Of a DNA stretch of 64,000 nt, positions 1 to 64,000 are shown one piece after another; the first letter of the stretch is position 1; each line of letters begins with the position of its first letter. The stretch comes from Agreia sp. Leaf210 (lineage in GTDB: Bacteria; Actinomycetota; Actinomycetes; Actinomycetales; Microbacteriaceae). Location: NCBI RefSeq assembly GCF_001421485.1, contig NZ_LMKK01000001.1:749717-813716 (forward strand), given 5' to 3'. Made by a program: the position numbers and the translations under genes. The notes beneath the pieces are model-generated. The model was not told the DNA's origin, made no database searches, and worked only from the letters and a program-made list of their open reading frames with translations.

Positions 1-831
1 GGCGTAGACGTGACGGCCGAACACCGAGCGGTTGAGCAGGAAGGTGTAGAGCAGGATCAGGACGGCGAGGATGATCAGGATGATCGGGGTTCCGCTGTAG
101 TCGGAGAGCAGCCAGGTGAACGCGAGGATGGCGACCGCCGCGATGCCGTTCTTGATCCAGAACGACACCATGGGCTCGCGAGGCAGGTCGAGCTTGCGCA
201 GCGTGGCCCGCGAGCGCAGACCCTGAGCCAGCAGCACGACCACGGTCAAGGCGCCGAGAACGAGGGTGAGCACGTCGCGGCCGGCGACCTCGCCGAGCCA
301 TGCGGGAAGCCATCCCGCGCCGATCGCGGTGAACTCGGCGGGGAGACCGCTGATCGTTCCGCCGGTGAGCAGCACGAGTGTGAGGCCACGGAAGATGAGC
401 ATGCCCGCGAGCGTCACGATGAACGCGGGTATGCCGACGTAGGCGACCCAGAATCCCTGCCAGGCGCCAACCACACCTCCCACGACCAGAGCCAGGATCA
501 CGGCGGCCCACCACGGGAAGCCCCAGGAGTTCATGCTGATGGCGGAGACCGCTCCGACCATGGCCACCACCGAGCCGACCGATAGGTCGATGTGGCCGGC
601 GATGATCACGATCACCATGCCGATGGCGAGGATCAGAACGTAGGCGTTCTGCTGGATCAGGTTGTTCACGTTGCCGGGCAACAGGAGGCGGCCGTTCGTC
701 ATGATCTGGAAGAGGATGACGATGACCGCGAGGGCCGCCAGGATGCCGTACTGCCTGAAGTTGATGGAGAGCTTGGGTATGCGCCGTTTTCCGGGCACCG
801 GGGGTGTGAGGGTGGGGGTTGTCGTGCTCAT
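1..831 (-). CDS. mmsB: Sugar ABC transporter permease, MmsB/XylH-like (3' end beyond window)
   Basis: Inner-membrane permease of a CUT2-type monosaccharide importer. The gene starts with ATG at 831 after an AAAGGACTGACCCCG ribosome binding site; its C-terminus runs off the left edge, leaving about 277 residues. Repeated hydrophobic segments are visible (for example around residues 28-45 and 65-80), with the family-typical stretch IIAGHIDLSVGSVVAM near residue 78, which is well conserved in BPD_transp_2 permeases. It lies 5 nt downstream of the ATPase gene on the same strand, so it is the third gene of a substrate-binding protein-ATPase-permease operon. Opposite xylA and near araBAD, the likely substrates are xylose, arabinose or other monosaccharides; the exact specificity is inferred. 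Confidence 0.9.
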   Translation of the reverse strand, partial: MSTTTPTLTPPVPGKRRIPKLSINFRQYGILAALAVIVILFQIMTNGRLLLPGNVNNLIQQNAYVLILAIGMVIVIIAGHIDLSVGSVVAMVGAVSAISMNSWGFPWWAAVILALVVGGVVGAWQGFWVAYVGIPAFIVTLAGMLIFRGLTLVLLTGGTISGLPAEFTAIGAGWLPAWLGEVAGRDVLTLVLGALTVVVLLAQGLRSRATLRKLDLPREPMVSFWIKNGIAAVAILAFTWLLSDYSGTPIILIILAVLILLYTFLLNRSVFGRHVYA

Positions 832-836
832 CGGGG

Positions 837-2402
837 TCAGTCCTTTCCCGCGGTCATGTAGTGCATGAGGGTTTCCTGGGACGCGTTCTCGCGGGAGACC
901 TCACCAGTGAGTTTTCCCTCCGAGATCGCATAGATACGGTCGGCGAGTCCGAGCAGCTCGGGCAGTTCGCTCGAGATCACGACAACGGCTTTGCCCTGCG
1001 CGGCGAGCTCGTTGATGATGCCGTAGATCTCGTACTTCGCTCCCACGTCGATGCCTCGCGTGGGTTCGTCGAGAATCAGCACGTCGGGGCCTGCGAAGAT
1101 CCACTTCGACAGCACGACCTTCTGCTGATTCCCGCCCGACAGCTTGCCGGTGATGGAGGCGACGCTGGGCGCCTTGATGTTCATCTTCTCGCGGTAGGAG
1201 TCGGCCACCTTGTACTCACGGTGGGAGTCGACGACGCCGGCCTTCGCGAGTTTGGCGAGGGCCGCGGCCGACACATTCACCTGGATGTCGCCGATCAGGT
1301 TGAGACCGTACTTCTTGCGGTCTTCCGTGGCGTAGGCGAATCCGTTGTGGATCGCCTCGTCGACGGTGCGGTTCTGGATCTCGACGCCGTTCTTGAAGAT
1401 GCGCCCCGAGATGTTGGTTCCGTAGGAGCGGCCGAAGATGCTCATGGCCAGCTCGGTGCGACCGGCGCCCATAAGACCCGCGAATCCCACGATCTCGCCG
1501 GCCCGCACGGTGAACGATGCGCCGTCGACCACCACCCGCGAGGTGTCGACCGGGTGGTACACGGTCCAGTCTTCGACGCGCAGTACCTCGTCTCCGATGT
1601 TGGAGTCACGGGGCGGGAACAGGCTGTTGAGATCGCGGCCGACCATGGCGCGGATGATGCGCGCCTCGGTCGCGTCGGGCCCGTCCATCGGGATGGTCTC
1701 GATCGTCCTGCCGTCTCGGATCACCGTGACGGTGTCTGCGATCCTCTTGATCTCCTTCAGCTTGTGGCTGATGATGATGCAGGTGATGCCCTGCATGCGC
1801 AGGTGATCGATCAGGCTGAGCAGGTGGGCCGAGTCCTCGTCGTTGAGGGCCGCGGTGGGCTCATCGAGGATGAGCAGCTTCACCCGCTTCGACAGCGCCT
1901 TCGCGATCTCCACAAGCTGCTGCTTGCCGACGCCGAGTTCGAGGATCTTGGTGGCGGGGTTCTCGTCGAGGCCCACGCGGGCCAAGAGGAGGGCTGCCTC
2001 GCGGTTGGTCTTGTTCCAGTCGATGACTCCCCGGCTCGAGAGTTCGTTGCCGAGAAAGATGTTCTCGGCGATCGACAGGTAGGGGCTCAGCGCGAGCTCC
2101 TGGTGGATGATCACGATGCCCTCGTGCTCACTGTCGTTGATGCTTCTGAAGGCCACCTCGTGGCCCTCGAATTCGATCGACCCGCCGAAGCTGCCCGCGG
2201 GATACACCCCGGAGAGCACCTTCATCAGGGTCGACTTGCCCGCGCCGTTCTCGCCGCAGATCGCGTGGACCTCGCCTCGCCGCACGGTGATCGAGACACC
2301 GTCGAGCGCCTTCACTCCACTGAAGTCCTTGACGATGTCGTTCATGCGCAGAATCACGTCGTGCTGCTGCACGCTGTCGCTCACGCTGTCCTGGATGCTC
2401 AT
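837..2402 (-). CDS. mmsA: Sugar ABC transporter ATP-binding protein with two ATPase domains, MmsA-like
   Basis: Cytoplasmic ATPase of the CUT2 monosaccharide importer, 521 aa, the usual length for the duplicated sugar ATPases (RbsA/XylG/MmsA). The N-terminal domain has Walker [10 protein letters not shown] (about residue 50), signature [15 protein letters not shown] and Walker [12 protein letters not shown]. The C-terminal domain has a degenerate Walker [11 protein letters not shown], signature [13 protein letters not shown] and Walker [15 protein letters not shown]; a degenerate second P-loop is normal in this family. The ATG at 2402 follows a strong AAAAGGAGGGAGCCC ribosome binding site. 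It sits 97 nt after the binding-protein gene and 5 nt before the permease, consistent with one operon. Confidence 0.93.
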
Positions 2403-2499
2403 CGGGCTCCCTCCTTTTCACATCTGTCTGAGATCGTCGGCTCCACGCCGACGGAGAAGGTCGGCCCCGCCATCGTGGCGGGGCCGACCGGGTGGAACT

Positions 2500-3627
2500 T
2501 TAGAGTCCGACGTCGGACGCCTTGAGGAAGCCGGAGTCGATCAGCTTCGTCTGCACGTCGTCCTTGACGACGACCTCGGGGTCGAGCAGGTACGAGGGAA
2601 CGACCTTGTTGCCGTTGTCGTACGTCTCGGTGTCGTTGACCTCGACCTCTTCGCCGGCTGCGATCGACTTGATCATCTGGAAGACGCGGTCGCCGAGGGC
2701 GCGGGTGTCCTTCCACACGGTCATCGACTGCTCGCCGTCGAGGATCGCCTTGACGTTGGCCTTGTCGGCGTCCTGTCCGGTGATGATCGGGTACGCGTCG
2801 CCGGGCGTGTAGCCTGCCGACTTCAGCGAAGCCTCGATGCCGATGGCCAGGCTGTCGTTCGGGGAGAGGACGACGTTGACCTTCTGGTCACCGGTGTAGA
2901 ACGACGACAGACGGTTATCCATCTCGGCCTGGGCCTTGTCGCTCGCCCAGCCCTGGATACCGATCGAGGCCCAGTCGTCATCGCTCTTCGGCGCCTTGCC
3001 GCTGGGGACGACCAGCTGGCCCTTCTCCACATACGGCTGCAGAACATCCCACGCACCGGAGAAGAAGAACTTGGCGTTGTTGTCGTCGGGGCTGCCGGCG
3101 AAGGGCTCGAGGTTGAACGGGCCCTTGCCGTCCTTGAGGCCGAGCTGCTCTTCGATGTACTGGCCCTGCAGGGTGCCGACCTTGTAGTTGTCGAAGGTGG
3201 CGTAGTAGTCGACGTTGTCGGTGCCGTTGATCAGGCGGTCGTACGCGATGACGGTGGCGTCCTGCTTCTTCGCCTCGTCGAGCACGGGAGCGAGGACCTT
3301 GCCGTCGATGGCCGCGATCACGAGGATCTTCGAGCCGCCGGCGACCTGGTTCTGGATCTGGCTGATCTGCTGGTCGGTCTTGTTGTCGGCGTACTGGAGG
3401 TCGACGGTGCAACCAGCGCCCTCGAGGGCCTTCTGCAGCTGCTCGCCGTCGTTGATCCAGCGCTCGAGCGAACGCGTGGGCATCGAGATACCGACGTTGC
3501 AATCCTTGATCGCATCTCCGGATGCGCCGTCGGTCGTCGCGGGGCTGCTCGCACATGCGGCGAGTGACAGAGCCACCGCTGAAGTGGCGAGAACGGCCAG
3601 GAGCCGTCTCGTGGGTTTCGTGGTCAT
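2500..3627 (-). CDS. chvE: Periplasmic-type sugar-binding lipoprotein, ChvE/MmsE-like
   Basis: Extracytoplasmic substrate-binding lipoprotein of the multiple-monosaccharide importer (375 aa). The open frame extends further upstream, but ATG 3627 is chosen because it follows AGAGAGGAAAG and begins a lipoprotein signal peptide: basic MTTKPTRRLL, a hydrophobic run and lipobox LAAC with the lipidated Cys at residue 25. The mature part has the type-1 periplasmic fold look of the ChvE family, with NVGISMPTRSLERWINDG near its start and ITGQDADKANVKAILDGEQ later. It is the first gene of the operon and is divergent from xylA across a 398-nt gap holding operators. Xylose, glucose, galactose or arabinose are all possible ligands; sequence alone does not decide. 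Confidence 0.9.
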   Translation of the reverse strand: MTTKPTRRLLAVLATSAVALSLAACASSPATTDGASGDAIKDCNVGISMPTRSLERWINDGEQLQKALEGAGCTVDLQYADNKTDQQISQIQNQVAGGSKILVIAAIDGKVLAPVLDEAKKQDATVIAYDRLINGTDNVDYYATFDNYKVGTLQGQYIEEQLGLKDGKGPFNLEPFAGSPDDNNAKFFFSGAWDVLQPYVEKGQLVVPSGKAPKSDDDWASIGIQGWASDKAQAEMDNRLSSFYTGDQKVNVVLSPNDSLAIGIEASLKSAGYTPGDAYPIITGQDADKANVKAILDGEQSMTVWKDTRALGDRVFQMIKSIAAGEEVEVNDTETYDNGNKVVPSYLLDPEVVVKDDVQTKLIDSGFLKASDVGL

Positions 3628-3769
3628 GGTGCTTTCCTCTCTGAATGCTGCCAGGGTCCGGCCCGATCGATGGGGGCCGGCGTCAGACGCGGAGGAAGAC
3701 TGCCTGTCGACAATTACTCCCTCGTAACGGGGCATCGCTGTGATAGCCCCGGTCGTTTTCACGACCTTT

Positions 3770-3991
3770 GTTGACGGAGCGAACATATCCCACGATCTCG
3801 GCGTGCGTCTACGCAAAACCTCGATGCCGATCTGGAAGCGACGTCGGCGCGTCTCGATGTGACCGTTCACACGCCCGAAAATCAGCGCCGCGGCGTATTA
3901 GTTTGCGGAGATAACAATTCGATCTCGGAGAAAACGACCGCCGCGCATCTGGCCCACGGGGATCGAAACTGATATGTTTTCGACAGCAACA
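3770..3991. promoter_or_regulatory. Three related 16-nt imperfect dyads, probable XylR-type operator array
   Basis: The chvE-xylA divergent intergenic region carries GTTGACGGAGCGAACA (3770-3785), GTTTGCGGAGATAACA (3901-3916) and GTTTTCGACAGCAACA (3976-3991). All fit GTT-nn-CG-n5-AACA, and the last two continue with ATTC. The third lies just upstream of the xylA start. Such GTT...AAC arms resemble operators of ROK-family xylose repressors; no ROK gene is in this window, so the regulator identity is inference. Confidence 0.4.
3858..3871. promoter_or_regulatory. LacI-type operator TGTGACCGTTCACA, copy 1
   Basis: A 14-nt dyad with arms TGTGA/TCACA around a central CG, the classical layout of LacI-family operators. 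The identical 14-mer occurs in front of araB (10825-10838), close to a LacI-family gene. Here it lies between the transporter operon and xylA, 230 nt from the chvE start and 154 nt from the xylA start, so it could control either or both. Confidence 0.65.
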
Positions 3992-4025
3992 ATTCACCAA
4001 CGACGTTGAAAGACGGGTATCCACC

Positions 4026-5216
4026 ATGGCTCTCGAGCCCACACGCGATGACAAGTTCTCCTTCGGCCTCTGGACCATCGGCTACAACGGGGCCGATCCA
4101 TTCGGCGGCCCCACCCGGGCCCCCCTCGACGTGGTCGAGGCCGTGCACAAGCTCAACGAGCTCGGCGCCTACGGCCTGACGTTCCACGACGACGACCTGT
4201 TCGCCTTCGGTTCCACCGACGCCGAGCGCCAGACGCAGATCGACCGCCTCAAGCAGGCGCTGGCCGACACCGGCGTGATCGTTCCGATGGTCACCACCAA
4301 CCTGTTCTCCGCCCCCGTGTTCAAAGACGGCGGCTTCACCTCGAACGACCGCGCTGTTCGCCGCTTCGCCCTACGCAAGGTGCTGCGCAACATCGACCTC
4401 GCCGCCGAGCTCGGTGCGAAGACGTTCGTCATGTGGGGCGGCCGCGAGGGCGCCGAGTACGACTCGGCCAAAGACATCCGCCAGGCCCTCGAGCGCTACC
4501 GCGAGGCAGTCAACATGCTCGGCGACTACGTCACCGACAAGGGCTACGACATCCGCTTCGCGATCGAGCCCAAGCCGAACGAACCGCGCGGCGACATCCT
4601 GCTGCCGACCCTCGGCCACGCTCTCGCGTTCATCAACACGCTCGAACGCCCCGAACTCGTGGGAGTGAACCCCGAGGTCGGTCACGAGCAGATGGCCGGG
4701 CTGAACTTCGCCGCCGGCATCGCCCAGGCCCTCTACCAGGGCAAGCTCTACCACATCGATCTCAACGGCCAGCGGGGCATCAAGTACGACCAGGACCTCG
4801 TGTTCGGTCACGGCGACCTGCAGAACGCGTTCGCTCTCGTCGACCTGCTCGAGAACGGCGGCCCGAACGGCGGACCCGCCTATGACGGCCCGCGTCACTT
4901 CGACTACAAGCCCTCGCGCACCGAAGACATCACCGGTGTCTGGGATTCCGCCGCCGCGAACATGCGCACCTACCTGCTGCTCAAGGAGCGCGCGGCCGCG
5001 TTCCGCGCCGACCCCGAGGTGCAGGAGCAGCTTGCCGCGTCGCGCGTTCTCGAGCTGTCGCAGAACACGCTCGGCGACGGCGAGAGCTACGACGACCTGC
5101 TCGCCGACCGCAGCGCCTACGAAGAGTTCGACGCCGACGCGTACTTCAACGGCAAGGGCTTCGGCTTCGTGCGTCTGCAGCAGCTCGCACTCGAGCACCT
5201 GCTTGGCGCGCGGTAA
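4026..5216 (+). CDS. xylA: Xylose isomerase
   Basis: Converts D-xylose to D-xylulose, the first step of isomerase-type xylose catabolism; cytoplasmic, divalent-metal dependent. At 396 aa it matches the short class I actinobacterial enzymes. The catalytic pair is visible in [10 protein letters not shown] as His54 and Asp57. Metal-binding stretches are [13 protein letters not shown] (about residue 180), [14 protein letters not shown] (about 215) and HFDYKPSR (about 290). The ATG at 4026 follows GAAAGACGGGTATCCACC. It is divergent from a sugar ABC transporter and followed by xylB 175 nt downstream, giving a transport-to-xylulose-5-phosphate route. The upstream dyads suggest sugar-dependent repression. 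Confidence 0.97.
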
Positions 5217-5313
5217 CGCGGCGACGCCGGTGCGTCGCCGCGTTAGCGCGCGAAAGGCGGCAGCCCGAAGACGCGGCAGACCCTGAGCCGTATCCCCCGC
5301 GGCCACCCCTATA

Positions 5314-5360
5314 CGTTCCCTGAGCTTGTCGAAGGGCCCCTTCGACAAGCTCAGGGAACG
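5314..5360. repeat. Perfect 23-bp inverted repeat, CCCTGAGCTTGTCGAAGGG family
   Basis: Arms 5314-5336 and 5338-5360 are perfectly complementary around a single C. The core CCCTGAGCTTGTCGAAGGG recurs as a pair at 43444-43505 and as half copies at 40764-40783 and 54001-54018. It lies between xylA and xylB and could fold into a strong hairpin that attenuates xylB, but its dispersed copies mark it as a repeat family. It spuriously extends the xylB frame upstream, coding PFDKLRER. Confidence 0.85.
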
Positions 5361-5391
5361 ACCCGTTTTCATCCTTAAGGAATCAGCCATC

Positions 5392-6795
5392 ATGCCCCTC
5401 GTCGCCGGCGTCGACTCGTCCACCCAGAGCTGCAAGGTCGTCATCCGTGACGCCGAGACCGGTGCGCTCAAGAGAATGGGCCGCGCGCCGCATCCGGAGG
5501 GCACCGAGGTCGACCCGGCAGCCTGGTGGCAGGCCCTGCGCCAGGCGCTCACCGCGGCCGGAGGCCTCGACGACGTGGCGGCGCTGGCCGTGGGCGGCCA
5601 GCAGCACGGCATGGTCGCTCTGGATGCCGACGGCCGGGTCATCCGCGACGCCCTGCTCTGGAACGACACGCGCTCGGCGCCCGCCGCCACCGCACTGATC
5701 GCGGAGTTCGGAGCGGCAGAGCTGGCGCGACGCACGGGGAGCGTTCCCGTGGCATCGTTCACCATCACCAAGCTCCGCTGGCTGCGCGATGCCGAGCCGC
5801 AGAACGCCGAGCGCGTCGCCGCTGTGGCCCTCCCCCACGACTGGCTGACCTGGCGCCTTCGCGGCTTCGGCCCCGCCGGCGACGACACGAGCCCGCTCGG
5901 CCCGGTGCTCTCCGAGCTCACCACCGACCGCTCCGATGCCAGCGGAACGGGCTACTTCGACTCGGTCTCAGGCGAATACGACCGGGAACTCCTCGTGGCA
6001 GCCCTGGGCCACGACTGCATCCTCCCCCGCGTCCTCGGCCCCGCTGAGTCGCCCGGAACGACTCCGTCGGGCGTCGTTCTCGGCGCGGGCGCCGGCGACA
6101 ACGCGGGAGCCGCACTCGGACTCGGCGCACGCGCCGGCGACGTGGTCGTCTCGATCGGCACGAGCGGCACGGTCTTCGCCGTGACCGAGACCCCCATCAA
6201 CGACACCACGGGCACCGTCGCCGGCTTCGCCGACGCGAGCGGCCTGTCGCTGCCGCTGGTCGCCACCCTCAATGCCGCGCGCATCCTGGATGCGACGGCG
6301 CGGCTTCTCGGCGTCACCCACGACGAACTCGGCACCCTCGCCCTCGCCGCGGAGCCCGGCTCTCAAGGACTCGTGCTGCAGCCGTACTTCGAGGGCGAAC
6401 GCACTCCCAATCTGCCCGACGCCACCGCCACTCTCTTCGGCATGACGCTCGCGTCGACCACGCGCGAAGGACTCGCACGCGCCGCGATCGAGGGTCTACT
6501 CTGCGGTCTGGCCGACGGCGTCGCGGCGGTCACCGCTCTCGGCGTGCAGGCGGAGAGACTGCTCATCATCGGCGGAGCCGCCCTGAACCCGGCCGTGCAG
6601 GCGATCGTCGCCCAGGTCTTCGAGCTGCCCGTGAGCATCCCGACGCCCGGCGAATACGTGGCCGACGGCGCCGCGACCCAGGCCGCCTGGGCCCTCACGG
6701 GCACGCGTCCATCGTGGAAGGTCGCCACGGTCGCGACGCCGGCTCCCGACTACCGCCCGATCATCCGGGAGCAGTACGCGGCTCACGCGGTCTGA
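5392..6795 (+). CDS. xylB: Xylulokinase
   Basis: Phosphorylates D-xylulose with ATP to xylulose 5-phosphate, which enters the pentose phosphate pathway. It is 467 aa, typical of FGGY carbohydrate kinases. Start ATG 5392 is chosen because [18 protein letters not shown] is the standard phosphate-1 N-terminus and TAAGGAATC precedes it; the longer frame only reads through the upstream repeat. [13 protein letters not shown] (about residue 65), LLWNDTRS, a glycine-rich [12 protein letters not shown] (about 262) and [14 protein letters not shown] (about 388) are the expected FGGY landmarks. It follows xylA on the same strand and ends before a strong hairpin shared with the convergent araA. Confidence 0.95.
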
Positions 6796-6814
6796 GCCGG
6801 CCCTCTTAACGACC

Positions 6815-6852
6815 GCGACGGATGCTGCCGGGTGACCGGCAGCATCCGTCGC
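6815..6852. terminator. Bidirectional hairpin terminator between xylB and araA
   Basis: Perfect 17-bp stem GCGACGGATGCTGCCGG with a GTGA loop, placed between the convergent ends of xylB (6795) and araA (6871). There is no clear T-tract, as is common in high-GC actinobacteria. Confidence 0.8.
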
Positions 6853-6870
6853 TTCGTGTGTCAGCGGGCG

Positions 6871-8388
6871 CTAGATCGCCTGCGCCAGGCGGTAGTACGC
6901 CGCGTTCCAGCGCACCTCTTTCGCGAACTCGCGCAGCTCGGTGTTCTCGTCGATGACGAGCAGCTCGGTCTTCGCGATCTCGGCGAAGTCCTGGAACACC
7001 TCGAGCCCCAGCGCGGTCGACATGACCGTGTGGTGCGCCGCACCGGCCGTCAGCCAGGCTGCGGCCGAGGTCTGGAAGTTGGGCTCGGGCTTCCACACGG
7101 CGCGGCCGACGGGAAGCTTCGGCAGCGGAGCGGTGGGCTGGACGACCTCGACCACGTTGGCGACGAGCCGGAAGCGGTCGCGCATGTCGGAGAGTGCGAC
7201 GACGACGGCGGGGCCGGAGTCGGCGGTGAAGACCAGGCGCACCGGGTCGTCTTTTCCACCGATGCCGAGCGCGTGGATCTCGAGCGTGGGCTTCGTGGTC
7301 GTAAGCGCCGGGCTGACCTCGAGCATGTGGGCGCCCAGGATGAGCTCCGCGCCGGGAGTCATGTCGTAGGTATAGTCCTCCATGAGGCTGGCGCCGCCGG
7401 GCAGGCCCGCGCCCATCACGTTGGCTGCGCGCACGAGTACGGCCGTCTTCCAGTCGCCCTCGGCACCGAAGCCGTAGCCTTCGGCCATGAGGCGCTGAAC
7501 CGCGAGGCCCGGCAGCTGCTTGAGGCCGCCGAGGTCTTCGAAGCTCGTCGTGAATGCCGAGAATCCGCCGGCCTCGAGGAAGGAGCGCAGGCCCAGCTCG
7601 ATGCGAGCGCCGTCGCGCAGCGACTCGTGACGCTCGCCGCCCTTGCGCAGTTCGGGCACGACGTCGTAGAGCTCTTCGTACTCCGCCACGAGAGCGTCGA
7701 CATCGGCGTCGCTCTGCGCATCCACGGCCTCGACCAGCTCGTTGACGCCCCAGGTGTTGACCTGAACGCCGAACCGCAGCTCGGCCTCGGTCTTGTCGCC
7801 CTCGGTGACCGCGACGTAGCGCATGTTGTCGCCGAAACGGGCGAGCTTCATCTCATGAGTGGCAGCCCAGCCGGCAGCCGCGCGGCTCCAGTCGGAGATC
7901 TGCTTCTGCACGCTCGGGTCGGTGACGTGGCCGACGACCGTCTTGCGGGCGACGCCGAGGCGAGCCTGGATGTAGCCGAACTCTCGGTCGCCGTGGGCAG
8001 CCTGGTTGAGGTTCATGAAGTCGAAGTCGATCTCGCCCCAGGGCAGCTCGACGTTCGCCTGCGTGTGGAGGTGCAGCAAAGGCTTGCGCAGCAGGTCGAG
8101 ACCCGTGATCCACATCTTCGCGGGCGAGAAGGTGTGCATCCAGGCGGTGACGCCGATGACCTTGTCGTTCGCGTTGACCTCGAGGGCCATGCGACGGATC
8201 GCGTCGGAGTCGGTCAGAACCGGCTTCCACACGATGCGCACCGGGATGCCCGTGGACGCCTCGAGGGTGTCGGCGATCGTCTTCGACTGCTCGGCTACCT
8301 GGCGGAGGGTCTCTTCTCCGTAGAGTCCCTGGCTGCCGGTGAGGAACCAGATCTCGTAGTCGTCGAGAGAGGTGCGGAGTGTGCTCAT
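6871..8388 (-). CDS. araA: L-arabinose isomerase
   Basis: Converts L-arabinose to L-ribulose in the cytoplasm. It has 505 aa, the family length. ATG 8388 starts [20 protein letters not shown], where the WFLTGSQ..YG motif is the standard AraA N-terminus; the longer open frame upstream is araD read in another frame. Conserved blocks include [30 protein letters not shown] (about residue 125), [32 protein letters not shown] and the C-terminal GAAHHTV. Its ATG overlaps the araD stop as ATGA, so it is the third gene of araB-araD-araA and translationally coupled. Confidence 0.97.
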
Positions 8389-9107
8389 GCGAGGGATCCT
8401 TCGGGGTTCTGTCCGTAGACGTTCTGGTAGCGGTCGAAGAGCGAGTCGATCGCGGGCTCGGGAATCTCGACCGGTGCGCCGAGCTGGCGGGAGATGTGCA
8501 CGGTGCGGGCGACGTCTTCGACCATGACGGCCGCCTTGACGGCGTCGCGGGCGTCTTTGCCGATCGTGAACGGTCCGTGACTCTTCATGAGCACGGCGCG
8601 CGAGCGGTGGCCCTTGAGCGTCTCGACGATGCCGCGTCCGATCGAGTCGTCGCCGATGATCGCGAACGGGCCGATCGGGATCTCTCCGCCGAATTCGTCT
8701 GCCATGGCCGTGATGACGCACGGGATCGGCTCGGCGCGGGCAGCCCAGGCGACCGCGTAGGTGGAGTGCGTGTGCACCACTCCCCCGACCTCGGGCATGT
8801 GCCGGTACACGTAGGCGTGCGCGGCCGTGTCGCTGGAGGGCGAGCGCTCGGAACCGGGTGTGCCCGGGATGACGGTGCCGTCGAGATCGCAGAGGATCAT
8901 GTTCTCGGGCGTGAGCTCGTCGTAGTCGACGCCGGACGGCTTGATCACGAACAGGTCGGCACCCGGAACGCGGCCGGAGATGTTTCCGCCGGTCCAGATC
9001 ACGAGGCCGTAGCGCACCAGCTCGCCGTGCAGCCGCGCGACGTCGCCGCGAACGCGCGCGATCGCATCCTGGATCTCGGGCGAGAAGTCGATCACTGAGT
9101 CGCTCAC
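8385..9107 (-). CDS. araD: L-ribulose-5-phosphate 4-epimerase
   Basis: Converts L-ribulose 5-phosphate to D-xylulose 5-phosphate, joining arabinose to the same product as xylB. It is a 240-aa class II aldolase-family zinc enzyme. Zinc-ligand histidines are in [14 protein letters not shown] and a further one in [18 protein letters not shown] near residue 36 is the conserved substrate loop. Start GTG 9107 gives [11 protein letters not shown] and overlaps the araB stop as GTGA. The upstream part of the open frame is araB out of frame. Confidence 0.95.
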
Positions 9108-10780
9108 GCGAGGGCCTTCTTTCGTGCGGTCTTGAGCCGCTTCATCACATCGTTGGCGCCGCGACCGAAGTAGTCGTGCAGCTCGGAGTAGTCGGCGTAG
9201 AGCGCGTCGTAGGCATCTGCGTTGGCCTCCTTCGGCACGTAGACGGCCACATCGAGGCGGCCCATGGCCTCGCTGGCGGCGAGCACGTCGGGGTACGCGC
9301 CGGCCGCGACCGCCGCGTGGATCGCGGAACCGAGCGCGGGGCCCTGCGTGCTCGCGAGCACAGAGATCGGCATGCGCAGGATGTCGCTGTACGTCTGCAT
9401 GAGGAACGCGTTCTTGATCAGGCCGCCGGCCGCGATGAACTCGGTCACCTCGACACCCGACTCGTTGAACGTCTCGATGATCTTGCGCGTTCCGAAGGCG
9501 GTCGACTCGAGCAGGGCGCGGTAGATCTCTTCTGCGCGGGTCGCGAGCGTCTGCCCGACGAGCAGCCCGGAGAGCTCGGTGTCGACGAGAACGGAGCGGT
9601 TGCCGTTGTTCCAGTCGAGGGCGAGCAGCCCGTGGCCGCCGACCGGCTGGTGCTCGCTCAGCTCGGTCAGATACTGGTGGATGCTGATGCCGCGCGCATC
9701 GGCCGCCTCGCGATAGTGGGCGGGAACCTGGTTCTCGACGTACCACGCGAAGATGTCGCCGACGCCGGACTGGCCGGCCTCGTAGCCGTAGAGGCCCGAG
9801 ACGATGCCGCCGTCGACGACGCCGCACATTCCGGGTACCTCTTTGAGGATGTCGGAGTTCATGACGTGGCAGGTCGACGTGCCCATGATGGCGACCATCT
9901 GTCCCGGCTTGACGGCGCGCGCGGCGGGAGCGGTCACGTGGGCGTCGACGTTGCCGACGGCCACGGCGATGCCCTCCGGCAGGCCCGTCCATGCTGCGGC
10001 TTCGGCGGAGAGCCGACCCGCGGCATCCCCGAGCTGGCCGATGCGGTGCTCGACCTTGCTGGTGGCGAAGTCGGCGAAGTCGGGATTCAGCGCGGCGAGG
10101 AAGTCGGACGACGGGTACTCGCCGTCCTGCCAGATTCCCTTGTAACCGGCGGTGCAGGCGTTGCGCACGTACTCACCGGTCAGCTGCCAGACGATCCAGT
10201 CGGCGGCCTCGACCCAGTGGTCCATGCGGTTGTACAGCTCGGGGTCTTCTTCGAGCAGCTGCAGGCCCTTGGCGAACTCCCACTCGCTCGAGATGAGTCC
10301 GCCATAGCGGGGAAGCCAGGACTCGCCGCGCTCCTCGGCCACCCGGTTGATGCGGTCGGCCTGGGGCTGCGCCGCGTGGTGCTTCCAGAGCTTCACGTAC
10401 GCGTGCGGACGGTCGGCGTATTCGGGCAGCTCGTTGAGCGGCGTGCCGTCTGCGATCGTCGGAACCATCGTGCAGGCGGTGAAGTCGGTGCCCACTCCGA
10501 TGACCTTCGACGGGTCGATGCCCGCCTCGGCAAGGGCCGCGGGAACCGTGTGCTTCAGCACGTCGACGTAGTCGCTCGGCACCTGCAGGGCCCACTCGGG
10601 CGGCAGGGCGGCACCGGATGCCGCGAGGGTGCGATCCATGACCGCGTGCGGGTATTCGAGAACACCGCTGCCCAGTTCGGCGCCATCGCTGACGCGCACG
10701 ACGACGGCACGACCGGAGAGGGTTCCGTAGTCGATGCCGACGACGTAGCGTTCGTCGTCGTTCGTGTCGGCAGTACTCAT
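9104..10780 (-). CDS. araB: Ribulokinase
   Basis: Phosphorylates L-ribulose to L-ribulose 5-phosphate. It is a 558-aa FGGY kinase of AraB type. The N-terminus has [17 protein letters not shown] (phosphate-1 loop). [13 protein letters not shown] replaces the usual GxxQQH region as expected for AraB, and later [12 protein letters not shown] and [20 protein letters not shown] are conserved. ATG 10780 follows an AAGGAG box at 8-nt spacing, so the longer upstream frame is not used. It is the first gene of araBDA, and a LacI-type operator lies 42 nt before the start codon, in position to block transcription. Confidence 0.96.
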
Positions 10781-10822
10781 CGGGGGAACTCCTTCGTTCG
10801 TTCTCACGCGGTGGATCCGGCG

Positions 10823-10840
10823 AATGTGACCGTTCACATT
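10823..10840. promoter_or_regulatory. LacI-type operator upstream of araB, copy 2 (18-nt dyad)
   Basis: AATGTGACCGTTCACATT has 7-nt arms perfectly complementary around CCGT. Its inner 14-mer is identical to 3858-3871. It lies between the lacI-type gene and araB, a typical place for autoregulation or local control of araBDA. Confidence 0.8.
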
Positions 10841-10890
10841 GCCGTGTTCATGTTACCCGAGCGCTGCCTCGGAATGTCAAGCGCGGCGTC

Positions 10891-10950
10891 CGCGCCGACC
10901 CGGTGCATCCGCGCCTGGACGACCGGGGGCGGATGCCCCGAAGAGGCGCG
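10891..10950. terminator. Imperfect 25-nt-arm hairpin after the lacI-type gene
   Basis: Arms 10891-10915 and 10926-10950 pair with a few mismatches. The left arm contains CGGTGCATCCGCGCC, the same 15-mer found in the hairpin at 47057-47118, so it belongs to a dispersed family as well as being a likely terminator for the regulator gene ending at 10956. Confidence 0.55.
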
Positions 10951-10955
10951 GATGC

Positions 10956-11975
10956 TCAGCGCGAGCGGGGCGAGGCCGTCGACGACCGCACGATCAGATC
11001 GGGCACGAGGGCGCGCTCCTCTGCGGGGGCACTGCGGATCGCGGCGAGCAGCAGGCCGATGCAGCGCCGCCCGAACTCGTCGAAGTCCTGCCGCACCGTC
11101 GTGAGCGGTGGCCAGAAGTGCGCGGCCTCGGGAATGTCGTCGAAACCGACGACGCTGACGTCACCCGGAACATCCAGCCCCGCGTCGCGCAGCGCGTGCA
11201 GCAGGCCGAGGGCCATCTGGTCGTTGGAGGAGAACACGGCCGTCGGTCCGCCATCGCGGGCGATCGTCTGCCCGGCGGCGTAGCCGGATTCCGGGGTCCA
11301 GTCGCCGACGAGCGGCTCGACCCGGGGCAGCCCCGCGGCCTCGAGTTCCGCGTGGAATCCCACGATGCGCGCCTCCGCCTCGATCCAGTCCAAGGGACCA
11401 GCCAGATGCTGGATGCGCGTGTGCCCGAGGTCGATCAGATGCCTCGTCGCGCGCCTCGCGCCCGTGATCTGGTCGACCGAGAGCGCATGGTCACCCTGTC
11501 GACCCGTGGACTGCATCGTGACGAAGGGCAGGTCGAGCCCGAGCGACACCAGCGCGTCGAAGACCCTCACCTGCGGCGCGATCACGACGAGCCCCTCGAT
11601 TCCGAGGTCGAGCAGGTGGGTGAGCGCGGCCTCGATCTCGCCGACGTCGGAGCCGTCGACGTTGACCGTGTTCACGAAGTAGCCCTCGGCGCGGGCCGCG
11701 CGCTCGATGGCACGGATGCTCGAGGCCGGCCCGTACTGGGCGCTCGACGCCGAGAGCACCCCGAGGGTCGCCGAACGCGAGGTCACGAGCGCCCGTGCGG
11801 CCCGATTGGGGCGGTAGTTCAGTTCGCCCATGACGGCGAGCACACGCTCGCGGGTCTCGGGCCGGATGCTCGGGTGGGCGTTCAGCACACGCGACACCGT
11901 CTGGTGCGATACCCCCGCAAGACGGGCGACATCGCGGATGCTGGGGGCCCGCCCGGATGCCTGCGGCTGGGTCAC
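10956..11975 (-). CDS. LacI-family transcriptional repressor, probable arabinose regulator
   Basis: DNA-binding repressor of 339 aa. The N-terminal LacI HTH reads IRDVARLAGVSHQTVSRVLN, followed by hinge-type RPETRERVLAVMGELNYRPNRAARAL. The rest is a periplasmic-binding-protein-like effector domain (GVLSASSAQYGPASSI, VVGFDDIPEAAHFWPPLTTV, DLIVRSSTASP). GTG 11975 is chosen because it overlaps the stop of the upstream membrane-protein gene as GTGA; an ATG at 12011 in frame is the alternative. It lies directly upstream of araBDA in the same direction, and two identical LacI-type dyads occur at 3858 and 10825, so it probably represses araBDA and the sugar transporter and/or xylA. The inducer is not visible in the sequence; arabinose is an inference from context. 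Confidence 0.88.
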   Translation of the reverse strand: MTQPQASGRAPSIRDVARLAGVSHQTVSRVLNAHPSIRPETRERVLAVMGELNYRPNRAARALVTSRSATLGVLSASSAQYGPASSIRAIERAARAEGYFVNTVNVDGSDVGEIEAALTHLLDLGIEGLVVIAPQVRVFDALVSLGLDLPFVTMQSTGRQGDHALSVDQITGARRATRHLIDLGHTRIQHLAGPLDWIEAEARIVGFHAELEAAGLPRVEPLVGDWTPESGYAAGQTIARDGGPTAVFSSNDQMALGLLHALRDAGLDVPGDVSVVGFDDIPEAAHFWPPLTTVRQDFDEFGRRCIGLLLAAIRSAPAEERALVPDLIVRSSTASPRSR

Positions 11976-12643
11976 GCGGCCCTGCGCAGGGCGTGCGCCA
12001 TCCACCACCACACGAGAGAGCCGGCAACGGCATAGAAGGCGACCGAGACGATCGCTCCGATGATCGAGACGGCGACGACCACGCCCGCACTGGCCATGCC
12101 CTCATCGGTCGGCGTTCCGCTCGCGGCGAGGGCGCCGAACATGATCGAGAAGAGCGGACCGGCGACCGGCGAGATCACCGACGACGAGATGAGCCCGAGT
12201 CCGAGCAGGATGCCCGTCGCGCTCCAGGTGACGCCCCACGGCCTGGCCGCACCGGATTCCGCGAAGATGGCTTTGCCGATCCAGATTCCGGCCCAGGTGA
12301 CGAAGCCGCCCGCGACCAGGACGACCACGATCACGACCCAGAAGATCCAGGCGTCGGCAGGATCGTAGCCGAGCCACTCGAGGACCGACTCGACCGGCCC
12401 TCTGTTGTCGAACTTGGGTCCCGCCGAACCGGACGATCTGACCAGGACAAGAACGAATTGCCAGATGACGCCGAACAGGATGACGAAACCGGCCGCCGAG
12501 ACGATGCCGAGTCCGGCGGTCAAGACCGTGTTCGAGATCGCTCCGGCCAGGAACGCCCGCTTGCGCTCGTCGTTCGACAGCGGAGGTCGGACGACACGCT
12601 GATTCGGGTACGAGAAGGCGGGGGGCTGGCTCAGCTGGCTCAC
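11972..12643 (-). CDS. Hypothetical membrane protein, about five TM segments
   Basis: A 223-aa integral membrane protein I do not recognise. GTG 12643 (VSQLSQPPAFSYPNQR) is chosen because AGGAGTCC precedes it. A soluble N-terminus of about 30 residues is followed by hydrophobic stretches near AFLAGAISNTVLTAGLGIVSAAGFVILFGV, IFWVVIVVVLVAGGFVTWAGIW, TWSATGILLGLGLISSS, PLFSIMFGALAAS and VVVAVSIIGAIVSVAFYAVAG. Its stop overlaps the start of the LacI-type regulator, so the two are probably co-transcribed, but nothing ties it to sugar metabolism. Confidence 0.75.
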   Translation of the reverse strand: MSQLSQPPAFSYPNQRVVRPPLSNDERKRAFLAGAISNTVLTAGLGIVSAAGFVILFGVIWQFVLVLVRSSGSAGPKFDNRGPVESVLEWLGYDPADAWIFWVVIVVVLVAGGFVTWAGIWIGKAIFAESGAARPWGVTWSATGILLGLGLISSSVISPVAGPLFSIMFGALAASGTPTDEGMASAGVVVAVSIIGAIVSVAFYAVAGSLVWWWMAHALRRAA

Positions 12644-12775
12644 GCGGACTCCTGTCTCAGGCTGTGTCGCCAGGATACCGGCTGGCCGCGAGCGCACGTC
12701 GACCCGTCTCGCGGTCGGGCCGAGGCGTGGCGACAGAGATGTGGCAACAGGTGTTTAATGAGGCATCATGACGTT

Positions 12776-12823
12776 ATGGGACTTTTCGGATTCGTGCCGA
12801 TCGACCCCGCTCTCCTGACGTGA
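12776..12823 (+). CDS. Possible 15-residue leader peptide ORF
   Basis: ATG 12776 opens MGLFGFVPIDPALLT and stops at 12821-12823, overlapping the GTG start of the next gene by GTGA. A second nested tiny ORF begins at ATG 12768 and stops at 12818; TAATGA lies 6 nt before that ATG, resembling the leaderless promoter layout seen elsewhere in the window. The overlap could serve translational coupling. Short ORFs arise by chance, so support is weak. Confidence 0.25.
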   Translation: MGLFGFVPIDPALLT

Positions 12824-13404
12824 CGAAGACCGGGGGCGCACCCAGAACGATGTCGGCGTGGAGCACGTCGATGCTGTTGCAGTGCGCGGCATTCGGCGCG
12901 GTCACGGCCGTGATCATCGTGGCGATGAGCCCGCTCACCTCGTCGGTCGCGCTCGCCTCACCCATCGCCTACTCGGTGATCGGCTCGGTCTCGTCGCTCG
13001 TTCCCCTCGCGGCCGCGCGCTGGATCCGGGCGCCGGGCTCCCTGCTGCTCACGGCCCTCATCGCGAGCCTCCTGGCACTGCCCTTCACCGCGCTCGGTTT
13101 CTTGATCGTGATCGCCCTCGGCCTGCCCGCCTTGACCGCCGAACTCGTTCTGCTGGCCGGCCGCTTCTACGTGCGGGCGCGGGAGCCGATCTGGTACCTC
13201 GCCGCCGGGGCGCTGGCCCTCGTGCTCTTCGCCATCTCTCTGCTCGTCATCGACCCCGCGGTGATGTCGGTGTGGGTCGTCGTCTTCACCTTCATCGGGC
13301 GGATGCTCTCGGTTCTGCTGCTCGCGGTCGTCGCCGTGCGCATCGAACGGGCTCTGTCGAGGGCCGGCATCCGTCGGCGTTACCGCGGGCGGGGTGGCTC
13401 GTGA
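12820..13404 (+). CDS. Small integral membrane protein, resembles ECF transporter S components
   Basis: A 194-aa protein with about six hydrophobic segments, such as LLQCAAFGAVTAVIIVAM, PIAYSVIGSVSSLVPLAAAR, LLLTALIASLLALPFTALGF, ALGLPALTAELVLLAGRFY, YLAAGALALVLFAISLLVI and VVVFTFIGRMLSVLLLAVVA. The RWIRAPGSLLLTALIASLLA...GLPALTAELV pattern recalls YkoE/MptD-like ECF S components, but no ECF ATPase or T component is nearby, so this is tentative. GTG 12820 gives MTKTGGAP; ATG 12850 is an alternative. Its stop overlaps the LuxR regulator start (GTGA), so they form one operon. Confidence 0.6.
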   Translation: MTKTGGAPRTMSAWSTSMLLQCAAFGAVTAVIIVAMSPLTSSVALASPIAYSVIGSVSSLVPLAAARWIRAPGSLLLTALIASLLALPFTALGFLIVIALGLPALTAELVLLAGRFYVRAREPIWYLAAGALALVLFAISLLVIDPAVMSVWVVVFTFIGRMLSVLLLAVVAVRIERALSRAGIRRRYRGRGGS

Positions 13405-15956
13405 CCGTCTGGGGCGCTCCCCGGCTTCCGCCGAACCTCGTCGCGCGACCCGGACTCGTCTCCATCATCGAATCCGCCGCACCCCTCGTGATCGTGCACG
13501 GCCCGGCCGGAGCGGGAAAGACATCGCTTCTGGCCGAATGGGCCGCGAACACCCCGCAGCGCGGCATCTGGGTGCAGCTGGAATCGGCCGACACCTCCGG
13601 CCCGGCCGCGGTGTCGCTCGTCGCCGCCGAGCTGTCGGCGGCCGGAATGCTGCTCGACACGAACCCCCTGCGCATGGCGGACGCGGCGCTGGTCGGCGGC
13701 ACCGACGAGTGGTCTCTGCTGCGGCGCGGACTGCAGGCGCTGGGCGACGACGTCGCGCTGGTCGTCGATCGCGCGGATCTGCTGAGCGCCGAGGCGCTCG
13801 CCTCTCTCCTGGCGGTCCTTCCTCGCGTGCCCCGTCTGCGCCTCGTGCTGTCGGCTCGGCGCATCGCCGTCGTCGATGCATCGGGGCCGGTCCTCGCCGC
13901 CGAGCGCGGCGTGATCGGGTGGCGCGAGCTCGCGTTCTCCCGTGACGAAGCCCGTGCCGCCCTCGGTCCCGACGAGTCCGAAGAGCTTGTCGACGAGGTG
14001 CTGCGCTGGGGTGGCTCGCCCCTGCTCACGCGGGCCGTAGCGGCGGCCGCACCCCAGGCATCCGGTGCCGCCGCGCGCGTCGCGCGCGCCGTCGACACCT
14101 ACGAGAGCTATCTGTGGGCCAACGCGGGCTCGTCCGAATCCGCCCCGGCCGACGACGAGTACCGCTCGTTTCTGCTGGCGATCTCGATCGCCGACGTGCT
14201 CACCGAGTCGCTGGCGCACGATCTGTCGGGTTCGCCCGACGCTGCTCGCCTTCTCGCCCGCGCAGAGCAAGACGGGCTGGGACTGTGGCACGGAGACGCC
14301 AGGGACAGGGTCTTCACCCTGACGCCACTGCTTCGCGAGTCGTTCCAGCAGGAGTTGATCCGTGCCGATCGAGGCTCGCTCAGAGGGCTGCGTCGTCAGG
14401 TGGCGCAGTGGTCGCACGATCACGGTCGCCCCTACGAGGCGCTCGAGTTCGCGGTGCACGCACGAGACCTCACCCTCGCATCGACGTTCGTGCGGGACTC
14501 GTCCTTTCTCCTGCTCCGCAACCATCCGACGCAGGTCGTCGAGCTCTTTGCGAAGACACCCCTGCTCGCGCTCAGGCAGTACCCGCTGCTCGCGATGCTG
14601 CTCGCGCTCATCTTCAACGCGCGAAAGCAGCACCGGCTCCGGGCGATCGAGCTGTTCGGCCTGGCTATCGCCTCCTCGCGCATTCAGGGCGATCGGGCCG
14701 ATCCTCCCGACAGGGCGCTCTTTCGCACAATCGAGAGCGCCTCGCTGAGAGTCCTCGGCTCGTTCGAGGCATCGCTGACGGCCGCGGAGGCCGCCTACGA
14801 GACGCTCACCGTCATGAGTCTGGAAGATCGAGCGCTGCTCGGTCGGCTGGTGCCCGTGCTCTTCACCCACATCGGCACGAGCTTCTTCTACAACGGCCGC
14901 ATGGACAAGGCCATGGACTGCTTCCGCCGGAGCGCGTCGATCGGCGAGGCCGAGAACCTCCCCGCGGGTCTCGAGGGGCTGGCGCTCGAAGCCGGCGCCG
15001 CCGCCATCACGGGCGACCTCGTGACCGCCGAGGAGCGGGCAGCAGAGGGCGAGCGACGGACGTGGCCCGACGGCTGGACCACCGGTTACGCGGGGAGCTT
15101 CTCGCAGATCGCGCGGGCCTTCGTCGCTCTGGAACGCTTCGATGACGAGACCGCGCACACCCACGTGCGGTCGCTCGACAAGCACCGGCCCACCATCGAG
15201 CACTGGCCGATCCTCGCGCACCTGGATGCACTCATCGCGCTGTTCCGCGGCGACATCGATCGTGCCCTGCTCGACTTCGAGCGCGAGGTCGACACGCATC
15301 TGAATCGGTCGGCTCTCGGCCCCTTCACCGCGGCCCGGCTGCGGGCGACGCGATCACTGCTGTATCTGGCGGCGGGCGACGCGGATGCCGCCGAGCAGGC
15401 ACTCTCGGTACAGGGCAAGCGCGGCCGACGAGACACCGTGGCCCTGGCGCGGATCTCGCTGGCGCGAGGCAACCCCGATGCGACCCTCGAGCTGCTCGAG
15501 CGCACCTCCCCAGCAGACGACCAGACTCCGCGTGTCGAAGCCGAAGTTCTGGTTCTGCGCGCGGCCGCCCTCGTCGCGACCGGACGCGCCGAAGGATCCG
15601 CGGCCACCCTCCGAGCCGTGACCTTTCTGCGACACAACCACCAGGGCCTCGCGTTCGCGCTCATCCCCGAACAGCATCAGCGGGCGATGCTGAACGAACT
15701 GAGCGGAGTCGCTTCCGCCCTCGAGGCCGCGCCGTCGCTCATCCCCATCGCCCCGACGCGCATTCCCCTGACCTCTCGCGAGGAGGCGGTCGCCGAGCAA
15801 CTGGTGCGCCTGGCGTCGGCCTCCGACATCGCGGCGGCTCTGGTGGTCTCGCCCAACACCGTCAAGTCTCAGCTCAGGTCGCTCTATCGCAAACTCGGCG
15901 TGACGAACAGAGCCGATGCCATCGCCGCCCTCAGCGCCCGGCGCCACCCGCGCTAG
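13401..15956 (+). CDS. Large LuxR-family (MalT/LAL-like) ATP-binding transcriptional regulator
   Basis: An 851-aa cytoplasmic regulator. GTG 13401 (VTVWGAPRLPPNLVARP) overlaps the previous stop by GTGA. Walker A GPAGAGKTS is at residues 34-42 and a Walker-B-like VALVVDRAD follows around residue 115, giving a STAND/MalT-type NTPase. A long helical middle (roughly 330-760) looks like tetratricopeptide-type repeats. The C-terminal LuxR HTH reads PLTSREEAVAEQL..ASDIAAALVVSPNTVKSQLRSLYRKLGV. Such proteins usually bind an inducer through the repeat domain and activate a local operon. The coupled partner here is the small membrane protein upstream; the target genes are unknown. Confidence 0.88.
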   Translation: MTVWGAPRLPPNLVARPGLVSIIESAAPLVIVHGPAGAGKTSLLAEWAANTPQRGIWVQLESADTSGPAAVSLVAAELSAAGMLLDTNPLRMADAALVGGTDEWSLLRRGLQALGDDVALVVDRADLLSAEALASLLAVLPRVPRLRLVLSARRIAVVDASGPVLAAERGVIGWRELAFSRDEARAALGPDESEELVDEVLRWGGSPLLTRAVAAAAPQASGAAARVARAVDTYESYLWANAGSSESAPADDEYRSFLLAISIADVLTESLAHDLSGSPDAARLLARAEQDGLGLWHGDARDRVFTLTPLLRESFQQELIRADRGSLRGLRRQVAQWSHDHGRPYEALEFAVHARDLTLASTFVRDSSFLLLRNHPTQVVELFAKTPLLALRQYPLLAMLLALIFNARKQHRLRAIELFGLAIASSRIQGDRADPPDRALFRTIESASLRVLGSFEASLTAAEAAYETLTVMSLEDRALLGRLVPVLFTHIGTSFFYNGRMDKAMDCFRRSASIGEAENLPAGLEGLALEAGAAAITGDLVTAEERAAEGERRTWPDGWTTGYAGSFSQIARAFVALERFDDETAHTHVRSLDKHRPTIEHWPILAHLDALIALFRGDIDRALLDFEREVDTHLNRSALGPFTAARLRATRSLLYLAAGDADAAEQALSVQGKRGRRDTVALARISLARGNPDATLELLERTSPADDQTPRVEAEVLVLRAAALVATGRAEGSAATLRAVTFLRHNHQGLAFALIPEQHQRAMLNELSGVASALEAAPSLIPIAPTRIPLTSREEAVAEQLVRLASASDIAAALVVSPNTVKSQLRSLYRKLGVTNRADAIAALSARRHPR

Positions 15957-15991
15957 GGGCGCCGAGACAGCCCGGGGTGCTGGATCGAGCC

Positions 15992-16021
15992 TTGACAGGT
16001 GACCAAAGAGTCACATAACGT
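15992..16021 (+). promoter_or_regulatory. Leaderless promoter with embedded ArsR-type operator
   Basis: TTGACA (15992-15997), an 18-nt spacer and TAACGT (16016-16021) stand 6 nt before the ATG at 16028, so transcription should begin at or next to the start codon. The spacer holds the dyad GTGAC-CAAAGA-GTCAC (15999-16014), ideally placed for autorepression by the downstream ArsR-type protein. Confidence 0.7.
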
Positions 16022-16027
16022 CGGCCT

Positions 16028-16780
16028 ATGGATGAGGTGTTCCGGGCCCTGGCCGACCCTACGCGCAGAGCGATCCTCGATGCGCTCTTTCTCGACGACG
16101 GCCAGTCGCTGGGCGCGCTCGAAGCGCGATTCGACATGAGCCGCTTCGGCGTCATGAAGCACCTGGGCATTCTGGAGGAGGCGGGACTCGTGATCACTCG
16201 ACGACGAGGCCGCGAGAAGCTGCACTTCCTCAACCCCGTGCCCATCCGGCTCGTGCACGACCGGTGGACGAGCAAGTACGCGGAACCCTGGGTCACTGCG
16301 CTCAGCGACCTCAAGACAGAACTGGAGAGAACCATGGAGAAAGTATTCGAGATCTACATCCGCACCACTCCCGAGCGCCTCTGGCAGGCGATCACCGATA
16401 CGCAGATCCGCAGCGTCTACAGCTTCGGCAACCGCATCGAGTCGGACTTCACCGAGGGGTCGAGCTACGTGCAGACCAGCCCCCACGCGAACGCCCCACT
16501 GGGAGACGGGGTGAACCTGGTCGTCGACCCTCCGCGCAGACTGGTGCAATCGATGCACGCCCGGTGGAGCGACGAGGTCGAGGCCGAGGGCACCACGCGC
16601 ATCACGTGGGAGATCGAGCAGTTCGGAGACTCCTGTCGGCTCGTCGTCACCCATGACGAGTTGCGCGACGGCGCCAACGATCAGCTCTACGGCGGCTGGC
16701 CGATGATCCTCTCCGGCCTCAAGACCTACCTCGAGACCGGCGAGAAGCTCACCACCCCGGGATCGCTCATGTACTCCTGA
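16028..16780 (+). CDS. ArsR-family HTH regulator fused to an AHSA1/SRPBCC domain
   Basis: A 250-aa two-domain protein. Residues 1-100 form a winged helix of ArsR type: MDEVFRALADPTRRAILDAL, then MSRFGVMKHLGILEEAGLVITRRRGREKLHFLNP. Residues 108-250 form an AHSA1-like START-fold domain (EKVFEIYIRTTPERLWQAITD, SDFTEGSSY, TRITWEIEQFGDSCRLVVTHDEL, GGWPMILSGLKTYLETGE). The fusion is a known architecture in which the SRPBCC part is thought to sense a hydrophobic ligand. It lacks the metal-binding cysteines of true arsenic regulators. No Shine-Dalgarno is present and the upstream promoter predicts a leaderless mRNA with an autoregulatory dyad. It is a single gene convergent with metY. Confidence 0.87.
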   Translation: MDEVFRALADPTRRAILDALFLDDGQSLGALEARFDMSRFGVMKHLGILEEAGLVITRRRGREKLHFLNPVPIRLVHDRWTSKYAEPWVTALSDLKTELERTMEKVFEIYIRTTPERLWQAITDTQIRSVYSFGNRIESDFTEGSSYVQTSPHANAPLGDGVNLVVDPPRRLVQSMHARWSDEVEAEGTTRITWEIEQFGDSCRLVVTHDELRDGANDQLYGGWPMILSGLKTYLETGEKLTTPGSLMYS

Positions 16781-18112
16781 TCAGGCGACGCGGCCGAGAG
16801 CCTGGTCGAGGTCGGCGATGAGATCGTTCACGTCCTCGATGCCGATCGACAGCCTGACCAGGCCCTGGCCGATGCCGAGCCGCTCGCGCAACTCCTCGCT
16901 GAACGAGATGTGCGTCGTGGTCGCAGGGTGCAGGGCCATCGACCTCACATCGCCGATGTTCGTCATGCGGCTGATCACGCGCAGTCCGTCGAGGAAGGCC
17001 CGGGCGCCGGCCGCTCCCCCGCGCACGGTCACGGCGAAGACCGATCCGGTGCGACCGCCGTACAGCCGCTGAGCCAGCTCGTGCGCGGGATTCGATTCGA
17101 GCCCGGCGAAGTCGACGCTCTCGACCTTCGGGTGCTGCTCGAGCCACCGCGCGACGGCCACCGAGCTGTCGAGGTGCCGTTCCATGCGCAGCGACAGGGT
17201 CTCGATGCCCTGGTGCAGCAGGAACGAGTTGAACGGCGACAGCGCCGGCCCGATGTCGTTGACCACAGCCTCGCGGGCGAGGCGCGCGTAGCCGGTGCGG
17301 CCGTAGCGCTCCAGCAGCGACAGTGCAGCGGAGCCCTGCGGCTCGGTCAGCAGCGGATAGCGCCGCTCGGACGCGGCCCAGTCGAAGGTGCCGCCATCGA
17401 CGATCGCACCCGAGAGGCCGGCGCCGTGACCCGAGAGGAACTTCGTCGACGAGTGCACGACGACCGCGGCGCCGTATTCGATGGGCCGGATGACATAGGG
17501 CGACGCGATCGTGTTGTCGACGACCAACGGGATGCCGTGCCGGGCGGCCACCCGGGCGACCTGCTCGATGTCGACGATGTCGTTCTTAGGATTCGGAATG
17601 GTCTCGGTGAAGATCGCCTTCGTGTTCGGCTGGATGATCCGATCCCACTCGTCATCGTCGGCCGTGTTCCAGACGTAGTCGACGGAGACCCCGAATCGGG
17701 CGAAGCTGCGCCCGAAGAGCACCCGCGTTCCGCTGTAGATGCTCGCTGTCGACACGATGCGTTCGCCGTTCTCCGCGAGCGCGAGCAGGGCCGACGTGAT
17801 GGCCGCCTGACCCGACGAGACCACGATCGCCTCCGAGCCTTGCTCGAGCGAGGCGATGCGCCTCTCGGCCACGGCACCCGACGGGTTGCGTTGACGCGAG
17901 TAGATGAGCCCGTCCGCGTCTCCTGAGAACCGGTTGCGGGCGTCGTCGAACGAGTCGAAGCGGTAGCCGGCGGTCATCGCGATGGGCGAGACGCGGGCTC
18001 CTGCGTTCAGGTCCTCGTACTCGCCGGCGTGCACCTGGCGGGTGTCGAAGGCGTACCCCTGCCAGTCGTACTCGGGCTGCGCGACATCGGAGGACTGGGT
18101 GGCGTCGGTCAC
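16781..18112 (-). CDS. metY: O-acetylhomoserine sulfhydrylase (PLP-dependent Cys/Met metabolism enzyme)
   Basis: PLP enzyme of 443 aa, the length of MetY-type O-acetylhomoserine sulfhydrylases, which make homocysteine from O-acetylhomoserine and sulfide (or methionine from methanethiol). Recognisable are FDTRQVHAGEYED near the start, YSRQRNPSGAVAERRIASLEQG, SSGQAAITSALLAL, ETIPNPKNDIVDIEQVA, VVDNTIASPYVIRP and HSSTKFLSGHGAGLSGA containing the Schiff-base lysine. GTG 18112 overlaps the upstream C-S-lyase stop as GTGA. Being coupled to a MalY-like lyase and divergent from LLM monooxygenases, it would recapture sulfide or thiols released from organosulfur compounds. Confidence 0.9.
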   Translation of the reverse strand: MTDATQSSDVAQPEYDWQGYAFDTRQVHAGEYEDLNAGARVSPIAMTAGYRFDSFDDARNRFSGDADGLIYSRQRNPSGAVAERRIASLEQGSEAIVVSSGQAAITSALLALAENGERIVSTASIYSGTRVLFGRSFARFGVSVDYVWNTADDDEWDRIIQPNTKAIFTETIPNPKNDIVDIEQVARVAARHGIPLVVDNTIASPYVIRPIEYGAAVVVHSSTKFLSGHGAGLSGAIVDGGTFDWAASERRYPLLTEPQGSAALSLLERYGRTGYARLAREAVVNDIGPALSPFNSFLLHQGIETLSLRMERHLDSSVAVARWLEQHPKVESVDFAGLESNPAHELAQRLYGGRTGSVFAVTVRGGAAGARAFLDGLRVISRMTNIGDVRSMALHPATTTHISFSEELRERLGIGQGLVRLSIGIEDVNDLIADLDQALGRVA

Positions 18113-19308
18113 AGGAGGCTGCTTTCTTTGAGGGCAGGGCTGAGACATCGGCGAACGGCCGCCGCCATCTCGATGACTGCCTGCTCGAGGATCGGCCTCG
18201 GCATGGCGAAGATGATGCGGGCGTATCCCTCGTACCCGCGACCGCAGAGCGCACCGTCGGTCACGGTAACCCCGGCCTGCGTCCGAAAGAACTCCGCGAC
18301 AGACCCCGGGATCTCGAGATCGGAGCAGTCGAGCCAGGCGATGTACGTCGCATCCGGAATCGTGTAGCGCACCTCGGGCAGGTGCTCGGCGAGGAGTTCT
18401 TTGAGCAGGCGCCGATTGCCGTCGAGGTAGTCGACGACCTCGGTGAGCCACTCGCGACCCTCGGTGTAGGCTACGGTCGCGGCGATGACGCCCGGGGTCG
18501 CCGCCCCATGCATGACCGCGAATCCGAAGGTCTGGTAGAGCTCTTCGTCGGCCGTGTTGGAGGTGATCAGCTGCGCGGTCTTGAGGCCGGGCAGGTTCCA
18601 GGCCTTGGATGCCGAGGTCGACGTGATCGTGTGCCTCGCCGTGGTCTCGCTCAGCGACGCGTAGGGAATGTGGGTGACGCCCTCGTAGCACAGCGGCGCG
18701 TGGATCTCATCGGCGAAGACCCGACCGTTGTGCCGGTCGACGATGGCCGCGATCGCCTCGAGTTCGTCGCGCGTCAGCACCGTTCCGGTGGGATTCTGCG
18801 GGTTGCAGAGGATGAGCGTGCGCGCCCCCGCGTGGAACGCCGCCTCGATGCCGGCGAGGTCGTGCTGCCAGCGACCGGTTCGGGCATCGGTCACTCCGGG
18901 AACCTCGAAGACTTCCCGGCCGAGGGTGGGAACGAAGCTGAGGAACGGCATGTATGCCGGGGTCGGGATGATGACGCCCGTGCCGGCCGGAGAGAACTTG
19001 GTGATGGCGACTTCGAGCGCCGCCATCACGTCGGAGACGGCGTGCACGTTCTGCCACGGAAAGTCCCACCCGTACTCATCGCGATGCCAGGCCGCGGTCG
19101 CCTTGCCCATCTCGTGCGAGGTGGCCGGCGCCAGGTAGCCCAGGTTGCCGTCGTCGATGGCCTGGTGCAGAGCGCGGGTCACCTGCGGCGCGGTTCCGAA
19201 GTCCATCTCGGCCACCCACGCTCCGATGGTTCCGGGGTGCAGGCTCCACTTGCGGCTCGACGGGATGCTCAGCTCGGCACGGGTGATGCGGTCGAAGGCG
19301 TGAGTCAT
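18109..19308 (-). CDS. PLP aminotransferase-fold C-S lyase, MalY/PatB family (cystathionine beta-lyase type)
   Basis: A 399-aa fold-type I PLP enzyme of the MalY/PatB group, which cleaves cystathionine or other S-substituted cysteines to thiol, pyruvate and ammonia. SRKWSLHPGTIGAWVAEMDF is the typical N-terminus. LCNPQNPTGTVLTRDEL, VFADEIHAPLCYEG and SASKAWNLPGLKTAQLI (PLP lysine) follow. ATG 19308 is fixed by a TACGAT box 6 nt upstream, a leaderless layout; the longer frame to 19479 reads through the promoter. It forms an operon with metY (GTGA overlap) and is divergent from an LLM oxidoreductase, sharing the region with a 14-nt motif at 19350. Confidence 0.9.
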   Translation of the reverse strand: MTHAFDRITRAELSIPSSRKWSLHPGTIGAWVAEMDFGTAPQVTRALHQAIDDGNLGYLAPATSHEMGKATAAWHRDEYGWDFPWQNVHAVSDVMAALEVAITKFSPAGTGVIIPTPAYMPFLSFVPTLGREVFEVPGVTDARTGRWQHDLAGIEAAFHAGARTLILCNPQNPTGTVLTRDELEAIAAIVDRHNGRVFADEIHAPLCYEGVTHIPYASLSETTARHTITSTSASKAWNLPGLKTAQLITSNTADEELYQTFGFAVMHGAATPGVIAATVAYTEGREWLTEVVDYLDGNRRLLKELLAEHLPEVRYTIPDATYIAWLDCSDLEIPGSVAEFFRTQAGVTVTDGALCGRGYEGYARIIFAMPRPILEQAVIEMAAAVRRCLSPALKESSLL

Positions 19309-19349
19309 GCAGCGATCGTACGGACTGCGCCGCGCTGCCCGCCTCTGCT

Positions 19350-19363
19350 TTACGTCATGTGTC
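19350..19363 (+). promoter_or_regulatory. Putative regulatory motif A, TTACGTCATGTGTC
   Basis: Lies midway between two divergent start codons (41 nt from the MalY-like gene, 43 nt from the LLM gene). A near copy, TGACGTCGTGTGTC, lies 44 nt before the DUF1684 gene at 20974. Both downstream genes have a TAnCGT -10 box 6 nt before ATG, so the motif would be centred near -50, a usual activator position. Confidence 0.45.
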
Positions 19364-19406
19364 ATCGCCGCTCGGCTTCGTCGGAGCGCGCGCCTATCGT
19401 CGTCGC

Positions 19407-20852
19407 ATGACCACCCCCACGCCCGTGCGCACCCTAGAACGCGATGGACACCTGGTTCTCGGGGCGATGGTGCGCACACTCGGTGCGTTCCCGTCGGGCT
19501 GGCGCTATCCGGGCGCCCACAAGAATCCGGCGAACGATCCGGCCGCGCTCAAGCGGCTGGCACGCACCGCAGAGAAGGCGGGGCTCGACTTCCTCTTTCT
19601 CGGCGACTGGCTCTCGTCGAGCTCAGACCTCGAATACACAGAGCCGTCACTGCTCGCCCGCATCGATCCGTTCAGCTCGGCGGCCTATCTCGCCGCCGTC
19701 ACCAACCACATCGGCCTGATCGCCACGGCCAACACCGCGCATTCCGAGCCGTACGCGATCGCCCGGGCCGCGGCATCCATCGACCGGCTCTCGGGCGGTC
19801 GCTTCGGCCTCAACCTCACCGTCGGCACCGACCCGAGGGCGAGCGCCAATTTCGGCAGAACGGATGCCGGGGGCTCCGACGACAACCGTTTCGAGACCGG
19901 GGTCGAGTTCGTGCGGGTGCTGCGCGGCCTCTGGGACAGCTGGGACGACGACGCGGTGCTCGCCGACGCCAGGCGCGGAACTCTGGTGGATCACTCGCGG
20001 GTCGACCCGATCGATCATCAGGGTCGGCGCTTCAGCGTCGCGGGCCCGCTCAACGCGCTGCGCCCGGTACAGGGCCAGATTCCGGTGGTGCACGCGGGTG
20101 TCTCGACGCGCGCCCGCGAGTTCGCCGCCCAGCACGCGGACATCCACGTGGTCGCTCCGTCGAGCCTCGGCGACGCCGTCGAGTTCCACCGACAGGCCCA
20201 GCAGCGCGCGGTCGCGGCCGGCCGCGCGCCCGGCGACGTCACGATCATCACGCCCATCCTGCCCATCGTCGGCGAGACCCGAGAGGCGGCGTTCGCGCTC
20301 TACGACCAGCTCGTCGAGCTCGTGCCGCTCGACGACGGCGAAGCGCGCCGGGCTCCATCGCCTCCCCTCCCTCCGAACCGGTCCGCGGCGGCGCTCCTGC
20401 GCTCTGTAGGCCTTCCGCTTCTCGAGCGCTCCGTCGATGAGGCCGTCTCGATCGCGACGGCCGAGAGGTTCAACGCGGTCGGTCAGCGCCTGCTCGAGGT
20501 CGCGGAGTCGCGCGCTGGTCGCACGGTCGGGGGCGCGCGGCCCGTGACCTTCCGACACCTCATCGTGGCTCAGGCCGTGCCGGCGCCCATCGTCGTGGGA
20601 TCGCCCACGGACATCGCGGACCACCTCGAGCGCTGGTTCCGCGCGGGCGCCACCGACGGGTTCGCGGTGCAGAGCGCATTTCTGCACGAGCAGTTCGACG
20701 CCTTCGCCCACCTCGTCGTGCCCGAGCTGATCCGCCGCGGCCTCGTGAACGAGGGTTACGACGCGAAGACCCTGAGAGGCCACCTGCATCTCACGAAGCC
20801 CGCTCGCGAAGCACCGGTGACACCCGAGATCGCGCCGAACTGGGTGATCTGA
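19407..20852 (+). CDS. LLM-class flavin-dependent monooxygenase
   Basis: A 481-aa bacterial-luciferase-like (LLM) protein, presumably FMNH2-dependent. GAMVRTLGAFPSGWRYPG starts the TIM barrel; FLFLGDWLSSSSDLEY, IGLIATANTAHSEPYAIARAAASIDRLSGGRFGLNLTVG (split over the barrel) and IPVVHAGVSTRAREFAAQHADIHVV are family landmarks of the NtaA/SnaA/DszA-type monooxygenases. ATG 19407 is chosen because TATCGT stands 6 nt upstream. It is alone on its transcript, divergent from the MalY-like/metY pair and followed by another LLM operon, so it may oxidise an organosulfur or N-substituted substrate. The substrate cannot be deduced. Confidence 0.87.
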   Translation: MTTPTPVRTLERDGHLVLGAMVRTLGAFPSGWRYPGAHKNPANDPAALKRLARTAEKAGLDFLFLGDWLSSSSDLEYTEPSLLARIDPFSSAAYLAAVTNHIGLIATANTAHSEPYAIARAAASIDRLSGGRFGLNLTVGTDPRASANFGRTDAGGSDDNRFETGVEFVRVLRGLWDSWDDDAVLADARRGTLVDHSRVDPIDHQGRRFSVAGPLNALRPVQGQIPVVHAGVSTRAREFAAQHADIHVVAPSSLGDAVEFHRQAQQRAVAAGRAPGDVTIITPILPIVGETREAAFALYDQLVELVPLDDGEARRAPSPPLPPNRSAAALLRSVGLPLLERSVDEAVSIATAERFNAVGQRLLEVAESRAGRTVGGARPVTFRHLIVAQAVPAPIVVGSPTDIADHLERWFRAGATDGFAVQSAFLHEQFDAFAHLVVPELIRRGLVNEGYDAKTLRGHLHLTKPAREAPVTPEIAPNWVI

Positions 20853-20915
20853 CGCATTGTCGCCCGGCAGCGCCTTTCAGGCGGCGTCAAGCTGCGTTAC
20901 CTCGCGTTGCGTGCG

Positions 20916-20929
20916 TGACGTCGTGTGTC
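20916..20929 (+). promoter_or_regulatory. Putative regulatory motif B, TGACGTCGTGTGTC
   Basis: Differs from motif A at 19350 at two positions and stands 44 nt before ATG 20974 (motif A stands 43 nt before ATG 19407). TAGCGT at 20962-20967 serves as the probable -10 box. Confidence 0.45.
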
Positions 20930-20973
20930 GAGAGATGCCCGCAATGATCGGTCCCGGTTCGTAGCGTGTGGGC

Positions 20974-21828
20974 ATGAGCACAGTGCAGTCAGAATCTGAA
21001 GCAGCCGTCGATGACACCGCCTTCGCCGCCGAATGGCAGGCGTGGCACGACGCCCACGAGACGAACCGGGCAGACCCGCACGGATTCCTCGCGGTCACGA
21101 GCCTCAACTGGCTCGACGAGAACCCGACGAGATACCGGGACGCCCCGGGCGAGTGGTCGACGTCGGACGCCGGACCCGTGGTCACCCTGGCCGAGGGCGA
21201 AGAGCTCGTGATCGACGGAGAGAAGGCCACCGGCCGGCACGCCTTCGGCGTCATCCCCGAGCGCGGCGGAGTCACCGTGAGCGCCGGAGACGCACAGTTC
21301 GAAGTCGCCAGACGCGGAGGAGCCGACATTCTGCGCCCGCGGCACCCGTCGCATCCGACGCTCGTCGACTACACGGGCACCCCGGTCTACCCGCCGAGCG
21401 CGCGCTGGAGGGTCGAGGGCGTCTTCGTGCCCTTCGACGAGCCGAAGCCGGTGACCGTCGGCTCCGTGGCAGAGGGCCTCGAGCACGTCTACGACTCCCC
21501 CGGAGTCGTCGAGTTCGAGCTGCGAGGCGAGACCTTCTCGCTCACCGCGTTCAACGGGCAGGCGCCCGGCTCCCTGTTCGTGCTGTTCACCGACGCCACG
21601 AGCGGGGTCACGACGTATGCCGCCAACCGCTCGCTGCAGATCGCCGCGCCGGATGCCTCCGGTCGGGTGACGATCGACTTCAACCGGGCGACGAATCTTC
21701 CGTGCGCCTACACCGAGTTCGCCACCTGCCCGCTGCCTCCCGCCGAGAACCGGCTGCCCATCGGAGTGGAGGCCGGCGAGAAGACTCCCCTGCATCCGAG
21801 CTCGGAATCCGAAGGAGCACCGCGATGA
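20974..21828 (+). CDS. DUF1684 domain protein
   Basis: A 284-aa cytoplasmic protein of the DUF1684 family. Diagnostic parts are WQAWHDAHETNRADPHGFLAVT near residue 20, the tail NLPCAYTEFATCPLPPAENRLP and IDFNRATNLP. The biochemical function of the family is not established to my knowledge. ATG 20974 is preferred over GTG 20968 because TAGCGT lies 6 nt upstream of it (leaderless layout). It is the first gene of a four-gene operon with two LLM monooxygenases and a SolA-like FAD oxidase, and its stop overlaps the next ATG (ATGA). Confidence 0.85.
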   Translation: MSTVQSESEAAVDDTAFAAEWQAWHDAHETNRADPHGFLAVTSLNWLDENPTRYRDAPGEWSTSDAGPVVTLAEGEELVIDGEKATGRHAFGVIPERGGVTVSAGDAQFEVARRGGADILRPRHPSHPTLVDYTGTPVYPPSARWRVEGVFVPFDEPKPVTVGSVAEGLEHVYDSPGVVEFELRGETFSLTAFNGQAPGSLFVLFTDATSGVTTYAANRSLQIAAPDASGRVTIDFNRATNLPCAYTEFATCPLPPAENRLPIGVEAGEKTPLHPSSESEGAPR

Positions 21829-23075
21829 GCCGCACACCCTTCCACCTCGGCATCGCCCTCGACGGGGCGGGCTGGCATCCCGCCGCCTGGCGCCTCGACG
21901 CCGCGCGCCCCGCGGCCCTGTTCGACGCAGACTACTGGCTCTCGCTCGTGGTCGAGGCTCAGGCCGGTGGCATCGACCTCGTGACCATCGAGGACTCCTT
22001 CGGCCTGCAGACGACGGGCTATGGCGCGTTCGAGCTGCGCGGCGACGAGGTGCGCGGCCGGCTCGACGCGCTGCTGCTCGCCAACACCATCGCGGCGCAG
22101 GTGCCCGGCATCGGCGTCGTGCCGACCGTGACCACCACGCACACCGAACCGTTCCACACCGCCACGGGCATCCAGACCCTCGACCATGTCTCAGAGGGCT
22201 GGGCCGGATGGCGGGTGCAGGTGTCGGGCCGCTCCCACGAGGCCGCCCACGTCGGTCGGCGCGTAGTTTCCGCGCTCGACCCGGTTCGCGCCGCCGCCGG
22301 CACGGACGAGAAGCAGACCGCGCTCATCCGAGAGCTGTTCCGCGAGGCGGCCGACGCGATCGAGGTCGCCCGTCGGCTCTGGGACAGCTGGGAGGACGAC
22401 GCGGTGATCCGCGATGTCGCGACGGGCCGCTTCATCGACCGCGAGCGCCTGCACTACGTCGACTTCGAGGGCGAGAGCTTCAGTGTGAAGGGGCCATCGA
22501 TCGTGCCTCGCTCGCCACAGGGTCAGCCGCTCGTGTACGTGTTGGCCCACCAAAAGGTGCCCTACGAACTCGCCGTCGCACAGGCCGACATCGTGGGCGT
22601 CACTCCGCACTCCGACGAGCACCTCGAGCAGATTCTGGGCGAACTGGGCGACGCAGAGCTGGCGGTCGATCGTCGCGTCGACGAGCCGCTGCGCGTCTGG
22701 GGCGAGGCCGTGGTGCTCATCGAGGAGACGCGCGAGGCGGCCGCGGCAGCCCTCGCGACGCTCGACGAGCTGCACGGCTCGCCCTACGCATCCGACGCCG
22801 TGATTCTCGCCGACACGGCCGAGAACGTCGCGGCGCAGCTGCTGCGCTGGCAGCAGGTCGGCCTCTCTGGAGTGCGGCTGCGGCCCGCGCGCCTGCCGCT
22901 CGATCTCGAGCGCATCACCCGGAGTGTCGTGCCCGTGCTGCACGAGACGGGGGTGCTCCGGCGACCGCAGTCTCCGACCACTCTGCGCGAGCGCCTGGGG
23001 TTCGCTCCTGCGGAGAACCGCTACGCGACCGCCCGCCCCGAGACCGCCGACCTGATCGAGAGCGCCAGCCGATGA
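21825..23075 (+). CDS. LLM-class flavin-dependent oxidoreductase
   Basis: A 416-aa luciferase-like protein. HLGIALDGAGWHPAAWR opens the barrel; DYWLSLVVEAQAGGIDLVTIEDSF, GIGVVPTVTTTHTEPFHTATGIQTLDHVSEGWAGWRVQ (split over the active-site region) and RLWDSWEDDAVIRD are shared with NtaA/DszA-like enzymes. It is coupled by ATGA to the DUF1684 gene before it and to the next LLM gene after it. It is shorter and more divergent than its neighbour at 23072, so the two are unlikely to be redundant copies. The reaction is likely an FMN-dependent oxygenation; the substrate is unknown. Confidence 0.85.
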   Translation: MSRTPFHLGIALDGAGWHPAAWRLDAARPAALFDADYWLSLVVEAQAGGIDLVTIEDSFGLQTTGYGAFELRGDEVRGRLDALLLANTIAAQVPGIGVVPTVTTTHTEPFHTATGIQTLDHVSEGWAGWRVQVSGRSHEAAHVGRRVVSALDPVRAAAGTDEKQTALIRELFREAADAIEVARRLWDSWEDDAVIRDVATGRFIDRERLHYVDFEGESFSVKGPSIVPRSPQGQPLVYVLAHQKVPYELAVAQADIVGVTPHSDEHLEQILGELGDAELAVDRRVDEPLRVWGEAVVLIEETREAAAAALATLDELHGSPYASDAVILADTAENVAAQLLRWQQVGLSGVRLRPARLPLDLERITRSVVPVLHETGVLRRPQSPTTLRERLGFAPAENRYATARPETADLIESASR

Positions 23076-24472
23076 CCACCTCCTCGTCGAAGCCCACGAA
23101 GCAGATCCACCTCGCCGCCCACTTTCCCGGCGTGAACAACACCACGGTCTGGAGCGACGAGCGTTCGCGGAGCCAGATCGCCTTCTCGTCGTTCCGCCAC
23201 TTCGCGCAGAACGCCGAGCGCGGCAAGTTCGACTTCCTGTTCCTCGCCGAGGGGCTGCGGCTGCGCGAGACGCGCGGACTCATCCACGACCTCGACGTGG
23301 TCGGTCGCCCGAACACGCTCGCGATCCTCGCCGCGCTCGCCGGCGTGACGTCGAACATCGGGCTGGTCGGAACCCTGAGCTCGACGTTCAACGAGCCCTA
23401 CGAACTCGCGCGGCAGCTCTCCACTCTCGACCACCTCAGCGGAGGGCGCGCGGGCTGGAACATCGTGACCACCTCGGATGCGTTCCACGGTGCGAACTTT
23501 CGCCGCGGAAAATTTCTCGACCTCGCCGATCGCTACACGAGGGCGCAGGAGTTCTTCGACGTCTCGTCGCAGCTATGGGACAGCTGGGCCGACGACGCGA
23601 TCGTGGCAGACAAGGCATCCGGCGAGTTCGTGCGCACCTCTGGCCTCGGGCTCGTCGACCATCACGGCCCGCAGTTCGATGTGACCGGCTACGCGACGCT
23701 ACCGCCCAGCCCGCAGCGGCATCCGGTGATCGTGCAGGCCGGCGATTCGCCTGACGGCCGCGATTTCGCGACGAGCTCTGCCGACGTGATCTTCTCGAGG
23801 CACGCCGATTTCGAGGCCGGGCGCGCGTTCTACGACGATGTGAAGGGGCGACTGGATGCCGTGGGGCGCCTCCGCGATTCGCTCAAGATCCTGCCCGCAG
23901 CCACTTTCATACTCGGAGATACGCACGCCGAGGCGCTGGAGCGGTCGCGTGAGATCTCGAGGCTGCAGGTGAGCCCGCAGACCGCCATCTCGTTTCTCGA
24001 GCAGGTGTGGAACACCGACCTCTCGGGCTACGACGTCGAGGGCCCGCTGCCCTCGATCGATCCCGTCGTCACGGCGGAGGGCGGCGCGAAGGGCCGGGCC
24101 CACGTGCACACCGACCCGGTCGCGACGGTGAACGCCTGGCGCGAACAGGCAGAGGCATCGGGCTGGTCGATACGCGACCTCGTGATCTCGTTCGCCGCGA
24201 AGCACACCTTCGTGGGCACACCGACCGTCGTCGCGGAGACGATCAACCGGCACGTGCAGGAGGATGCCTCGGACGGCTTCGTCATCGTGGGCAACACCAA
24301 CCCGACCGGACTCGACGAGTTCGTCGACCGGGTGATTCCCGAGCTGCAGGAGCGCGGCGTGTACCGCACCGACTACGACGAGGGCGCGACGCTGCACGAG
24401 ACACTCGGACTGCCGGCCGTGCCTGCGCGATCGGCCTCGACGTCGGCTGGCGCAGGGTTGGTCTCGGCCTAG
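23072..24472 (+). CDS. LLM monooxygenase, nitrilotriacetate/thioether monooxygenase type (NtaA/YxeK-like)
   Basis: A 466-aa LLM protein with the full NtaA/SnaA/DszA pattern: QIHLAAHFPGVNNTTVWSD at the start, FDFLFLAEGLRLRE, TLSSTFNEPYELARQLSTLDHLSGGRAGWNIVT (long conserved block), FRRGKFLDLADRYTRAQEFFD, HHGPQFDVTG and PVIVQAGDSPDGRDFA. Relatives oxidise N- or S-substituted acids using FMNH2 from a separate reductase, which is not in this window. The start overlaps the previous stop (ATGA) and the stop TAG shares its G with the GTG of the FAD oxidase, so the operon is tightly coupled. A role in C-S or C-N bond cleavage is inferred. Confidence 0.88.
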   Translation: MTTSSSKPTKQIHLAAHFPGVNNTTVWSDERSRSQIAFSSFRHFAQNAERGKFDFLFLAEGLRLRETRGLIHDLDVVGRPNTLAILAALAGVTSNIGLVGTLSSTFNEPYELARQLSTLDHLSGGRAGWNIVTTSDAFHGANFRRGKFLDLADRYTRAQEFFDVSSQLWDSWADDAIVADKASGEFVRTSGLGLVDHHGPQFDVTGYATLPPSPQRHPVIVQAGDSPDGRDFATSSADVIFSRHADFEAGRAFYDDVKGRLDAVGRLRDSLKILPAATFILGDTHAEALERSREISRLQVSPQTAISFLEQVWNTDLSGYDVEGPLPSIDPVVTAEGGAKGRAHVHTDPVATVNAWREQAEASGWSIRDLVISFAAKHTFVGTPTVVAETINRHVQEDASDGFVIVGNTNPTGLDEFVDRVIPELQERGVYRTDYDEGATLHETLGLPAVPARSASTSAGAGLVSA

Positions 24473-25626
24473 TGGTCACGCGAGCAGACGTCGTCGTGGT
24501 CGGCGGTGGAGCCATGGGTTCCGCCGCCGCCTGGCAGCTCGCCCGCCGGGGCCGCGAGGTGACGCTGCTCGAGCGCTTCGGCCCCGGGCACACCCAGGGC
24601 GCGTCGCACGGGGCGTCGCGCAACTTCAACCTCAGCTACGGCGACGACACCTACCTGTCGCTGCTGCGCGAGGCGCTGCCACTGTGGCGCGAGCTCGAGG
24701 CCGAGTCGGGCACGGCCGTTCTCGATCAGGTCGGGCTCGCCAGCCACGGTGCGAATCCGGCCTTCGACGCGGTGGCATCGGCCTTGCCGGCCTACGGATT
24801 CGACGCGTCGTTCCTCACCCCGGAGGAGGCCGGCGAACGCTGGCCGGGCATCCGCTTCGATACCCGTGTGCTGTTCACCCCGCAGGCCGGCAGGCTCAAT
24901 GCGGATGCCGCGGTGTCGGCCCTGCAGCGGGCCGCGGCCGCGCGCGGCGCCGTGGTGCGGCATCATTCTCGGGTCGTCGCCATCCGGGTCGTGTCACCCG
25001 ATTCGGTGCTGGTCGAGGTGCAGCCGCTCGACGCGGTGAGCGGCGAGCCCGCGGGTTCTCGCGAGACGATCGACGCGAGGCGAGTGGTCGTGACGCTCGG
25101 AGCGTGGACGCAGAAGCTCCTCGGCTCGACGGTCGCCCTGCCGCGACTCGTCGTCACTCAGGAGCAGCCGGCCCACTTCGCGGTGCGCGACTCGTCGATC
25201 GCATGGCCGGGGTTCAACCACGCGCCCAGCCCTCTCGACCCGTCGTACGACTACTGGTACTCGCCCGTGTACGGCATGTTCACGCCTGGCCAGGGCGTGA
25301 AGGCCGGATGGCACGGCACGGGCGCGGTGGTCGATCCGGATGCGCGCACGTTCGTCGCGGAGCCGGCCCAGTTGGCGGCGCTTCAGCGCTACGCCCGGGA
25401 GTGGCTGCCGGGGGTCGACGCGGAATCGTTCGTGGAGATCAGCTGCACGTACACGACGAGCCCCGACTCGAACTTCGTCGTCGATTCGGCGGGGCCTCTG
25501 GTGATCGGCGCGGGGTTCTCGGGCCACGGGTTCAAGTTCACCCCGTCGATCGGCCGCATTCTGGCCGATCTCGTCGAGGACGTGGCGTCGGCGCCCGCCT
25601 TGTTCTCGCTGGCCGCGGCCCGCTGA
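24472..25626 (+). CDS. FAD-dependent amine oxidase, SolA/monomeric sarcosine oxidase-like
   Basis: A 384-aa flavoprotein of the DAO family. The Rossmann motif VVGGGAMGSAAAW is at residues 10-22, then LLERFGPGHTQGASHGASR. GFSGHGFKFTPSIG at the C-terminus matches MSOX/MTOX. The covalent-flavin cysteine position is conserved in EISCTYTTSPD (Cys325). Such enzymes oxidise N-methyl amino acids, releasing formaldehyde and H2O2, or related imino acids. GTG 24472 overlaps the previous stop by one base. As the last gene of the LLM operon it could process an N-methylated or cyclic intermediate; formaldehyde so made could be taken up by hxlA/hxlB elsewhere in the window, but that link is speculative. Confidence 0.85.
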   Translation: MVTRADVVVVGGGAMGSAAAWQLARRGREVTLLERFGPGHTQGASHGASRNFNLSYGDDTYLSLLREALPLWRELEAESGTAVLDQVGLASHGANPAFDAVASALPAYGFDASFLTPEEAGERWPGIRFDTRVLFTPQAGRLNADAAVSALQRAAAARGAVVRHHSRVVAIRVVSPDSVLVEVQPLDAVSGEPAGSRETIDARRVVVTLGAWTQKLLGSTVALPRLVVTQEQPAHFAVRDSSIAWPGFNHAPSPLDPSYDYWYSPVYGMFTPGQGVKAGWHGTGAVVDPDARTFVAEPAQLAALQRYAREWLPGVDAESFVEISCTYTTSPDSNFVVDSAGPLVIGAGFSGHGFKFTPSIGRILADLVEDVASAPALFSLAAAR

Positions 25627-25646
25627 CCTCTAGGACCACGACGCAT

Positions 25647-25715
25647 GCAAACGGGAGGAATTGCGCGCATCCAACGCACATACGGCGTCGATCTTCGAAA
25701 TCTCCTCCCGTTTGC
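25647..25715. terminator. Long-loop inverted repeat GCAAACGGGAGGA ... TCCTCCCGTTTGC
   Basis: Perfect 13-bp arms (25647-25659, 25703-25715) with a 43-nt loop, just after the SolA-like gene and before the convergent quinone oxidoreductase. Part of the series of intergenic palindromes in this window. The remainder of the 287-nt gap (25627-25913) has lower GC and only a doubtful minus-strand ORF (25630-25908) without a ribosome binding site. Confidence 0.5.
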
Positions 25716-25913
25716 CGACGAACGGACGGAGAACAGTGCATCCGAGCCGTATATGAGGTCTGTTGAACGGATCTCCGCCCATTCCCGAAGAGGCTTGGCC
25801 CGCCCCAGGCCGCGGGGCCTCGAGATGCCAGTTGCACCATTGAACGAGGACTTCCTGGGTCTCGGACGTGACGTCGGTCTCGCACACCAGACGTTCAACC
25901 GGATTCACGTCGG

Positions 25914-26858
25914 TCAGGGGATCAGGACGATCTTTCCGCGGGTGTGGCCCTCTTCGCTGAGGCGCTGGGCGTCAGCGGCGCGGGCCAGTGGAAAACGCTC
26001 CGAGACTTCCACGTCGAACCTGCCCTGAGCGGCAAGCTCGATCGCGGCGGGAACGCCCTCGGCCCGTAGCCGGACCTCCTCGTCGGTGAGTGGCACCGGG
26101 CTTCCGCCCATCCACGCCCGGATACCCAGCTCGGCGGCTCGGCCTCCGACCACGATGGTGCCGATGCGCGAGCGGTCGTCGACCAGCTCGAAGGATGCCT
26201 GGAGGGCCTCTTCTGTTCCGGCCCCGTCGAGCACCACGTCGATGCCCTCCGGCGAGGCCTCGCGCACGCGCTCGACGAGCCCTTCTCCGTAGCTCAACGG
26301 AACGGCGCCGAGTTCGACCAACCGCTCGTGGTTCGCGGGGCTCGCGGTCGCGAACACGCGGGCTCCCCACGCCACGGCGAACTGCACGGCCGCCTGTCCC
26401 ACGCCGCCCGTTCCACCGTGGATCAGGAGTCGGGTTCCCTTGGTGACGCCCAGCGACCGCAGCGCCTGATAGGCGGTCGAGACCGGAATGCCCACGGCCG
26501 CAGCCTGCGACCAGGTCCAGACGGACGGCTTGCGAGTGAGGTTCGAGGGCGCGACCACGAGGTGGCTGGCGTACGCGCCGGTGGCGCCCTGGATGATGAC
26601 CTCGTCGCCCGAGGCCCAGCCCTCGACGCCGGAACCGACCTCGAGAATGACGCCGGAGGCATCCGCACCGACGCCGCGCGGGCCATCGAGCGGGGCCGAC
26701 GCTCGGAACCCGGAGCGCAGTTTCGAGTCGATGGGATTCACCCCGATGGCCTGGATCTCGACGAGCACGTGGCCGTCGGTCACAGAGGGAAGAGGAACCT
26801 CGACGACCTCGAGAACGTCCGGTCCTCCGAGACGTGAATACTGAACAATTGTCGCCAT
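25914..26858 (-). CDS. NADP-dependent quinone oxidoreductase-like MDR protein
   Basis: A 314-aa zinc-free medium-chain dehydrogenase/reductase of the quinone-oxidoreductase group. MATIVQYSRLGGPDVLEVVEVPLP is the classic start. IGVNPIDSKLRSG, GVGADASGVILEVG and the nucleotide-binding LIHGGTGGVGQAAVQFA are clear. The zinc-ligand cysteines and catalytic Cys/His of alcohol dehydrogenases are missing. ATG 26858 is chosen because homologues start there; a GTG 39 nt upstream would add an unusual leader. It is monocistronic, divergent from a GNAT gene and convergent with the SolA-like gene. Likely role: NADPH-dependent reduction of quinones or enones. Confidence 0.9.
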   Translation of the reverse strand: MATIVQYSRLGGPDVLEVVEVPLPSVTDGHVLVEIQAIGVNPIDSKLRSGFRASAPLDGPRGVGADASGVILEVGSGVEGWASGDEVIIQGATGAYASHLVVAPSNLTRKPSVWTWSQAAAVGIPVSTAYQALRSLGVTKGTRLLIHGGTGGVGQAAVQFAVAWGARVFATASPANHERLVELGAVPLSYGEGLVERVREASPEGIDVVLDGAGTEEALQASFELVDDRSRIGTIVVGGRAAELGIRAWMGGSPVPLTDEEVRLRAEGVPAAIELAAQGRFDVEVSERFPLARAADAQRLSEEGHTRGKIVLIP

Positions 26859-26979
26859 TTTCGGCCCCGTTCTGTTCACCGAGTGCAGGTTTTTCACCGG
26901 CTCTGCGCGACGCTAGTTCGCCGACGCGCGGTTTGCAAGCCTGCGCCCCGCACATGCGGGGAGCTCTCACCTACCGGGC

Positions 26980-27036
26980 TCAGGAGGAACCGGCCCGTCG
27001 AGCGCGAACAGCGCCGACGCGGCCGGTTTCTCCTGA
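26980..27036. repeat. 16-nt inverted repeat in a divergent promoter region
   Basis: TCAGGAGGAACCGGCC (26980-26995) and GGCCGGTTTCTCCTGA (27021-27036) pair with one mismatch around a 25-nt loop, immediately upstream of the TACGCT -10 box of the GNAT gene. Because it is at 5' ends, it cannot be a gene terminator. A smaller dyad CCCCGCA-CA-TGCGGGG lies at 26946-26961. Confidence 0.6.
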
Positions 27037-27062
27037 ATACGGGCGCCGCGTACGCTCGATCT

Positions 27063-28148
27063 ATGCTCGAACCGCTCGACTCCCCCGCTGACACCGCATC
27101 CGACCCGGCCGCCGCACCGGCATCTGACCCGGCCGCCGCCGCTTTCACCGTTCGCCTGGCGCGACCCGACGAGTACGACGCCGTGGGCGAGCTCACCGAG
27201 CTCGGCTTCGCCACCGGTCCCTACGCTCACCTGCCACGCAGCCCCGAGCGGGCGACGCTCGAGCGCGATGCGGGTGCCCGCGCCGCCGATGGAGGCTTGC
27301 TCGTGGCCGTCGACGAGGGCACAGAGAAACTCCTCGGCACCGCGACGGTCACCCGCGCCGAGAACCCCATCTCGCGCCAGGCTCGCGACGGCGAGGCAGA
27401 GCTGCGCCTCGTGGCCGTCGACCCGCCCGCCCGCGGTCGCGGCGTCGCGCAGGCGCTCGTGCAGGCATCCATCGAGCTCGCCGCGAGCTGGGGCGCGCCC
27501 GCCCTCGTGCTCGACACGGGACCGCTCAACCACACGGCGCAGCGCAACTACCTCCGCGCCGGCTTCGAGCGGGTCGTCGCGCGCGAACTCGGCACCGAGA
27601 CCGGAATCGGCACTCCCCAGGTCTACCGCTACCCGCTCGAGAACGTCGCACCCGTGCGCATCCGGCTCGTGCGATCCCACGAGCTCGAGGCTGTCGCCCG
27701 CCTCACGGTCGACGCCTACACGAACGACTACGACCTCTCCGAGAGCTACGTGCGGTCCCTGGCCGATGTGCATGGCCGCGCCAGGTCCGACGAGGTGTGG
27801 GTCGCTGAGGACACGGCGACCGGCGCCATCCTCGGCACCGTCTGGACGCCCCGGCCCGGCGCGCGCATCTCGCCGGTCGCACAGGGCGACGAGCTCGACT
27901 TCCGGCTGCTGGCCGTGGCCCCGGATGCCCGGGGGCGCGGAATCGGCGAAGCGCTCGTGTCGCACGTGGTCGGCCTCGGCCGCATCCGGGGTGTGAAGCG
28001 CGTGGTGATGAACACCGGCAGCATGATGCTCCCCGCGCAGAGGCTGTACACGCGGCTCGGCTTCGCGCGCCTGCCTGAGCGCGAGGAGCGCATCGAGGTG
28101 GAGCCGGGCAGATTCGTCGACATCTACGCCTTCGGGCTCGACCTGTAG
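27063..28148 (+). CDS. Tandem-domain GNAT acetyltransferase
   Basis: A 361-aa protein with two GNAT domains (about residues 29-195 and 200-361). Acetyl-CoA-binding motif A is visible twice: RLVAVDPPARGRGVAQALVQ and RLLAVAPDARGRGIGEALVSHV. A low-complexity Asp/Ala/Pro-rich N-terminus (SPADTASDPAAAPASDPAAAA) precedes the first domain. ATG 27063 is fixed by TACGCT 6 nt upstream (leaderless). It resembles the MshD-type double GNAT layout only in arrangement; I cannot assign a substrate. Monocistronic, convergent with the amino-acid ABC operon. Confidence 0.85.
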   Translation: MLEPLDSPADTASDPAAAPASDPAAAAFTVRLARPDEYDAVGELTELGFATGPYAHLPRSPERATLERDAGARAADGGLLVAVDEGTEKLLGTATVTRAENPISRQARDGEAELRLVAVDPPARGRGVAQALVQASIELAASWGAPALVLDTGPLNHTAQRNYLRAGFERVVARELGTETGIGTPQVYRYPLENVAPVRIRLVRSHELEAVARLTVDAYTNDYDLSESYVRSLADVHGRARSDEVWVAEDTATGAILGTVWTPRPGARISPVAQGDELDFRLLAVAPDARGRGIGEALVSHVVGLGRIRGVKRVVMNTGSMMLPAQRLYTRLGFARLPEREERIEVEPGRFVDIYAFGLDL

Positions 28149-28167
28149 CGCCGTCCCCGAACTGACT

Positions 28168-28228
28168 GTGCCCGAATACCTCCATTCGTGCGCCGGGACG
28201 GACGCGGAATGGCGGTATTCGGGCACAA
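28168..28228. terminator. 21-bp-arm hairpin between convergent genes
   Basis: TGTGCCCGAATACCTCCATTC (28168-28188) pairs with 28208-28228 with one mismatch and a 19-nt loop. It lies between the ends of the GNAT gene and the binding-protein gene, so a bidirectional terminator is likely. No T-tract is seen. Confidence 0.65.
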
Positions 28229-28240
28229 TCGCCGAGCGCG

Positions 28241-29269
28241 CTAGTCGGTCTTCGGCAGCCCGGGCGGGTTGATCTGGCTCGTGGGAATCGATTCGCTGTC
28301 GAGCCCCCAGCGGTCGAGCACCTCCTGGTACTGGCCACCCTCGATCGTGGCGTTGATGACGATTCCCACGGCGTCGATGAGGCCGTTGCCCTTCTTCGTC
28401 GCCGCAGCGATGTCGGCCGTCTGCGGCCATCCGCCACTCACGGTGCCCACCTGTTTGGTGTCGCCTGTCGAGGCCGCGGCGTAGGCGCCGCTCGCGTTCG
28501 GGTAGAAGTACGCGTCGGCTCGCCCTGACTGGATGGCGAGGTTCGCGGCGGCGTTGTCGTCGTAGTAGACGAGCTCGGCCGGCTTCTTGCCCGCCGCGGT
28601 GAGCTCCTCATTCCAGGAGAGCAGGATCTTCTCCTGGTTGGTCCCCGATCCCACGATGATCGTCAGCCCCGAGATGTCGTCGGCGCTCTTGATCGAGGCG
28701 ATGTCGCTGTCGGCCTTCACATAGAAGCCGAGCAGATCGACGCGGTAGCTGGCGAAGTCGTAGAGCTCTTTGCGCTCTTCGGTGACGGTGACGTTGTTGA
28801 GGATGATGTCGTACTTGCCCGACTGGATTCCGAGCGGCCAGTCCGCCCAGTCGACCGAGACCGGGTTGTACTCGAGACCCAGGCCGTCTGCGACGAGAGC
28901 CGCGAAGTCGGCCTCGCTTCCGAGCGGCGTGCTGTTGTCGTCGGATGCCGCGAAGACCAGAGGCGGGGCGCCGCTCTTCACGGTCTGGGCGACGGTGAGC
29001 TTGCCGGCTTCGATCGGCTGGAAGCCGCTGGCTTTGAGGGATGCGACCGCGTCGGCGACGGGGTCGATACTGGGCCGGTCGGCCGCGTTCTTGGTTGTGA
29101 GGTCGAACGAGGTGGCCGCCGCGACCTGCTGCTCGGTCGAGCCGGCGGGTGTGCCGTCGGCGGAGCTCGTGCTGTTCGCGTTGGCCGCGAGGGCGATGCC
29201 GCCTCCGGCGAGGGCGACGACGACGACTGCGCCGACGATAGCCCCGATCTGTTTCTTGTTGATGGCCAT
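28241..29269 (-). CDS. Amino-acid-type ABC transporter substrate-binding protein (family 3)
   Basis: A 342-aa extracellular solute-binding protein. ATG 29269 starts MAINKKQIGAIVGAVVVVALAGGG, an N-terminal signal or anchor segment lacking a clear lipobox, so membrane anchoring by this helix is likely. The SBP_bac_3 signatures appear as VFAASDDNSTPLGSEADFAALVADGLGLEY (split), YDIILNNVTVTEERKELYDFASYR and LTIIVGSGTNQEKILLSW. It is the last gene of the operon LLM monooxygenase, GNAT-permease, ATPase, binding protein. Uptake of an amino-acid-like organosulfur compound is inferred from the partner genes. Confidence 0.88.
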   Translation of the reverse strand: MAINKKQIGAIVGAVVVVALAGGGIALAANANSTSSADGTPAGSTEQQVAAATSFDLTTKNAADRPSIDPVADAVASLKASGFQPIEAGKLTVAQTVKSGAPPLVFAASDDNSTPLGSEADFAALVADGLGLEYNPVSVDWADWPLGIQSGKYDIILNNVTVTEERKELYDFASYRVDLLGFYVKADSDIASIKSADDISGLTIIVGSGTNQEKILLSWNEELTAAGKKPAELVYYDDNAAANLAIQSGRADAYFYPNASGAYAAASTGDTKQVGTVSGGWPQTADIAAATKKGNGLIDAVGIVINATIEGGQYQEVLDRWGLDSESIPTSQINPPGLPKTD

Positions 29270-29339
29270 GATGGTGTTGCCTCTCTTGGATGCTGTTGTG
29301 GTGCGGTAGGAATAGTGCGGCGATGCTGGGCGCTGGCGC

Positions 29340-30173
29340 TCAGAGCACCTTGCGGAGGAAGTCCTTGGTGCGCGCATGACGCGGCCTCGACAGGACCTGG
29401 CCGGGCGTTCCCTCTTCGAGGATCTCGCCCTGTTCGAGAAAGACGACGCGGTCGGCGACCTCGCGAGCGAACCCGATCTCGTGCGTCACGATGATGAGCG
29501 TGGTGCCGCTCTTCGAGAGCTCCCGGATGACGTCGAGCACCTCTCCGACGAGCTCGGGGTCGAGCGCGCTGGTCGGCTCGTCGAACAGCAGCACCTTCGG
29601 GTTCAACGCGAGCGCTCTCGCGATCGCCACGCGTTGCTGCTGACCGCCGGAAAGCTGCCGCGGGTAGTGGTGCTCTTTGTCTGCGAGCCCCACCCTCGCG
29701 AGCAGGGCCTTCGCCTGCTCGCGGGCCTCGGCCTTGCTCGCTCGCTTCAGGGCGACGGGCGCCTCGACGACATTCTCGAGAGCGGTCAGATGCGGGAAGA
29801 GATTGAAGTTCTGGAAGACGATGCCGATCTGCGTGCGACGCTCGAGGACGTTCTTCTCGGGGAGCTCGTGCAGCCTGCCGGAGCGGAGCTCGTAGCCGAT
29901 GTACTGCCCGTCGACGGTGACCGATCCGGCGTCGACGGTCTCGAGGTGGTTGATGGTGCGCAGCAGCGTGGATTTGCCCGATCCCGACGGGCCGATCAGA
30001 GCGATGACCTCGCCGGGCTGCACCGTCAGCGATACGTCGCGCAGCACCCGCACGGCGCCGTAGCTCTTCGAGACGTCGGTGATCTCGACCAGTCCGACGG
30101 TGGCGCGAACCGGCTTCGCGGGGAGGGGAATCGCCTGCTCGTCGAACGAACGGATGAATGTCGGGGTGCTCAT
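29340..30173 (-). CDS. Amino-acid ABC transporter ATP-binding protein
   Basis: A 277-aa polar amino-acid ABC ATPase (GlnQ/TcyC/YxeO type). Walker A GPSGSGKSTLL is near residue 60, Q-loop IVFQNFNLFPHLTALENV, signature LSGGQQQRVAIARAL, Walker B LLFDEPTSALDPE and switch His in IIVTHEIGFAREVADR. A 26-residue N-terminal extension with proline and alanine precedes the ATPase core. ATG 30173 overlaps the stop of the GNAT-permease gene as ATGA. It energises the importer made of the fused permease and the binding protein. Confidence 0.92.
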   Translation of the reverse strand: MSTPTFIRSFDEQAIPLPAKPVRATVGLVEITDVSKSYGAVRVLRDVSLTVQPGEVIALIGPSGSGKSTLLRTINHLETVDAGSVTVDGQYIGYELRSGRLHELPEKNVLERRTQIGIVFQNFNLFPHLTALENVVEAPVALKRASKAEAREQAKALLARVGLADKEHHYPRQLSGGQQQRVAIARALALNPKVLLFDEPTSALDPELVGEVLDVIRELSKSGTTLIIVTHEIGFAREVADRVVFLEQGEILEEGTPGQVLSRPRHARTKDFLRKVL

Positions 30174-31798
30174 GATCCACTTCCCAGAACGATGTCGTGT
30201 CGTCGGTTCTTCTCTGCCGCGAGCGGGTCGTCTGCGGTCTCGTCGCCGAGGCGTGCCCACTGCTGTTTCACCCAGCCCGTCGCACGCTGCACGGGCGTCG
30301 GCGGAAGCTCGCGATGCGCTCCGCGGGCGTAGTGCCGCTCGACGTAGAACTGGATGATCGAGAGCACCGTGGTGATGATCGCGTACCAGACCACGGCCAC
30401 CAGCAGCATCGGGATGACCCGCTGGTTGCGGTTGTAAATCACCTGCACGGTGTAGAAGAGCTCGGGCAGCGCCACCACGAAGACCACGGAGGTGCCCTTC
30501 ACGAGGCCGATGACCTCGTTGAAGAAGTTGGGCAGGATGGCGCGGGCGGCCTGCGGCAGGATGATGCGGAAGAAGCGCACCCGCCGCGGCAGGCCGAGAG
30601 CCGCGGATGCCTCGAGCTGTCCCTGGTCGACAGACAGGATGCCGCCGCGAATGATCTCGGCGAAATACGCGGCCTGATGCAGCGTGAGTCCGATGGTTGC
30701 CGCGGCGAATGCCGTGATCAGCGTGGTGGTCGAGAACTCGACGAGCCAGAAGTCGGTCGTGAACGGGGTTCCGAGGCCCAACGTCGGGTAGAGGTAGCCC
30801 AGGTTGTACCAGACGAGGATCTGCACGAGCAGCGGCACCGAGCGGAAGAACCAGATGTAGACGTAAGCCGCCCCGCTCAGCAGCGGTGACTTCGAGAGCC
30901 TGAAATTCGCCAGCACGGCCCCCAGGACGAACCCGCCGATGACGGACACGACAGTGAGTCCCAGGGTCACGCCGAGGCTGTTCAGCACCGACTGCGAGAA
31001 GAAGTACTCGGCGAACACGTTCCACTCGTATTGCTTGTTCGTGACGAGCGACCAGGCGAACTGCAGCACCACGAACGCGACGAATGCGCTCAGCACCCAC
31101 CGCCACCAGTGTCGTGTGGGTACCACTTTCACACTGCTGCGCTGGTCGAGTAGGCCGCCCGCGGCCGTATCGAGACCATCGGATGTGGTCTCGATACGCG
31201 GTGCTCGTTCCTCGCGACCGCTACTCGACCGGCGCAGACCGAGACTGGCGTCATGCGCCGCCGTGATGCCGACCACGTCGAGGGGCGCGCCATCCAGGCT
31301 CTTGGCGAACCCGTGCACGATCACCTCCTCGGGATCGAGCGCGGTGTCGAACAGCGGCGTGTAGCCGGTCTGGAAGTAGAGGTGTTTCGCCTCGGGCTGG
31401 CGCGGACCTGTCGTGAGGTACGCCCTTGTGTATCCGCGACGCACGGCCTCCTCCTCGAGCTCTTTCACCACGCGTCGGGCGAGTCCCTGCCGCCGATGCG
31501 ACGACGAAGTCCAGATGCGCTTCAGCTCCGCCGTGTGCTCGTCGAATCTCTTATATGCTCCTCCGGCTATGGCGACGCCATCGCGTAGGAGCAGCACAAA
31601 CGCACCGCCCTCGTCGGGCGAGAACGCCGACGCCGGATAGCGGCGGATCTCGGCCGACGCCTTCTCGCCGAAGAACTCTCCATAACGCGCGTCGTACTCC
31701 TGTTCGAGCTCCCGCAGCAGCGGTTGGGCCGCGGGGTCGTCGGCCGAGACGTAGACGAACCTGTCGGTACCCCGCGGTGTCTGGTCAAGCAGCGTCAC
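30170..31798 (-). CDS. Fusion of GNAT acetyltransferase (N-term) and amino-acid ABC permease (C-term)
   Basis: A 542-aa two-domain protein. Residues 1-175 are a GNAT domain (IWTSSSHRRQGLARRVVKELEEEA, GYTRAYLTTGPRQPEAKHLYFQTGYTP). Residues about 231-510 are a HisM/GlnP-type permease with several TM helices and the EAA loop EASAALGLPRRVRFFRIILPQA. The linker (about residues 190-219) is encoded by an 87-nt dispersed inverted repeat at 31144-31230. GTG 31798 follows GGGCGGAGG and overlaps the LLM gene by 14 nt. In Bacillus yxe- and ytm-type thioether amino-acid salvage operons a separate GNAT acetylates the imported S-substituted cysteine, which makes the physical fusion to the importer suggestive. 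An internal start making a separate permease is possible. Confidence 0.85.
   Translation of the reverse strand: MTLLDQTPRGTDRFVYVSADDPAAQPLLRELEQEYDARYGEFFGEKASAEIRRYPASAFSPDEGGAFVLLLRDGVAIAGGAYKRFDEHTAELKRIWTSSSHRRQGLARRVVKELEEEAVRRGYTRAYLTTGPRQPEAKHLYFQTGYTPLFDTALDPEEVIVHGFAKSLDGAPLDVVGITAAHDASLGLRRSSSGREERAPRIETTSDGLDTAAGGLLDQRSSVKVVPTRHWWRWVLSAFVAFVVLQFAWSLVTNKQYEWNVFAEYFFSQSVLNSLGVTLGLTVVSVIGGFVLGAVLANFRLSKSPLLSGAAYVYIWFFRSVPLLVQILVWYNLGYLYPTLGLGTPFTTDFWLVEFSTTTLITAFAAATIGLTLHQAAYFAEIIRGGILSVDQGQLEASAALGLPRRVRFFRIILPQAARAILPNFFNEVIGLVKGTSVVFVVALPELFYTVQVIYNRNQRVIPMLLVAVVWYAIITTVLSIIQFYVERHYARGAHRELPPTPVQRATGWVKQQWARLGDETADDPLAAEKNRRHDIVLGSGS
31144..31230. repeat. 87-nt dispersed inverted repeat inside the GNAT-permease gene
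   Basis: Outer arms GGTCGAGTAG (31144-31153) and CTACTCGACC (31221-31230), inner arms CGTATCGAGACCA (31166-31178) and TGGTCTCGATACG (31186-31198). This GGTCGAGTAG/CGTATCGAGACC combination is familiar to me as an intergenic repeat in actinobacteria. Here it is in frame and codes for part of a protein linker. Confidence 0.8.
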
Positions 31799-32945
31799 GG
31801 GATGCCTCCGCCCTGGTCGATGCCGACTGTGACGCCTTCGATGACGCGGCTGCCGCCGCCGCGTCGCGCTTCGCGACCTCGTCGCGCACGAGCGGAATGA
31901 CGTAGCGACCGAAGTCGACGGTGTCGTTCACGAAGTCGTAGCCGCGGGCCGAGATGATGTCGACGCCCAGATCGATGTAGTCGAGCAGGGCAGCGGCCAC
32001 AGTCTCCGGCGTGCCGACGAGGGCGTTCGAGTTGCCACGCCCACCGGATGCCGCGGCCGGCCTCGTCCACAGAGCCCGGTCGAAGCGGTCGCCCTGGTTC
32101 GCGATCGACAGCAGCCTCTGCGAGCCGGCGTTCTCGGGGTTCCTCAGCTCTCCGACGAACGACGAGGGAGCTGCCTGCGCCTGCCGCGCCTCGATCTTTC
32201 CGAGGATCTCCTCGGCCTTCTTCCACGCCAGCTCCTCGGTGGCGCCGAGGATCGGGCGGAAGGCGACCTGGATGCGGGGGCGCTCTGCGCGTCCCGCAGC
32301 GTGCGCCTCCACAGTGATGCGCTCGATCTGCTCGGCGGTGTTCGCCAGCGGCTCGCCCCACAACGCGTAGATATCGGCGTCGGCAGCGCCGATCCGGTAG
32401 GCCGCCTCGCTCGATCCGCCGAACGAGATCTGCGGACGAGGCTGCTGCGCGGGCCAGATGTCGCTGACGAAGTTCTCGAAGCGGTAGTGCGCACCGTCGA
32501 AGCTGAAGGGCTCGCGGCTGGTCCACGCCTTCTTCACGATCTGGATGTACTCGCCGGTGCGGGCGTAGCGCTCGTCCTTGGTAAGGAAGTCGCCCTCCGC
32601 CGCCTGGTCTGCCGTCGAGCCGCCCGTGATCACGTGCACGTTGAGGCGCCCGTCGCTGATCTGGTCGAGGGTCGCGAAGACCTTCGCTGCGTAGGTGGGG
32701 TACGACACGTTCGGCCGGTGCGCCAGCAGAATCTTGAGGTGGTCAAGCTTCGACGCGATGAAGGCCGCCGCGGTCGCCGGGTCGGGCGAGCCCGAGTGGT
32801 AGGCGAAGAGGATCCGATCCCAGCCGTGGTCTTCGTGGGCTCGGGCGAACCGCAGCGTGTAGTCCTTGTCGAAACTCGCACCCGAGCGGGCCTGGGTCTC
32901 GCCGCCGTCGTTGAGCCCGGCGATGCCGAGAAATTCGATGGGCAT
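31785..32945 (-). CDS. LLM monooxygenase, alkanesulfonate monooxygenase (SsuD)-like
   Basis: A 386-aa LLM protein close to SsuD in layout. IEFLGIAGLNDGGETQ is the start of the barrel; AHEDHGWDRILFAYHSGSPD, ILLAHRPNVSYPTYAAKVFATLDQ, LNVHVITGGSTADQAAEGDFL, YFG-type PQISFGGSSEAAYRIGAADADIYALWGEP are SsuD-like blocks. It probably uses FMNH2 and O2 to cleave a C-S bond and release sulfite and an aldehyde, or to oxidise a thioether. ATG 32945 follows AAGGAGG. It is the first gene of the operon with the GNAT-permease, ATPase and binding protein. The C-terminus ends with a low-complexity Ala/Ser-rich tail. Confidence 0.88.
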   Translation of the reverse strand: MPIEFLGIAGLNDGGETQARSGASFDKDYTLRFARAHEDHGWDRILFAYHSGSPDPATAAAFIASKLDHLKILLAHRPNVSYPTYAAKVFATLDQISDGRLNVHVITGGSTADQAAEGDFLTKDERYARTGEYIQIVKKAWTSREPFSFDGAHYRFENFVSDIWPAQQPRPQISFGGSSEAAYRIGAADADIYALWGEPLANTAEQIERITVEAHAAGRAERPRIQVAFRPILGATEELAWKKAEEILGKIEARQAQAAPSSFVGELRNPENAGSQRLLSIANQGDRFDRALWTRPAAASGGRGNSNALVGTPETVAAALLDYIDLGVDIISARGYDFVNDTVDFGRYVIPLVRDEVAKRDAAAAAASSKASQSASTRAEASRDAA

Positions 32946-32970
32946 ATCTGCCTCCTTACGTCTTGCGTCT

Positions 32971-32987
32971 CGACACGGGCCGTGTCG
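32971..32987. promoter_or_regulatory. Perfect dyad CGACACGG-G-CCGTGTCG upstream of the SsuD-like operon
   Basis: An 8-bp perfect inverted repeat 25 nt upstream of the LLM start, in the divergent region with the FAD protein gene. Outer GTCTC/GAGAC arms flank it. Candidate operator for a sulfur-responsive regulator; no regulator gene is adjacent. Confidence 0.5.
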
Positions 32988-33109
32988 CGTTGGTGAGACG
33001 TTAGGTCGGGCCGTGCACGCGGGCCAAGCAGATTCGTTCACAATTCGTCACGTCGTCACAGGGGGTCACAAACCTCGATTTCGATGGACGAAACGTCGAC
33101 GGTTGTGTC

Positions 33110-35185
33110 ATGTCGCACGCGCCCACCTCCCTCATCGACCCGCCCGAGTTCCGGATCGCCCTCATCGGCGGTGGCCCCCGCGGAGCCGGCGTTCTCGAAC
33201 GGATTGCGGCGAATCTGCCCAAGCTGTGGCGATCCGACGCACGCATCCGCATCCACGTGATCGACCCGCATCCGGCGGGCCCCGGGCGCATCTGGCGCTT
33301 CGACCAGTCGCCCCTGCTAAAGCTCAACTCGATGGCGGCCGACGTGACGATGTTCACCGACGAGTCCTCGACCATCGACGGCCCCGTGCGCCCCGGACCG
33401 TCGCTTATCGAGTGGGCTCGACTCGTGAGCGCTGGCGAGATCGCGATCCCCCGGGTCGATGCGCGCCTGCGCCAGGAGATCGAGAACCTCGCGCCCGCCA
33501 GCTTTCCGACGAGACGCCTGCAGAGCCTCTACCTCAGCTGGTTCTTCGCGGATGCCGTGGGCCTCCTCCCCGAGACCGTCACGGTGGTCGTGCACCGGGC
33601 ATCCGCGGTCGAGACCGTTGACGACGGGCCGACCCAGCGCATCCTGCTCGACGACGGCGTCTCGATCGCCGCCGATGTCGTGCTGTACTCGCTCGGTCAC
33701 ACCGGCGCCGACGCCGAGCCCGAGCACGCCGACCTCATCGCCTTCGCGCGCCGCCGTGAGCTGTTCTACCTGCCACCGGCATTCACCGCGGATGCCGACA
33801 CCCGGCCGATCGTGCCCGGCCAGCGGGTCATCGTGCGGGGCATGGGCCTGGCGGCGGTCGACCTCACGGTGCTGCTGACCGAGGGCCGGGGCGGCCGCTT
33901 CGACCGCGGCGACGACGGGGTGCTGCGCTACACCGCATCCGGCCTCGAGCCGCGGTTGTACTTCGGCTCGCGCCGTGGCGTTCCCTATCACTCGAAGATC
34001 TCGTCGACGCTTGTGGGCGAGCGGCCTGCGGCACGGTACTTCACTCCGGCGATCGCACGCGCGCTCGAAGACACTCGCCCCTCGCTCGACCTCAGCGTCG
34101 ACGTATGGCCGCTGATCGCCAAGGACATGCTGTGGGGCTACTACCGCGAGCTCTTCACCGGGCACCCCGACCGGGTCGAATCCAGTTGGGACTCGTTCAC
34201 GTACGCCTTCGACCGGCTCGATCCGCGCGCCCTGCTGCTCGCCTCGCCACACACCGAGCTCCACGACAGCGCTCCGCGAGGCCACGCGATCCCCTCGCGC
34301 GACGAGCTCGCCGACGACGACGACCTCATCGCGCGCGACGCGCAGGCCTTCGTCGACCTGGTCGAGGGTAGCGTCTCGTACTCCGACGACAGACTCTTTT
34401 TGCCCGAGCTCGATCGGCCACTGGGGGGCGCGCTGGTCGCGGACCCGGAAGAGCTTCAGGAGCTCGTGCGCGACTACATCCGCACCGATCTCGCTTTGCG
34501 CACACGCCCAGAGCACAGCGCCACGCTCGGACTCTTCGTGGCTCTGCTCACCAGCCTCTTCACCCTCTCTGACCTCATCGACTCCCCCAAGTGGACCGCG
34601 CAGTCGCGTGTGCGCGACATCCACGGCTGGTGGCTCGGCTACTTCAGCTTCATCGCGAGCGGCCCTCCGGCACATCGGCTCGAGGAGCTCGTCGCGCTCT
34701 CGGAGGCGGGCATCGTCAAGTTCCTCGGAGCAGGAGTCTGGGTGCAGGCCGACGAAGAGGAGGGGATCTTCCGCGCCGGCAGCGCAACGACGCCGGTCAC
34801 CGTCACCGCGAGCGCCCTGGTGGATGCGCGGCTGCCCGCGACCGCGATCTCGCGCAGCGACAACGAGTTGCTGAGGTCGCTGGTCACGAGCGGCGCCGGA
34901 CTCGAGGAGGTCGTCACCGATGGGGCCTTCTCGGCCAGCACGGGCAGGTTGTCGGTGCGGCAGCTCGACACCAGGATTCTCGGCGCGGGCGGGGAGCACT
35001 CGTCACGCCAGTACGCGATCGGGCCGTACACGAACTCCCCGTTCGTCGGGGCGTTCTCGCGCCCGCGCACGAACGCGATCTCCTTCCGAGAGAACGACAA
35101 GGTCGCTCGCGCCATCCTGAGTCGCCTTGCCGAGCTGGCCCAGGAGCGAGGTGACACTTTGCGCGCGACAGAGGCCGCGTGGTGA
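33110..35185 (+). CDS. FAD/NAD(P)-binding protein (PF13454-like)
   Basis: A 691-aa flavoprotein. IALIGGGPRGAGVLERI (residues 16-32) is an N-terminal dinucleotide-binding motif, followed by RIHVIDPHPAGPGRIWR and LKLNSMAADVTMFTD. A second short nucleotide-binding stretch is RVIVRGMGLAAVDLTVLLTEG. These match the FAD-NAD(P)-binding family that includes L-ornithine-monooxygenase-like proteins, but no substrate is known. ATG 33110 has GACGGT 6 nt upstream, a weak leaderless -10. It is divergent from the SsuD-like LLM operon and convergent with metI, suggesting a role in organosulfur oxidation. Confidence 0.83.
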   Translation: MSHAPTSLIDPPEFRIALIGGGPRGAGVLERIAANLPKLWRSDARIRIHVIDPHPAGPGRIWRFDQSPLLKLNSMAADVTMFTDESSTIDGPVRPGPSLIEWARLVSAGEIAIPRVDARLRQEIENLAPASFPTRRLQSLYLSWFFADAVGLLPETVTVVVHRASAVETVDDGPTQRILLDDGVSIAADVVLYSLGHTGADAEPEHADLIAFARRRELFYLPPAFTADADTRPIVPGQRVIVRGMGLAAVDLTVLLTEGRGGRFDRGDDGVLRYTASGLEPRLYFGSRRGVPYHSKISSTLVGERPAARYFTPAIARALEDTRPSLDLSVDVWPLIAKDMLWGYYRELFTGHPDRVESSWDSFTYAFDRLDPRALLLASPHTELHDSAPRGHAIPSRDELADDDDLIARDAQAFVDLVEGSVSYSDDRLFLPELDRPLGGALVADPEELQELVRDYIRTDLALRTRPEHSATLGLFVALLTSLFTLSDLIDSPKWTAQSRVRDIHGWWLGYFSFIASGPPAHRLEELVALSEAGIVKFLGAGVWVQADEEEGIFRAGSATTPVTVTASALVDARLPATAISRSDNELLRSLVTSGAGLEEVVTDGAFSASTGRLSVRQLDTRILGAGGEHSSRQYAIGPYTNSPFVGAFSRPRTNAISFRENDKVARAILSRLAELAQERGDTLRATEAAW

Positions 35186-35209
35186 CAGTTCGGTTGACCC
35201 GAAGTGTCA
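35179..35209. terminator. Hairpin terminator overlapping a stop codon
   Basis: GGTGACAGTTCGG (35179-35191) pairs with CCGAAGTGTCACC (35197-35209), one mismatch, 5-nt loop. The TGA stop of the FAD protein gene lies in the left arm. A further GGTGACACTT at 35150-35159 can pair with the same right arm, giving two alternative stems. Convergent metI ends 26 nt beyond. Confidence 0.6.
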
Positions 35210-35234
35210 CCATGCGACCTCCCGCACCGCGTCG

Positions 35235-35894
35235 TCAGCGGCGCAGTGCCTTGCGCGCGAGGTAGTTGCCCAAGAACTGCACCAGCTGCACGATCACGAT
35301 GATCACGAGCACGGCGGCCCAGGTCACCACGGGATGGAACTGCCGGTACCCGTACTGGATCGCGAACGTGCCGAGGCCGCCACCTCCGACGTAGCCGGCC
35401 ACCGCCGACATGTCGACGAGCGCCACCACGATGAACGTGTACCCGAGAATCAGCGGGCCGAGCGCCTCGGGAATCAGCAGTGTCAGCATGATGCGGCTCC
35501 GGCTCGCTCCGACCGACCTCGCGGCCTCGATCACTCCGGGCTGCACGGTGAGCAGGTTCTGCTCGACGATGCGGCTGATGCCGAATGCGGCCGCCAGCGA
35601 CAGAGTGAAGATGATCGCCGTGTTGCCGATTCCGGTGCCCGTGACGAAACGCGCGAGGGGCTGAGCCGCGGCGAGGAAGATGATGAACGGAATCGGGCGG
35701 AACACGTTGACCAGCACGTTGAGCACGCCGAAGACAGGCCTGTTCGAGAAGAGGCTGTTCGACCGGGTCGTGTATAGACCGAGGCCGAGGAGCAGTCCGC
35801 CGAGGCCGCCGAAGATCAGGCTGAGGCCCACGATGTAGAGGGTCTCGTAGCTGGCTTGCCAGAGCTTGGGCAGCAGGGGAATCAGGTCATCCAT
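35235..35894 (-). CDS. metI: Methionine ABC transporter permease
   Basis: Inner-membrane permease (219 aa) of the MetNIQ importer. MDDLIPLLPKLWQASYETLYIV begins the family-typical N-terminus; the EAA-type loop is GVIEAARSVGASRSRIMLTLLIPEA and MSAVAGYVGGGGLGTFAIQYGYRQF is highly characteristic of MetI. ATG 35894 overlaps the end of metN by 8 nt. The operon order is metQ-metN-metI. Confidence 0.95.
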   Translation of the reverse strand: MDDLIPLLPKLWQASYETLYIVGLSLIFGGLGGLLLGLGLYTTRSNSLFSNRPVFGVLNVLVNVFRPIPFIIFLAAAQPLARFVTGTGIGNTAIIFTLSLAAAFGISRIVEQNLLTVQPGVIEAARSVGASRSRIMLTLLIPEALGPLILGYTFIVVALVDMSAVAGYVGGGGLGTFAIQYGYRQFHPVVTWAAVLVIIVIVQLVQFLGNYLARKALRR

Positions 35895-36924
35895 GGCTCG
35901 GTGCCTCCGTGGCGTCGACCTTGGTCGCGATCGTGGCGAGTGCGCGATCGACAGCATCGGCGTCGCCCGTCAGCGCGAGGGTGAGATGGCCGAAGACACG
36001 GCCCCGGATGTCGTTGATGCCGCCGTAGATCAGATCGAATGCGACGCCGGCCCGGGCGAGGTCGGAGAACACGGCGCCCTGCGACGTATTGCCGTCGCGG
36101 AACGACAGTGTCACGATGCGACCCGGATGCCGCTGCCGGAGCGCCGTGAGTTCGGTGGCGGACGGCACGCCGCGCACCACCGTCGACACGAACCGCTGCG
36201 ACGACGCCTCCGTGGGCTTCGAGAAGACGTCGAACACGTCGCCCTGTTCCACGATGCGCCCGCCATCCATGACCGCGACCTTGGTGGCCAACGTCTGGAT
36301 GACATCCATCTCGTGGGTGATGACCACGATCGTGACGCCGAACTCGGTGTTCACCCGCTTCAGCAGCTCGAGCACCTCGTGCGTGGTCTCGGGGTCGAGC
36401 GCGCTGGTCGCCTCGTCGGCGAGCAGGATGCGGGGGCTCGTCGCGAGGGCCCGAGCGATGCCGACCCGCTGCTTCTGCCCACCCGACAGCTGCTCGGGGT
36501 AGTTGCGCGCCTTGTCGGAGAGACCGACGAAGTCGAGCAGCTCGGCCACCCGCGGGGCGATGTCGCGGCGGGGCGTCTTCGCGACCTCCAGCGGGTACGC
36601 GACATTGCCCGCGACGGTCTTAGAGGTGAAGAGGTTGAACTGCTGGAAGATCATGCCGATGCCGAGGCGCAGGCGGCGCAGCTCGCGCTCTTTCATACGG
36701 GTCACCTCATCGCCGTCGACCAGGATGCTGCCGCTGGTCGCGTGTTCCAGAGCGTTGATGAGCCGCACGAGGGTGCTCTTGCCCGCTCCGGAATAGCCGA
36801 TGATGCCGTAGATGTCGCCCGCCTCGATGTCGAGAGTGAGGCCGTCGACGGCGTGCACGACGTCACCGCCACGCCGGGAGGGCGGATAGGACTTGGTGAC
36901 GTCGCGCAGACTGATGAGAGGCAT
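35887..36924 (-). CDS. metN: Methionine ABC transporter ATP-binding protein with NIL domain
   Basis: A 345-aa ATPase. Walker A IIGYSGAGKSTLVRLIN is near residue 45, Q-loop MIFQQFNLFTSKTVAGNVAYPLE, signature LSGGQKQRVGIARALA, Walker B ILLADEATSALDPETTH. Residues from about 260 form the C-terminal NIL domain (IVTLSFRDGNTSQGAVFSDL, FDLIYGGINDIRGRVFGHLTLAL), which binds methionine and inhibits transport in MetN proteins. It starts 8 nt after metQ and overlaps metI. Methionine or S-substituted analogues are the probable cargo. Confidence 0.96.
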   Translation of the reverse strand: MPLISLRDVTKSYPPSRRGGDVVHAVDGLTLDIEAGDIYGIIGYSGAGKSTLVRLINALEHATSGSILVDGDEVTRMKERELRRLRLGIGMIFQQFNLFTSKTVAGNVAYPLEVAKTPRRDIAPRVAELLDFVGLSDKARNYPEQLSGGQKQRVGIARALATSPRILLADEATSALDPETTHEVLELLKRVNTEFGVTIVVITHEMDVIQTLATKVAVMDGGRIVEQGDVFDVFSKPTEASSQRFVSTVVRGVPSATELTALRQRHPGRIVTLSFRDGNTSQGAVFSDLARAGVAFDLIYGGINDIRGRVFGHLTLALTGDADAVDRALATIATKVDATEAPSHG

Positions 36925-36932
36925 CGAGCCGA

Positions 36933-37829
36933 TCAGCCCTTGGCCTTGATGTCTGCCTGCACCTTGTCGAGCGACGACTGCAGGTCGGAGACGGGAGTCT
37001 TCACGAACACGGCCGTCCCGCCCGAGTTCTCCTGAACCGCGTCGGTGACCGTCTTGGTGTCCTGGTAGATCGACACGAGTTTCTTGAAGGTCTCGTTGTC
37101 CTTGTCTTCCGCACGCGCGGCGAAGATGTTCACGTAGGGCAGAGCGTTGGCGTCGGCCGGGTCGTCCTGGGCGATCGCGTCGTCGAAGGTGAGCCCGGCA
37201 TCCGCCACGAAGTCGTTGTTGATGATGGCGGCGGCCACGTCGGGAAGCGAGGTGGCCGTGAGCGATGCCTCGAGCGTCGTGACCTTCACCGTCGACTTCT
37301 CGGTGTCGACGTCGTCGACCGTCGAGAAGATGCTGCCGCCGTCTTTCAGCTCGACCAGGCCGGCTGACTGCAGCACGAGCAGCGCACGCGACAGGTTCGA
37401 CTCGTCGTTCGGAATCGCGACGGTATCGCCCTTCTCGATGTCTTTCACCGAGTCGTACTTCGTGGAGTACAGAGCGAGCGGGTAGATGGCGGTGGCACCG
37501 ACGGGCACGAGGTCTTCACCCGAGGCTTCGTTGTACTGGCCGAGGTAGACGATGTGCTGGAACTGGTTGAGGTCGATCTCGCCCTCGGAGAGAGCGGGGT
37601 TGGGCTGGGGGTACTCGGTGAAGTCGACGATGTCGACCGAGATGCCCTCGTCTGCCGCCGCCTTCTTGTAGATCTCCCAGTAGGGGTCGCTGGCGCCGAC
37701 GACGCCGAGCTTCACGGGGTTGTCGGCAGTGCCCTTCTCGGCGTCGCCTGCGGATCCGGCGCACCCCGCGAGGGCTGCGATGAGGGGAAGAGCGGCTGCT
37801 GCGGCCAGGATCTTCTTGGAGAGGGACAT
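36933..37829 (-). CDS. metQ: Methionine-binding lipoprotein
   Basis: A 298-aa NlpA-family lipoprotein. The signal peptide ends in lipobox LAGC with Cys23. KLGVVGASDPYWEIYKKAAADEGI, VDFTEYPQPNPALSEGEIDLNQFQHIVYL and AIPNDESNLSRALLVLQSAGLV are diagnostic of MetQ/NlpA. ATG 37829 follows GAAAGGAAGC. The leader contains a tandem duplication around the ribosome binding site (37831-37851 and 37852-37868). No S-box or SAM-IV riboswitch is evident. First gene of metQNI at the edge of the sulfur island. Confidence 0.95.
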   Translation of the reverse strand: MSLSKKILAAAAALPLIAALAGCAGSAGDAEKGTADNPVKLGVVGASDPYWEIYKKAAADEGISVDIVDFTEYPQPNPALSEGEIDLNQFQHIVYLGQYNEASGEDLVPVGATAIYPLALYSTKYDSVKDIEKGDTVAIPNDESNLSRALLVLQSAGLVELKDGGSIFSTVDDVDTEKSTVKVTTLEASLTATSLPDVAAAIINNDFVADAGLTFDDAIAQDDPADANALPYVNIFAARAEDKDNETFKKLVSIYQDTKTVTDAVQENSGGTAVFVKTPVSDLQSSLDKVQADIKAKG

Positions 37830-37830
37830 G

Positions 37831-37868
37831 GTGCTTCCTTTCGTGGAGCAGGTGCTTTTGTGGAGCAG
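37831..37868 (-). repeat. Tandem duplication spanning the metQ ribosome binding site
   Basis: On the plus strand GTGCTTCCTTTCGTGGAGCAG (37831-37851; one base over a 20-mer, so read as positions) is followed directly by the shorter copy GTGCTTTTGTGGAGCAG (37852-37868). The proximal copy carries the GAAAGGAAG ribosome binding site; the distal copy has lost 4 nt of it. Confidence 0.6.
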
Positions 37869-37971
37869 CTGTCCACGCTACGGACACCCCGAACGGGTCA
37901 CGAAACGACGGTGTAACAAAGGGACTTGCACTGCGTTCAGCGCGCGCGACCCCCGCAGGTGACCGCTCTCG

Positions 37972-38508
37972 TCAGGCGCGGGCTCGTCGGCGCGCGAGGA
38001 TCACCAGCACCAGACCGCCGGCCAAGACGACGAGCCCTAGCGCACCGACCGCCACGGCTCCGACGACATCCAAGAAGGTCACCACCGGTCCCACCGTGAA
38101 CCGGGCATCTGAGACGGGGCCGTCACAGGAGATCCGGAGGGCACCCGCCGTGTCGGCCCCGAAGCTGCCCTGCGAGTCCCACCGCTCGGGCAGAAGCAGC
38201 CCCTGCTGAATCATGCTGGGCCTGAGTCCGAACTCTTCGCCGTCGAGGTCGCCGGTGCACGAGATGTCGCTCCACCGCTCGTTGGGCGTGACATAGACGG
38301 CGTGGTCTCCGCGTGACACGTCGACCGTCATCACCGTGCCGAATGAAACGGGCGGCGCAAGCTGAAACCCGGCGCCGAACCCCAGGTAGGCTCCGCCGAG
38401 CAGACCGAACACTCCCAGTACCGTCAGGATCAGCCCGACGACGGTGAGCGCGCGCGCCGGCCGCGCTCTGGGCTTGTTCTCGTATTCGTTCAACGGTGAG
38501 GTCACCAT
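37972..38508 (-). CDS. Hypothetical membrane protein with two TM helices
   Basis: A 178-aa protein I do not recognise. A charged cytoplasmic start (MVTSPLNEYENKPRARPARA) precedes TM1 LTVVGLILTVLGVFGLLGGAYLGF. An extracytoplasmic domain of about 90 residues with two cysteines (DISCTGDLDGEEFG and LRISCDGPV) may be disulfide-bonded. TM2 is VVGAVAVGALGLVVLAGGLVLVILA before a basic RRRARA tail. ATG 38508 has TAGGTT exactly 6 nt upstream (leaderless). It lies 9 nt after the start region of the serine hydrolase gene end on the same strand and 104 nt from metQ's start region. Confidence 0.75.
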   Translation of the reverse strand: MVTSPLNEYENKPRARPARALTVVGLILTVLGVFGLLGGAYLGFGAGFQLAPPVSFGTVMTVDVSRGDHAVYVTPNERWSDISCTGDLDGEEFGLRPSMIQQGLLLPERWDSQGSFGADTAGALRISCDGPVSDARFTVGPVVTFLDVVGAVAVGALGLVVLAGGLVLVILARRRARA

Positions 38509-38517
38509 GCGACGAAC

Positions 38518-40050
38518 CTACACGTCGACAACAGGCCGGTAGTGGCGCAGCACCGCCGAGAGCGGCGTCGTCGGCGTGCGCACCGCCACGTCGAAGCGCT
38601 GCAGCATCGACGGAATGGTCGGCGTGATCTCGATGCGGCACTCCAGCTCGCCCGTGCGACCGGGAATCGTCCAGGCGACGTGGGCGGGGGCGACCGACCA
38701 GGTGAGCCGGGCGTCGAGCGGCGGCGCGGCCGCGGCATCCACGACCCCGCCGACCTCGGCGACGGCAGCAGCGATACGCGCATCGCGCACCTCGGCCGGC
38801 ACGTCGCCGAGCAGATTCGGGCTGAACACGGTTGATGCATCGGCCGCGTCGAGGATGCGCCCGGAACCGAGAACGACGGCATCGACGGCGCGGGCCGCCG
38901 CCACGGTCGCCGGCCACAGCTCGATGCGCCGCGCGGGCTCGTCGACGGAGTCGAGAACGAGCCGCAGCATGTCTGCTGCGGCGACCGACAGCTTGAGTCC
39001 GTTCGTGTTACCGAAGACCACCGCGCCGAGCCCCGACTCCAGGTGCCAGCGCATGTTCGACGACCAACCCGGCAACCCGCCTGAGTGCTGAGCGAAGCGG
39101 CCGAACCGCACGTCGTGCTCGACGTACAACCCGAGCCCGTACCCCTGCGCCTCGAGGGTGGGTGACGCTGTGCGGTCGGCCGCGCCCGGCGCGACGGTGT
39201 GGATGCGTTGCATTTCGCGGCGCGACGCTCTGCTAAGGATGGCGTCGTCGGTGTTGGTGGCGTCGAAGGCGCTCGAGAGCCAGCCACTCCACCGCGCGAT
39301 GTCGGGCGGGGTGCTGAACATGCTCGCGGCACAGGCCCCGATGCCGCCGCCGACGACGGGACGAGAGACCCAGCTCGCGCCCTTGTCGAAGCTCGTGTAG
39401 CCGTGCGCGATGCCATCGCCGGGCTCGCCGTCGCCCGCGAAGTCGGCGGGCTTGTATCCCGTGCTCGTCAGCCCGAGCGGCTCGAGGAACGTTTCGCGCG
39501 CGAACTGTTCGAACCCCTGACCCGCAAGGTCTTCGACGATCACGCCGAGCAGCCAGAAACCCACGTTGGAGTACTGGAAGCCCACGCCCGGCAGGCCGGC
39601 GAAGCCTAGCCCCGCGTCGACGACCGCCAAGAAGTCCTCGCGCGAGAGGGCGAGCTCGTGGTCGGCCCAGCCGTTGTCCTCCGGCAGCCCCGAGGAGTTG
39701 CTCATGAGCATCCGCACCGTCACGGGTTGAACGACACCGGCAGCATCGACCGGGTCGCGGAACTGCGGCACGAGCTCGGCGACGCGGTCGTCGAGCGACA
39801 GCAGACCGCGATCGCGCAGCACGAGCACGGCAGCGATGCAGAAGCTCTTCGACATCGAGGCGATGCGGTAGATCGTCTCCTCACCGGGAGCGCGGCCGTC
39901 GAGTTGGAACTCGCCGACCCCGTGGTGGAACAGCACGCCATGCCGGTCGAACACGGCGTAGCTGAGTGACGGGCTCACCAGATCGGTGTCGTCGAACCAT
40001 GAGCTGAGGCGCGCGACGACGTCGGGTGAGAGTTCGGTTGCGAGACTCAT
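38518..40050 (-). CDS. Serine hydrolase, class C beta-lactamase/DD-peptidase family
   Basis: A 510-aa protein of the beta-lactamase PF00144 family. The catalytic SxxK is SMSK at residues 65-68 and the YxN motif is Y160-S-N162 in GFQYSNVGFW. The third motif may be HSGG in FAQHSGGLPGWSSN. No signal peptide is visible, so it is probably a cytoplasmic esterase or peptidase rather than a resistance enzyme. A C-terminal extension of about 150 residues follows the catalytic domain. Its ATG at 40050 immediately follows the phosphatase gene end, so the two are probably an operon. Confidence 0.88.
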   Translation of the reverse strand: MSLATELSPDVVARLSSWFDDTDLVSPSLSYAVFDRHGVLFHHGVGEFQLDGRAPGEETIYRIASMSKSFCIAAVLVLRDRGLLSLDDRVAELVPQFRDPVDAAGVVQPVTVRMLMSNSSGLPEDNGWADHELALSREDFLAVVDAGLGFAGLPGVGFQYSNVGFWLLGVIVEDLAGQGFEQFARETFLEPLGLTSTGYKPADFAGDGEPGDGIAHGYTSFDKGASWVSRPVVGGGIGACAASMFSTPPDIARWSGWLSSAFDATNTDDAILSRASRREMQRIHTVAPGAADRTASPTLEAQGYGLGLYVEHDVRFGRFAQHSGGLPGWSSNMRWHLESGLGAVVFGNTNGLKLSVAAADMLRLVLDSVDEPARRIELWPATVAAARAVDAVVLGSGRILDAADASTVFSPNLLGDVPAEVRDARIAAAVAEVGGVVDAAAAPPLDARLTWSVAPAHVAWTIPGRTGELECRIEITPTIPSMLQRFDVAVRTPTTPLSAVLRHYRPVVDV

Positions 40051-40052
40051 GA

Positions 40053-40709
40053 TCAGCGTGTCTCGGATGCGGGACCGGCGTGGGCGGCGTCGTCGAGCGC
40101 CGGGCCTCCGATGGCCTGGCCCATCCAGGTGAGCGCGCGCCAGCCCGAGTCCGGGCTGCCTTCGAGGACGACGACTCCGGTGTTACTCAGTGAGTGTTCG
40201 GCCGAGAAGTCGGCGCTCACGTTCTCGGCTCGGGCTCCGACCCAGGAGCGGATAATGGCTCCGTGCGACACGACGGCCACGCAGGGCAATCCGGTGGCGA
40301 CGGCCTCCGCGATCACCTCGTCGTAGCGGGCGTACACCTCGGCGCCCGACTCGGCCCCGGGCATCCGGCGGTCGACGTCGCCGTCGGCCCACGCGATGAC
40401 GGTCTCCATGTAGATCCGCACGGCCTCGTCGTCGTTGCGCATCTCGAGCTCCCCGGCATCCACCTCGCGGAGGCCCGAGCGGATCTCGACCGTCAGGCCG
40501 CGGTCCTCGGCGAGAGGAGCAGCGGTGAGCTGCGCGCGCAGCTGCGTCGACGCGAAGATCGCCCCGATCGGCTCTGCGGAGAGCGCCGCGGGAACGGCGT
40601 CGGCCTGCTCGAGACCGAGCTCGGTGAGCCCCGGACCGGGGATCGCGGTGTCGAGGGCCCCGATGACGTTCGAGGGAGTCTGGCCATGTCGGATCAGCAG
40701 TAAACGCAT
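40053..40709 (-). CDS. Histidine phosphatase family protein
   Basis: A 218-aa phosphoglycerate-mutase-like phosphatase. The catalytic RHG is at residues 7-9 (LLLIRHGQTPSN). EVDAGELEMRN and VVSHGAIIRSW supply the second histidine. ATG 40709 has TAATCT 6 nt upstream, so the mRNA appears leaderless. The substrate is unknown. It is followed by the serine hydrolase gene with a gap of 2 nt. Confidence 0.88.
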   Translation of the reverse strand: MRLLLIRHGQTPSNVIGALDTAIPGPGLTELGLEQADAVPAALSAEPIGAIFASTQLRAQLTAAPLAEDRGLTVEIRSGLREVDAGELEMRNDDEAVRIYMETVIAWADGDVDRRMPGAESGAEVYARYDEVIAEAVATGLPCVAVVSHGAIIRSWVGARAENVSADFSAEHSLSNTGVVVLEGSPDSGWRALTWMGQAIGGPALDDAAHAGPASETR

Positions 40710-40763
40710 CCCTCGAGATTACCGGCCCCGTTCGTCGAGCTCGTCGAGACGAGCCTGGAACAA

Positions 40764-40783
40764 CCCTTCGAGAGGCTCAGGGA
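40764..40783. repeat. Half copy of the TCGAAGGG/CCCTGAG repeat at the oleD 3' end
   Basis: CCCTTCGAGAGGCTCAGGGA matches one arm of the 5314-5360 repeat with three differences. The oleD stop codon (TGA, 40777-40779 on the minus strand) lies inside it. Confidence 0.6.
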
Positions 40784-41766
40784 GCGGGAGACGAGAACGG
40801 CGTGCCGTAGTGCTCTGCCAGGCGTCGCAGGCCCTCGTCGAGGCTCACCGCCGGCTGCCACTGCAGCTCGGCGCGCGTGCGGCGCTGGTCGAACCAGTGC
40901 GCGGTCGACAGCTGCTCCGCAAGAAAACGCGTCATGGGCGGCTCGTCCGCTCCCGGCTTGACGCGCCAGACGGCCTCGATAGCTGAGCCAGCGGCGCGCG
41001 CGACGCCGGCAGGAACCCTCCACGCGGGTGCGGGGACTCCGGCGGCCGCGCAGATGCCGGCCAGCAGCTCGGCAACCGGTCGCGGCTCGCCGTTGGTGAT
41101 CACGTAGGCGTTGCCGTGCACCTCGTCGACGCGCCAGAGGGCGGCAGCGATCGCGGAGGCCGCGTTGTCGATGTACGTCGTGTCGATCAATGCGGCGCCG
41201 CGATCGAGCAGCGGAAGCCGCCTCGCCCGCGCCCGCTCCACGATGCGCTCGATCAGCTGCGTGTCTCCCGGGCCCCACACCAGATGCGGGCGTACCGCGA
41301 CCACCCGCAACGACTCCGAGTCGGCACGCAAGGCCAGCTGTTCGGCGAGCGCCTTCGTGCGGGCGTACTCGCCGCGCGCGTTCTGCGGGTCGGCGGGTTG
41401 CGCGTCGTCGCCGACGATGGATGCCCCGGCGTGCGCCACCGACGGCGACGACACGAACACGAGACGGCCGACTCCCGCGTCGCGCATCGCCGCGATCAGC
41501 GTTCGGGTTCCCTCGACGTTCACGGCCGCGAACTCCGCCGGATCGCCCGCCAGCGAGACCTTCGCGGCGAGGTGCACCACGGCATCCACACCCTCGACGG
41601 CGCGCGCGACATCGGCGCGCGACGTCAGCGAGCCGAGCGCGTCGTCGACTCCCACGACACCGGATGGCCGCCGCTGGAACGTGCGCACCTCATGACCGGC
41701 CGCCGCGATCTCGCGGGCGACGGCTCCTCCGAGAAAGCCGCTGGCTCCCGTGACGAGAACCCTCAC
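40777..41766 (-). CDS. oleD: 2-alkyl-3-oxoalkanoate reductase (OleD), SDR-type
   Basis: An NADPH-dependent extended SDR of 329 aa, resembling 3-beta-HSD family proteins. The Rossmann motif VTGASGFLGGAVAR is at residues 5-18; active-site Tyr is in GEYARTKALAEQLAL (YxxxK). In long-chain olefin biosynthesis OleD reduces the 2-alkyl-3-ketoacid made by OleA to the 2-alkyl-3-hydroxyacid. GTG 41766 overlaps the oleBC stop (GTGA). The gene order oleA-oleBC-oleD supports the assignment. The last residues and stop codon are contributed by a dispersed repeat half-copy. Confidence 0.9.
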   Translation of the reverse strand: MRVLVTGASGFLGGAVAREIAAAGHEVRTFQRRPSGVVGVDDALGSLTSRADVARAVEGVDAVVHLAAKVSLAGDPAEFAAVNVEGTRTLIAAMRDAGVGRLVFVSSPSVAHAGASIVGDDAQPADPQNARGEYARTKALAEQLALRADSESLRVVAVRPHLVWGPGDTQLIERIVERARARRLPLLDRGAALIDTTYIDNAASAIAAALWRVDEVHGNAYVITNGEPRPVAELLAGICAAAGVPAPAWRVPAGVARAAGSAIEAVWRVKPGADEPPMTRFLAEQLSTAHWFDQRRTRAELQWQPAVSLDEGLRRLAEHYGTPFSSPAP

Positions 41767-44501
41767 GGCGCGCTCAGTTTTCCGCCTGCGAGCACACCCT
41801 CGGCCCAGCGCGCGAGAGCAGAGCGGTCGATCTTCGAGTTGTGCCGGATGTCGGTGGGCAGCACAGGCACCACCAGCACCGCCGCGATATCGAGCCCTGC
41901 GGCGTGGCGCACGGCGGCGCCCAGCTCGGGGTCGGCGAGGGCGGGGCGGCGGGCCGGAGGGTCGGTCTCGAGCACGACGACGAGCTGCTGGGTTCCGCGA
42001 GGTCCGATGCCCGCGAGCGCCACTCTGCCGACGCCGAGCACCGATTCGATCTTCTGCTCGGGCCCGACGGGGGTGACGACTCCGCCTGCCGTGACGATGA
42101 CGTGCGGAAGCCGACCCTCGACCCAGAGCCTGCCCTCGGCGTCGAGGTGGCCGACGTCTCCGGTGCGGTGCCATCGTTCGGCGGGAACGTCGGACTCGTC
42201 CGAGATCGAGTCGGCGTCGGCGATGCGGTTCGTTGCCCAGAGCCGGTCGTACGACTGCTTCAAGTGCGGAGCAGAGAGAACGATCTCGCCTGTGATTCCC
42301 GGCCGCTCGCTCGGCTCGGCGGTCGGCATGCCGCGCTCGTCGAGCCCTGCGATGCGCACGCGCACCGACCCGGCGGGCGCTCCCACGCACACTCCGCCGG
42401 CGTGCCCGCCGTCGGCCAGAGCGGCGGCATCCTCTGCAGCGGCGCGGATGCCCTCCAGCGTGATGTCCGTCATGAGCAGGCCCTCGGTCATGCCGTAGGG
42501 GGTGTGCGGGGTCGCGTTCGGCATCAGTCGGCCGGCGGCGGCGAGAAGGGCCTCGGGCACGGGAGCACCCGCCGAGAGGAACGTCTTCACGCCCGCGAGC
42601 GCCGCGGTGTCGGCGGCGTTCAGGGCATCCGCTGTCGCGACCACGTTCGCGAGCGCCGCGGGCGAGAGAAAGACGACCGATGCATCCACCGCCGCCGCGG
42701 CCTCGGCCGTGGCCTTCGCGGTGAGGGTGCGCGGCGAGGTGACATTCATGTCGGGGGTGACCGAGCGGGCACCGAGGGCGGGTCCGAGCAGGGCGAAGGG
42801 GGCGAATCCCGCCACGAGACCCGTTCCGACGCCGATGTCGTACTGCAACGACAGGGCGTCGCGCACCGCCTCGAGCTGGGCGTGCGTGTAGACGACGCCC
42901 TTGGCGGGCCCCGTCGATCCCGAGGTGAATAGAACGGCGGCGACCGCGGATGCCGAGGGCGGCTCGGGCAGAGATTCGTCGGCGCCCAGCCGGGCGAGCT
43001 CGGACAGGGAGTGTCGAACGCCGAGCGCCAGGGCGCTGGACCGCGGAAGCATGGTGGTGGAGATCTTCTGTCCGGGCCACGAGAAGGCGCGGGCGACCGT
43101 GAGCCCCGGGAGGGCGCCGATCACGTGGTCGGGGCGGGCCCCGCGCACGGCGCGGGTCAGGCCGGGAAGGCCGAGTCCCGCATCTGCGACGACGACGACC
43201 GCTCCGATGCGCAGGCACGCGTAGAGCACCGCGGTCAGGTCGGCGCTCGGCGGAATGAGGAGGGAGACGCGATCGCCGGGCTTCACGCCCACTCGAACGA
43301 GGCCGGCGGCGAGCTGACGCACCCGTTTGGAGAGGAGCTTCCACGAGACGTCTCGCCGCGGCTTCATGTCGACGAGGGCGACGTCGGTGCTGTCGCGCCG
43401 CTCGTCGAGCACGCTCCAGAGGGGCGTCGCCGAGGCGTCTCGCTCCCTGAGCTTGTCGAAGGGCCGCTCATCGATGGGGTCAGATCCCTTCGACGAGCTC
43501 AGGGAACGACTAGCCAGCCAGTCGAGCACGACGGGCGCGTAGTCCACGTCTTCGGCGATCATGTGCCCGGCGCCCTCGAACCTGTGGATGTCGGCCTGCG
43601 GCATGCGCTCGGCGAGATCGTCGAGATACGTGTCGGAGAAGATGGGGTCTCGGGGGCCCCACAGCATGAGCGAGGGAACGCCGAGCTCGCGCACACCGGC
43701 TGCGATGCGCTCGAGCTCGTTCCACGATCGGTGCTGCTCGTCGACGGGGATGTCGGCTACGAAGGCGCCGATGCCGCCCCGCCGGTCGGCCGAGCGATAG
43801 GGGGCGCGGTACCCGTTCTTCACGTCTGACTCGAGCGACGGATGCGCGAGCGCCAGCGTGGTCTCGAGGAACCCGGGCGTGGCCACGGTCGCCCGCCCCA
43901 GCATGCCGCGCTGCAGCGTGAGACGCAGCGGCCACGGAATAGCGCGATCCTCGGGCTGGTGGATGGCCGTGTTCAGCAGCACGACGCCGGAGAGCTCGTC
44001 GGGGTGGTCGACGGCCCAGCCCATCGAGACGACTCCGCCCCAGTCATGGCCGACGGTGACCACGGGGCCGGAGAGCTCGAGCGTCTCGGTGAGAGCGGAG
44101 AGGTCGGAGACGCGTTGCTCGAGCCCTCGCTCGATGCCGGTGCGCTCGGAGAAGCCCATCTCGAGCTGATCGACGGCGATGACCCGCCACACCTCGCCGG
44201 AGCCGGTCTCGGCGGCGATGGCTGCGGCATCCGTCGCGGCACCGACGAGCTCGCGCCAGAGGTAGGACCACGTCGGGTTGCCGTGCACGCACAGCATCGT
44301 GCCCACCGGCGTCACGCCGAGCTCGTCGAGCACCGCCGCGTTGTCGAGCAGATGCCAGGTGACCGGGTGACCGGACTCGCCGTCGACGACCTCGACCAGG
44401 CGCGAGAATCGCGCATCCATGCCCGGCAGACCTGCCGGGGGAAGCGACGCGGGAGCGGTGCGACCCGCCGACCGGGGCAGGCGGGAGGAGCCGTGACTCA
44501 C
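41763..44501 (-). CDS. oleBC: OleBC fusion: beta-lactone decarboxylase (OleB) plus beta-lactone synthetase (OleC)
   Basis: A 912-aa fusion. Residues about 28-332 are an alpha/beta hydrolase of haloalkane-dehalogenase type: oxyanion region HGNPTWSYLWRE, nucleophile Asp153 in VGHDWGGVVSMGW, catalytic His in EGAGHMIAEDV. OleB converts cis-beta-lactones to cis-olefins plus CO2. Residues about 365-912 are an acyl-CoA-synthetase-like enzyme: FTSGSTGPAKGVVYTH, PHTPYGMTEGL, HRTGDVGHLD and C-terminal NSKIDR; OleC forms the beta-lactone from the beta-hydroxy acid using ATP. GTG 44501 overlaps the oleA stop (GTGA). The linker (residues 333-353) is encoded by an inverted repeat at 43444-43505. OleBC fusions are known in actinobacteria such as Micrococcus. 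Confidence 0.92.
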   Translation of the reverse strand: MSHGSSRLPRSAGRTAPASLPPAGLPGMDARFSRLVEVVDGESGHPVTWHLLDNAAVLDELGVTPVGTMLCVHGNPTWSYLWRELVGAATDAAAIAAETGSGEVWRVIAVDQLEMGFSERTGIERGLEQRVSDLSALTETLELSGPVVTVGHDWGGVVSMGWAVDHPDELSGVVLLNTAIHQPEDRAIPWPLRLTLQRGMLGRATVATPGFLETTLALAHPSLESDVKNGYRAPYRSADRRGGIGAFVADIPVDEQHRSWNELERIAAGVRELGVPSLMLWGPRDPIFSDTYLDDLAERMPQADIHRFEGAGHMIAEDVDYAPVVLDWLASRSLSSSKGSDPIDERPFDKLRERDASATPLWSVLDERRDSTDVALVDMKPRRDVSWKLLSKRVRQLAAGLVRVGVKPGDRVSLLIPPSADLTAVLYACLRIGAVVVVADAGLGLPGLTRAVRGARPDHVIGALPGLTVARAFSWPGQKISTTMLPRSSALALGVRHSLSELARLGADESLPEPPSASAVAAVLFTSGSTGPAKGVVYTHAQLEAVRDALSLQYDIGVGTGLVAGFAPFALLGPALGARSVTPDMNVTSPRTLTAKATAEAAAAVDASVVFLSPAALANVVATADALNAADTAALAGVKTFLSAGAPVPEALLAAAGRLMPNATPHTPYGMTEGLLMTDITLEGIRAAAEDAAALADGGHAGGVCVGAPAGSVRVRIAGLDERGMPTAEPSERPGITGEIVLSAPHLKQSYDRLWATNRIADADSISDESDVPAERWHRTGDVGHLDAEGRLWVEGRLPHVIVTAGGVVTPVGPEQKIESVLGVGRVALAGIGPRGTQQLVVVLETDPPARRPALADPELGAAVRHAAGLDIAAVLVVPVLPTDIRHNSKIDRSALARWAEGVLAGGKLSAP
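43444..43505. repeat. Inverted repeat pair inside the OleB-OleC linker
   Basis: TCCCTGAGCTTGTCGAAGGG (43444-43463) and CCCTTCGACGAGCTCAGGGA (43486-43505) pair with one mismatch around a 22-nt loop. It is the same family as 5314-5360, in frame and without a stop codon, coding a Ser-rich, charged linker that includes PFDKLRER. Confidence 0.85.
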
Positions 44502-45520
44502 CAGGCGATCTCCATCATGGAGGTGTTGAGGCCCGAGCCGACCCCCATGAGCAAGACGCGGTTGCCGCGCGCGAGCTTCGAGGATTCTTGAGCGAGCGTG
44601 ATCGGAATCGACGCGGGGCCGACGTTGCCGAGCAGGGGGAACGTCACGGGCACCCGGGTGGCGTCGAGGTTCGCCGCCTTGACGATGGCGTTGGTGTGCA
44701 CCGACGAGACCTGATGCATGATGTAGCGGTCCATGTTCGACCAGCTCCACTGACGCTTGGCGTCCTTCCAGGCGCTGACCACGAGCTCCATTCCGCCCTT
44801 CAGCAGCGCCTTCGCATCGGTGAACATGCCGTCGACGCTGCCGACGCAGAGGTCGTTGAACTGGGTCGCGGCGCGGGTGATGCCGCCGAGCATGCGGTGG
44901 CCTTCGGGGTGCAGATCGGCGCGACCGATCACTGCGGCCGCGGCGCCCGAGCCCAGCGTGAGGCTCGCGAACTCGCTCATGAAGTCTTTGCGCTTGATGC
45001 CCTCGCGGCCCAGGCGCTCGATGGTGTTGACCTGGATCTCGTCGGCGTCTTCGCCGTCGATGATCACGGCGTAGTCGATCTGGCCGGCGTCGATGAGCTG
45101 GCCCGCCAGAGCCATGCCGTTCACGAAGCCGAGGCAGGCGTTGGCGATGTCGAAGTTGGTGGCCGAGCTGGGCAGGCCCAGACCGTGGTGGATGCGCACG
45201 GCGACGGAGGGCTCGAGGTGCTTGCGGGTCACCGAGGTGTTGATGAGCAGGCCCACCTGGTCGGGGCGGATGCCCGCCTCGGCGAGCGCCTTCTTGCCGG
45301 CCTCGATGGCGGCGTCGTCGAAGGTCTGGCCTTCGCCCCAGTTGCGGCGCTCGTGCACGCCAGCCACGCGCTGCAGCAGCCCGGTGGGCAGCTTCAGCCG
45401 CTTGAGCGCGGGAGCGAGGCGACGATCGATCTCTTCGGATGTCGTGATTCGGGTCGCCATGGTGGTTGCGACCGACAGAAGTGCGACATTGCGGTGAGTC
45501 GTCGTAGCGTTTCCGTCCAA
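44498..45520 (-). CDS. oleA: Thiolase-superfamily head-to-head condensing enzyme OleA
   Basis: A 340-aa 3-oxoacyl-ACP-synthase-III-like enzyme that condenses two long-chain acyl-CoAs head to head to a 2-alkyl-3-ketoacid, the first step of long-chain olefin biosynthesis. The catalytic cysteine is Cys129 in FDIANACLGFVNGM; His is in YIMHQVSSVHTNAI and Asn in LLGNVGPASIP. The start is taken as TTG 45520 with AGGAACC upstream, since MDGNATTTHRNVALLSV matches the usual OleA N-terminus. First gene of oleA-oleBC-oleD with GTGA overlaps, so the three proteins are made together. Confidence 0.93.
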   Translation of the reverse strand: MDGNATTTHRNVALLSVATTMATRITTSEEIDRRLAPALKRLKLPTGLLQRVAGVHERRNWGEGQTFDDAAIEAGKKALAEAGIRPDQVGLLINTSVTRKHLEPSVAVRIHHGLGLPSSATNFDIANACLGFVNGMALAGQLIDAGQIDYAVIIDGEDADEIQVNTIERLGREGIKRKDFMSEFASLTLGSGAAAAVIGRADLHPEGHRMLGGITRAATQFNDLCVGSVDGMFTDAKALLKGGMELVVSAWKDAKRQWSWSNMDRYIMHQVSSVHTNAIVKAANLDATRVPVTFPLLGNVGPASIPITLAQESSKLARGNRVLLMGVGSGLNTSMMEIAW

Positions 45521-45639
45521 CGGAGGTTCCTATCGAGTTGTGTTCGTGGGGTGCGGCTCGCAAACTGAGCGATCGTCCAGAGGAGAGTTTAGTTCCTCAC
45601 AAGCTGGAGGTTGCCCTCCTTGACTCCAGCACCCCGGGC

Positions 45640-45696
45640 GCGGGTGTTCCCGCCGGGCGTCGTGGCCGGGCCACGGCGCCCGGCGGAAACACCGGC
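45640..45696. terminator. 24-nt-arm hairpin after the NmrA-like gene
   Basis: Arms 45640-45663 and 45673-45696 pair with three mismatches. The arm contains CGCGGGTGTTCCCGCC, also found in the hairpin at 52475-52541. It lies between the end of the NAD(P)H-binding protein gene (45710) and the oleA promoter, so it may insulate the two. Confidence 0.6.
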
Positions 45697-45709
45697 GATC
45701 GAGTCAGTC

Positions 45710-46570
45710 CTACTTGACCGCGGCTGCGACACCCTCGGCAAGGGGAGTGCTCTCGCGTCCCAGCAGGTGCTGCAGATCGCGGGACTCGGTGTACAGGTCG
45801 CCACGGCTCGTCGCGACCTCGAGAGCGGTGACGAAGCCGGCCGTTCCCGCGTCGAGTCCGACGCTCTCGAGCATCGCGGCGTACTCGTCGGGCGCCATGT
45901 CGCGGTACACGATGGTCGTGCCGAGCGCCGACGACAGAGCCGCCGCGAGGTCGGTCATCGTGTAGGCGGGGGCGCCGCCCAGCTCGTAGACCGCGTTCTC
46001 GTGGCCCGGCTGCACGAGCGCCGCAACGGCAGCCGCGGCGAAGTCGGCTCGCGTCGCGCCGGAGACGAGGCCGTCGCCTGAGGCTCCCACGATCTCGCCG
46101 GTCGCGCGGTACTGGTCGAGCTGGGCTACGAAGTTCTCGATGTACCAGCCGTTGCGCAGAAGGGTGAACGCGATACCGGATGCCCGCAGCGCCTCTTCGG
46201 TCGCCTTGTGCTCGGGGGCCAGCACGAGTTCGGTGGTGTCGGCGCGCATCACGCTCGTGTAGACGATACGAGAGACTCCGGCGTTCTTCGCCGCGTCGAT
46301 CACGTTGCTGTGCTGCGCGACGCGCTGGCCGACCTCGCTGCCGGAGACGAGCAGAAGGGTGTCGACGCCGGCGAGGGCGGCGGCGAGCGTCTCGGGAGCG
46401 GAGTAGTCGGCGGCGCGCACCTGAACGCCCTGCTCGGAGAGATCGGCGACCTTCGAGGGGGTGCGCACCAGGGCGACGATGTCGCTCGCGGCGACTCCCG
46501 ACTCGATGAGGCCGGTGACGGCGAGATGCCCGAGCAGTCCTGAGGCTCCGGTGACGGCGTATGTGGTCAT
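45710..46570 (-). CDS. NAD(P)H-binding NmrA/QorB-like protein
   Basis: A 286-aa atypical SDR of the NmrA/QorB group. GASGLLG is at residues 8-14; RIVYTSVMRAD, APEHKATEEALRASGIAFTLLRNGWYIENF and GASGDGLVSGATRADFAAAAVAAL are typical. QorB-type proteins bind NADPH and reduce quinones. ATG 46570 follows AAAGGAGAAATC. It is divergent from an HxlR-type regulator with a dyad between them, an arrangement known for quinone- or aldehyde-responsive HxlR/QorR systems in actinobacteria. Confidence 0.9.
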   Translation of the reverse strand: MTTYAVTGASGLLGHLAVTGLIESGVAASDIVALVRTPSKVADLSEQGVQVRAADYSAPETLAAALAGVDTLLLVSGSEVGQRVAQHSNVIDAAKNAGVSRIVYTSVMRADTTELVLAPEHKATEEALRASGIAFTLLRNGWYIENFVAQLDQYRATGEIVGASGDGLVSGATRADFAAAAVAALVQPGHENAVYELGGAPAYTMTDLAAALSSALGTTIVYRDMAPDEYAAMLESVGLDAGTAGFVTALEVATSRGDLYTESRDLQHLLGRESTPLAEGVAAAVK

Positions 46571-46599
46571 GATTTCTCCTTTGTAGCGGGCTTTCGTTC

Positions 46600-46620
46600 G
46601 TGTAGCACTAACTATTACAC
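46600..46620. promoter_or_regulatory. HxlR-type operator candidate GTGTA-N11-TACAC
   Basis: The dyad GTGTAGCACTAACTATTACAC-like region (arms 46600-46604 and 46616-46620) lies between the divergent NmrA-like and HxlR genes, 29 nt and 38 nt from their starts. Its AT-rich centre and GTGTA/TACAC arms fit known HxlR-family sites in general form. Confidence 0.6.
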
Positions 46621-46658
46621 AGTACCCACGAATGCGCAGCACACGCTACGATGAAGAT

Positions 46659-47051
46659 ATGACAGATCAGGAAACTCCGAGCAACGAGCTCGTCACGTCT
46701 GTCTTCGCGCGTGCCTGCATGTCGCGCGCCGCCCTGGAAGACGTGTCGACCAAGTGGTCGAGTCTCGCCCTTCTGGCGCTCGGCGAGGGCGACTTCCGCT
46801 TCAATGCGCTGCGCCGCAAGGTCGAGGGAGTCAGCGAGAAGATGCTCTCTCAGACCCTGCAGGCCCTCGAGCGCGACGGAATGGTGACCCGCGAGGTGCA
46901 CTCCACGATCCCGCCCCGCGTGGAGTACTCCCTCACTGCTCTCGGAGCGCTGGTCGCCGAGAACCTGCGCGCCCTCGCCGACCTGCTCGAGGCATCCGCG
47001 CTCGAGATCGGCACGTCGCGCGCCACGTACGACGAGGCCCGCTCCGCCTGA
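46659..47051 (+). CDS. HxlR-family transcriptional regulator
   Basis: A 130-aa winged-helix protein. RACMSRAALEDVSTKWSSLALLALGEGDFRFNALRRKVEGVSEKMLSQTLQALERDGMVTREV (long block, residues 17-79) is the HxlR core, and one cysteine (Cys19) stands at the position used for redox sensing in QorR/HypR-type members. ATG 46659 has TACGAT 6 nt upstream (leaderless), so the longer frame is rejected. It likely represses the divergent NmrA-like gene and itself through the dyad at 46600. Confidence 0.9.
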   Translation: MTDQETPSNELVTSVFARACMSRAALEDVSTKWSSLALLALGEGDFRFNALRRKVEGVSEKMLSQTLQALERDGMVTREVHSTIPPRVEYSLTALGALVAENLRALADLLEASALEIGTSRATYDEARSA

Positions 47052-47056
47052 CGCGT

Positions 47057-47118
47057 CCGCGCCCTATCGGTGCATCCGCGCCCGGCCGTCTAGCAGCGGA
47101 TGCGCCGAATGGGCGCGG
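47057..47118. terminator. 23-nt-arm hairpin between convergent HxlR and MFS genes
   Basis: Arms 47057-47079 and 47096-47118 pair with three mismatches. It shares the 15-mer CGGTGCATCCGCGCC with the hairpin at 10891. Likely bidirectional terminator and member of a repeat family. Confidence 0.6.
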
Positions 47119-47138
47119 TTACGGCCGGCGCAAGCGGG

Positions 47139-48638
47139 TCAGTGGCCCGTGTTGGTGCGGCGCGGAAGCGCGAAGACCAGCAGGAACGCCAGCACGGCGA
47201 AGCCGAGCGAGACGACCATCGCGGCGGCCGCAGCGTCCGTGAATCCGGTGGCCACGGCATCCGCCGTCTTGCCGCCGATCACCAGACTGCCGAAGAACAC
47301 GCTACCGATCACCGCGATGCCGACGGCGCTTCCGATGCGCTGCACGGCGCCGATCACGCCGCTGGCGGCTCCGGCCTCGCGCGGGTCGACGGTCGCCACG
47401 ATGAACTGCGCGTTCGGGGCGATGAAGAGTCCGTTGCCGAGTCCGGCGATCAGCAGCGGCGCGATGAGCAGCCAGTTGGTGAGGTCGGCAGCGTTGGTGA
47501 GCAGCAGCACGAGCCACAGCCAGGCCAGACCGACGACGACCAGCAGGGTGCCGATGATGAGCACGGTGCGGCCCAGGCGCTGGGTGAGCCTGTTGCTCTG
47601 CGAGCTGCCCACGATGCTTCCGATCGCGAACGGAATCGACACGATGCCCGACTCCAGAGCCGTGTGGCCGAGGCCGGACTGCCAGAGGATCGAGATCGTG
47701 AAGAAGATGCTGGTGAAGGCGGCGAAGTAGACCAGGGCGAGGATGACACCGCCGGTGAAAGCGGGGTGCGAGAACAGGCGCGGCGGCACGAGCGGACTGC
47801 GGCCGCGCTTGGCATACGCCACCTCCCACGCACCGAACGCGACCATGAGCAGGGCGCCCCCGATGAGCGACAGGATCGTCCAGAGGGGCCAACCCGTGTC
47901 CTGGCCCTCGATCAGCGGAACCAGCAACGCGATGAGGCTCGCCGATACCAGCACGAGCCCGATCCAGTCGAGGCCCGAACGGTCGGCGCGGCTCGCCTCC
48001 TCGTCGCTCTGCTTGGGCAGCAGGATGGCCGCCGCGAAGAGCGTCGCGATGCCGATGGGCAGGTTGACCCAGAAGACGAGCCGCCATCCGTCGGTCTCGC
48101 CGAAGGCTTGGATGAGCAGGCCGCCGATGATCGGGCCGAGGGCGGACGAAACCCCGATGACAGCGCCCATGATGGCGAACGCCTTGCCGCGCACGCGGCC
48201 GGGGAAGAGGAGCTGGATGAACGCGGTGACTGCGGGAACAAACATTCCTCCCGCGAGGCCCTGCACGACGCGGGCGATGACCAGCTGCACGTCGTCTTGA
48301 GCGAGGCCGCAGAAGAGGCTGGCGATCGTGAACAGGGCGAGTCCTGTGAAGAAGACCCACTTGTGCCCGATGCGGTCGCCGACCCGGCCGGCCGGGATCA
48401 GCGCGAGACCGAACGCGAGTGCGTAGCCGGAGATGATCCACGAGAGCGTGCCCTCGCTGGCGTCGAGCGTCGTGCGGATCGTGGGCAGGGCCACGTTGAC
48501 GATCGTGGTGTCGAGCAGCGCCATGAACATGCCGGCGAGCAGAACGATGAGAGCCTGCCATGCCCGACGCGAGACGACGGGGGCGGCAGACGGAGAGGAG
48601 GAGGAAGAGGGGTTGTCGCCCCGGACAGTTTCAGCCAC
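47139..48638 (-). CDS. MFS drug exporter, DHA2 (EmrB/QacA) family, 14 TM
   Basis: A 499-aa proton-coupled exporter. LLAGMFMALLDTTIVNVALPTI is the DHA motif in TM1 and WIISGYALAFGLALIPAGRVGDRIGHK includes motif A. VVQGLAGGMFVPAVTAFI and GVSSALGPIIGGLLIQAF contain motifs B and C of the drug/H+ antiporters. Fourteen hydrophobic segments are consistent with DHA2. GTG 48638 (VAETVRGDN) follows GAAAGG; a Ser-rich N-terminal tail of about 25 residues precedes TM1. Monocistronic. Substrate unknown. Confidence 0.92.
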   Translation of the reverse strand: MAETVRGDNPSSSSSPSAAPVVSRRAWQALIVLLAGMFMALLDTTIVNVALPTIRTTLDASEGTLSWIISGYALAFGLALIPAGRVGDRIGHKWVFFTGLALFTIASLFCGLAQDDVQLVIARVVQGLAGGMFVPAVTAFIQLLFPGRVRGKAFAIMGAVIGVSSALGPIIGGLLIQAFGETDGWRLVFWVNLPIGIATLFAAAILLPKQSDEEASRADRSGLDWIGLVLVSASLIALLVPLIEGQDTGWPLWTILSLIGGALLMVAFGAWEVAYAKRGRSPLVPPRLFSHPAFTGGVILALVYFAAFTSIFFTISILWQSGLGHTALESGIVSIPFAIGSIVGSSQSNRLTQRLGRTVLIIGTLLVVVGLAWLWLVLLLTNAADLTNWLLIAPLLIAGLGNGLFIAPNAQFIVATVDPREAGAASGVIGAVQRIGSAVGIAVIGSVFFGSLVIGGKTADAVATGFTDAAAAAMVVSLGFAVLAFLLVFALPRRTNTGH

Positions 48639-48821
48639 GAACGGGCCTTTCAGAATCAAAACCAGCCGCGCGAACAGATCGCACGAACGAAGCCCGGGTG
48701 CGGACGACTTGAGAATCATACGCTCGCATTCGCTTCGCGGCGCACCCCTTGCGTCGAAGCATGTGCGCGGGCGTTTCCCACCCCCTGTCCGCCGCGCCCC
48801 GGGCCGCGCTACCCTCGCCCC

Positions 48822-50234
48822 ATGAGCGACTTCTTGGATCACTACGACGTGGCCGTCATCGGCGCGGGCCCCGCAGGAACGGCAGCGGCACTCCGGGCCG
48901 CCGAACTCGGCGCGAGCGTCGTCGTTCTCGAGGCGGCGCGAGTCGGCGGCACGTGCGTGAACACGGGCTGCGTTCCGACCCGGGTGCTGGCCAAGACGGC
49001 CCGCCTGATCAGGGAGACCCGGAACGCCGACGTGTACGGCGTCGAGGTCGCCGCTCCCACGATCGACTGGACGACCACGGTGGCGCGGGTGCGCGAGCGC
49101 GTCGATCGGGTGCGCTCGATCAAACGCGAGGCCGAACGATTCGCCGAGGCGGGCATCCATCTCATTCACGAGGGGCGCGCGCGCTTCGCCGACGACTCGA
49201 CCCTCGTGCTCGACAGCGGACGCCGCATCACCGCCTCGTCGATCCTCGTCTGCGTCGGCGGCCACTCGAGGCGGCTGCCGATTCCCGGAGCAGAGCTCGC
49301 CACCGTTCCCGAGCACGTCCTCGACCTGCCGTCGCTCCCCCGTCGCGTCGCCGTGATCGGAGCGGGCAACACCGGTGCCCAACTGGTCACGGTGTTCAGC
49401 TCGTTCGGCTCCGAGGTCACCGTCCTCGACCTCGCGCCACGAGTGCTCATGCCCTCCGATCCGTCGGTGTCCGAGGCCGTGTCCGCCGCCTTCGTCTCGC
49501 AGGGAATCGACGTTCGCACCGGAATCGAGGGCGTCGACGGCCTGGCCCGAGCCTCCGATGGCAGCATCACCCTGTCGTGGCGAGATGCGGGCGAGGCGCA
49601 CTCGGCCGACTTCGACGCCGTCATCATGGCGACCGGATGGCCGGCAGACGTCGAGGACCTCGGTCTCGAGAAGGCGGGCGTCGAGGTCGTGCGCTCGGCC
49701 ATCCCCGCCGACGCGTACTTCCGCACGGTCGTACCGCACATTTTCGCGGTCGGCGACGCGAACGGTCGCGACATGCTCGTGCAGGCCGCGCAGTTCGAAG
49801 GCGAGGCCGCGGCCGAGAACGCCGTGCTGGGCGCGAACCGACGCACCCCGCACCACCTGCTGCCGGCCGGCGGATTCACCGACCCCGACTACGCGGGAGT
49901 GGGCCTCACCGAAGAACAGGCCCGCGGCCGCGACATCACCTGCGTGGTCGCGACGGTGCAGTTCTCGGCCGTCGACCGCGCGGTGATCGACGACAGGGAG
50001 ACCGGCTTCTTGAAGCTCATCGCCGACCCTCGACGCGAGTTGATCCTCGGCGCGCACGCTGTGGGCGAGAACGCGATCGAGGTCATCCAGTCGGTGACCA
50101 CGGCGATGGCGGCCGGGGTCGACGTGTCGACGCTGGCCAACGTGCGCTTCGCCTACCCGACCTACAGTGCCGTGATCGGCATGGCGGCGCGGGCGCTGCT
50201 GGCCGAGGCCCGGCCCGACATCGCAGCGGGCTGA
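48822..50234 (+). CDS. Pyridine nucleotide-disulfide oxidoreductase-like flavoprotein
   Basis: A 470-aa FAD/NAD(P)H enzyme. GAGPAG is at residues 14-19, the redox-active pair Cys45/Cys50 is in GGTCVNTGCVP, the second nucleotide site is VIGAGNTGAQLV and the FAD motif is HIFAVGDANGRDMLVQ. The C-terminal dimer domain has FAYPTYSAVIG in place of the HPT..SE catalytic segment of dihydrolipoyl dehydrogenase, so that activity is unlikely; soluble-transhydrogenase-like or related reductases have YPT there. ATG 48822 has TACCCT 6 nt upstream. Monocistronic, convergent with the LuxR-type regulator. Confidence 0.87.
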   Translation: MSDFLDHYDVAVIGAGPAGTAAALRAAELGASVVVLEAARVGGTCVNTGCVPTRVLAKTARLIRETRNADVYGVEVAAPTIDWTTTVARVRERVDRVRSIKREAERFAEAGIHLIHEGRARFADDSTLVLDSGRRITASSILVCVGGHSRRLPIPGAELATVPEHVLDLPSLPRRVAVIGAGNTGAQLVTVFSSFGSEVTVLDLAPRVLMPSDPSVSEAVSAAFVSQGIDVRTGIEGVDGLARASDGSITLSWRDAGEAHSADFDAVIMATGWPADVEDLGLEKAGVEVVRSAIPADAYFRTVVPHIFAVGDANGRDMLVQAAQFEGEAAAENAVLGANRRTPHHLLPAGGFTDPDYAGVGLTEEQARGRDITCVVATVQFSAVDRAVIDDRETGFLKLIADPRRELILGAHAVGENAIEVIQSVTTAMAAGVDVSTLANVRFAYPTYSAVIGMAARALLAEARPDIAAG

Positions 50235-50239
50235 CGGCG

Positions 50240-51085
50240 TTACGGCGTCGTGCGGCTCAGCGCGACGAGCTCGCCGCGCGTGCGCACGCCGGCCTTGCGC
50301 AGCACGTTCGACACGTGGAACTTCACGGTGTTGGCGCTGACGCCCAGCTGCTCGGCGATCGCACGGTTCTGAGCTCCCGACGCCACGAGCTTCAACACCT
50401 CCCGCTCGCGGGGTGAGAACGAGACGACGTCGGCGAGGGGCTCGGGTGCGGCAGGGGGATCCAGCGGGAGCGTGATCTCGACCGACGATCCCCATCCGGG
50501 CGTCGCGGTCACGTCGAGGCCACCGTTCAGCGCGGTGACGCGTTCGGCGATCGGCCGGAGCGAATCGTCGTGCGGCGTGAGCTCGCCTGCCCCGTCGTCG
50601 CGGATGCCGATGAGCAGATTCAGGCCGTCGCAGTCCCACTGGATGCGCACCTTGCGACTCTCGCCCGCATCGACGAGGGCCAGCACGGCGCTGCGCACGA
50701 TCGCGCGGGCCGCGTGCGCGACCTCGCCGGGAAGAGCTCGGCCGGTCGACGGCGGCTCGACGAACTGCACGTCGAGGTCGCCGAAGCGCACGAGCGGCCT
50801 CAGATCGCTGCGCAGCCGGGCGAACGCGCCCACCACCGGCTCCAGTTGGGCGCTCCACCGCTCGTCGCTCGCGGTGCGCAGACCCACCAGGGCGGATGCC
50901 GCCACCTCGATCGCCATGGCGCGGGATGCGCGGTCGTCGAGCCGCGTCGACCTCAGGACGGCGAGTACCGATTCGAGTGCCACGGCGTGCTGATCGGTCT
51001 GCTCGGAGGAGAGACGAGCCTGCTCGGCTCGCCAGCGCCTGCTCGACGCAGAGGAGACATCGTCGGAGTGATCGGGATCAGTCAT
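50240..51085 (-). CDS. HATPase-LuxR fusion regulator (histidine-kinase-like ATPase plus LuxR HTH)
   Basis: A 281-aa protein. Residues 1-110 are helical, 110-215 form a HATPase_c fold with G1 box IRDDGAGEL and G2-like TPGWGSSVEITLP, and 220-281 is a LuxR HTH (FSPREREVLKLVASGAQNRAIAEQLGVSANTVKFHVSNVLRKAGV). No DHp histidine box is seen and the N-box asparagine appears absent (AIVRSAVLALVDAG), so phosphotransfer is unlikely; a ligand- or ATP-gated DNA-binding protein is more probable. ATG 51085 is favoured over GTG 51088 because TAGGGT lies exactly 6 nt upstream. It is divergent from hxlB-hxlA, so formaldehyde-responsive control of those genes is a reasonable guess. Confidence 0.82.
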   Translation of the reverse strand: MTDPDHSDDVSSASSRRWRAEQARLSSEQTDQHAVALESVLAVLRSTRLDDRASRAMAIEVAASALVGLRTASDERWSAQLEPVVGAFARLRSDLRPLVRFGDLDVQFVEPPSTGRALPGEVAHAARAIVRSAVLALVDAGESRKVRIQWDCDGLNLLIGIRDDGAGELTPHDDSLRPIAERVTALNGGLDVTATPGWGSSVEITLPLDPPAAPEPLADVVSFSPREREVLKLVASGAQNRAIAEQLGVSANTVKFHVSNVLRKAGVRTRGELVALSRTTP

Positions 51086-51187
51086 CACGCCACCCTACCC
51101 GGGCCCCGCCGCACCTACCCATCGGTATAGGCAGAACCGGCCGCACGGGCGGGCGCAGCGTGATGCCGACCGGCCAAGACTGGAGTC

Positions 51188-51781
51188 ATGAGTTCAGACG
51201 TGCCACGGTTCGACCGCTCCCTGCTCCTGATCGCCGACGAGTTGAAATCGGTCGTCGAGCGACTCACCTCCGGCGACGACGCTCACGCCGATGCCTCCCC
51301 CGCCGATGCGCTGGTCGATGAGATCGCGCGGGCCCGCAGGGTCTTCGTTCACGGCGCCGGCCGCTCGGGTCTCGCCCTGCGCATGACCGCCATGCGGCTG
51401 ATGCACCTCGGCCTCGACGTGCACGTCGTCGGAGAGACCACCACGCCGGCGATCGCCGAGGGTGACGTGCTGCTCACCGCCAGCGGCTCGGGAAGGACCG
51501 AGAGCATCGTGCGGGCGGCCCGCACCGCGGTCGAGGCGAAGGCCCGCGTCGCGCTCATCACGACCGCCACCGACTCTCCCCTCGCCGAGCTCGCGTCAGC
51601 GACCCTCGTCGTGCCCGCCGCAGCCAAACTCGACAGGTCGATGACGGCATCCGCCCAGTACGCCGGCGGCCTCTTCGAGCAGACGGTCGTGCTGGTCGGC
51701 GACGCCCTCTTCCACACCCTGTGGCAGCGCTCGGGCCGCACCGCCGACGAGCTGTGGCCCCGGCACGCGAACCTCGAATGA
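51188..51781 (+). CDS. hxlB: 6-phospho-3-hexuloisomerase
   Basis: A 197-aa SIS-domain enzyme that isomerises D-arabino-3-hexulose 6-phosphate to fructose 6-phosphate, second step of the ribulose monophosphate pathway. RVFVHGAGRSGLALRMTAMRLMHLG and HVVGETTTPAIAEGDVLLTASGSGRTESIV (SIS core, split) plus the tail FEQTVVLVGDALFHTLWQRSGRTADELWPRHANLE-like end are typical. It precedes hxlA by 53 nt. Together they fix or detoxify formaldehyde. AAGACT stands 6 nt before the ATG, a weak leaderless -10. Confidence 0.93.
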   Translation: MSSDVPRFDRSLLLIADELKSVVERLTSGDDAHADASPADALVDEIARARRVFVHGAGRSGLALRMTAMRLMHLGLDVHVVGETTTPAIAEGDVLLTASGSGRTESIVRAARTAVEAKARVALITTATDSPLAELASATLVVPAAAKLDRSMTASAQYAGGLFEQTVVLVGDALFHTLWQRSGRTADELWPRHANLE

Positions 51782-51834
51782 CCGCACGCCCCTTTTCAGA
51801 CTTTCCCCTCCCATCCGCAACCCGAAGGAACACA

Positions 51835-52458
51835 ATGAAGCTGCAGTTCGCCATGGACACCACCACCACCGAAGCCGCCCTCGAGCTGGCCGCCGCGGCC
51901 GCGCCGCACGTCGACATCCTCGAGCTCGGCACCCCGCTCATCAAGAGCGCCGGTCTGTCGGCCGTCACGGCCATCAAGGCCGCTCACCCCGACAAGATCG
52001 TCTTCGCCGACCTCAAGACGATGGATGCCGGAGAGCTCGAGGCCGACATCGCGTTCGCCGCGGGAGCCGACCTCGTGACCGTGCTGGGCACTGCCGGTGA
52101 CAGCACCATCGTCGGCGCGGTGAAGGCTGCGAAGAAGCACGGCAAGGGCATCGTCGTCGACCTGATCGGCGTCGCGAACAAGCCCGAGCGCGCGAAGCAG
52201 GTCGTCGCCCTGGGCGCCGAGTTCGTCGAGATGCACGCGGGCCTCGACGAGCAGGCCGAGGAGGGCTTCACGTTCTCGACCCTGCTCGACGACGGCAAGG
52301 CATCCGGTGTGCCGTTCTCGGTCGCCGGCGGCATCAACGCCTCGACCATCGCCGCGGTTCAGGAGTCGGGCGCCCAGGTCGCCGTCGCCGGAAGCGCGAT
52401 CTACAGCGCCTCCGACGTGGGAGCCGCCGCTGCCGAGCTGCGCGCCGCCATCGTCTAG
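51835..52458 (+). CDS. hxlA: 3-hexulose-6-phosphate synthase
   Basis: A 207-aa TIM-barrel aldolase that joins formaldehyde to ribulose 5-phosphate. KLQFAMDTTTTEAALELA starts the barrel with Asp8; ELGTPLIKSAGLSAV, VFADLKTMDAGELEAD (metal/phosphate site) and VAGGINASTIAAVQESGA are characteristic of the OMP decarboxylase superfamily HPS branch. ATG 51835 follows CGAAGGAACACA. It is the second gene of hxlB-hxlA. Because no methanol oxidation genes are present, a detoxification role is likelier than methylotrophy. Confidence 0.95.
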   Translation: MKLQFAMDTTTTEAALELAAAAAPHVDILELGTPLIKSAGLSAVTAIKAAHPDKIVFADLKTMDAGELEADIAFAAGADLVTVLGTAGDSTIVGAVKAAKKHGKGIVVDLIGVANKPERAKQVVALGAEFVEMHAGLDEQAEEGFTFSTLLDDGKASGVPFSVAGGINASTIAAVQESGAQVAVAGSAIYSASDVGAAAAELRAAIV

Positions 52459-52474
52459 GCCATCTGCTCTATAA

Positions 52475-52541
52475 CGAACGCGGGTGTTCCCGCCTGCCGC
52501 GGTGGTTCGTCCACAGCGCTGGGCGGGAACACCCGCGTTCG
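52475..52541. terminator. Perfect 20-bp-arm hairpin between hxlA and the SRPBCC gene
   Basis: CGAACGCGGGTGTTCCCGCC (52475-52494) is perfectly complementary to 52522-52541, with a 27-nt loop. It shares CGCGGGTGTTCCCGCC with the hairpin at 45640. It lies between convergent genes, so it is probably a bidirectional terminator. Confidence 0.7.
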
Positions 52542-52554
52542 TCGCATTCTGTGC

Positions 52555-52998
52555 TCACGACGCGGCGAGAAACCTGCCGCGCTCTTCGATGAGGCGTCGC
52601 AGATAGGGGGCGAGCGCCACCCTCTCGACAATGCGACCCAGAGGCCCGAACGGCGCCGCGAACTCAAGGCGATCGATCATGACCGAGCCCCCTTCTGCCG
52701 GCTCGAAACGGTGCTCGTGCCGAAAGCTCGCGAACGGGCCCCGGGTCTGCTCGTCGACGAAACGGTGGGGAGCATCGAATTCGGTCACGGTGCTCGTCAG
52801 CCTGAAGACGATGCCGAAGTGCCGTGCGCTCCACGTGACGTCTTGCCCCAGACCGATGAGTCCGTCAGTCACCCCGGCCACGGCCTTCTCGCCTGAGGCG
52901 GCCTGTGACCGGGTGTGACTGTCGATGCTTCTCGCTAGATCGAACATCTCGGGCTCGGTCTTGGTCGAGCGCGTCACGCACTCGAACGAGACGACCAC
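52555..52998 (-). CDS. SRPBCC (START-fold, polyketide-cyclase-like) family protein
   Basis: A 147-aa SRPBCC protein. VVSFECVTRSTKTEPEMFDLARSID, DVTWSARHFGIVFRLTSTVTEFDAPHRFVDEQ (split) and DRLEFAAPFGPLGRIVERVALAPYLRRLIEERGRFL are typical of the ligand-binding SRPBCC group. GTG 52998 is 9 nt after the nrdF stop; it may be the last gene of the nrd operon or have its own start at TAGGTC, which overlaps the nrdF stop codon. Function unknown. Confidence 0.82.
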   Translation of the reverse strand: MVVSFECVTRSTKTEPEMFDLARSIDSHTRSQAASGEKAVAGVTDGLIGLGQDVTWSARHFGIVFRLTSTVTEFDAPHRFVDEQTRGPFASFRHEHRFEPAEGGSVMIDRLEFAAPFGPLGRIVERVALAPYLRRLIEERGRFLAAS

Positions 52999-53007
52999 GC
53001 GTCGGAC

Positions 53008-54036
<1,029 letters not shown>

Positions 54037-56205
54037 CTAGAGCGCGCAGCTCACGCAGCCTTCGATCTCGGTGCCCTCGAGGGCCATCTGGCGAAGACGG
54101 ATGTAGTAGATCGTCTTGATGCCCTTGCGCCACGCGTAGATCTGCGCCTTGTTGATGTCGCGGGTGGTCGCCGTGTCTTTGAAGAACAGCGTCAGCGAGA
54201 GGCCCTGGTCGACGTGCTGCGTTGCCGCGGCGTAAGTGTCGATGATCTTCTCGGCGCCGATCTCGTACGAGTCCTGGTAGTACTCCAGGTTGTCGTTCGT
54301 CATGAACGGAGCCGGGAAATACACGCGGCCCAGCTTGCCTTCCTTGCGGATCTCGATCTTCGCCGCGATCGGGTGGATCGATGCGGTGGAGTTGTTGATG
54401 TACGAGATCGAGCCGGTGGGCGGCACGGCCTGCAGGTTCTGGTTGTAGATGCCGTGCTCCATGACGGATGCCTTCAGCTGGTCCCAGTCGGCCTGCGTCG
54501 GGATGTGCACCCCGGCCGTGTCGAAGAGCTCGCGAACGCGGTCGGTGGCGGGCACCCACTCGGCGTCGGTGTACTTGTCGAAGAACGCGCCCGACGCGTA
54601 GGTCGAGTCCTCGAAGCCCTCGAACTTGACGCCGCGCTCGATCGCGATGGCGTTCGAGGCGCGCAGCGCGTGGAACAGCACCGTATAGAAGTAGATGTTC
54701 GTGAAGTCGATGCCCTCTTCGGAGCCGTAGAAGATGCGCTCACGGGCGAGGTAACCGTGCAGGTTCATCTGGCCGAGGCCGATGGCGTGCGACTTGTCGT
54801 TGCCGTCTTCGATGGAGCGCACCGACGTGATGTGGCTCATGTCGGAGACCGCGGAGAGCCCGCGGATCGCCGTCTCGACCGTGAGGCCGAAGTCGGGCGC
54901 ATCCATGGCCAGCGCGATGTTCATCGAGCCGAGGTTGCACGAGATGTCTTTGCCGATCGTGTCGTACGACAGATCTTCGTTGTACGTGGTCGGGGTGTTG
55001 ACCTGCAGGATCTCGGAGCACAGGTTCGACATGTTGATGCGGCCCTTGATGGGGTTCGCCGCATTCACGGTGTCTTCGAACATGATGTAGGGGTAACCCG
55101 ACTCGAACTGGATCTCGGCGATCGTCTGGAAGAAGTCGCGGGCCTTGATCTTGGTCTTCTTGATGCGCGAGTCGTCGACCATCTCGTGGTACTTCTCGCT
55201 CACCGAGATGTCACCGAAGGGCACACCGTAGACACGCTCCACGTCGTAGGGAGAGAAGAGGTACATGTCTTCTCCCTTCTTGGCGAGCTCGAAGGTGATG
55301 TCGGGAACCACGACGCCGAGGGAGAGCGTCTTGATGCGGATCTTCTCGTCGGCGTTCTCGCGCTTGGTGTCGAGGAAGCGCATGATGTCGGGGTGGTGGG
55401 CGTGCAGGTACACGGCACCGGCACCCTGACGGGCACCGAGCTGGTTGGCGTAGCTGAAGGAGTCTTCGAGCAGCTTCATCACGGGGATGATTCCCGAGGA
55501 CTGGTTCTCGATCTGCTTGATCGGCGCACCCGACTCACGGATGTTCGACAGCAGCAGGGCCACGCCGCCGCCGCGCTTCGAGAGCTGGAGGCTGGAGTTG
55601 ATTGCGCGGGAGATGGACTCCATGTTGTCTTCGATGCGAAGAAGGAAGCACGAGACGAGCTCGCCGCGCTGGGCCTTGCCCGTGTTGAGGAACGTGGGGG
55701 TCGCCGGCTGGAAGCGGCCGCCGAGGATCTCGTTGACGAGGTTGATCGCGAGCTGCTCGTTGCCGCCGGCAAGGCCGAGGGCCGTCATCACGACGCGGTC
55801 CTCGAAGCGCTCGAGGTAGCGCTTTCCGTCGAACGTCTTCAGCGTGTACGAGGTGTAGTACTTGAACGCGCCGAGGAAGGTGTCGAAGCGGAACTTCTTG
55901 GAGTAGGCGAGGTCGTTGAGCTTGGTGATGAACTCGAACGAGTACTGCTCGATGGTCGCGGCCTCGTAGTACTCCTTCTCGACGAGGTAGTCGAGGCGCT
56001 CGCGCAGCGAGTGGAAGAAGACCGTGTTCTGGTTGACGTGCTGCAGGAAGAACTCCCTGGCGGCCTCTTTGTCTTTGTCGAACTGGATCTCGCCGTTCGG
56101 GCCGTAGAGGTTCAGCATCGCGTTCAGCGAGTGGTAATCCATCTGCACCTGACCCGGGGTCTCGATGCGGTTGTGCTCTACTGCTGTTGCTGCGGGGACG
56201 TCCAA
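54037..56205 (-). CDS. nrdE: Class Ib ribonucleotide reductase large subunit
   Basis: Catalytic subunit reducing ribonucleoside diphosphates. [24 protein letters not shown], the active-site [29 protein letters not shown] (radical-site NxCxE) and the C-terminal GCVSCAL redox pair are all present. Start is uncertain. TTG 56205 (GGAAG upstream) gives 722 aa and overlaps nrdI by 28 nt. ATG 56142 gives 701 aa. High-GC third positions upstream of 56142 in [13 protein letters not shown] favour the longer form. No activity (ATP-cone) domain is present, as expected for class Ib. Confidence 0.95.
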
Positions 56206-56627
56206 AACGCTTCCAATCCTTCGTGGACGGCGGTGACGTCGTCCGGGGTTCCGAATACTTCGAATCTGTAGAGGTGGGGAACTGCGCACTTGCGGGAGAC
56301 GATGTCTCCCGCTTTGCAGAAGGCTTCACCGAAGTTGGTGTTGCCGGCGGAGATCACTCCGCGGATGAGGGATCGGTTGTTCTCGACGTTGAGAAACGAG
56401 ATCACCTGCTTGGGAACCGCCCCACCCTCGGTGCCCCCACCATAGGTGGGGAGCACGAGGACGTAGGGTTCGGTGGCCATCAGTCTCGGCTGCCACTTGT
56501 GCAGTGGGATGCGATCGGCTGGCATCCCGAGCTTCTCGATGAAACGGTGGGTGTTGCCCGACACCGACGAGAAGTAGACCAGGTTCGACAGGGTGGGGAT
56601 CGTGTCGACCACCGCTGCGAGTGACAC
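56178..56627 (-). CDS. nrdI: NrdI flavodoxin-like protein
   Basis: A 149-aa flavodoxin-like protein that activates the dimanganese cofactor of Nrd[21 protein letters not shown] is the FMN phosphate loop and [21 protein letters not shown] is the hallmark. GTG 56627 is 7 nt after the nrdH stop; GTG codons further in are possible starts. The end overlaps the likely nrdE start. Second gene of nrdHIEF. Confidence 0.94.
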
Positions 56628-56634
56628 GGGGTGA

Positions 56635-56868
56635 CTAGCCGGCGAGACGGGCCAGCTCATCGATCTTGTCGGGGCGGAATCCCGACCAGTGGTCGTTGTC
56701 GGTGATGACGACGGGCGCCTGCAGGTAGCCCAGCTCCTTGACGGCGGCCAGGGCCTTCTCGTCGACCGACACGTCGAAGATCTCGTACTCGAGGCCCTTG
56801 TTCTCGAGGGCACGGTAGGTGGCCGTGCACTGCACGCAGGAGGGCTTCGTGTAAACCGTGATTGCCAT
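56635..56868 (-). CDS. nrdH: Glutaredoxin-like protein NrdH
   Basis: A 77-aa redoxin that donates electrons to NrdE. The active site is CVQC at residues 11-14 in [16 protein letters not shown], and WSGFRPDKI near residue 61 is the NrdH signature, which enables reduction by thioredoxin reductase. ATG 56868 follows GAAAGGCGCATTTCC. First gene of nrdHIEF, downstream of putative NrdR and DnaA sites. Confidence 0.97.
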
Positions 56869-56978
56869 GGAAATGCGCCTTTCAGACGAAGAAGGTGGGT
56901 GGACTGTTCTGTATTGGTTTCAGTGCTGGCGAGGTGAATATCGGACCGTTGGGCCCCGTCACCGTGCCGGGAGTTCAA

Positions 56979-57024
56979 TACTACATATAGGGATGGGTCT
57001 CTTCGAGTGCCACTAGATGAAGTG
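56979..57024. promoter_or_regulatory. Probable NrdR box pair upstream of nrdH
   Basis: TACTACATATAGGG (56979-56992) and CACTAGATGAAGTG (57011-57024) match each other at 9 of 14 positions and start 32 bp apart, three helical turns. NrdR boxes (consensus near ACACTATATATTGTGT) typically occur in pairs at about this spacing before nrd genes. The nrdR gene is not in this window. Confidence 0.6.
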
Positions 57025-57038
57025 TTACACCCGTGTAA

Positions 57039-57127
57039 TTCTCCACAAGGAGTGCACATGGTTATCAACCGTTTGTCCACAAGAAAAATGCCTGGAATCC
57101 ACGGTTGATCTCATCCGTTGTGGATAA
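57039..57127. promoter_or_regulatory. Cluster of DnaA-box-like 9-mers upstream of nrdHIEF
   Basis: TTCTCCACA (57039-57047, 8/9 to TTRTCCACA), TTATCAACC (57062-57070, 7/9), TTGTCCACA (57073-57081, 9/9) and, on the minus strand, TTATCCACA (57119-57127, 9/9). They lie in an AT-rich stretch between nrdH and the APC gene. Confidence 0.55.
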
Positions 57128-57165
57128 CTCGGCGTACGAAAAACTTTCCAAAAAAGATGCGGCGT

Positions 57166-58581
57166 TCAGCGCCCTCGGCGTGTCGCGTCGGGTGTCCTCG
57201 ACCGCGACTTCACAAGGCGACCGATAGCCCACAGAACGACTCCGACACCGAGTAGAACCCCGGCGATCTCGTACTGCTCGACGGGTCTGCCCGACGACCA
57301 CGGCAGCACCAGGTAGATGCACACGATCACGCCGAGCACGGGGAGCGCGGTGGGCGCGGTGAAGTGCTCGTGGTCGACTTTCTCGCGCCGCAGCACGAGC
57401 ACGCTCACGTTGACCAGAGCGAAGACGGCGAGCAGCAGGAGCGAGGTCGTGCCGCCGAGGAGGATGACGAGCGGGTTCTTCGGGTCTATCGAAACGTACG
57501 CGGTGAGCGCGAGTGCGATGCCCGTGGTGAAGAGGATCGCCGCGAACGGAGTCTGCCGCTTGCTGTGCACCTTCGACAGGAACGAGGGAAGCACACCCCT
57601 CTTGCTCATGCCGTAGAGCAGCCTGCTCGCCATCATCATGTTGATCAGGGCACTGTTGCCCACGGCGAACAGCGAGATGAACGGAATCAGCGCCGAGATG
57701 GGAAAGTCGGGGGCCGCGGTCTGCACGACGGTGACCAGCGGGGTGTCGTTGCCGGCCAGCTCGCCGACGGGAACCACGGCGACGGCGATGATCGCCACGG
57801 TCACATAGACGATCGCCGTGATGGTGAGCCCCGACAGCAGTGCCCTCGGAAAGATGCGGCTCGGGTTCTTCACCTCTTCGACCATGTTGACCGAATCCTC
57901 GAAACCGACCATCGCGAAGAACGCCAGCGATGTCGCGGTGCTGATCGCCAGGAAGATGCTCTTGTCCTCCGGAGTGTCGAACGCGACCACCCGCGAGAAG
58001 TCGGCGTTGCCGCCGAAGATGGCGAAGCATCCGATGAGGATCACGAGCAGCAGCCCGGACAGCTCGACCAGCGTGAGCACCACGTTGAGCCCGACGCTCT
58101 CGGCCACGCCCCGCAGATTCACGGCCATGATCAGCAGCATGAAGAGCAACGCGACGACCAGCAGGATGCCGGGGTTCGTGCTGTCAAGGCCGAAGCCGGT
58201 GGCGAAGTTGCTCGCGAACGCGCCGGATGCGGCGGAGGCTGAGGTGAGCCCCGAGCACATCACGGTGAAGCACACGATGAACGTCGCGAAATGGATGCCG
58301 AAGGCCTTGTGCACGTAGAGCGCCGCTCCGGCGGCCTGAGGATACTTGCCCACCAGCTCGAGGTAGGAGCATGCGGTCAGCAGGGCCACGCCGAAGGCGA
58401 CGAGGAAGGGGAGCCAGGCCGCTCCCCCGACCTCGGCCGCCACCTGTCCGGTCAGGGCATAGATGCCGGTGCCGAGGATGTCTCCGACGATGAAGAGGAG
58501 GAGCAGCTTGGGGCCCATGACCCGCTTGAGCTCTGACGGCTGCGACTGCTCGGAGTCACTCGCCTTCTCGTCGATCGTCAT
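57166..58581 (-). CDS. APC-family amino acid permease
   Basis: A 471-aa amino acid/polyamine/organocation transporter with about 12 TM helices. KRVMGPKLLLLFIVGDILGTGIYALTG contains the TM1 GxG substrate motif; GFEDSVNMVEEVKNPSRIFPRALLSG is a characteristic loop. ATG 58581 follows GGGCGGTGGATC. It is monocistronic between mesD and the nrd promoter. Specificity cannot be deduced. Confidence 0.9.
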   Translation of the reverse strand: MTIDEKASDSEQSQPSELKRVMGPKLLLLFIVGDILGTGIYALTGQVAAEVGGAAWLPFLVAFGVALLTACSYLELVGKYPQAAGAALYVHKAFGIHFATFIVCFTVMCSGLTSASAASGAFASNFATGFGLDSTNPGILLVVALLFMLLIMAVNLRGVAESVGLNVVLTLVELSGLLLVILIGCFAIFGGNADFSRVVAFDTPEDKSIFLAISTATSLAFFAMVGFEDSVNMVEEVKNPSRIFPRALLSGLTITAIVYVTVAIIAVAVVPVGELAGNDTPLVTVVQTAAPDFPISALIPFISLFAVGNSALINMMMASRLLYGMSKRGVLPSFLSKVHSKRQTPFAAILFTTGIALALTAYVSIDPKNPLVILLGGTTSLLLLAVFALVNVSVLVLRREKVDHEHFTAPTALPVLGVIVCIYLVLPWSSGRPVEQYEIAGVLLGVGVVLWAIGRLVKSRSRTPDATRRGR

Positions 58582-58650
58582 GATCCACCGCCCCTCTGCC
58601 CCCAGCCTGCACCCGAGACAGGGCCGCGGTCTAGCCCCGACGGCGCGCGG

Positions 58651-59679
58651 CTACGCCGAGAGCTCGCCCCGCAGCAGGGCCGCGCCCGCGCCCAGAGCCC
58701 CGAGCTTCGCGCGGGCGACGCTTCGAGGCAGGGGCGCCATGCCGCAGTTCGTCGAGGGGTAGAGCTTGTCGGCATCGACGAACTGAAGCGCCCGCTGCAG
58801 GGTGCTGGCGACTTCTTCGGGCGTCTCGATGGTGGATGACGCCACGTCGATGGCCCCGACCATCACCTTCTTGCCGCGGATGAGCTCGATGAGATCCATC
58901 GGCACGTGGGAGTTGTGGCACTCGAGCGAGACGATGTCGATGTCGGAGGCCTGGATCTTGGGGAAGATCCCCTCGTATTCACGCCACTCCGCGCCCAGGG
59001 TCTCCTTCCAGTCGGTGTTGGCCTTGATGCCGTAGCCGTAGCAGACGTGCACCGCGGTCTCGCAGGTGAGCCCCTCGATGGCTTTCTCGAGAACCGCGAC
59101 GCCCCAGTCGTTCACCTCGTCGAAGAAGACGTTGAATGCGGGCTCGTCGAACTGGATGATGTCGACCCCCGCGGCCTGCAACTCCCTGGCCTCCTGGTTG
59201 AGGATCGTGGCGAACTCCCACGCCAGCTTCTCGCGGCTCTTGTAATGAGCGTCGTAGAGGGTGTCGACCATGGTCATGGGGCCGGGTAGCGCCCACTTGA
59301 TGGGCTGATCGGTCTGCTCTCGAAGGAATCGAGCGTCGTCGACGAACACCGGCTTGTCGCGGGTGACGGCCCCGACGACGGTCGGAACGGAGGCGTCGTA
59401 GCGATCGCGGATCCTCACCGTCTCGCGCTTCTCGAAATCCACTCCGCCGAGGTGCTCGATGAAGGTGGTGACGAAGTGCTGCCGGGTCTGCTCGCCGTCG
59501 CTGACGATGTCGATGCCCGACTGCCGCTGATCCTCCAGCGACAGGCGCAGCGCATCGTGCGTACCCTCCACCAGCTCGTCACCGCTCAGCTTCCACGGAG
59601 ACCAGAGCGTCTCGGGTTGGGCGAGCCACGAGGGCTTCGGCAGGCTTCCAGCGGTCGTCGTGGGGAGAAGCGTGTTCAC
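58651..59679 (-). CDS. mesD: Folate-independent methionine synthase, core-MetE type (MesD-like)
   Basis: A 342-aa protein equal to the C-terminal catalytic half of cobalamin-independent methionine synthase. Zinc ligands appear in VHVCYGYGIK (His/Cys), VSLECHNSHVPMDL (Glu) and PSTNCGMAPLPRSVARAKL (Cys). The N-terminal folate-binding half of MetE is missing. Together with the DUF1852 gene upstream it matches the MesD/MesX pair, reported to make methionine from homocysteine without a folate methyl donor; the natural methyl donor is uncertain. GTG 59679 overlaps the mesX stop (GTGA) and follows GGGAGCACGG. Confidence 0.88.
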   Translation of the reverse strand: MNTLLPTTTAGSLPKPSWLAQPETLWSPWKLSGDELVEGTHDALRLSLEDQRQSGIDIVSDGEQTRQHFVTTFIEHLGGVDFEKRETVRIRDRYDASVPTVVGAVTRDKPVFVDDARFLREQTDQPIKWALPGPMTMVDTLYDAHYKSREKLAWEFATILNQEARELQAAGVDIIQFDEPAFNVFFDEVNDWGVAVLEKAIEGLTCETAVHVCYGYGIKANTDWKETLGAEWREYEGIFPKIQASDIDIVSLECHNSHVPMDLIELIRGKKVMVGAIDVASSTIETPEEVASTLQRALQFVDADKLYPSTNCGMAPLPRSVARAKLGALGAGAALLRGELSA

Positions 59680-60686
59680 GACCGTGCTCCCTTCAGATCG
59701 GCGTGATGGCGAGCGGCGTCGGTCGACCAGCTCTCGAGGATGGTCTTGTAGGGCTTCATGAAGTGCTCCTCGGCGAATCGGCCCTGCTCGAGCGCCAGCC
59801 GACTGCGCTCCTCTCGGTCGTAGACGATCGCCGTCGTCGAGAAGCTGGGGTTCGTGAGACTCGGCTGATAGCTCGCCCCGGCTGCGGAGTGGGCGTTGTA
59901 GATCTCCGGACGGTAGATCTTCTGGAAGGTCTCCATCGTGCTGATCGTCGCCGCCAGTTCGAGGTCGGTGTAGTCGTTCTGCAGATCGCCCAGGTGGTAG
60001 AAGGCCAGAGGGGCCACGCCGTTCGGCGGCATGAAGAAGCGCACCCCCAAGCCCATCTTCTCGAAGTAGGCGTCGGTCAACGAGTACTCGCTCTGGCGGT
60101 ATTCGACACCCAGAATCGGATGCTGGTTCTCGGTGCGCGAGTAGGTCTTGCTACTCGAGACGCTCAGGCAGATGACGGGCGGCTTGCCGAACCGCTCAGC
60201 GTAGGCATCGGAGTGCAGAAAGCTCTTGAACAGATTGCCGTGCAGCTCGCCGAACCCCTGCGGCAGCCCCTCGGCCGAGGGCTTCGCGGCGTGGGCGGGC
60301 AGCACGATGCTGAAGTCGTAGTCCCGCACGTACGACGAGAAGTTGTTGCCCACGATGCCCTCGACGCGTTCACCGGAGCGGCGGTCGACGACGGTGGTCT
60401 GCAGCACCTCGATCAGCGGCACCGCGTCGCGGAGTGCTCCGCCGTCGATATCGACGCTCACAGAGATAATGTCGAGCTCGACCGAGTATCGCCCGCCGTC
60501 TTCGTCGTCACCGCGAACGAGTCCGTTGAAACGATCGTCGATCATCGTGAACGTACTGCGCAGATTCTGCAGCCGACTCTCTCCGCGAGCGAGGTTGGCG
60601 AAGTTGGTCGTGATGCGGGTGGAGGCCAGGGGGCTGTAGTCCTCGTCGAAACGAGTGGTTTCGATCGAGAAGGCGACGTTCGTCAT
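59676..60686 (-). CDS. mesX: DUF1852 protein MesX, partner of MesD
   Basis: A 336-aa DUF1852 protein. MTNVAFSIETTRFDEDY is the family start, and FANLARGESRLQNLRSTFTMIDDRFN plus QHPILGVEYRQSEYSLTDAYFEKMGL and PEIYNAHSAAGASYQPSLTNPSFSTTAIVYDRE (long blocks) are strongly conserved. DUF1852 has been shown to be needed for MesD-type methionine synthesis; its chemistry is not known to me. ATG 60686 overlaps a 23-codon leader ORF (ATGA), and its stop overlaps mesD. Confidence 0.9.
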   Translation of the reverse strand: MTNVAFSIETTRFDEDYSPLASTRITTNFANLARGESRLQNLRSTFTMIDDRFNGLVRGDDEDGGRYSVELDIISVSVDIDGGALRDAVPLIEVLQTTVVDRRSGERVEGIVGNNFSSYVRDYDFSIVLPAHAAKPSAEGLPQGFGELHGNLFKSFLHSDAYAERFGKPPVICLSVSSSKTYSRTENQHPILGVEYRQSEYSLTDAYFEKMGLGVRFFMPPNGVAPLAFYHLGDLQNDYTDLELAATISTMETFQKIYRPEIYNAHSAAGASYQPSLTNPSFSTTAIVYDREERSRLALEQGRFAEEHFMKPYKTILESWSTDAARHHADLKGARS

Positions 60687-60754
60687 CGACAGGACTCCGT
60701 GCCGGAGAGAACGATGTATGCGCCGCTGAGGCGAGCGTTCGTGATGGTGACCAT
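60683..60754 (-). CDS. 23-residue leader peptide ORF coupled to mesX
   Basis: ATG 60754 follows GAGGAG at about 9-nt spacing and opens a 23-codon ORF beginning MVTITNARLSGAYIVLSG and ending TESCR, whose TGA overlaps the mesX ATG (ATGA). Good ribosome binding site plus exact coupling suggest it is translated. A cysteine stands next to last, so ribosome-mediated cysteine sensing is conceivable. It is a possible regulatory leader or just a coupling device. Confidence 0.5.
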   Translation of the reverse strand: MVTITNARLSGAYIVLSGTESCR

Positions 60755-60926
60755 GGCGGTGTGCTCCTCGAATGGGGAAGCCGCGATGGCGCGACTCCAC
60801 GGATGGCGATGTCGCAGGCGTGTCCCCGATCGGGACGCGAGGCTTCGTTTGCGCACTGCCCTAGCAGGCTACGACAGCGTCGATCGATCGAGCGCAGCAT
60901 GACCTCACGTTACGTACGGGCCTGCC

Positions 60927-62900
60927 TCAGCCCTCGATCTGCAGCACGGGAACGTCGACCGGAACGAAGCCCATGACCTGCCCGTAGAACGACAGCTCGG
61001 CCTCGGTGGCCGAGATGATGGTGGATGCGCGCCGGAAGCCGTGCGACTCGCCCTCGTAGGCGAGGTACGCGTGCCTCAGGCCCTTCGCCTCGAGCGCGTC
61101 TCTGAAGCGCTCGGCCTGCGAGGGAGGAACGATCTCGTCGTCGAGGCCCTGCAGCAGCAGCACCGGGCACGACAGCCCATCGACGTTGTTCAGTGGCGCT
61201 CTCTGCTCGTACAGGTCTGCCGCCTCGGGCAGTGGACCGACCAGCCCGTCGAGGTAGCGCGACTCGAAGTCGTGCGTCTCGGCCGCGAACAGGGTGAGCT
61301 CGGCCACCCCGAAGTAGGAGGCGCCGCAGGCGAAGACGTCGGATTGCGTCAGCGAGGCCAGCACTGTCCACCCGCCGGCTGAGCCACCGCGGATCGCCAG
61401 GCGGTCGCCGTCGGCGATGCCCGCCTCAGCAAGCCCGCGTACCGCGGCGACCGTGTCGTCGACATCCACGATGCCCCACTGCCCGCGCAGGCGGTCGCGG
61501 TACGCGCGCCCGTAGCCGGTGGATCCGCCGTAGTTGATGTCGACGACGCCGATTCCCCGCGACGTGAAGTAGGCGATCGCGGGGTTCACCGCGGGCACGG
61601 TGCGACTCGTCGGGCCCCCGTGCACGAAGGCCACGAAGGGCGGCCGCTCGCCATCGGGAGCCGCGAAGTCGGGGTTCGCCGGCTCGTACACGAAGGTGTG
61701 CACCGGCCGCTCGTCGGTTCCGAAGGTGCGGGCGACGGCCGTCGGCAGATACGCCGTGTCGGGCAGGTCGTCGACAGTCAGCTTGTTATCAACAGAGAGT
61801 CGGATGTCTCGGAGCGCGAGAGTCTGCAGGTCGAGTTCTCGAAGCCCCGACGCCAGAACGGCGCTGCCGCCCGTGACGAGGACGCGATCTCCGCGACGGG
61901 CGCCGAACGAGAGGGAGTCGATCTCGAGAGGCAGCTCGGTGAGCTCGCCCGTCGGCACATCGAGGATCGCGGCCTGGTCTGTGCCGAAGGTGCGCACCGT
62001 GAGCAAGCGGTCGTCATCGAGCACCGAGTACCAGGTCGTGCCCAGCATCCAGAGCGCGCCGCCGAAGTCGAACTCCGCCGCGTGCAGGGGGCGCAGCTCG
62101 GCGTCTGCGAGCTCGACGAGGTAGAGGTTCCACCAGCCGGTGCGGTCGCTGATCACGAAGAGGGCGTCGTCGCCGCGCCACTCCGGCTGCAGCACCGACT
62201 CGGTGGTGCTGCCCGCCAGGGTGCGCCACTCGCGCACCTGCCCGCCCTCGTCGAGCTGGCCGACCCTCAACTCCGTGCCGTCCCACGGCATCTGGGGGTG
62301 CTCCCAAGCGATCCAGGCGAGCTTCGTGCCGTCGGGAGAGATGCGCGGCGACGCGACGAAGTGCGAGCCCGAGACGATCGAACGGATGCGCCCGGCGTCG
62401 TGCGCCGCGCTGCCGTCGAGCGGTATCGCGACGATGTCGCGGGAGAGGCCGGCCTCGCCGTGCGTCTCGCGAACCGCGATGATCTCGGCGCCGCGCTGCT
62501 GCAACTCCGCGAACCGCATTCCGAGCCCCTCGGGCGTCAGCGCGTGCGGAACGGCGTCGACCGTGTCGACATCGAGCCGGTAGACGCGCTGATCGTCGAA
62601 GTTCGCGAAGACGAGAACAGCCGGCCCGTCGGCGAGACCGGTCACGGTCCACGCTCCCCCGCCATATTCGTGCACTCGGGTGCGGGCGTTGAAGGGAGCG
62701 GGCAGCACGTCGATCGGTTCGCCGTCTGCACCGGCGCGACGAATCGAGAGGCGTCCGCCCTCTGTGGGCCGCAGTTCCTGCCACCAGACCTCGTCGCCGG
62801 CGTAGGCTCCGCCGCCGACCGGATGGCCCGAACTCGCGAGGGATTCGGCGCTGATCGGCGAGGTCCAGGTTCCGTACGGGGCGATGCGGGAGTCGGTCAT
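60927..62900 (-). CDS. S9-family prolyl oligopeptidase
   Basis: A 657-aa serine peptidase. An N-terminal seven-bladed-propeller-like region (residues 1-390; SPISAESLASSGHPVGGGAYAGD at the start) is followed by an alpha/beta-hydrolase domain. The nucleophile is Ser about 508 in RGGSAGGWTVLASL, Asp about 588 in GLDDEIVPPSQ and His about 618 in EGESHGFRR. HGGPTSRTVPAVNPAIAYFTSRGIGVVDINYGGSTGYGRAYR is typical of actinobacterial S9 peptidases. ATG 62900 has TAGCGT 6 nt upstream, overlapping the DedA stop codon. No signal peptide, so cytoplasmic. Confidence 0.92.
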   Translation of the reverse strand: MTDSRIAPYGTWTSPISAESLASSGHPVGGGAYAGDEVWWQELRPTEGGRLSIRRAGADGEPIDVLPAPFNARTRVHEYGGGAWTVTGLADGPAVLVFANFDDQRVYRLDVDTVDAVPHALTPEGLGMRFAELQQRGAEIIAVRETHGEAGLSRDIVAIPLDGSAAHDAGRIRSIVSGSHFVASPRISPDGTKLAWIAWEHPQMPWDGTELRVGQLDEGGQVREWRTLAGSTTESVLQPEWRGDDALFVISDRTGWWNLYLVELADAELRPLHAAEFDFGGALWMLGTTWYSVLDDDRLLTVRTFGTDQAAILDVPTGELTELPLEIDSLSFGARRGDRVLVTGGSAVLASGLRELDLQTLALRDIRLSVDNKLTVDDLPDTAYLPTAVARTFGTDERPVHTFVYEPANPDFAAPDGERPPFVAFVHGGPTSRTVPAVNPAIAYFTSRGIGVVDINYGGSTGYGRAYRDRLRGQWGIVDVDDTVAAVRGLAEAGIADGDRLAIRGGSAGGWTVLASLTQSDVFACGASYFGVAELTLFAAETHDFESRYLDGLVGPLPEAADLYEQRAPLNNVDGLSCPVLLLQGLDDEIVPPSQAERFRDALEAKGLRHAYLAYEGESHGFRRASTIISATEAELSFYGQVMGFVPVDVPVLQIEG

Positions 62901-62909
62901 GCGCCCACG

Positions 62910-63617
62910 CTACAACGGGGTGCTGACAACGAAATCTCCGACAGCCTGATCGCCAGAGGGCGCCGTCGGCAGACCGGCCGCCTCGAGCGCTCGCGCATCC
63001 TGTTTCGTCGCGGCCGATCGAGCCGAACGCCTGGCGGCGCGAGCCATCATCCGGTCTACGAGGAGTCCCAGCAGAACGGCCGAGACGGCCGCGATCAGCG
63101 CCGAGAGGAGCGGATTGTTCTGGATCCACGTCGAGGCGACGAGTGCGACGACGAACATGTACAGCGACCACGAGACGCCGGCCACGACGCTGAGCGGAAC
63201 GAACGTGCGACGCGAGAGGCCGACGCTGCCCGCCGTGAGGTTCACCGCGATGCGGCCCACGGGAATGTACCTGCCCGTGATGATGAGGCTCGCCGGCCGC
63301 ACCCGCAGCTGCGTCGACGCGCCCGCCACGGCCGCACGCATCGGGCGGCTGCGCATCCATCTGTATCTCGTAGTGCCCACCCGGCGGCCGATCTCGAACA
63401 CGATGTTGTCGCCGACGATCGCCCCCACCGCCGCGACCAGCACGAGCGGAACGAGCAGCCCCGGCGATCCTGCGACGGCGACGGCCACCGCGGCGACGAG
63501 AACGATGTCGCTGGGAACGGGCGGGAAGAACGCGTCCAGCATGCAGACCGCGAAGACGACGACAAGAACCCAGGGCGACGACACGGCTCCCACGAGCAGA
63601 TCGGTGAGCTGTTCCAT
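62910..63617 (-). CDS. DedA-family (SNARE-associated/VTT) membrane protein
   Basis: A 235-aa integral membrane protein. FAVCMLDAFFPPVPSDIVL, GDNIVFEIGRRVGTTRYRW and ITGRYIPVGRIAVNLTAGSVGLSRRTFVPLSVVAG are DedA landmarks; the arginine in GRYIPVGR is the essential family residue. DedA proteins act in membrane lipid scrambling or transport. ATG 63617 follows GAAAGGCGTC; TAGGGT 35 nt upstream may be the -10. A GTG at 63698 is a weaker start. Confidence 0.88.
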   Translation of the reverse strand: MEQLTDLLVGAVSSPWVLVVVFAVCMLDAFFPPVPSDIVLVAAVAVAVAGSPGLLVPLVLVAAVGAIVGDNIVFEIGRRVGTTRYRWMRSRPMRAAVAGASTQLRVRPASLIITGRYIPVGRIAVNLTAGSVGLSRRTFVPLSVVAGVSWSLYMFVVALVASTWIQNNPLLSALIAAVSAVLLGLLVDRMMARAARRSARSAATKQDARALEAAGLPTAPSGDQAVGDFVVSTPL

Positions 63618-63733
63618 GACGCCTTTCGAGATGATGTCGGGGGTGTGGCTCCACCCTAGAAAAGGCGAGGGAAGCAGCACATCCACCCGGGGGACCACGC
63701 GCGTCGCACCCCGGTCTCATCGTCGACGTTAGG

Positions 63734-64000
63734 TTATGGCTGCACCGCCGCGTAGGGGTATTCGGTTGAACGTTTCTGGAATTCGAGGATCGCCTCGTTG
63801 CGCACGAGGCCTCCCTCGATCTCGATGGCACGCCGGATCGTCTCCGACTCGGCCCATGACGACGATCCCTCCATCACCGTGCGGAGGAAGGGCATCAGCG
63901 CCTCACTGATCTCCCAGGTGGTCGAGTTCCAGAGCAGCGACGGGCTGTGATCGACGGCGTAATAGTTCGTCGAGTCGCCGACCGTGAACATCGGATCGGC
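63734..64000 (-). CDS. C-terminal fragment of N5-(carboxyethyl)ornithine synthase/alanine dehydrogenase-like protein
   Basis: The last 85+ residues of a protein whose start is beyond the right edge; the frame is open through 64000. YAVDHSPSLLWNSTTWEISEALMPFL, a middle TIRRAIEIEGGLVRNEAILEFQKR and the end EYPYAAVQP resemble the C-terminus of CeoS-like NAD(P)-dependent imino-acid dehydrogenases. Assignment rests on a short stretch and is tentative. It ends 116 nt from the DedA start. Confidence 0.55.
   Translation of the reverse strand, partial: ADPMFTVGDSTNYYAVDHSPSLLWNSTTWEISEALMPFLRTVMEGSSSWAESETIRRAIEIEGGLVRNEAILEFQKRSTEYPYAAVQP

Follow-up and report, generated by a model that had tools for sequence, protein, structure and literature searches.

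The window, as we call the whole 64-kb stretch of DNA analysed, belongs to Agreia genome G000, and G001-G004, G006 and G007 denote other Agreia genomes compared with it. One reverse-strand reading frame encodes a GNAT domain and an ABC permease as a single protein, and genes for the rest of an importer lie in the same operon. The features are listed by position (+, forward strand; -, reverse strand):

28241-29377 (-), substrate-binding protein of family 3 (SBP_bac_3, Pfam 69.6 bits)
29340-30173 (-), ABC ATPase (ABC_tran, 138.4 bits), whose ATG overlaps the stop of the fused gene (ATGA)
30170-31798 (-), fused GNAT-permease gene, a single open reading frame of 542 codons with a GTG start
30173-31132 (-), predicted ABC permease part, residues 223-542 (BPD_transp_1, TIGR01726, 4yms), first codon GTG
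30554-30613 (-), putative EAA coupling loop EASAALGLPRRVRFFRIILP, residues 396-415, read by eye
31040-31108 (-), extra N-terminal helix of the permease, residues 231-253, a helix in the model with a hydropathy of 1.61, barely above threshold
31136-31241 (-), linker, the full inverted-repeat element of about 105 nt (delimited by comparing copies), in frame, residues about 187-221
31137-31177 (+), left half of the repeat element, found elsewhere in the genome alone and also beside DUF222 genes
31187-31238 (+), right half of the element, likewise found alone and beside DUF222 genes
31244-31798 (-), predicted GNAT acetyltransferase part, residues 1-185 (Pfam Acetyltransf_1, Foldseek)
31478-31495 (-), putative acetyl-CoA motif A, RRQGLA, residues 102-107, in agreement with the pattern [QR]xxGx[GA]
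31785-32951 (-), luciferase-like flavin monooxygenase (Pfam Bac_luciferase, 211.8 bits), overlapping the GNAT start by 14 nt
33110-35185 (+), divergent FAD-NAD(P)-binding protein (PF13454)

The reading of the ORF on the reverse strand at 30170-31798 revealed zero internal stops across its 542 codons; with no stop between the domains, a ribosome finishing the GNAT would continue into the permease. Acetyltransf_1 (PF00583) matched residues 30-145 with 57.2 bits against a cut-off of 20.7, and Foldseek matched many GNAT structures, 8iyo first (E 9e-8). This profile score and the pattern [QR]xxGx[GA], which we take as the acetyl-CoA motif consensus of GNATs, place the N-terminal part in that class. 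BPD_transp_1 (PF00528) matched residues 289-490 (80.5 bits, cut-off 26.4) and TIGR01726 also scored above its cut-off on the permease part (57.2 vs 42.2); the substrate-specific NCBIfam permease models (cystine, glutamate/aspartate and others) all remained below their own cut-offs. The permease core aligned with the 4yms permease in sequence (E 4e-20) and in fold (Foldseek TM 0.79-0.85 of the target). The loop EASAALGLPRRVRFFRIILP was identified by eye, by applying what we assume to be the EAA consensus for ATPase contact; an over-strict regular expression gave zero matches. These profiles, the loop, and the ATPase and family 3 binding protein in the operon point to an amino-acid ABC importer. 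An AlphaFold model of the 542-residue protein reached a pTM of 0.47, with the relative placement of the two domains not given, and residues 191-228, the linker region, had pLDDT under 50.

The best NCBIfam models for the ATPase were those of ectoine EhuA, L-cystine TcyN and glutamine GlnQ, all below cut-off. For the flavin monooxygenase the best was alkanesulfonate monooxygenase (200 bits, below cut-off; SsuD/SfnG-like), and it scored 81 bits against a cut-off of 279.7 on TIGR03860, a family of which YxeK is presumably a member. None of the genome's eight Peptidase_M20 matches lies in the window, the nearest being at C1:919620 of G000. Relatives of the ATPase and binding protein were present in all 19 non-Agreia stretches compared and the FAD-NAD(P)-binding neighbour in 11 of them. 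The monooxygenase adjoined the GNAT in 6 of the 19 and in 0 of the 4 other fusions described below; within Agreia it stood just upstream of the fusion in five of seven genomes, missing in G001 and G006.

The preliminary description had called the linker an in-frame, dispersed inverted repeat of 87 nt. It is an inverted repeat and it is in frame, but its length is about 105 nt. The exact 12-mer GGTCTCGATACG occurs on both strands (31166-31177 and 31187-31198), and the arms end at 31142-31153, with a single mismatch, and at 31221-31232. Dispersal holds genome-wide, with 26 BLAST matches that include 15 places other than the linker at E <= 2e-4, two of these 15 being nearly full length at 82-83% identity, but within the window the exact 12-mer was confined to the linker. 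Among 16 places at E<1e-3, the linker lay deep in a coding call, three touched an edge (L048, L053 and L058, as judged against untrimmed coding calls) and 12 lay outside; for the bare 12-mer across the genus, 21 of 30 loci lay outside coding calls, 8 lay deep within one (the linker accounting for two of these) and the remaining one was at an edge. In being a dispersed palindrome that is mostly intergenic, the element resembles REPs of the GTAG/RAYT class. Members of that class carry a GTAG tag at one end; in the Agreia element a GTAG lies about 10-17 nt inward of the aligned borders. Mobilization by a RAYT transposase was rejected, as Y1_Tnp (PF01797) was found in 0 of 8 genus genomes, with the control positive in 5 of 14.

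In several of the Agreia genomes, DUF222 genes were also flanked by halves of the repeat. Motif counts were not decisive: a motif occurred at 11 of 30 DUF222 loci, taken largely from those with better scores, against 3 of 13 controls and 163 of 300 random pieces, the last from an ill-chosen pool that included the linker itself. The association is based on coordinates. In G000, 4 of 15 REP places, and in G007, 4 of 8 REP sites, fell within 700 nt of DUF222 genes (10 such genes in G000; binomial p < 1e-5 in each genome), two of each four flanking one gene and being therefore non-independent. The second palindrome described below was near DUF222 at 2 of 30 sites (p 0.03). G001 was contrary, with 1 of 100 listed sites (101 in all) near DUF222.

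The joining of a GNAT to an ABC permease, here of amino-acid type, was first proposed from the sequence of this DNA and was borne out across the genus: both Pfam domains lie in one open frame in seven of the eight Agreia genomes examined, the eighth yielding no such fused match. Because seven genomes share the open frame, a sequencing error masking a stop codon was ruled out. The seven linkers measure 129, 129, 129, 123, 147, 171 and 156 nt, each a multiple of 3, and contain 0 stops in frame, as against 9 and 12 in the remaining two frames. Five distinct lengths require at least four changes, all frame-keeping, an outcome with a chance of (1/3)^4 = 0.012 if the frame were free. Between G000 and G006, dN/dS was 0.12 for the GNAT, 0.10 for the permease and 0.60 for the linker, indicating that the two domain parts are under purifying selection. 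Between G000 and G003 the linker showed 0 changes in 105 sites, while the GNAT parts differed by 8.8% and the permease parts by 5.1%.

The element is present at the joint in G000, G001, G003 and G006; an unrelated palindrome occupies the same joint in three other Agreia species (G002, G004 and G007). All five trees placed G006 (first element) as basal, followed by G002 (second palindrome), together with G004 where included. The locus-gene and FAD trees set G007 (second palindrome) outside (G001,(G000,G003)), all of the first element; the GNAT tree instead set G001 outside G007 and (G000,G003), and the Met tree paired G007 with G001 (support 0.68). The trees do not support one insertion of a repeat that was then inherited vertically, since linker type fits none of their versions cleanly; the linkers were therefore exchanged or re-inserted.

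Unfused neighbours were sought, as the preliminary description had advised, and were found: in G090, G170 and G368, which have the closest permease relatives, the two genes are separate, and the stop of one overlaps the start of the other by 4 nt. The overlap is likewise exactly 4 nt in 13 of the 14 unfused neighbouring pairs that we picked from other genera. One report describes gene pairs spaced at -8 to +10 nt as enriched for complex subunits (PMC10666635). In Agreia the repeat takes the place expected for the end of the GNAT, the overlap and the permease's variable start. The comparison therefore gives good support to the union of two once-separate genes at a joint that holds a repeat. The further suggestion that the repeat did the joining is not supported by it: two families fill the Agreia joint, and in two other genera four genomes have fusions whose linkers carry neither of the two repeat motifs. 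Fusion thus recurs without these two repeats, and on the two motifs looked for, the repeat was rejected as its general cause. Among the best 20 relative loci (L080-L099), 10 showed no GNAT within the 1.5-kb flanks, and at L116 it was 6.9 kb away; tethering, and even adjacency, is therefore dispensable. A literature search for GNAT-permease or importer-acetyltransferase fusions found one unrelated paper and no such fusion, and one with the letters of the second palindrome found nothing.

The reconstructed course of events is as follows: an overlapping pair of genes, for a GNAT and a single permease, would have become one gene in Agreia, with the palindromic repeat at the joint translated into a disordered strap some 35 residues long. 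In the model, residues 231-253 form a helix that is probably transmembrane; given this extra N-terminal helix on the permease, the GNAT would be cytosolic, at the mouth of the channel. Because the operon has one permease gene and the relative is 4yms (which we take to be Art(QN)2), the transporter may be a homodimer with two GNATs. The GNAT would then N-acetylate an imported amino compound on its release, and the flavin monooxygenase, where present, would act on the acetylated product, an order modelled on the cleavage routes for S-modified cysteines (Bacillus scm/yxe). The predicted anatomy is compatible with the cargo being acetylated vectorially, as both domain signatures are intact, the N-terminus is predicted to be cytosolic and the importer genes share the operon. 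By sequence and analogy, a tethered GNAT acetylating cargo at the cytosolic mouth, with the monooxygenase acting next, is the best reading, and we give it about an even chance: the retained fusion and linker frame, the purifying selection on both domains, the 4-nt overlaps of the unfused pairs, the fusions in two other genera, the ATPase and binding-protein relatives in all 19 stretches, the yxe/scm parallel and TcyN among the best ATPase models, though below cut-off, count for it; the patchy monooxygenase with its low TIGR03860 score, the lack of an M20 protein in the window, the relatives with no nearby GNAT and the pTM count against.

In a neutral history, the stop codon at the 4-nt overlap would have been lost through an indel or an inserted repeat, leaving a harmless strap and a GNAT that works just as the free enzyme does and gains nothing from its tether. 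Unfused pairs in many genera, the many permease relatives without a close GNAT, the little residue constraint implied by the linker dN/dS and the filling of the joint by different repeats all agree with it, but seven of the eight Agreia genomes retain the fusion, two further genera have it, and the linker lengths, with at least four changes all in frame (0.012 if the frame is free), also count against it; such neutrality is possible, if somewhat doubtful. Frame conservation likewise weighs against two products, since an internal start alone would not need it. A free permease might arise beside the fusion from the internal GTG (nt 31130-31132), or by protease cutting of the strap: this first permease codon is invariant in the seven Agreia, AGGGA stands a few bases upstream of it in G002, G004 and G007, and the residues preceding it are not conserved in unfused relatives. 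An AGGGA-type site is absent, however, in G000, G003 and G006, the AGGG of G001 is too near, and, as the GNAT lacks its own stop codon, the fused protein would have to be made in any case. We consider two products unlikely.

The palindrome might instead matter at the mRNA level, a highly stable hairpin between the two halves delaying the ribosome and giving the GNAT time to fold ahead of the permease's insertion into the membrane. Among the four of seven Agreia linkers that were folded (G000, G002, G006 and G007), that of G000 reached -66.7 kcal/mol (z -5.3), with z -4.8 in G007 and z -3.7 in G002, and the identity of the G000 and G003 linkers between diverged flanks would suit such a role. 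That identity is equally explained by a recent linker exchange, however; the hairpin is weak in G006 (z -1.7), basal in all five trees, and the fusions in other genera carry neither palindrome, which makes an RNA role improbable. Equally improbable is regulation, in which the GNAT would acetylate the ATPase, permease or binding protein instead of the cargo. The tether would bring lysines of the complex into reach, and the GNATs that rank first by fold belong to a protein acetyltransferase, HP0935, though at 16-20% identity, but linkage to the FAD enzyme (11 of 19) and the flavin monooxygenase (6 of 19) suggests small-molecule chemistry.

A broader idea, which we regard as rather unlikely, is that dispersed palindromes are gene-joining cassettes that make a cargo-acetylating importer, the cassette being the joined ends of a DUF222-HNH nuclease element that mobilizes it. 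Being open in frame, such a palindrome could convert two genes coupled by a stop/start overlap into one that fuses enzyme and transporter, and would bring the flexible strap with it. It would offer a lead on a repeat mobilizer in actinobacteria where no RAYT transposase was found (the eight Agreia genomes). Palindromic repeats here supply the linker of a genus-wide fusion protein. The locus presents a natural tie between a putative metabolic enzyme and an ABC importer, with unfused, overlapping and independently fused relatives for comparison, and lends itself to direct tests of substrate channelling at the mouth of a transporter.

Several known systems resemble parts of this locus. The amino-acid importer 4yms shares the permease core in sequence and fold; to this the Agreia protein adds an N-terminal helix, with the GNAT domain ahead of it. 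In the B. subtilis yxe/scm locus (PMC9706529, PMC12757645), an acetyltransferase (YxeL/ScmL), a monooxygenase (YxeK/ScmK), an ABC importer (YxeMNO) and a deacetylase (YxeP/ScmP) occur, and acetylation starts the breakdown of 2-succinocysteine. An acetyltransferase, a flavin monooxygenase and an ABC transporter cluster in both, but the predicted Agreia acetyltransferase is fused to the permease, its monooxygenase does not score as YxeK-type, matches alkanesulfonate monooxygenase better and is not found at every such locus, and the window holds no M20 deacetylase. Palindromic elements inside genes are described (PMC3733652, PMC2229807) for the RPE of Rickettsia, GTAG/CGTC REPs and in-frame MITEs, which are similarly short, dispersed and translated in frame as a flexible stretch of protein; the Agreia element differs in lying at the joint of genes that are separate in relatives, where two unrelated families occupy the same site in sister species. 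The mycobacterial MIRU (PMC12548453) is comparable in being a repeat inserted at a start codon with coupling at a spacing of -4 nt; the MIRU ORF is coupled to the next gene, whereas in Agreia the frame is continuous through both genes.

The gene read in the preliminary description as a GNAT acetyltransferase fused to an ABC permease proved to be just that, with a permease of amino-acid type: a single minus-strand frame of 542 residues with no stop. The locus, in window positions, is laid out as follows.

26883-28148, protein with two tandem GNAT domains, convergent to the binding-protein gene
28241-29377, minus strand, binding protein
30170-31798, minus strand, GNAT-permease fusion
31136-31241, first element, an inverted repeat at the joint
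31785-32951, minus strand, luciferase-like flavin monooxygenase
33110-35185, plus strand, divergent FAD protein
35235-37829, methionine-type importer

Acetyltransf_1 (residues 30-145) and BPD_transp_1 (residues 289-490) both scored well over the Pfam cut-offs, the GNAT motif RRQGLA was present, and the EAA loop of the permease part was identified by eye. The only solved chain matched by the permease part in a sequence search was 4yms; Foldseek with the AlphaFold model of the fusion returned 4yms first, then GNAT enzymes. The model (mean pLDDT 75.8, pTM 0.47) contains two folded parts, with pLDDT <50 at residues 191-228. The fusion protein is almost certainly produced. A literature search found no GNAT-permease fusion, which is weak evidence of absence.

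The fusion occupies one open frame in seven of eight Agreia genomes; in G005 (96% complete, 260 contigs) the only permease match was 40% identical and no fusion match was found. Between the source genome G000 (3.54 Mb) and G006, dN/dS was 0.12 for the GNAT part, 0.60 for the linker and 0.10 for the permease part: selection preserves both domains, and the main constraint on the strap is to remain open. Linkers in the seven genomes measure 129, 129, 129, 123, 147, 171, and 156 nt. Five distinct lengths imply four or more changes, all with a net effect divisible by three; were the frame free, the chance of this would be 1/81. Frame 0 contains no stops in any of the seven; the other two frames contain 9 and 12 in total. 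The G001 element aligns with gaps of 10, 1, and 1 nt, which sum to 12, so that a portion of it is read in another frame before the original one is restored.

The linker had also been described as an 87-nt dispersed repeat. Dispersal was upheld, since the linker contains a full copy of an inverted-repeat element found at 15 other places in G000 (E <= 2e-4); two of these come close to full length, and most others are half-elements. Its size is revised to ~105 nt. A simple coding measure was applied to the 16 G000 places with E < 1e-3: 12 fell outside coding calls, three at the border of an untrimmed call, and only the linker well within one. The exact 12-mer of its arm occurs 1 to 104 times per Agreia genome (control 0). 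With the bare 12-mer, a less specific criterion, 8 of 30 fetched genus loci fell well within coding calls, the fusion linker accounting for two; other intragenic copies are thus possible.

The same kind of element stands at the joint in G003, G006, and G001, and a different palindrome, CTGAGC.TGTCGAAG / CTTCGACAAGCTCAGG, in varying copy number, at the joint in G007, G002, and G004. This second palindrome is also dispersed (exact 18-mers 0 to 119 per Agreia genome, 17 in G000; reversed control 0), and one of its 30 fetched loci in the genus lay well within a coding call. Copies of it (CCTTCGACAAGCTCAGGG) occur in the window at 5318-5356 and 43445-43462, the former a pair at the start of ORF 5326-6795. 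Five locus trees placed G006 as basal in Agreia, followed by G002 (with G004 where included); placement of G007 and G001 conflicted. The first element is found in the basal and most nested species, the second palindrome in species between. Because the G006 and G000 elements agree in position and length, the first element may be ancestral at the joint, with later exchange or re-insertion. The linkers of G000 and G003 (L010) are identical over 105 sites despite differences of 8.8% in the GNAT part and 5.1% in the permease part, which suggests either recent exchange or a constraint on RNA or DNA. Of four linkers folded as RNA, three were far better than shuffles (z -5.3 in G000, -4.8 in G007, -3.7 in G002); that of G006 was not (z -1.7).

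Outside the genus, a GNAT was found within flanks of ~1.5 kb in 10 of the 20 best-matching loci (L080-L099) and in none of the other 10. We then considered 20 longer stretches, picked mostly for GNAT-permease closeness, of which 19 belong to other genera and one to Agreia (G006). In 14 of the 19, a separate GNAT gene immediately precedes that of the permease. The GNAT stop and the permease start share exactly 4 nt (ATGA or GTGA) in 13 of these pairs; the pair in L108 has a gap, and in L116 the GNAT is 6.9 kb away. The nearest relatives by permease are overlapping unfused pairs (G090, 86%; G170, 82%; G368, 81%). In the alignment with six unfused pairs, the Agreia element takes the place of their GNAT tail, their stop/start overlap and a variable stretch of 13-58 residues at the permease start.

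Four of the 19 stretches are fused, with both Pfam domains in one frame: G125 in one genus, and G349, G375, and G399 in another. Neither motif was found in their linkers, and in G129, a congener of G349, the two genes are separate (L099/L108); the fusion most likely arose more than once. Two further single-stretch matches to both parts (396 genomes of the order, E <= 1e-75) were rejected, being separate genes divided by a stop. Because only three candidates per genome were scored in the scans (398 and 396 genomes), counts from them are no census. The fusions of L106 (G375) and L107 (G399) are immediately preceded by another GNAT gene, so that each operon has a free and a tethered GNAT.

All 19 non-Agreia stretches have relatives of the ATPase and the binding protein alongside the permease, and 11 have the FAD protein. 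The monooxygenase gene immediately precedes the GNAT in 5 of 7 Agreia and in 6 of the 19, and adjoins none of the four non-Agreia fusions. In L076 (G001) and L100 (G006) no monooxygenase gene separates the FAD gene from the fusion. The monooxygenase gene of the window shares 14 nt with the start of the GNAT, and the fused gene shares an ATGA with the ATPase; coupled translation is therefore likely. The ATPase was confirmed by an ABC_tran match; its best NCBIfam models, all under cut-off, are ectoine, L-cystine, and glutamine importers. Relatives of the two-GNAT-domain protein occur in 5 of 6 other Agreia stretches and in L102, L109, L110, L115, and L119. The methionine-type importer (nearest NCBIfam MetI, MetN, and MetQ, all under cut-off; Pfam NIL and NlpA domains) adjoins the locus in L118 and in 6 of 7 Agreia, a hint that sulfur amino acids may be involved.

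A search of the eight Agreia genomes found no Y1_Tnp transposase. At G000 C5:64300-66900 (L218), left and right element halves flank a 454-residue DUF222 gene, the end of whose product was read by eye as an HNH nuclease. Places of the first element lie <=700 nt from a DUF222 gene in 4 of 15 cases in G000 (binomial p 2e-6) and 4 of 8 in G007 (p 5e-7), two of each four flanking one gene. In nine stretches from several Agreia genomes chosen for such nearness (L216-L224), element halves lie near a gene of ~450 residues, on both sides in three (L216, L218, L219). G001 argues against the link, with 1 of 100 listed sites near a DUF222 gene. A passage of PMC10589994 names DUF222-HNH genes together with REP13E12 repeats of mycobacteria. 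The first element may represent the joined ends of a DUF222-HNH mobile unit, and we hypothesize that the palindromes are mobile remnants of such genes.

According to PMC10666635, subunits of complexes are enriched among genes with short overlaps, a hint that GNAT and permease may have cooperated before fusion. With one permease gene in the operon, the transporter would be a homodimer carrying two GNATs per importer. Helix 231-253 and the basic residues ahead of it would place the N-terminus in the cytosol, the site of acetyl-CoA. Whether the GNAT works on the imported ligand we consider evenly balanced; a measurable gain from tethering is somewhat doubtful. In B. subtilis, as passages of PMC9706529 and PMC12757645 describe, 2-succinocysteine breakdown begins with acetylation by YxeL, after which a flavin monooxygenase and a deacetylase act. 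The Agreia set may act in a like manner but is not a member of this scheme, since its monooxygenase belongs to a different type and all eight M20 matches in G000 fall outside the window. The linker itself has parallels: palindromic elements inside genes are already known, including the idea of tolerance in flexible linkers, from passages of PMC3733652 and PMC2229807, and the cases described there share with Agreia a palindromic element within a gene.
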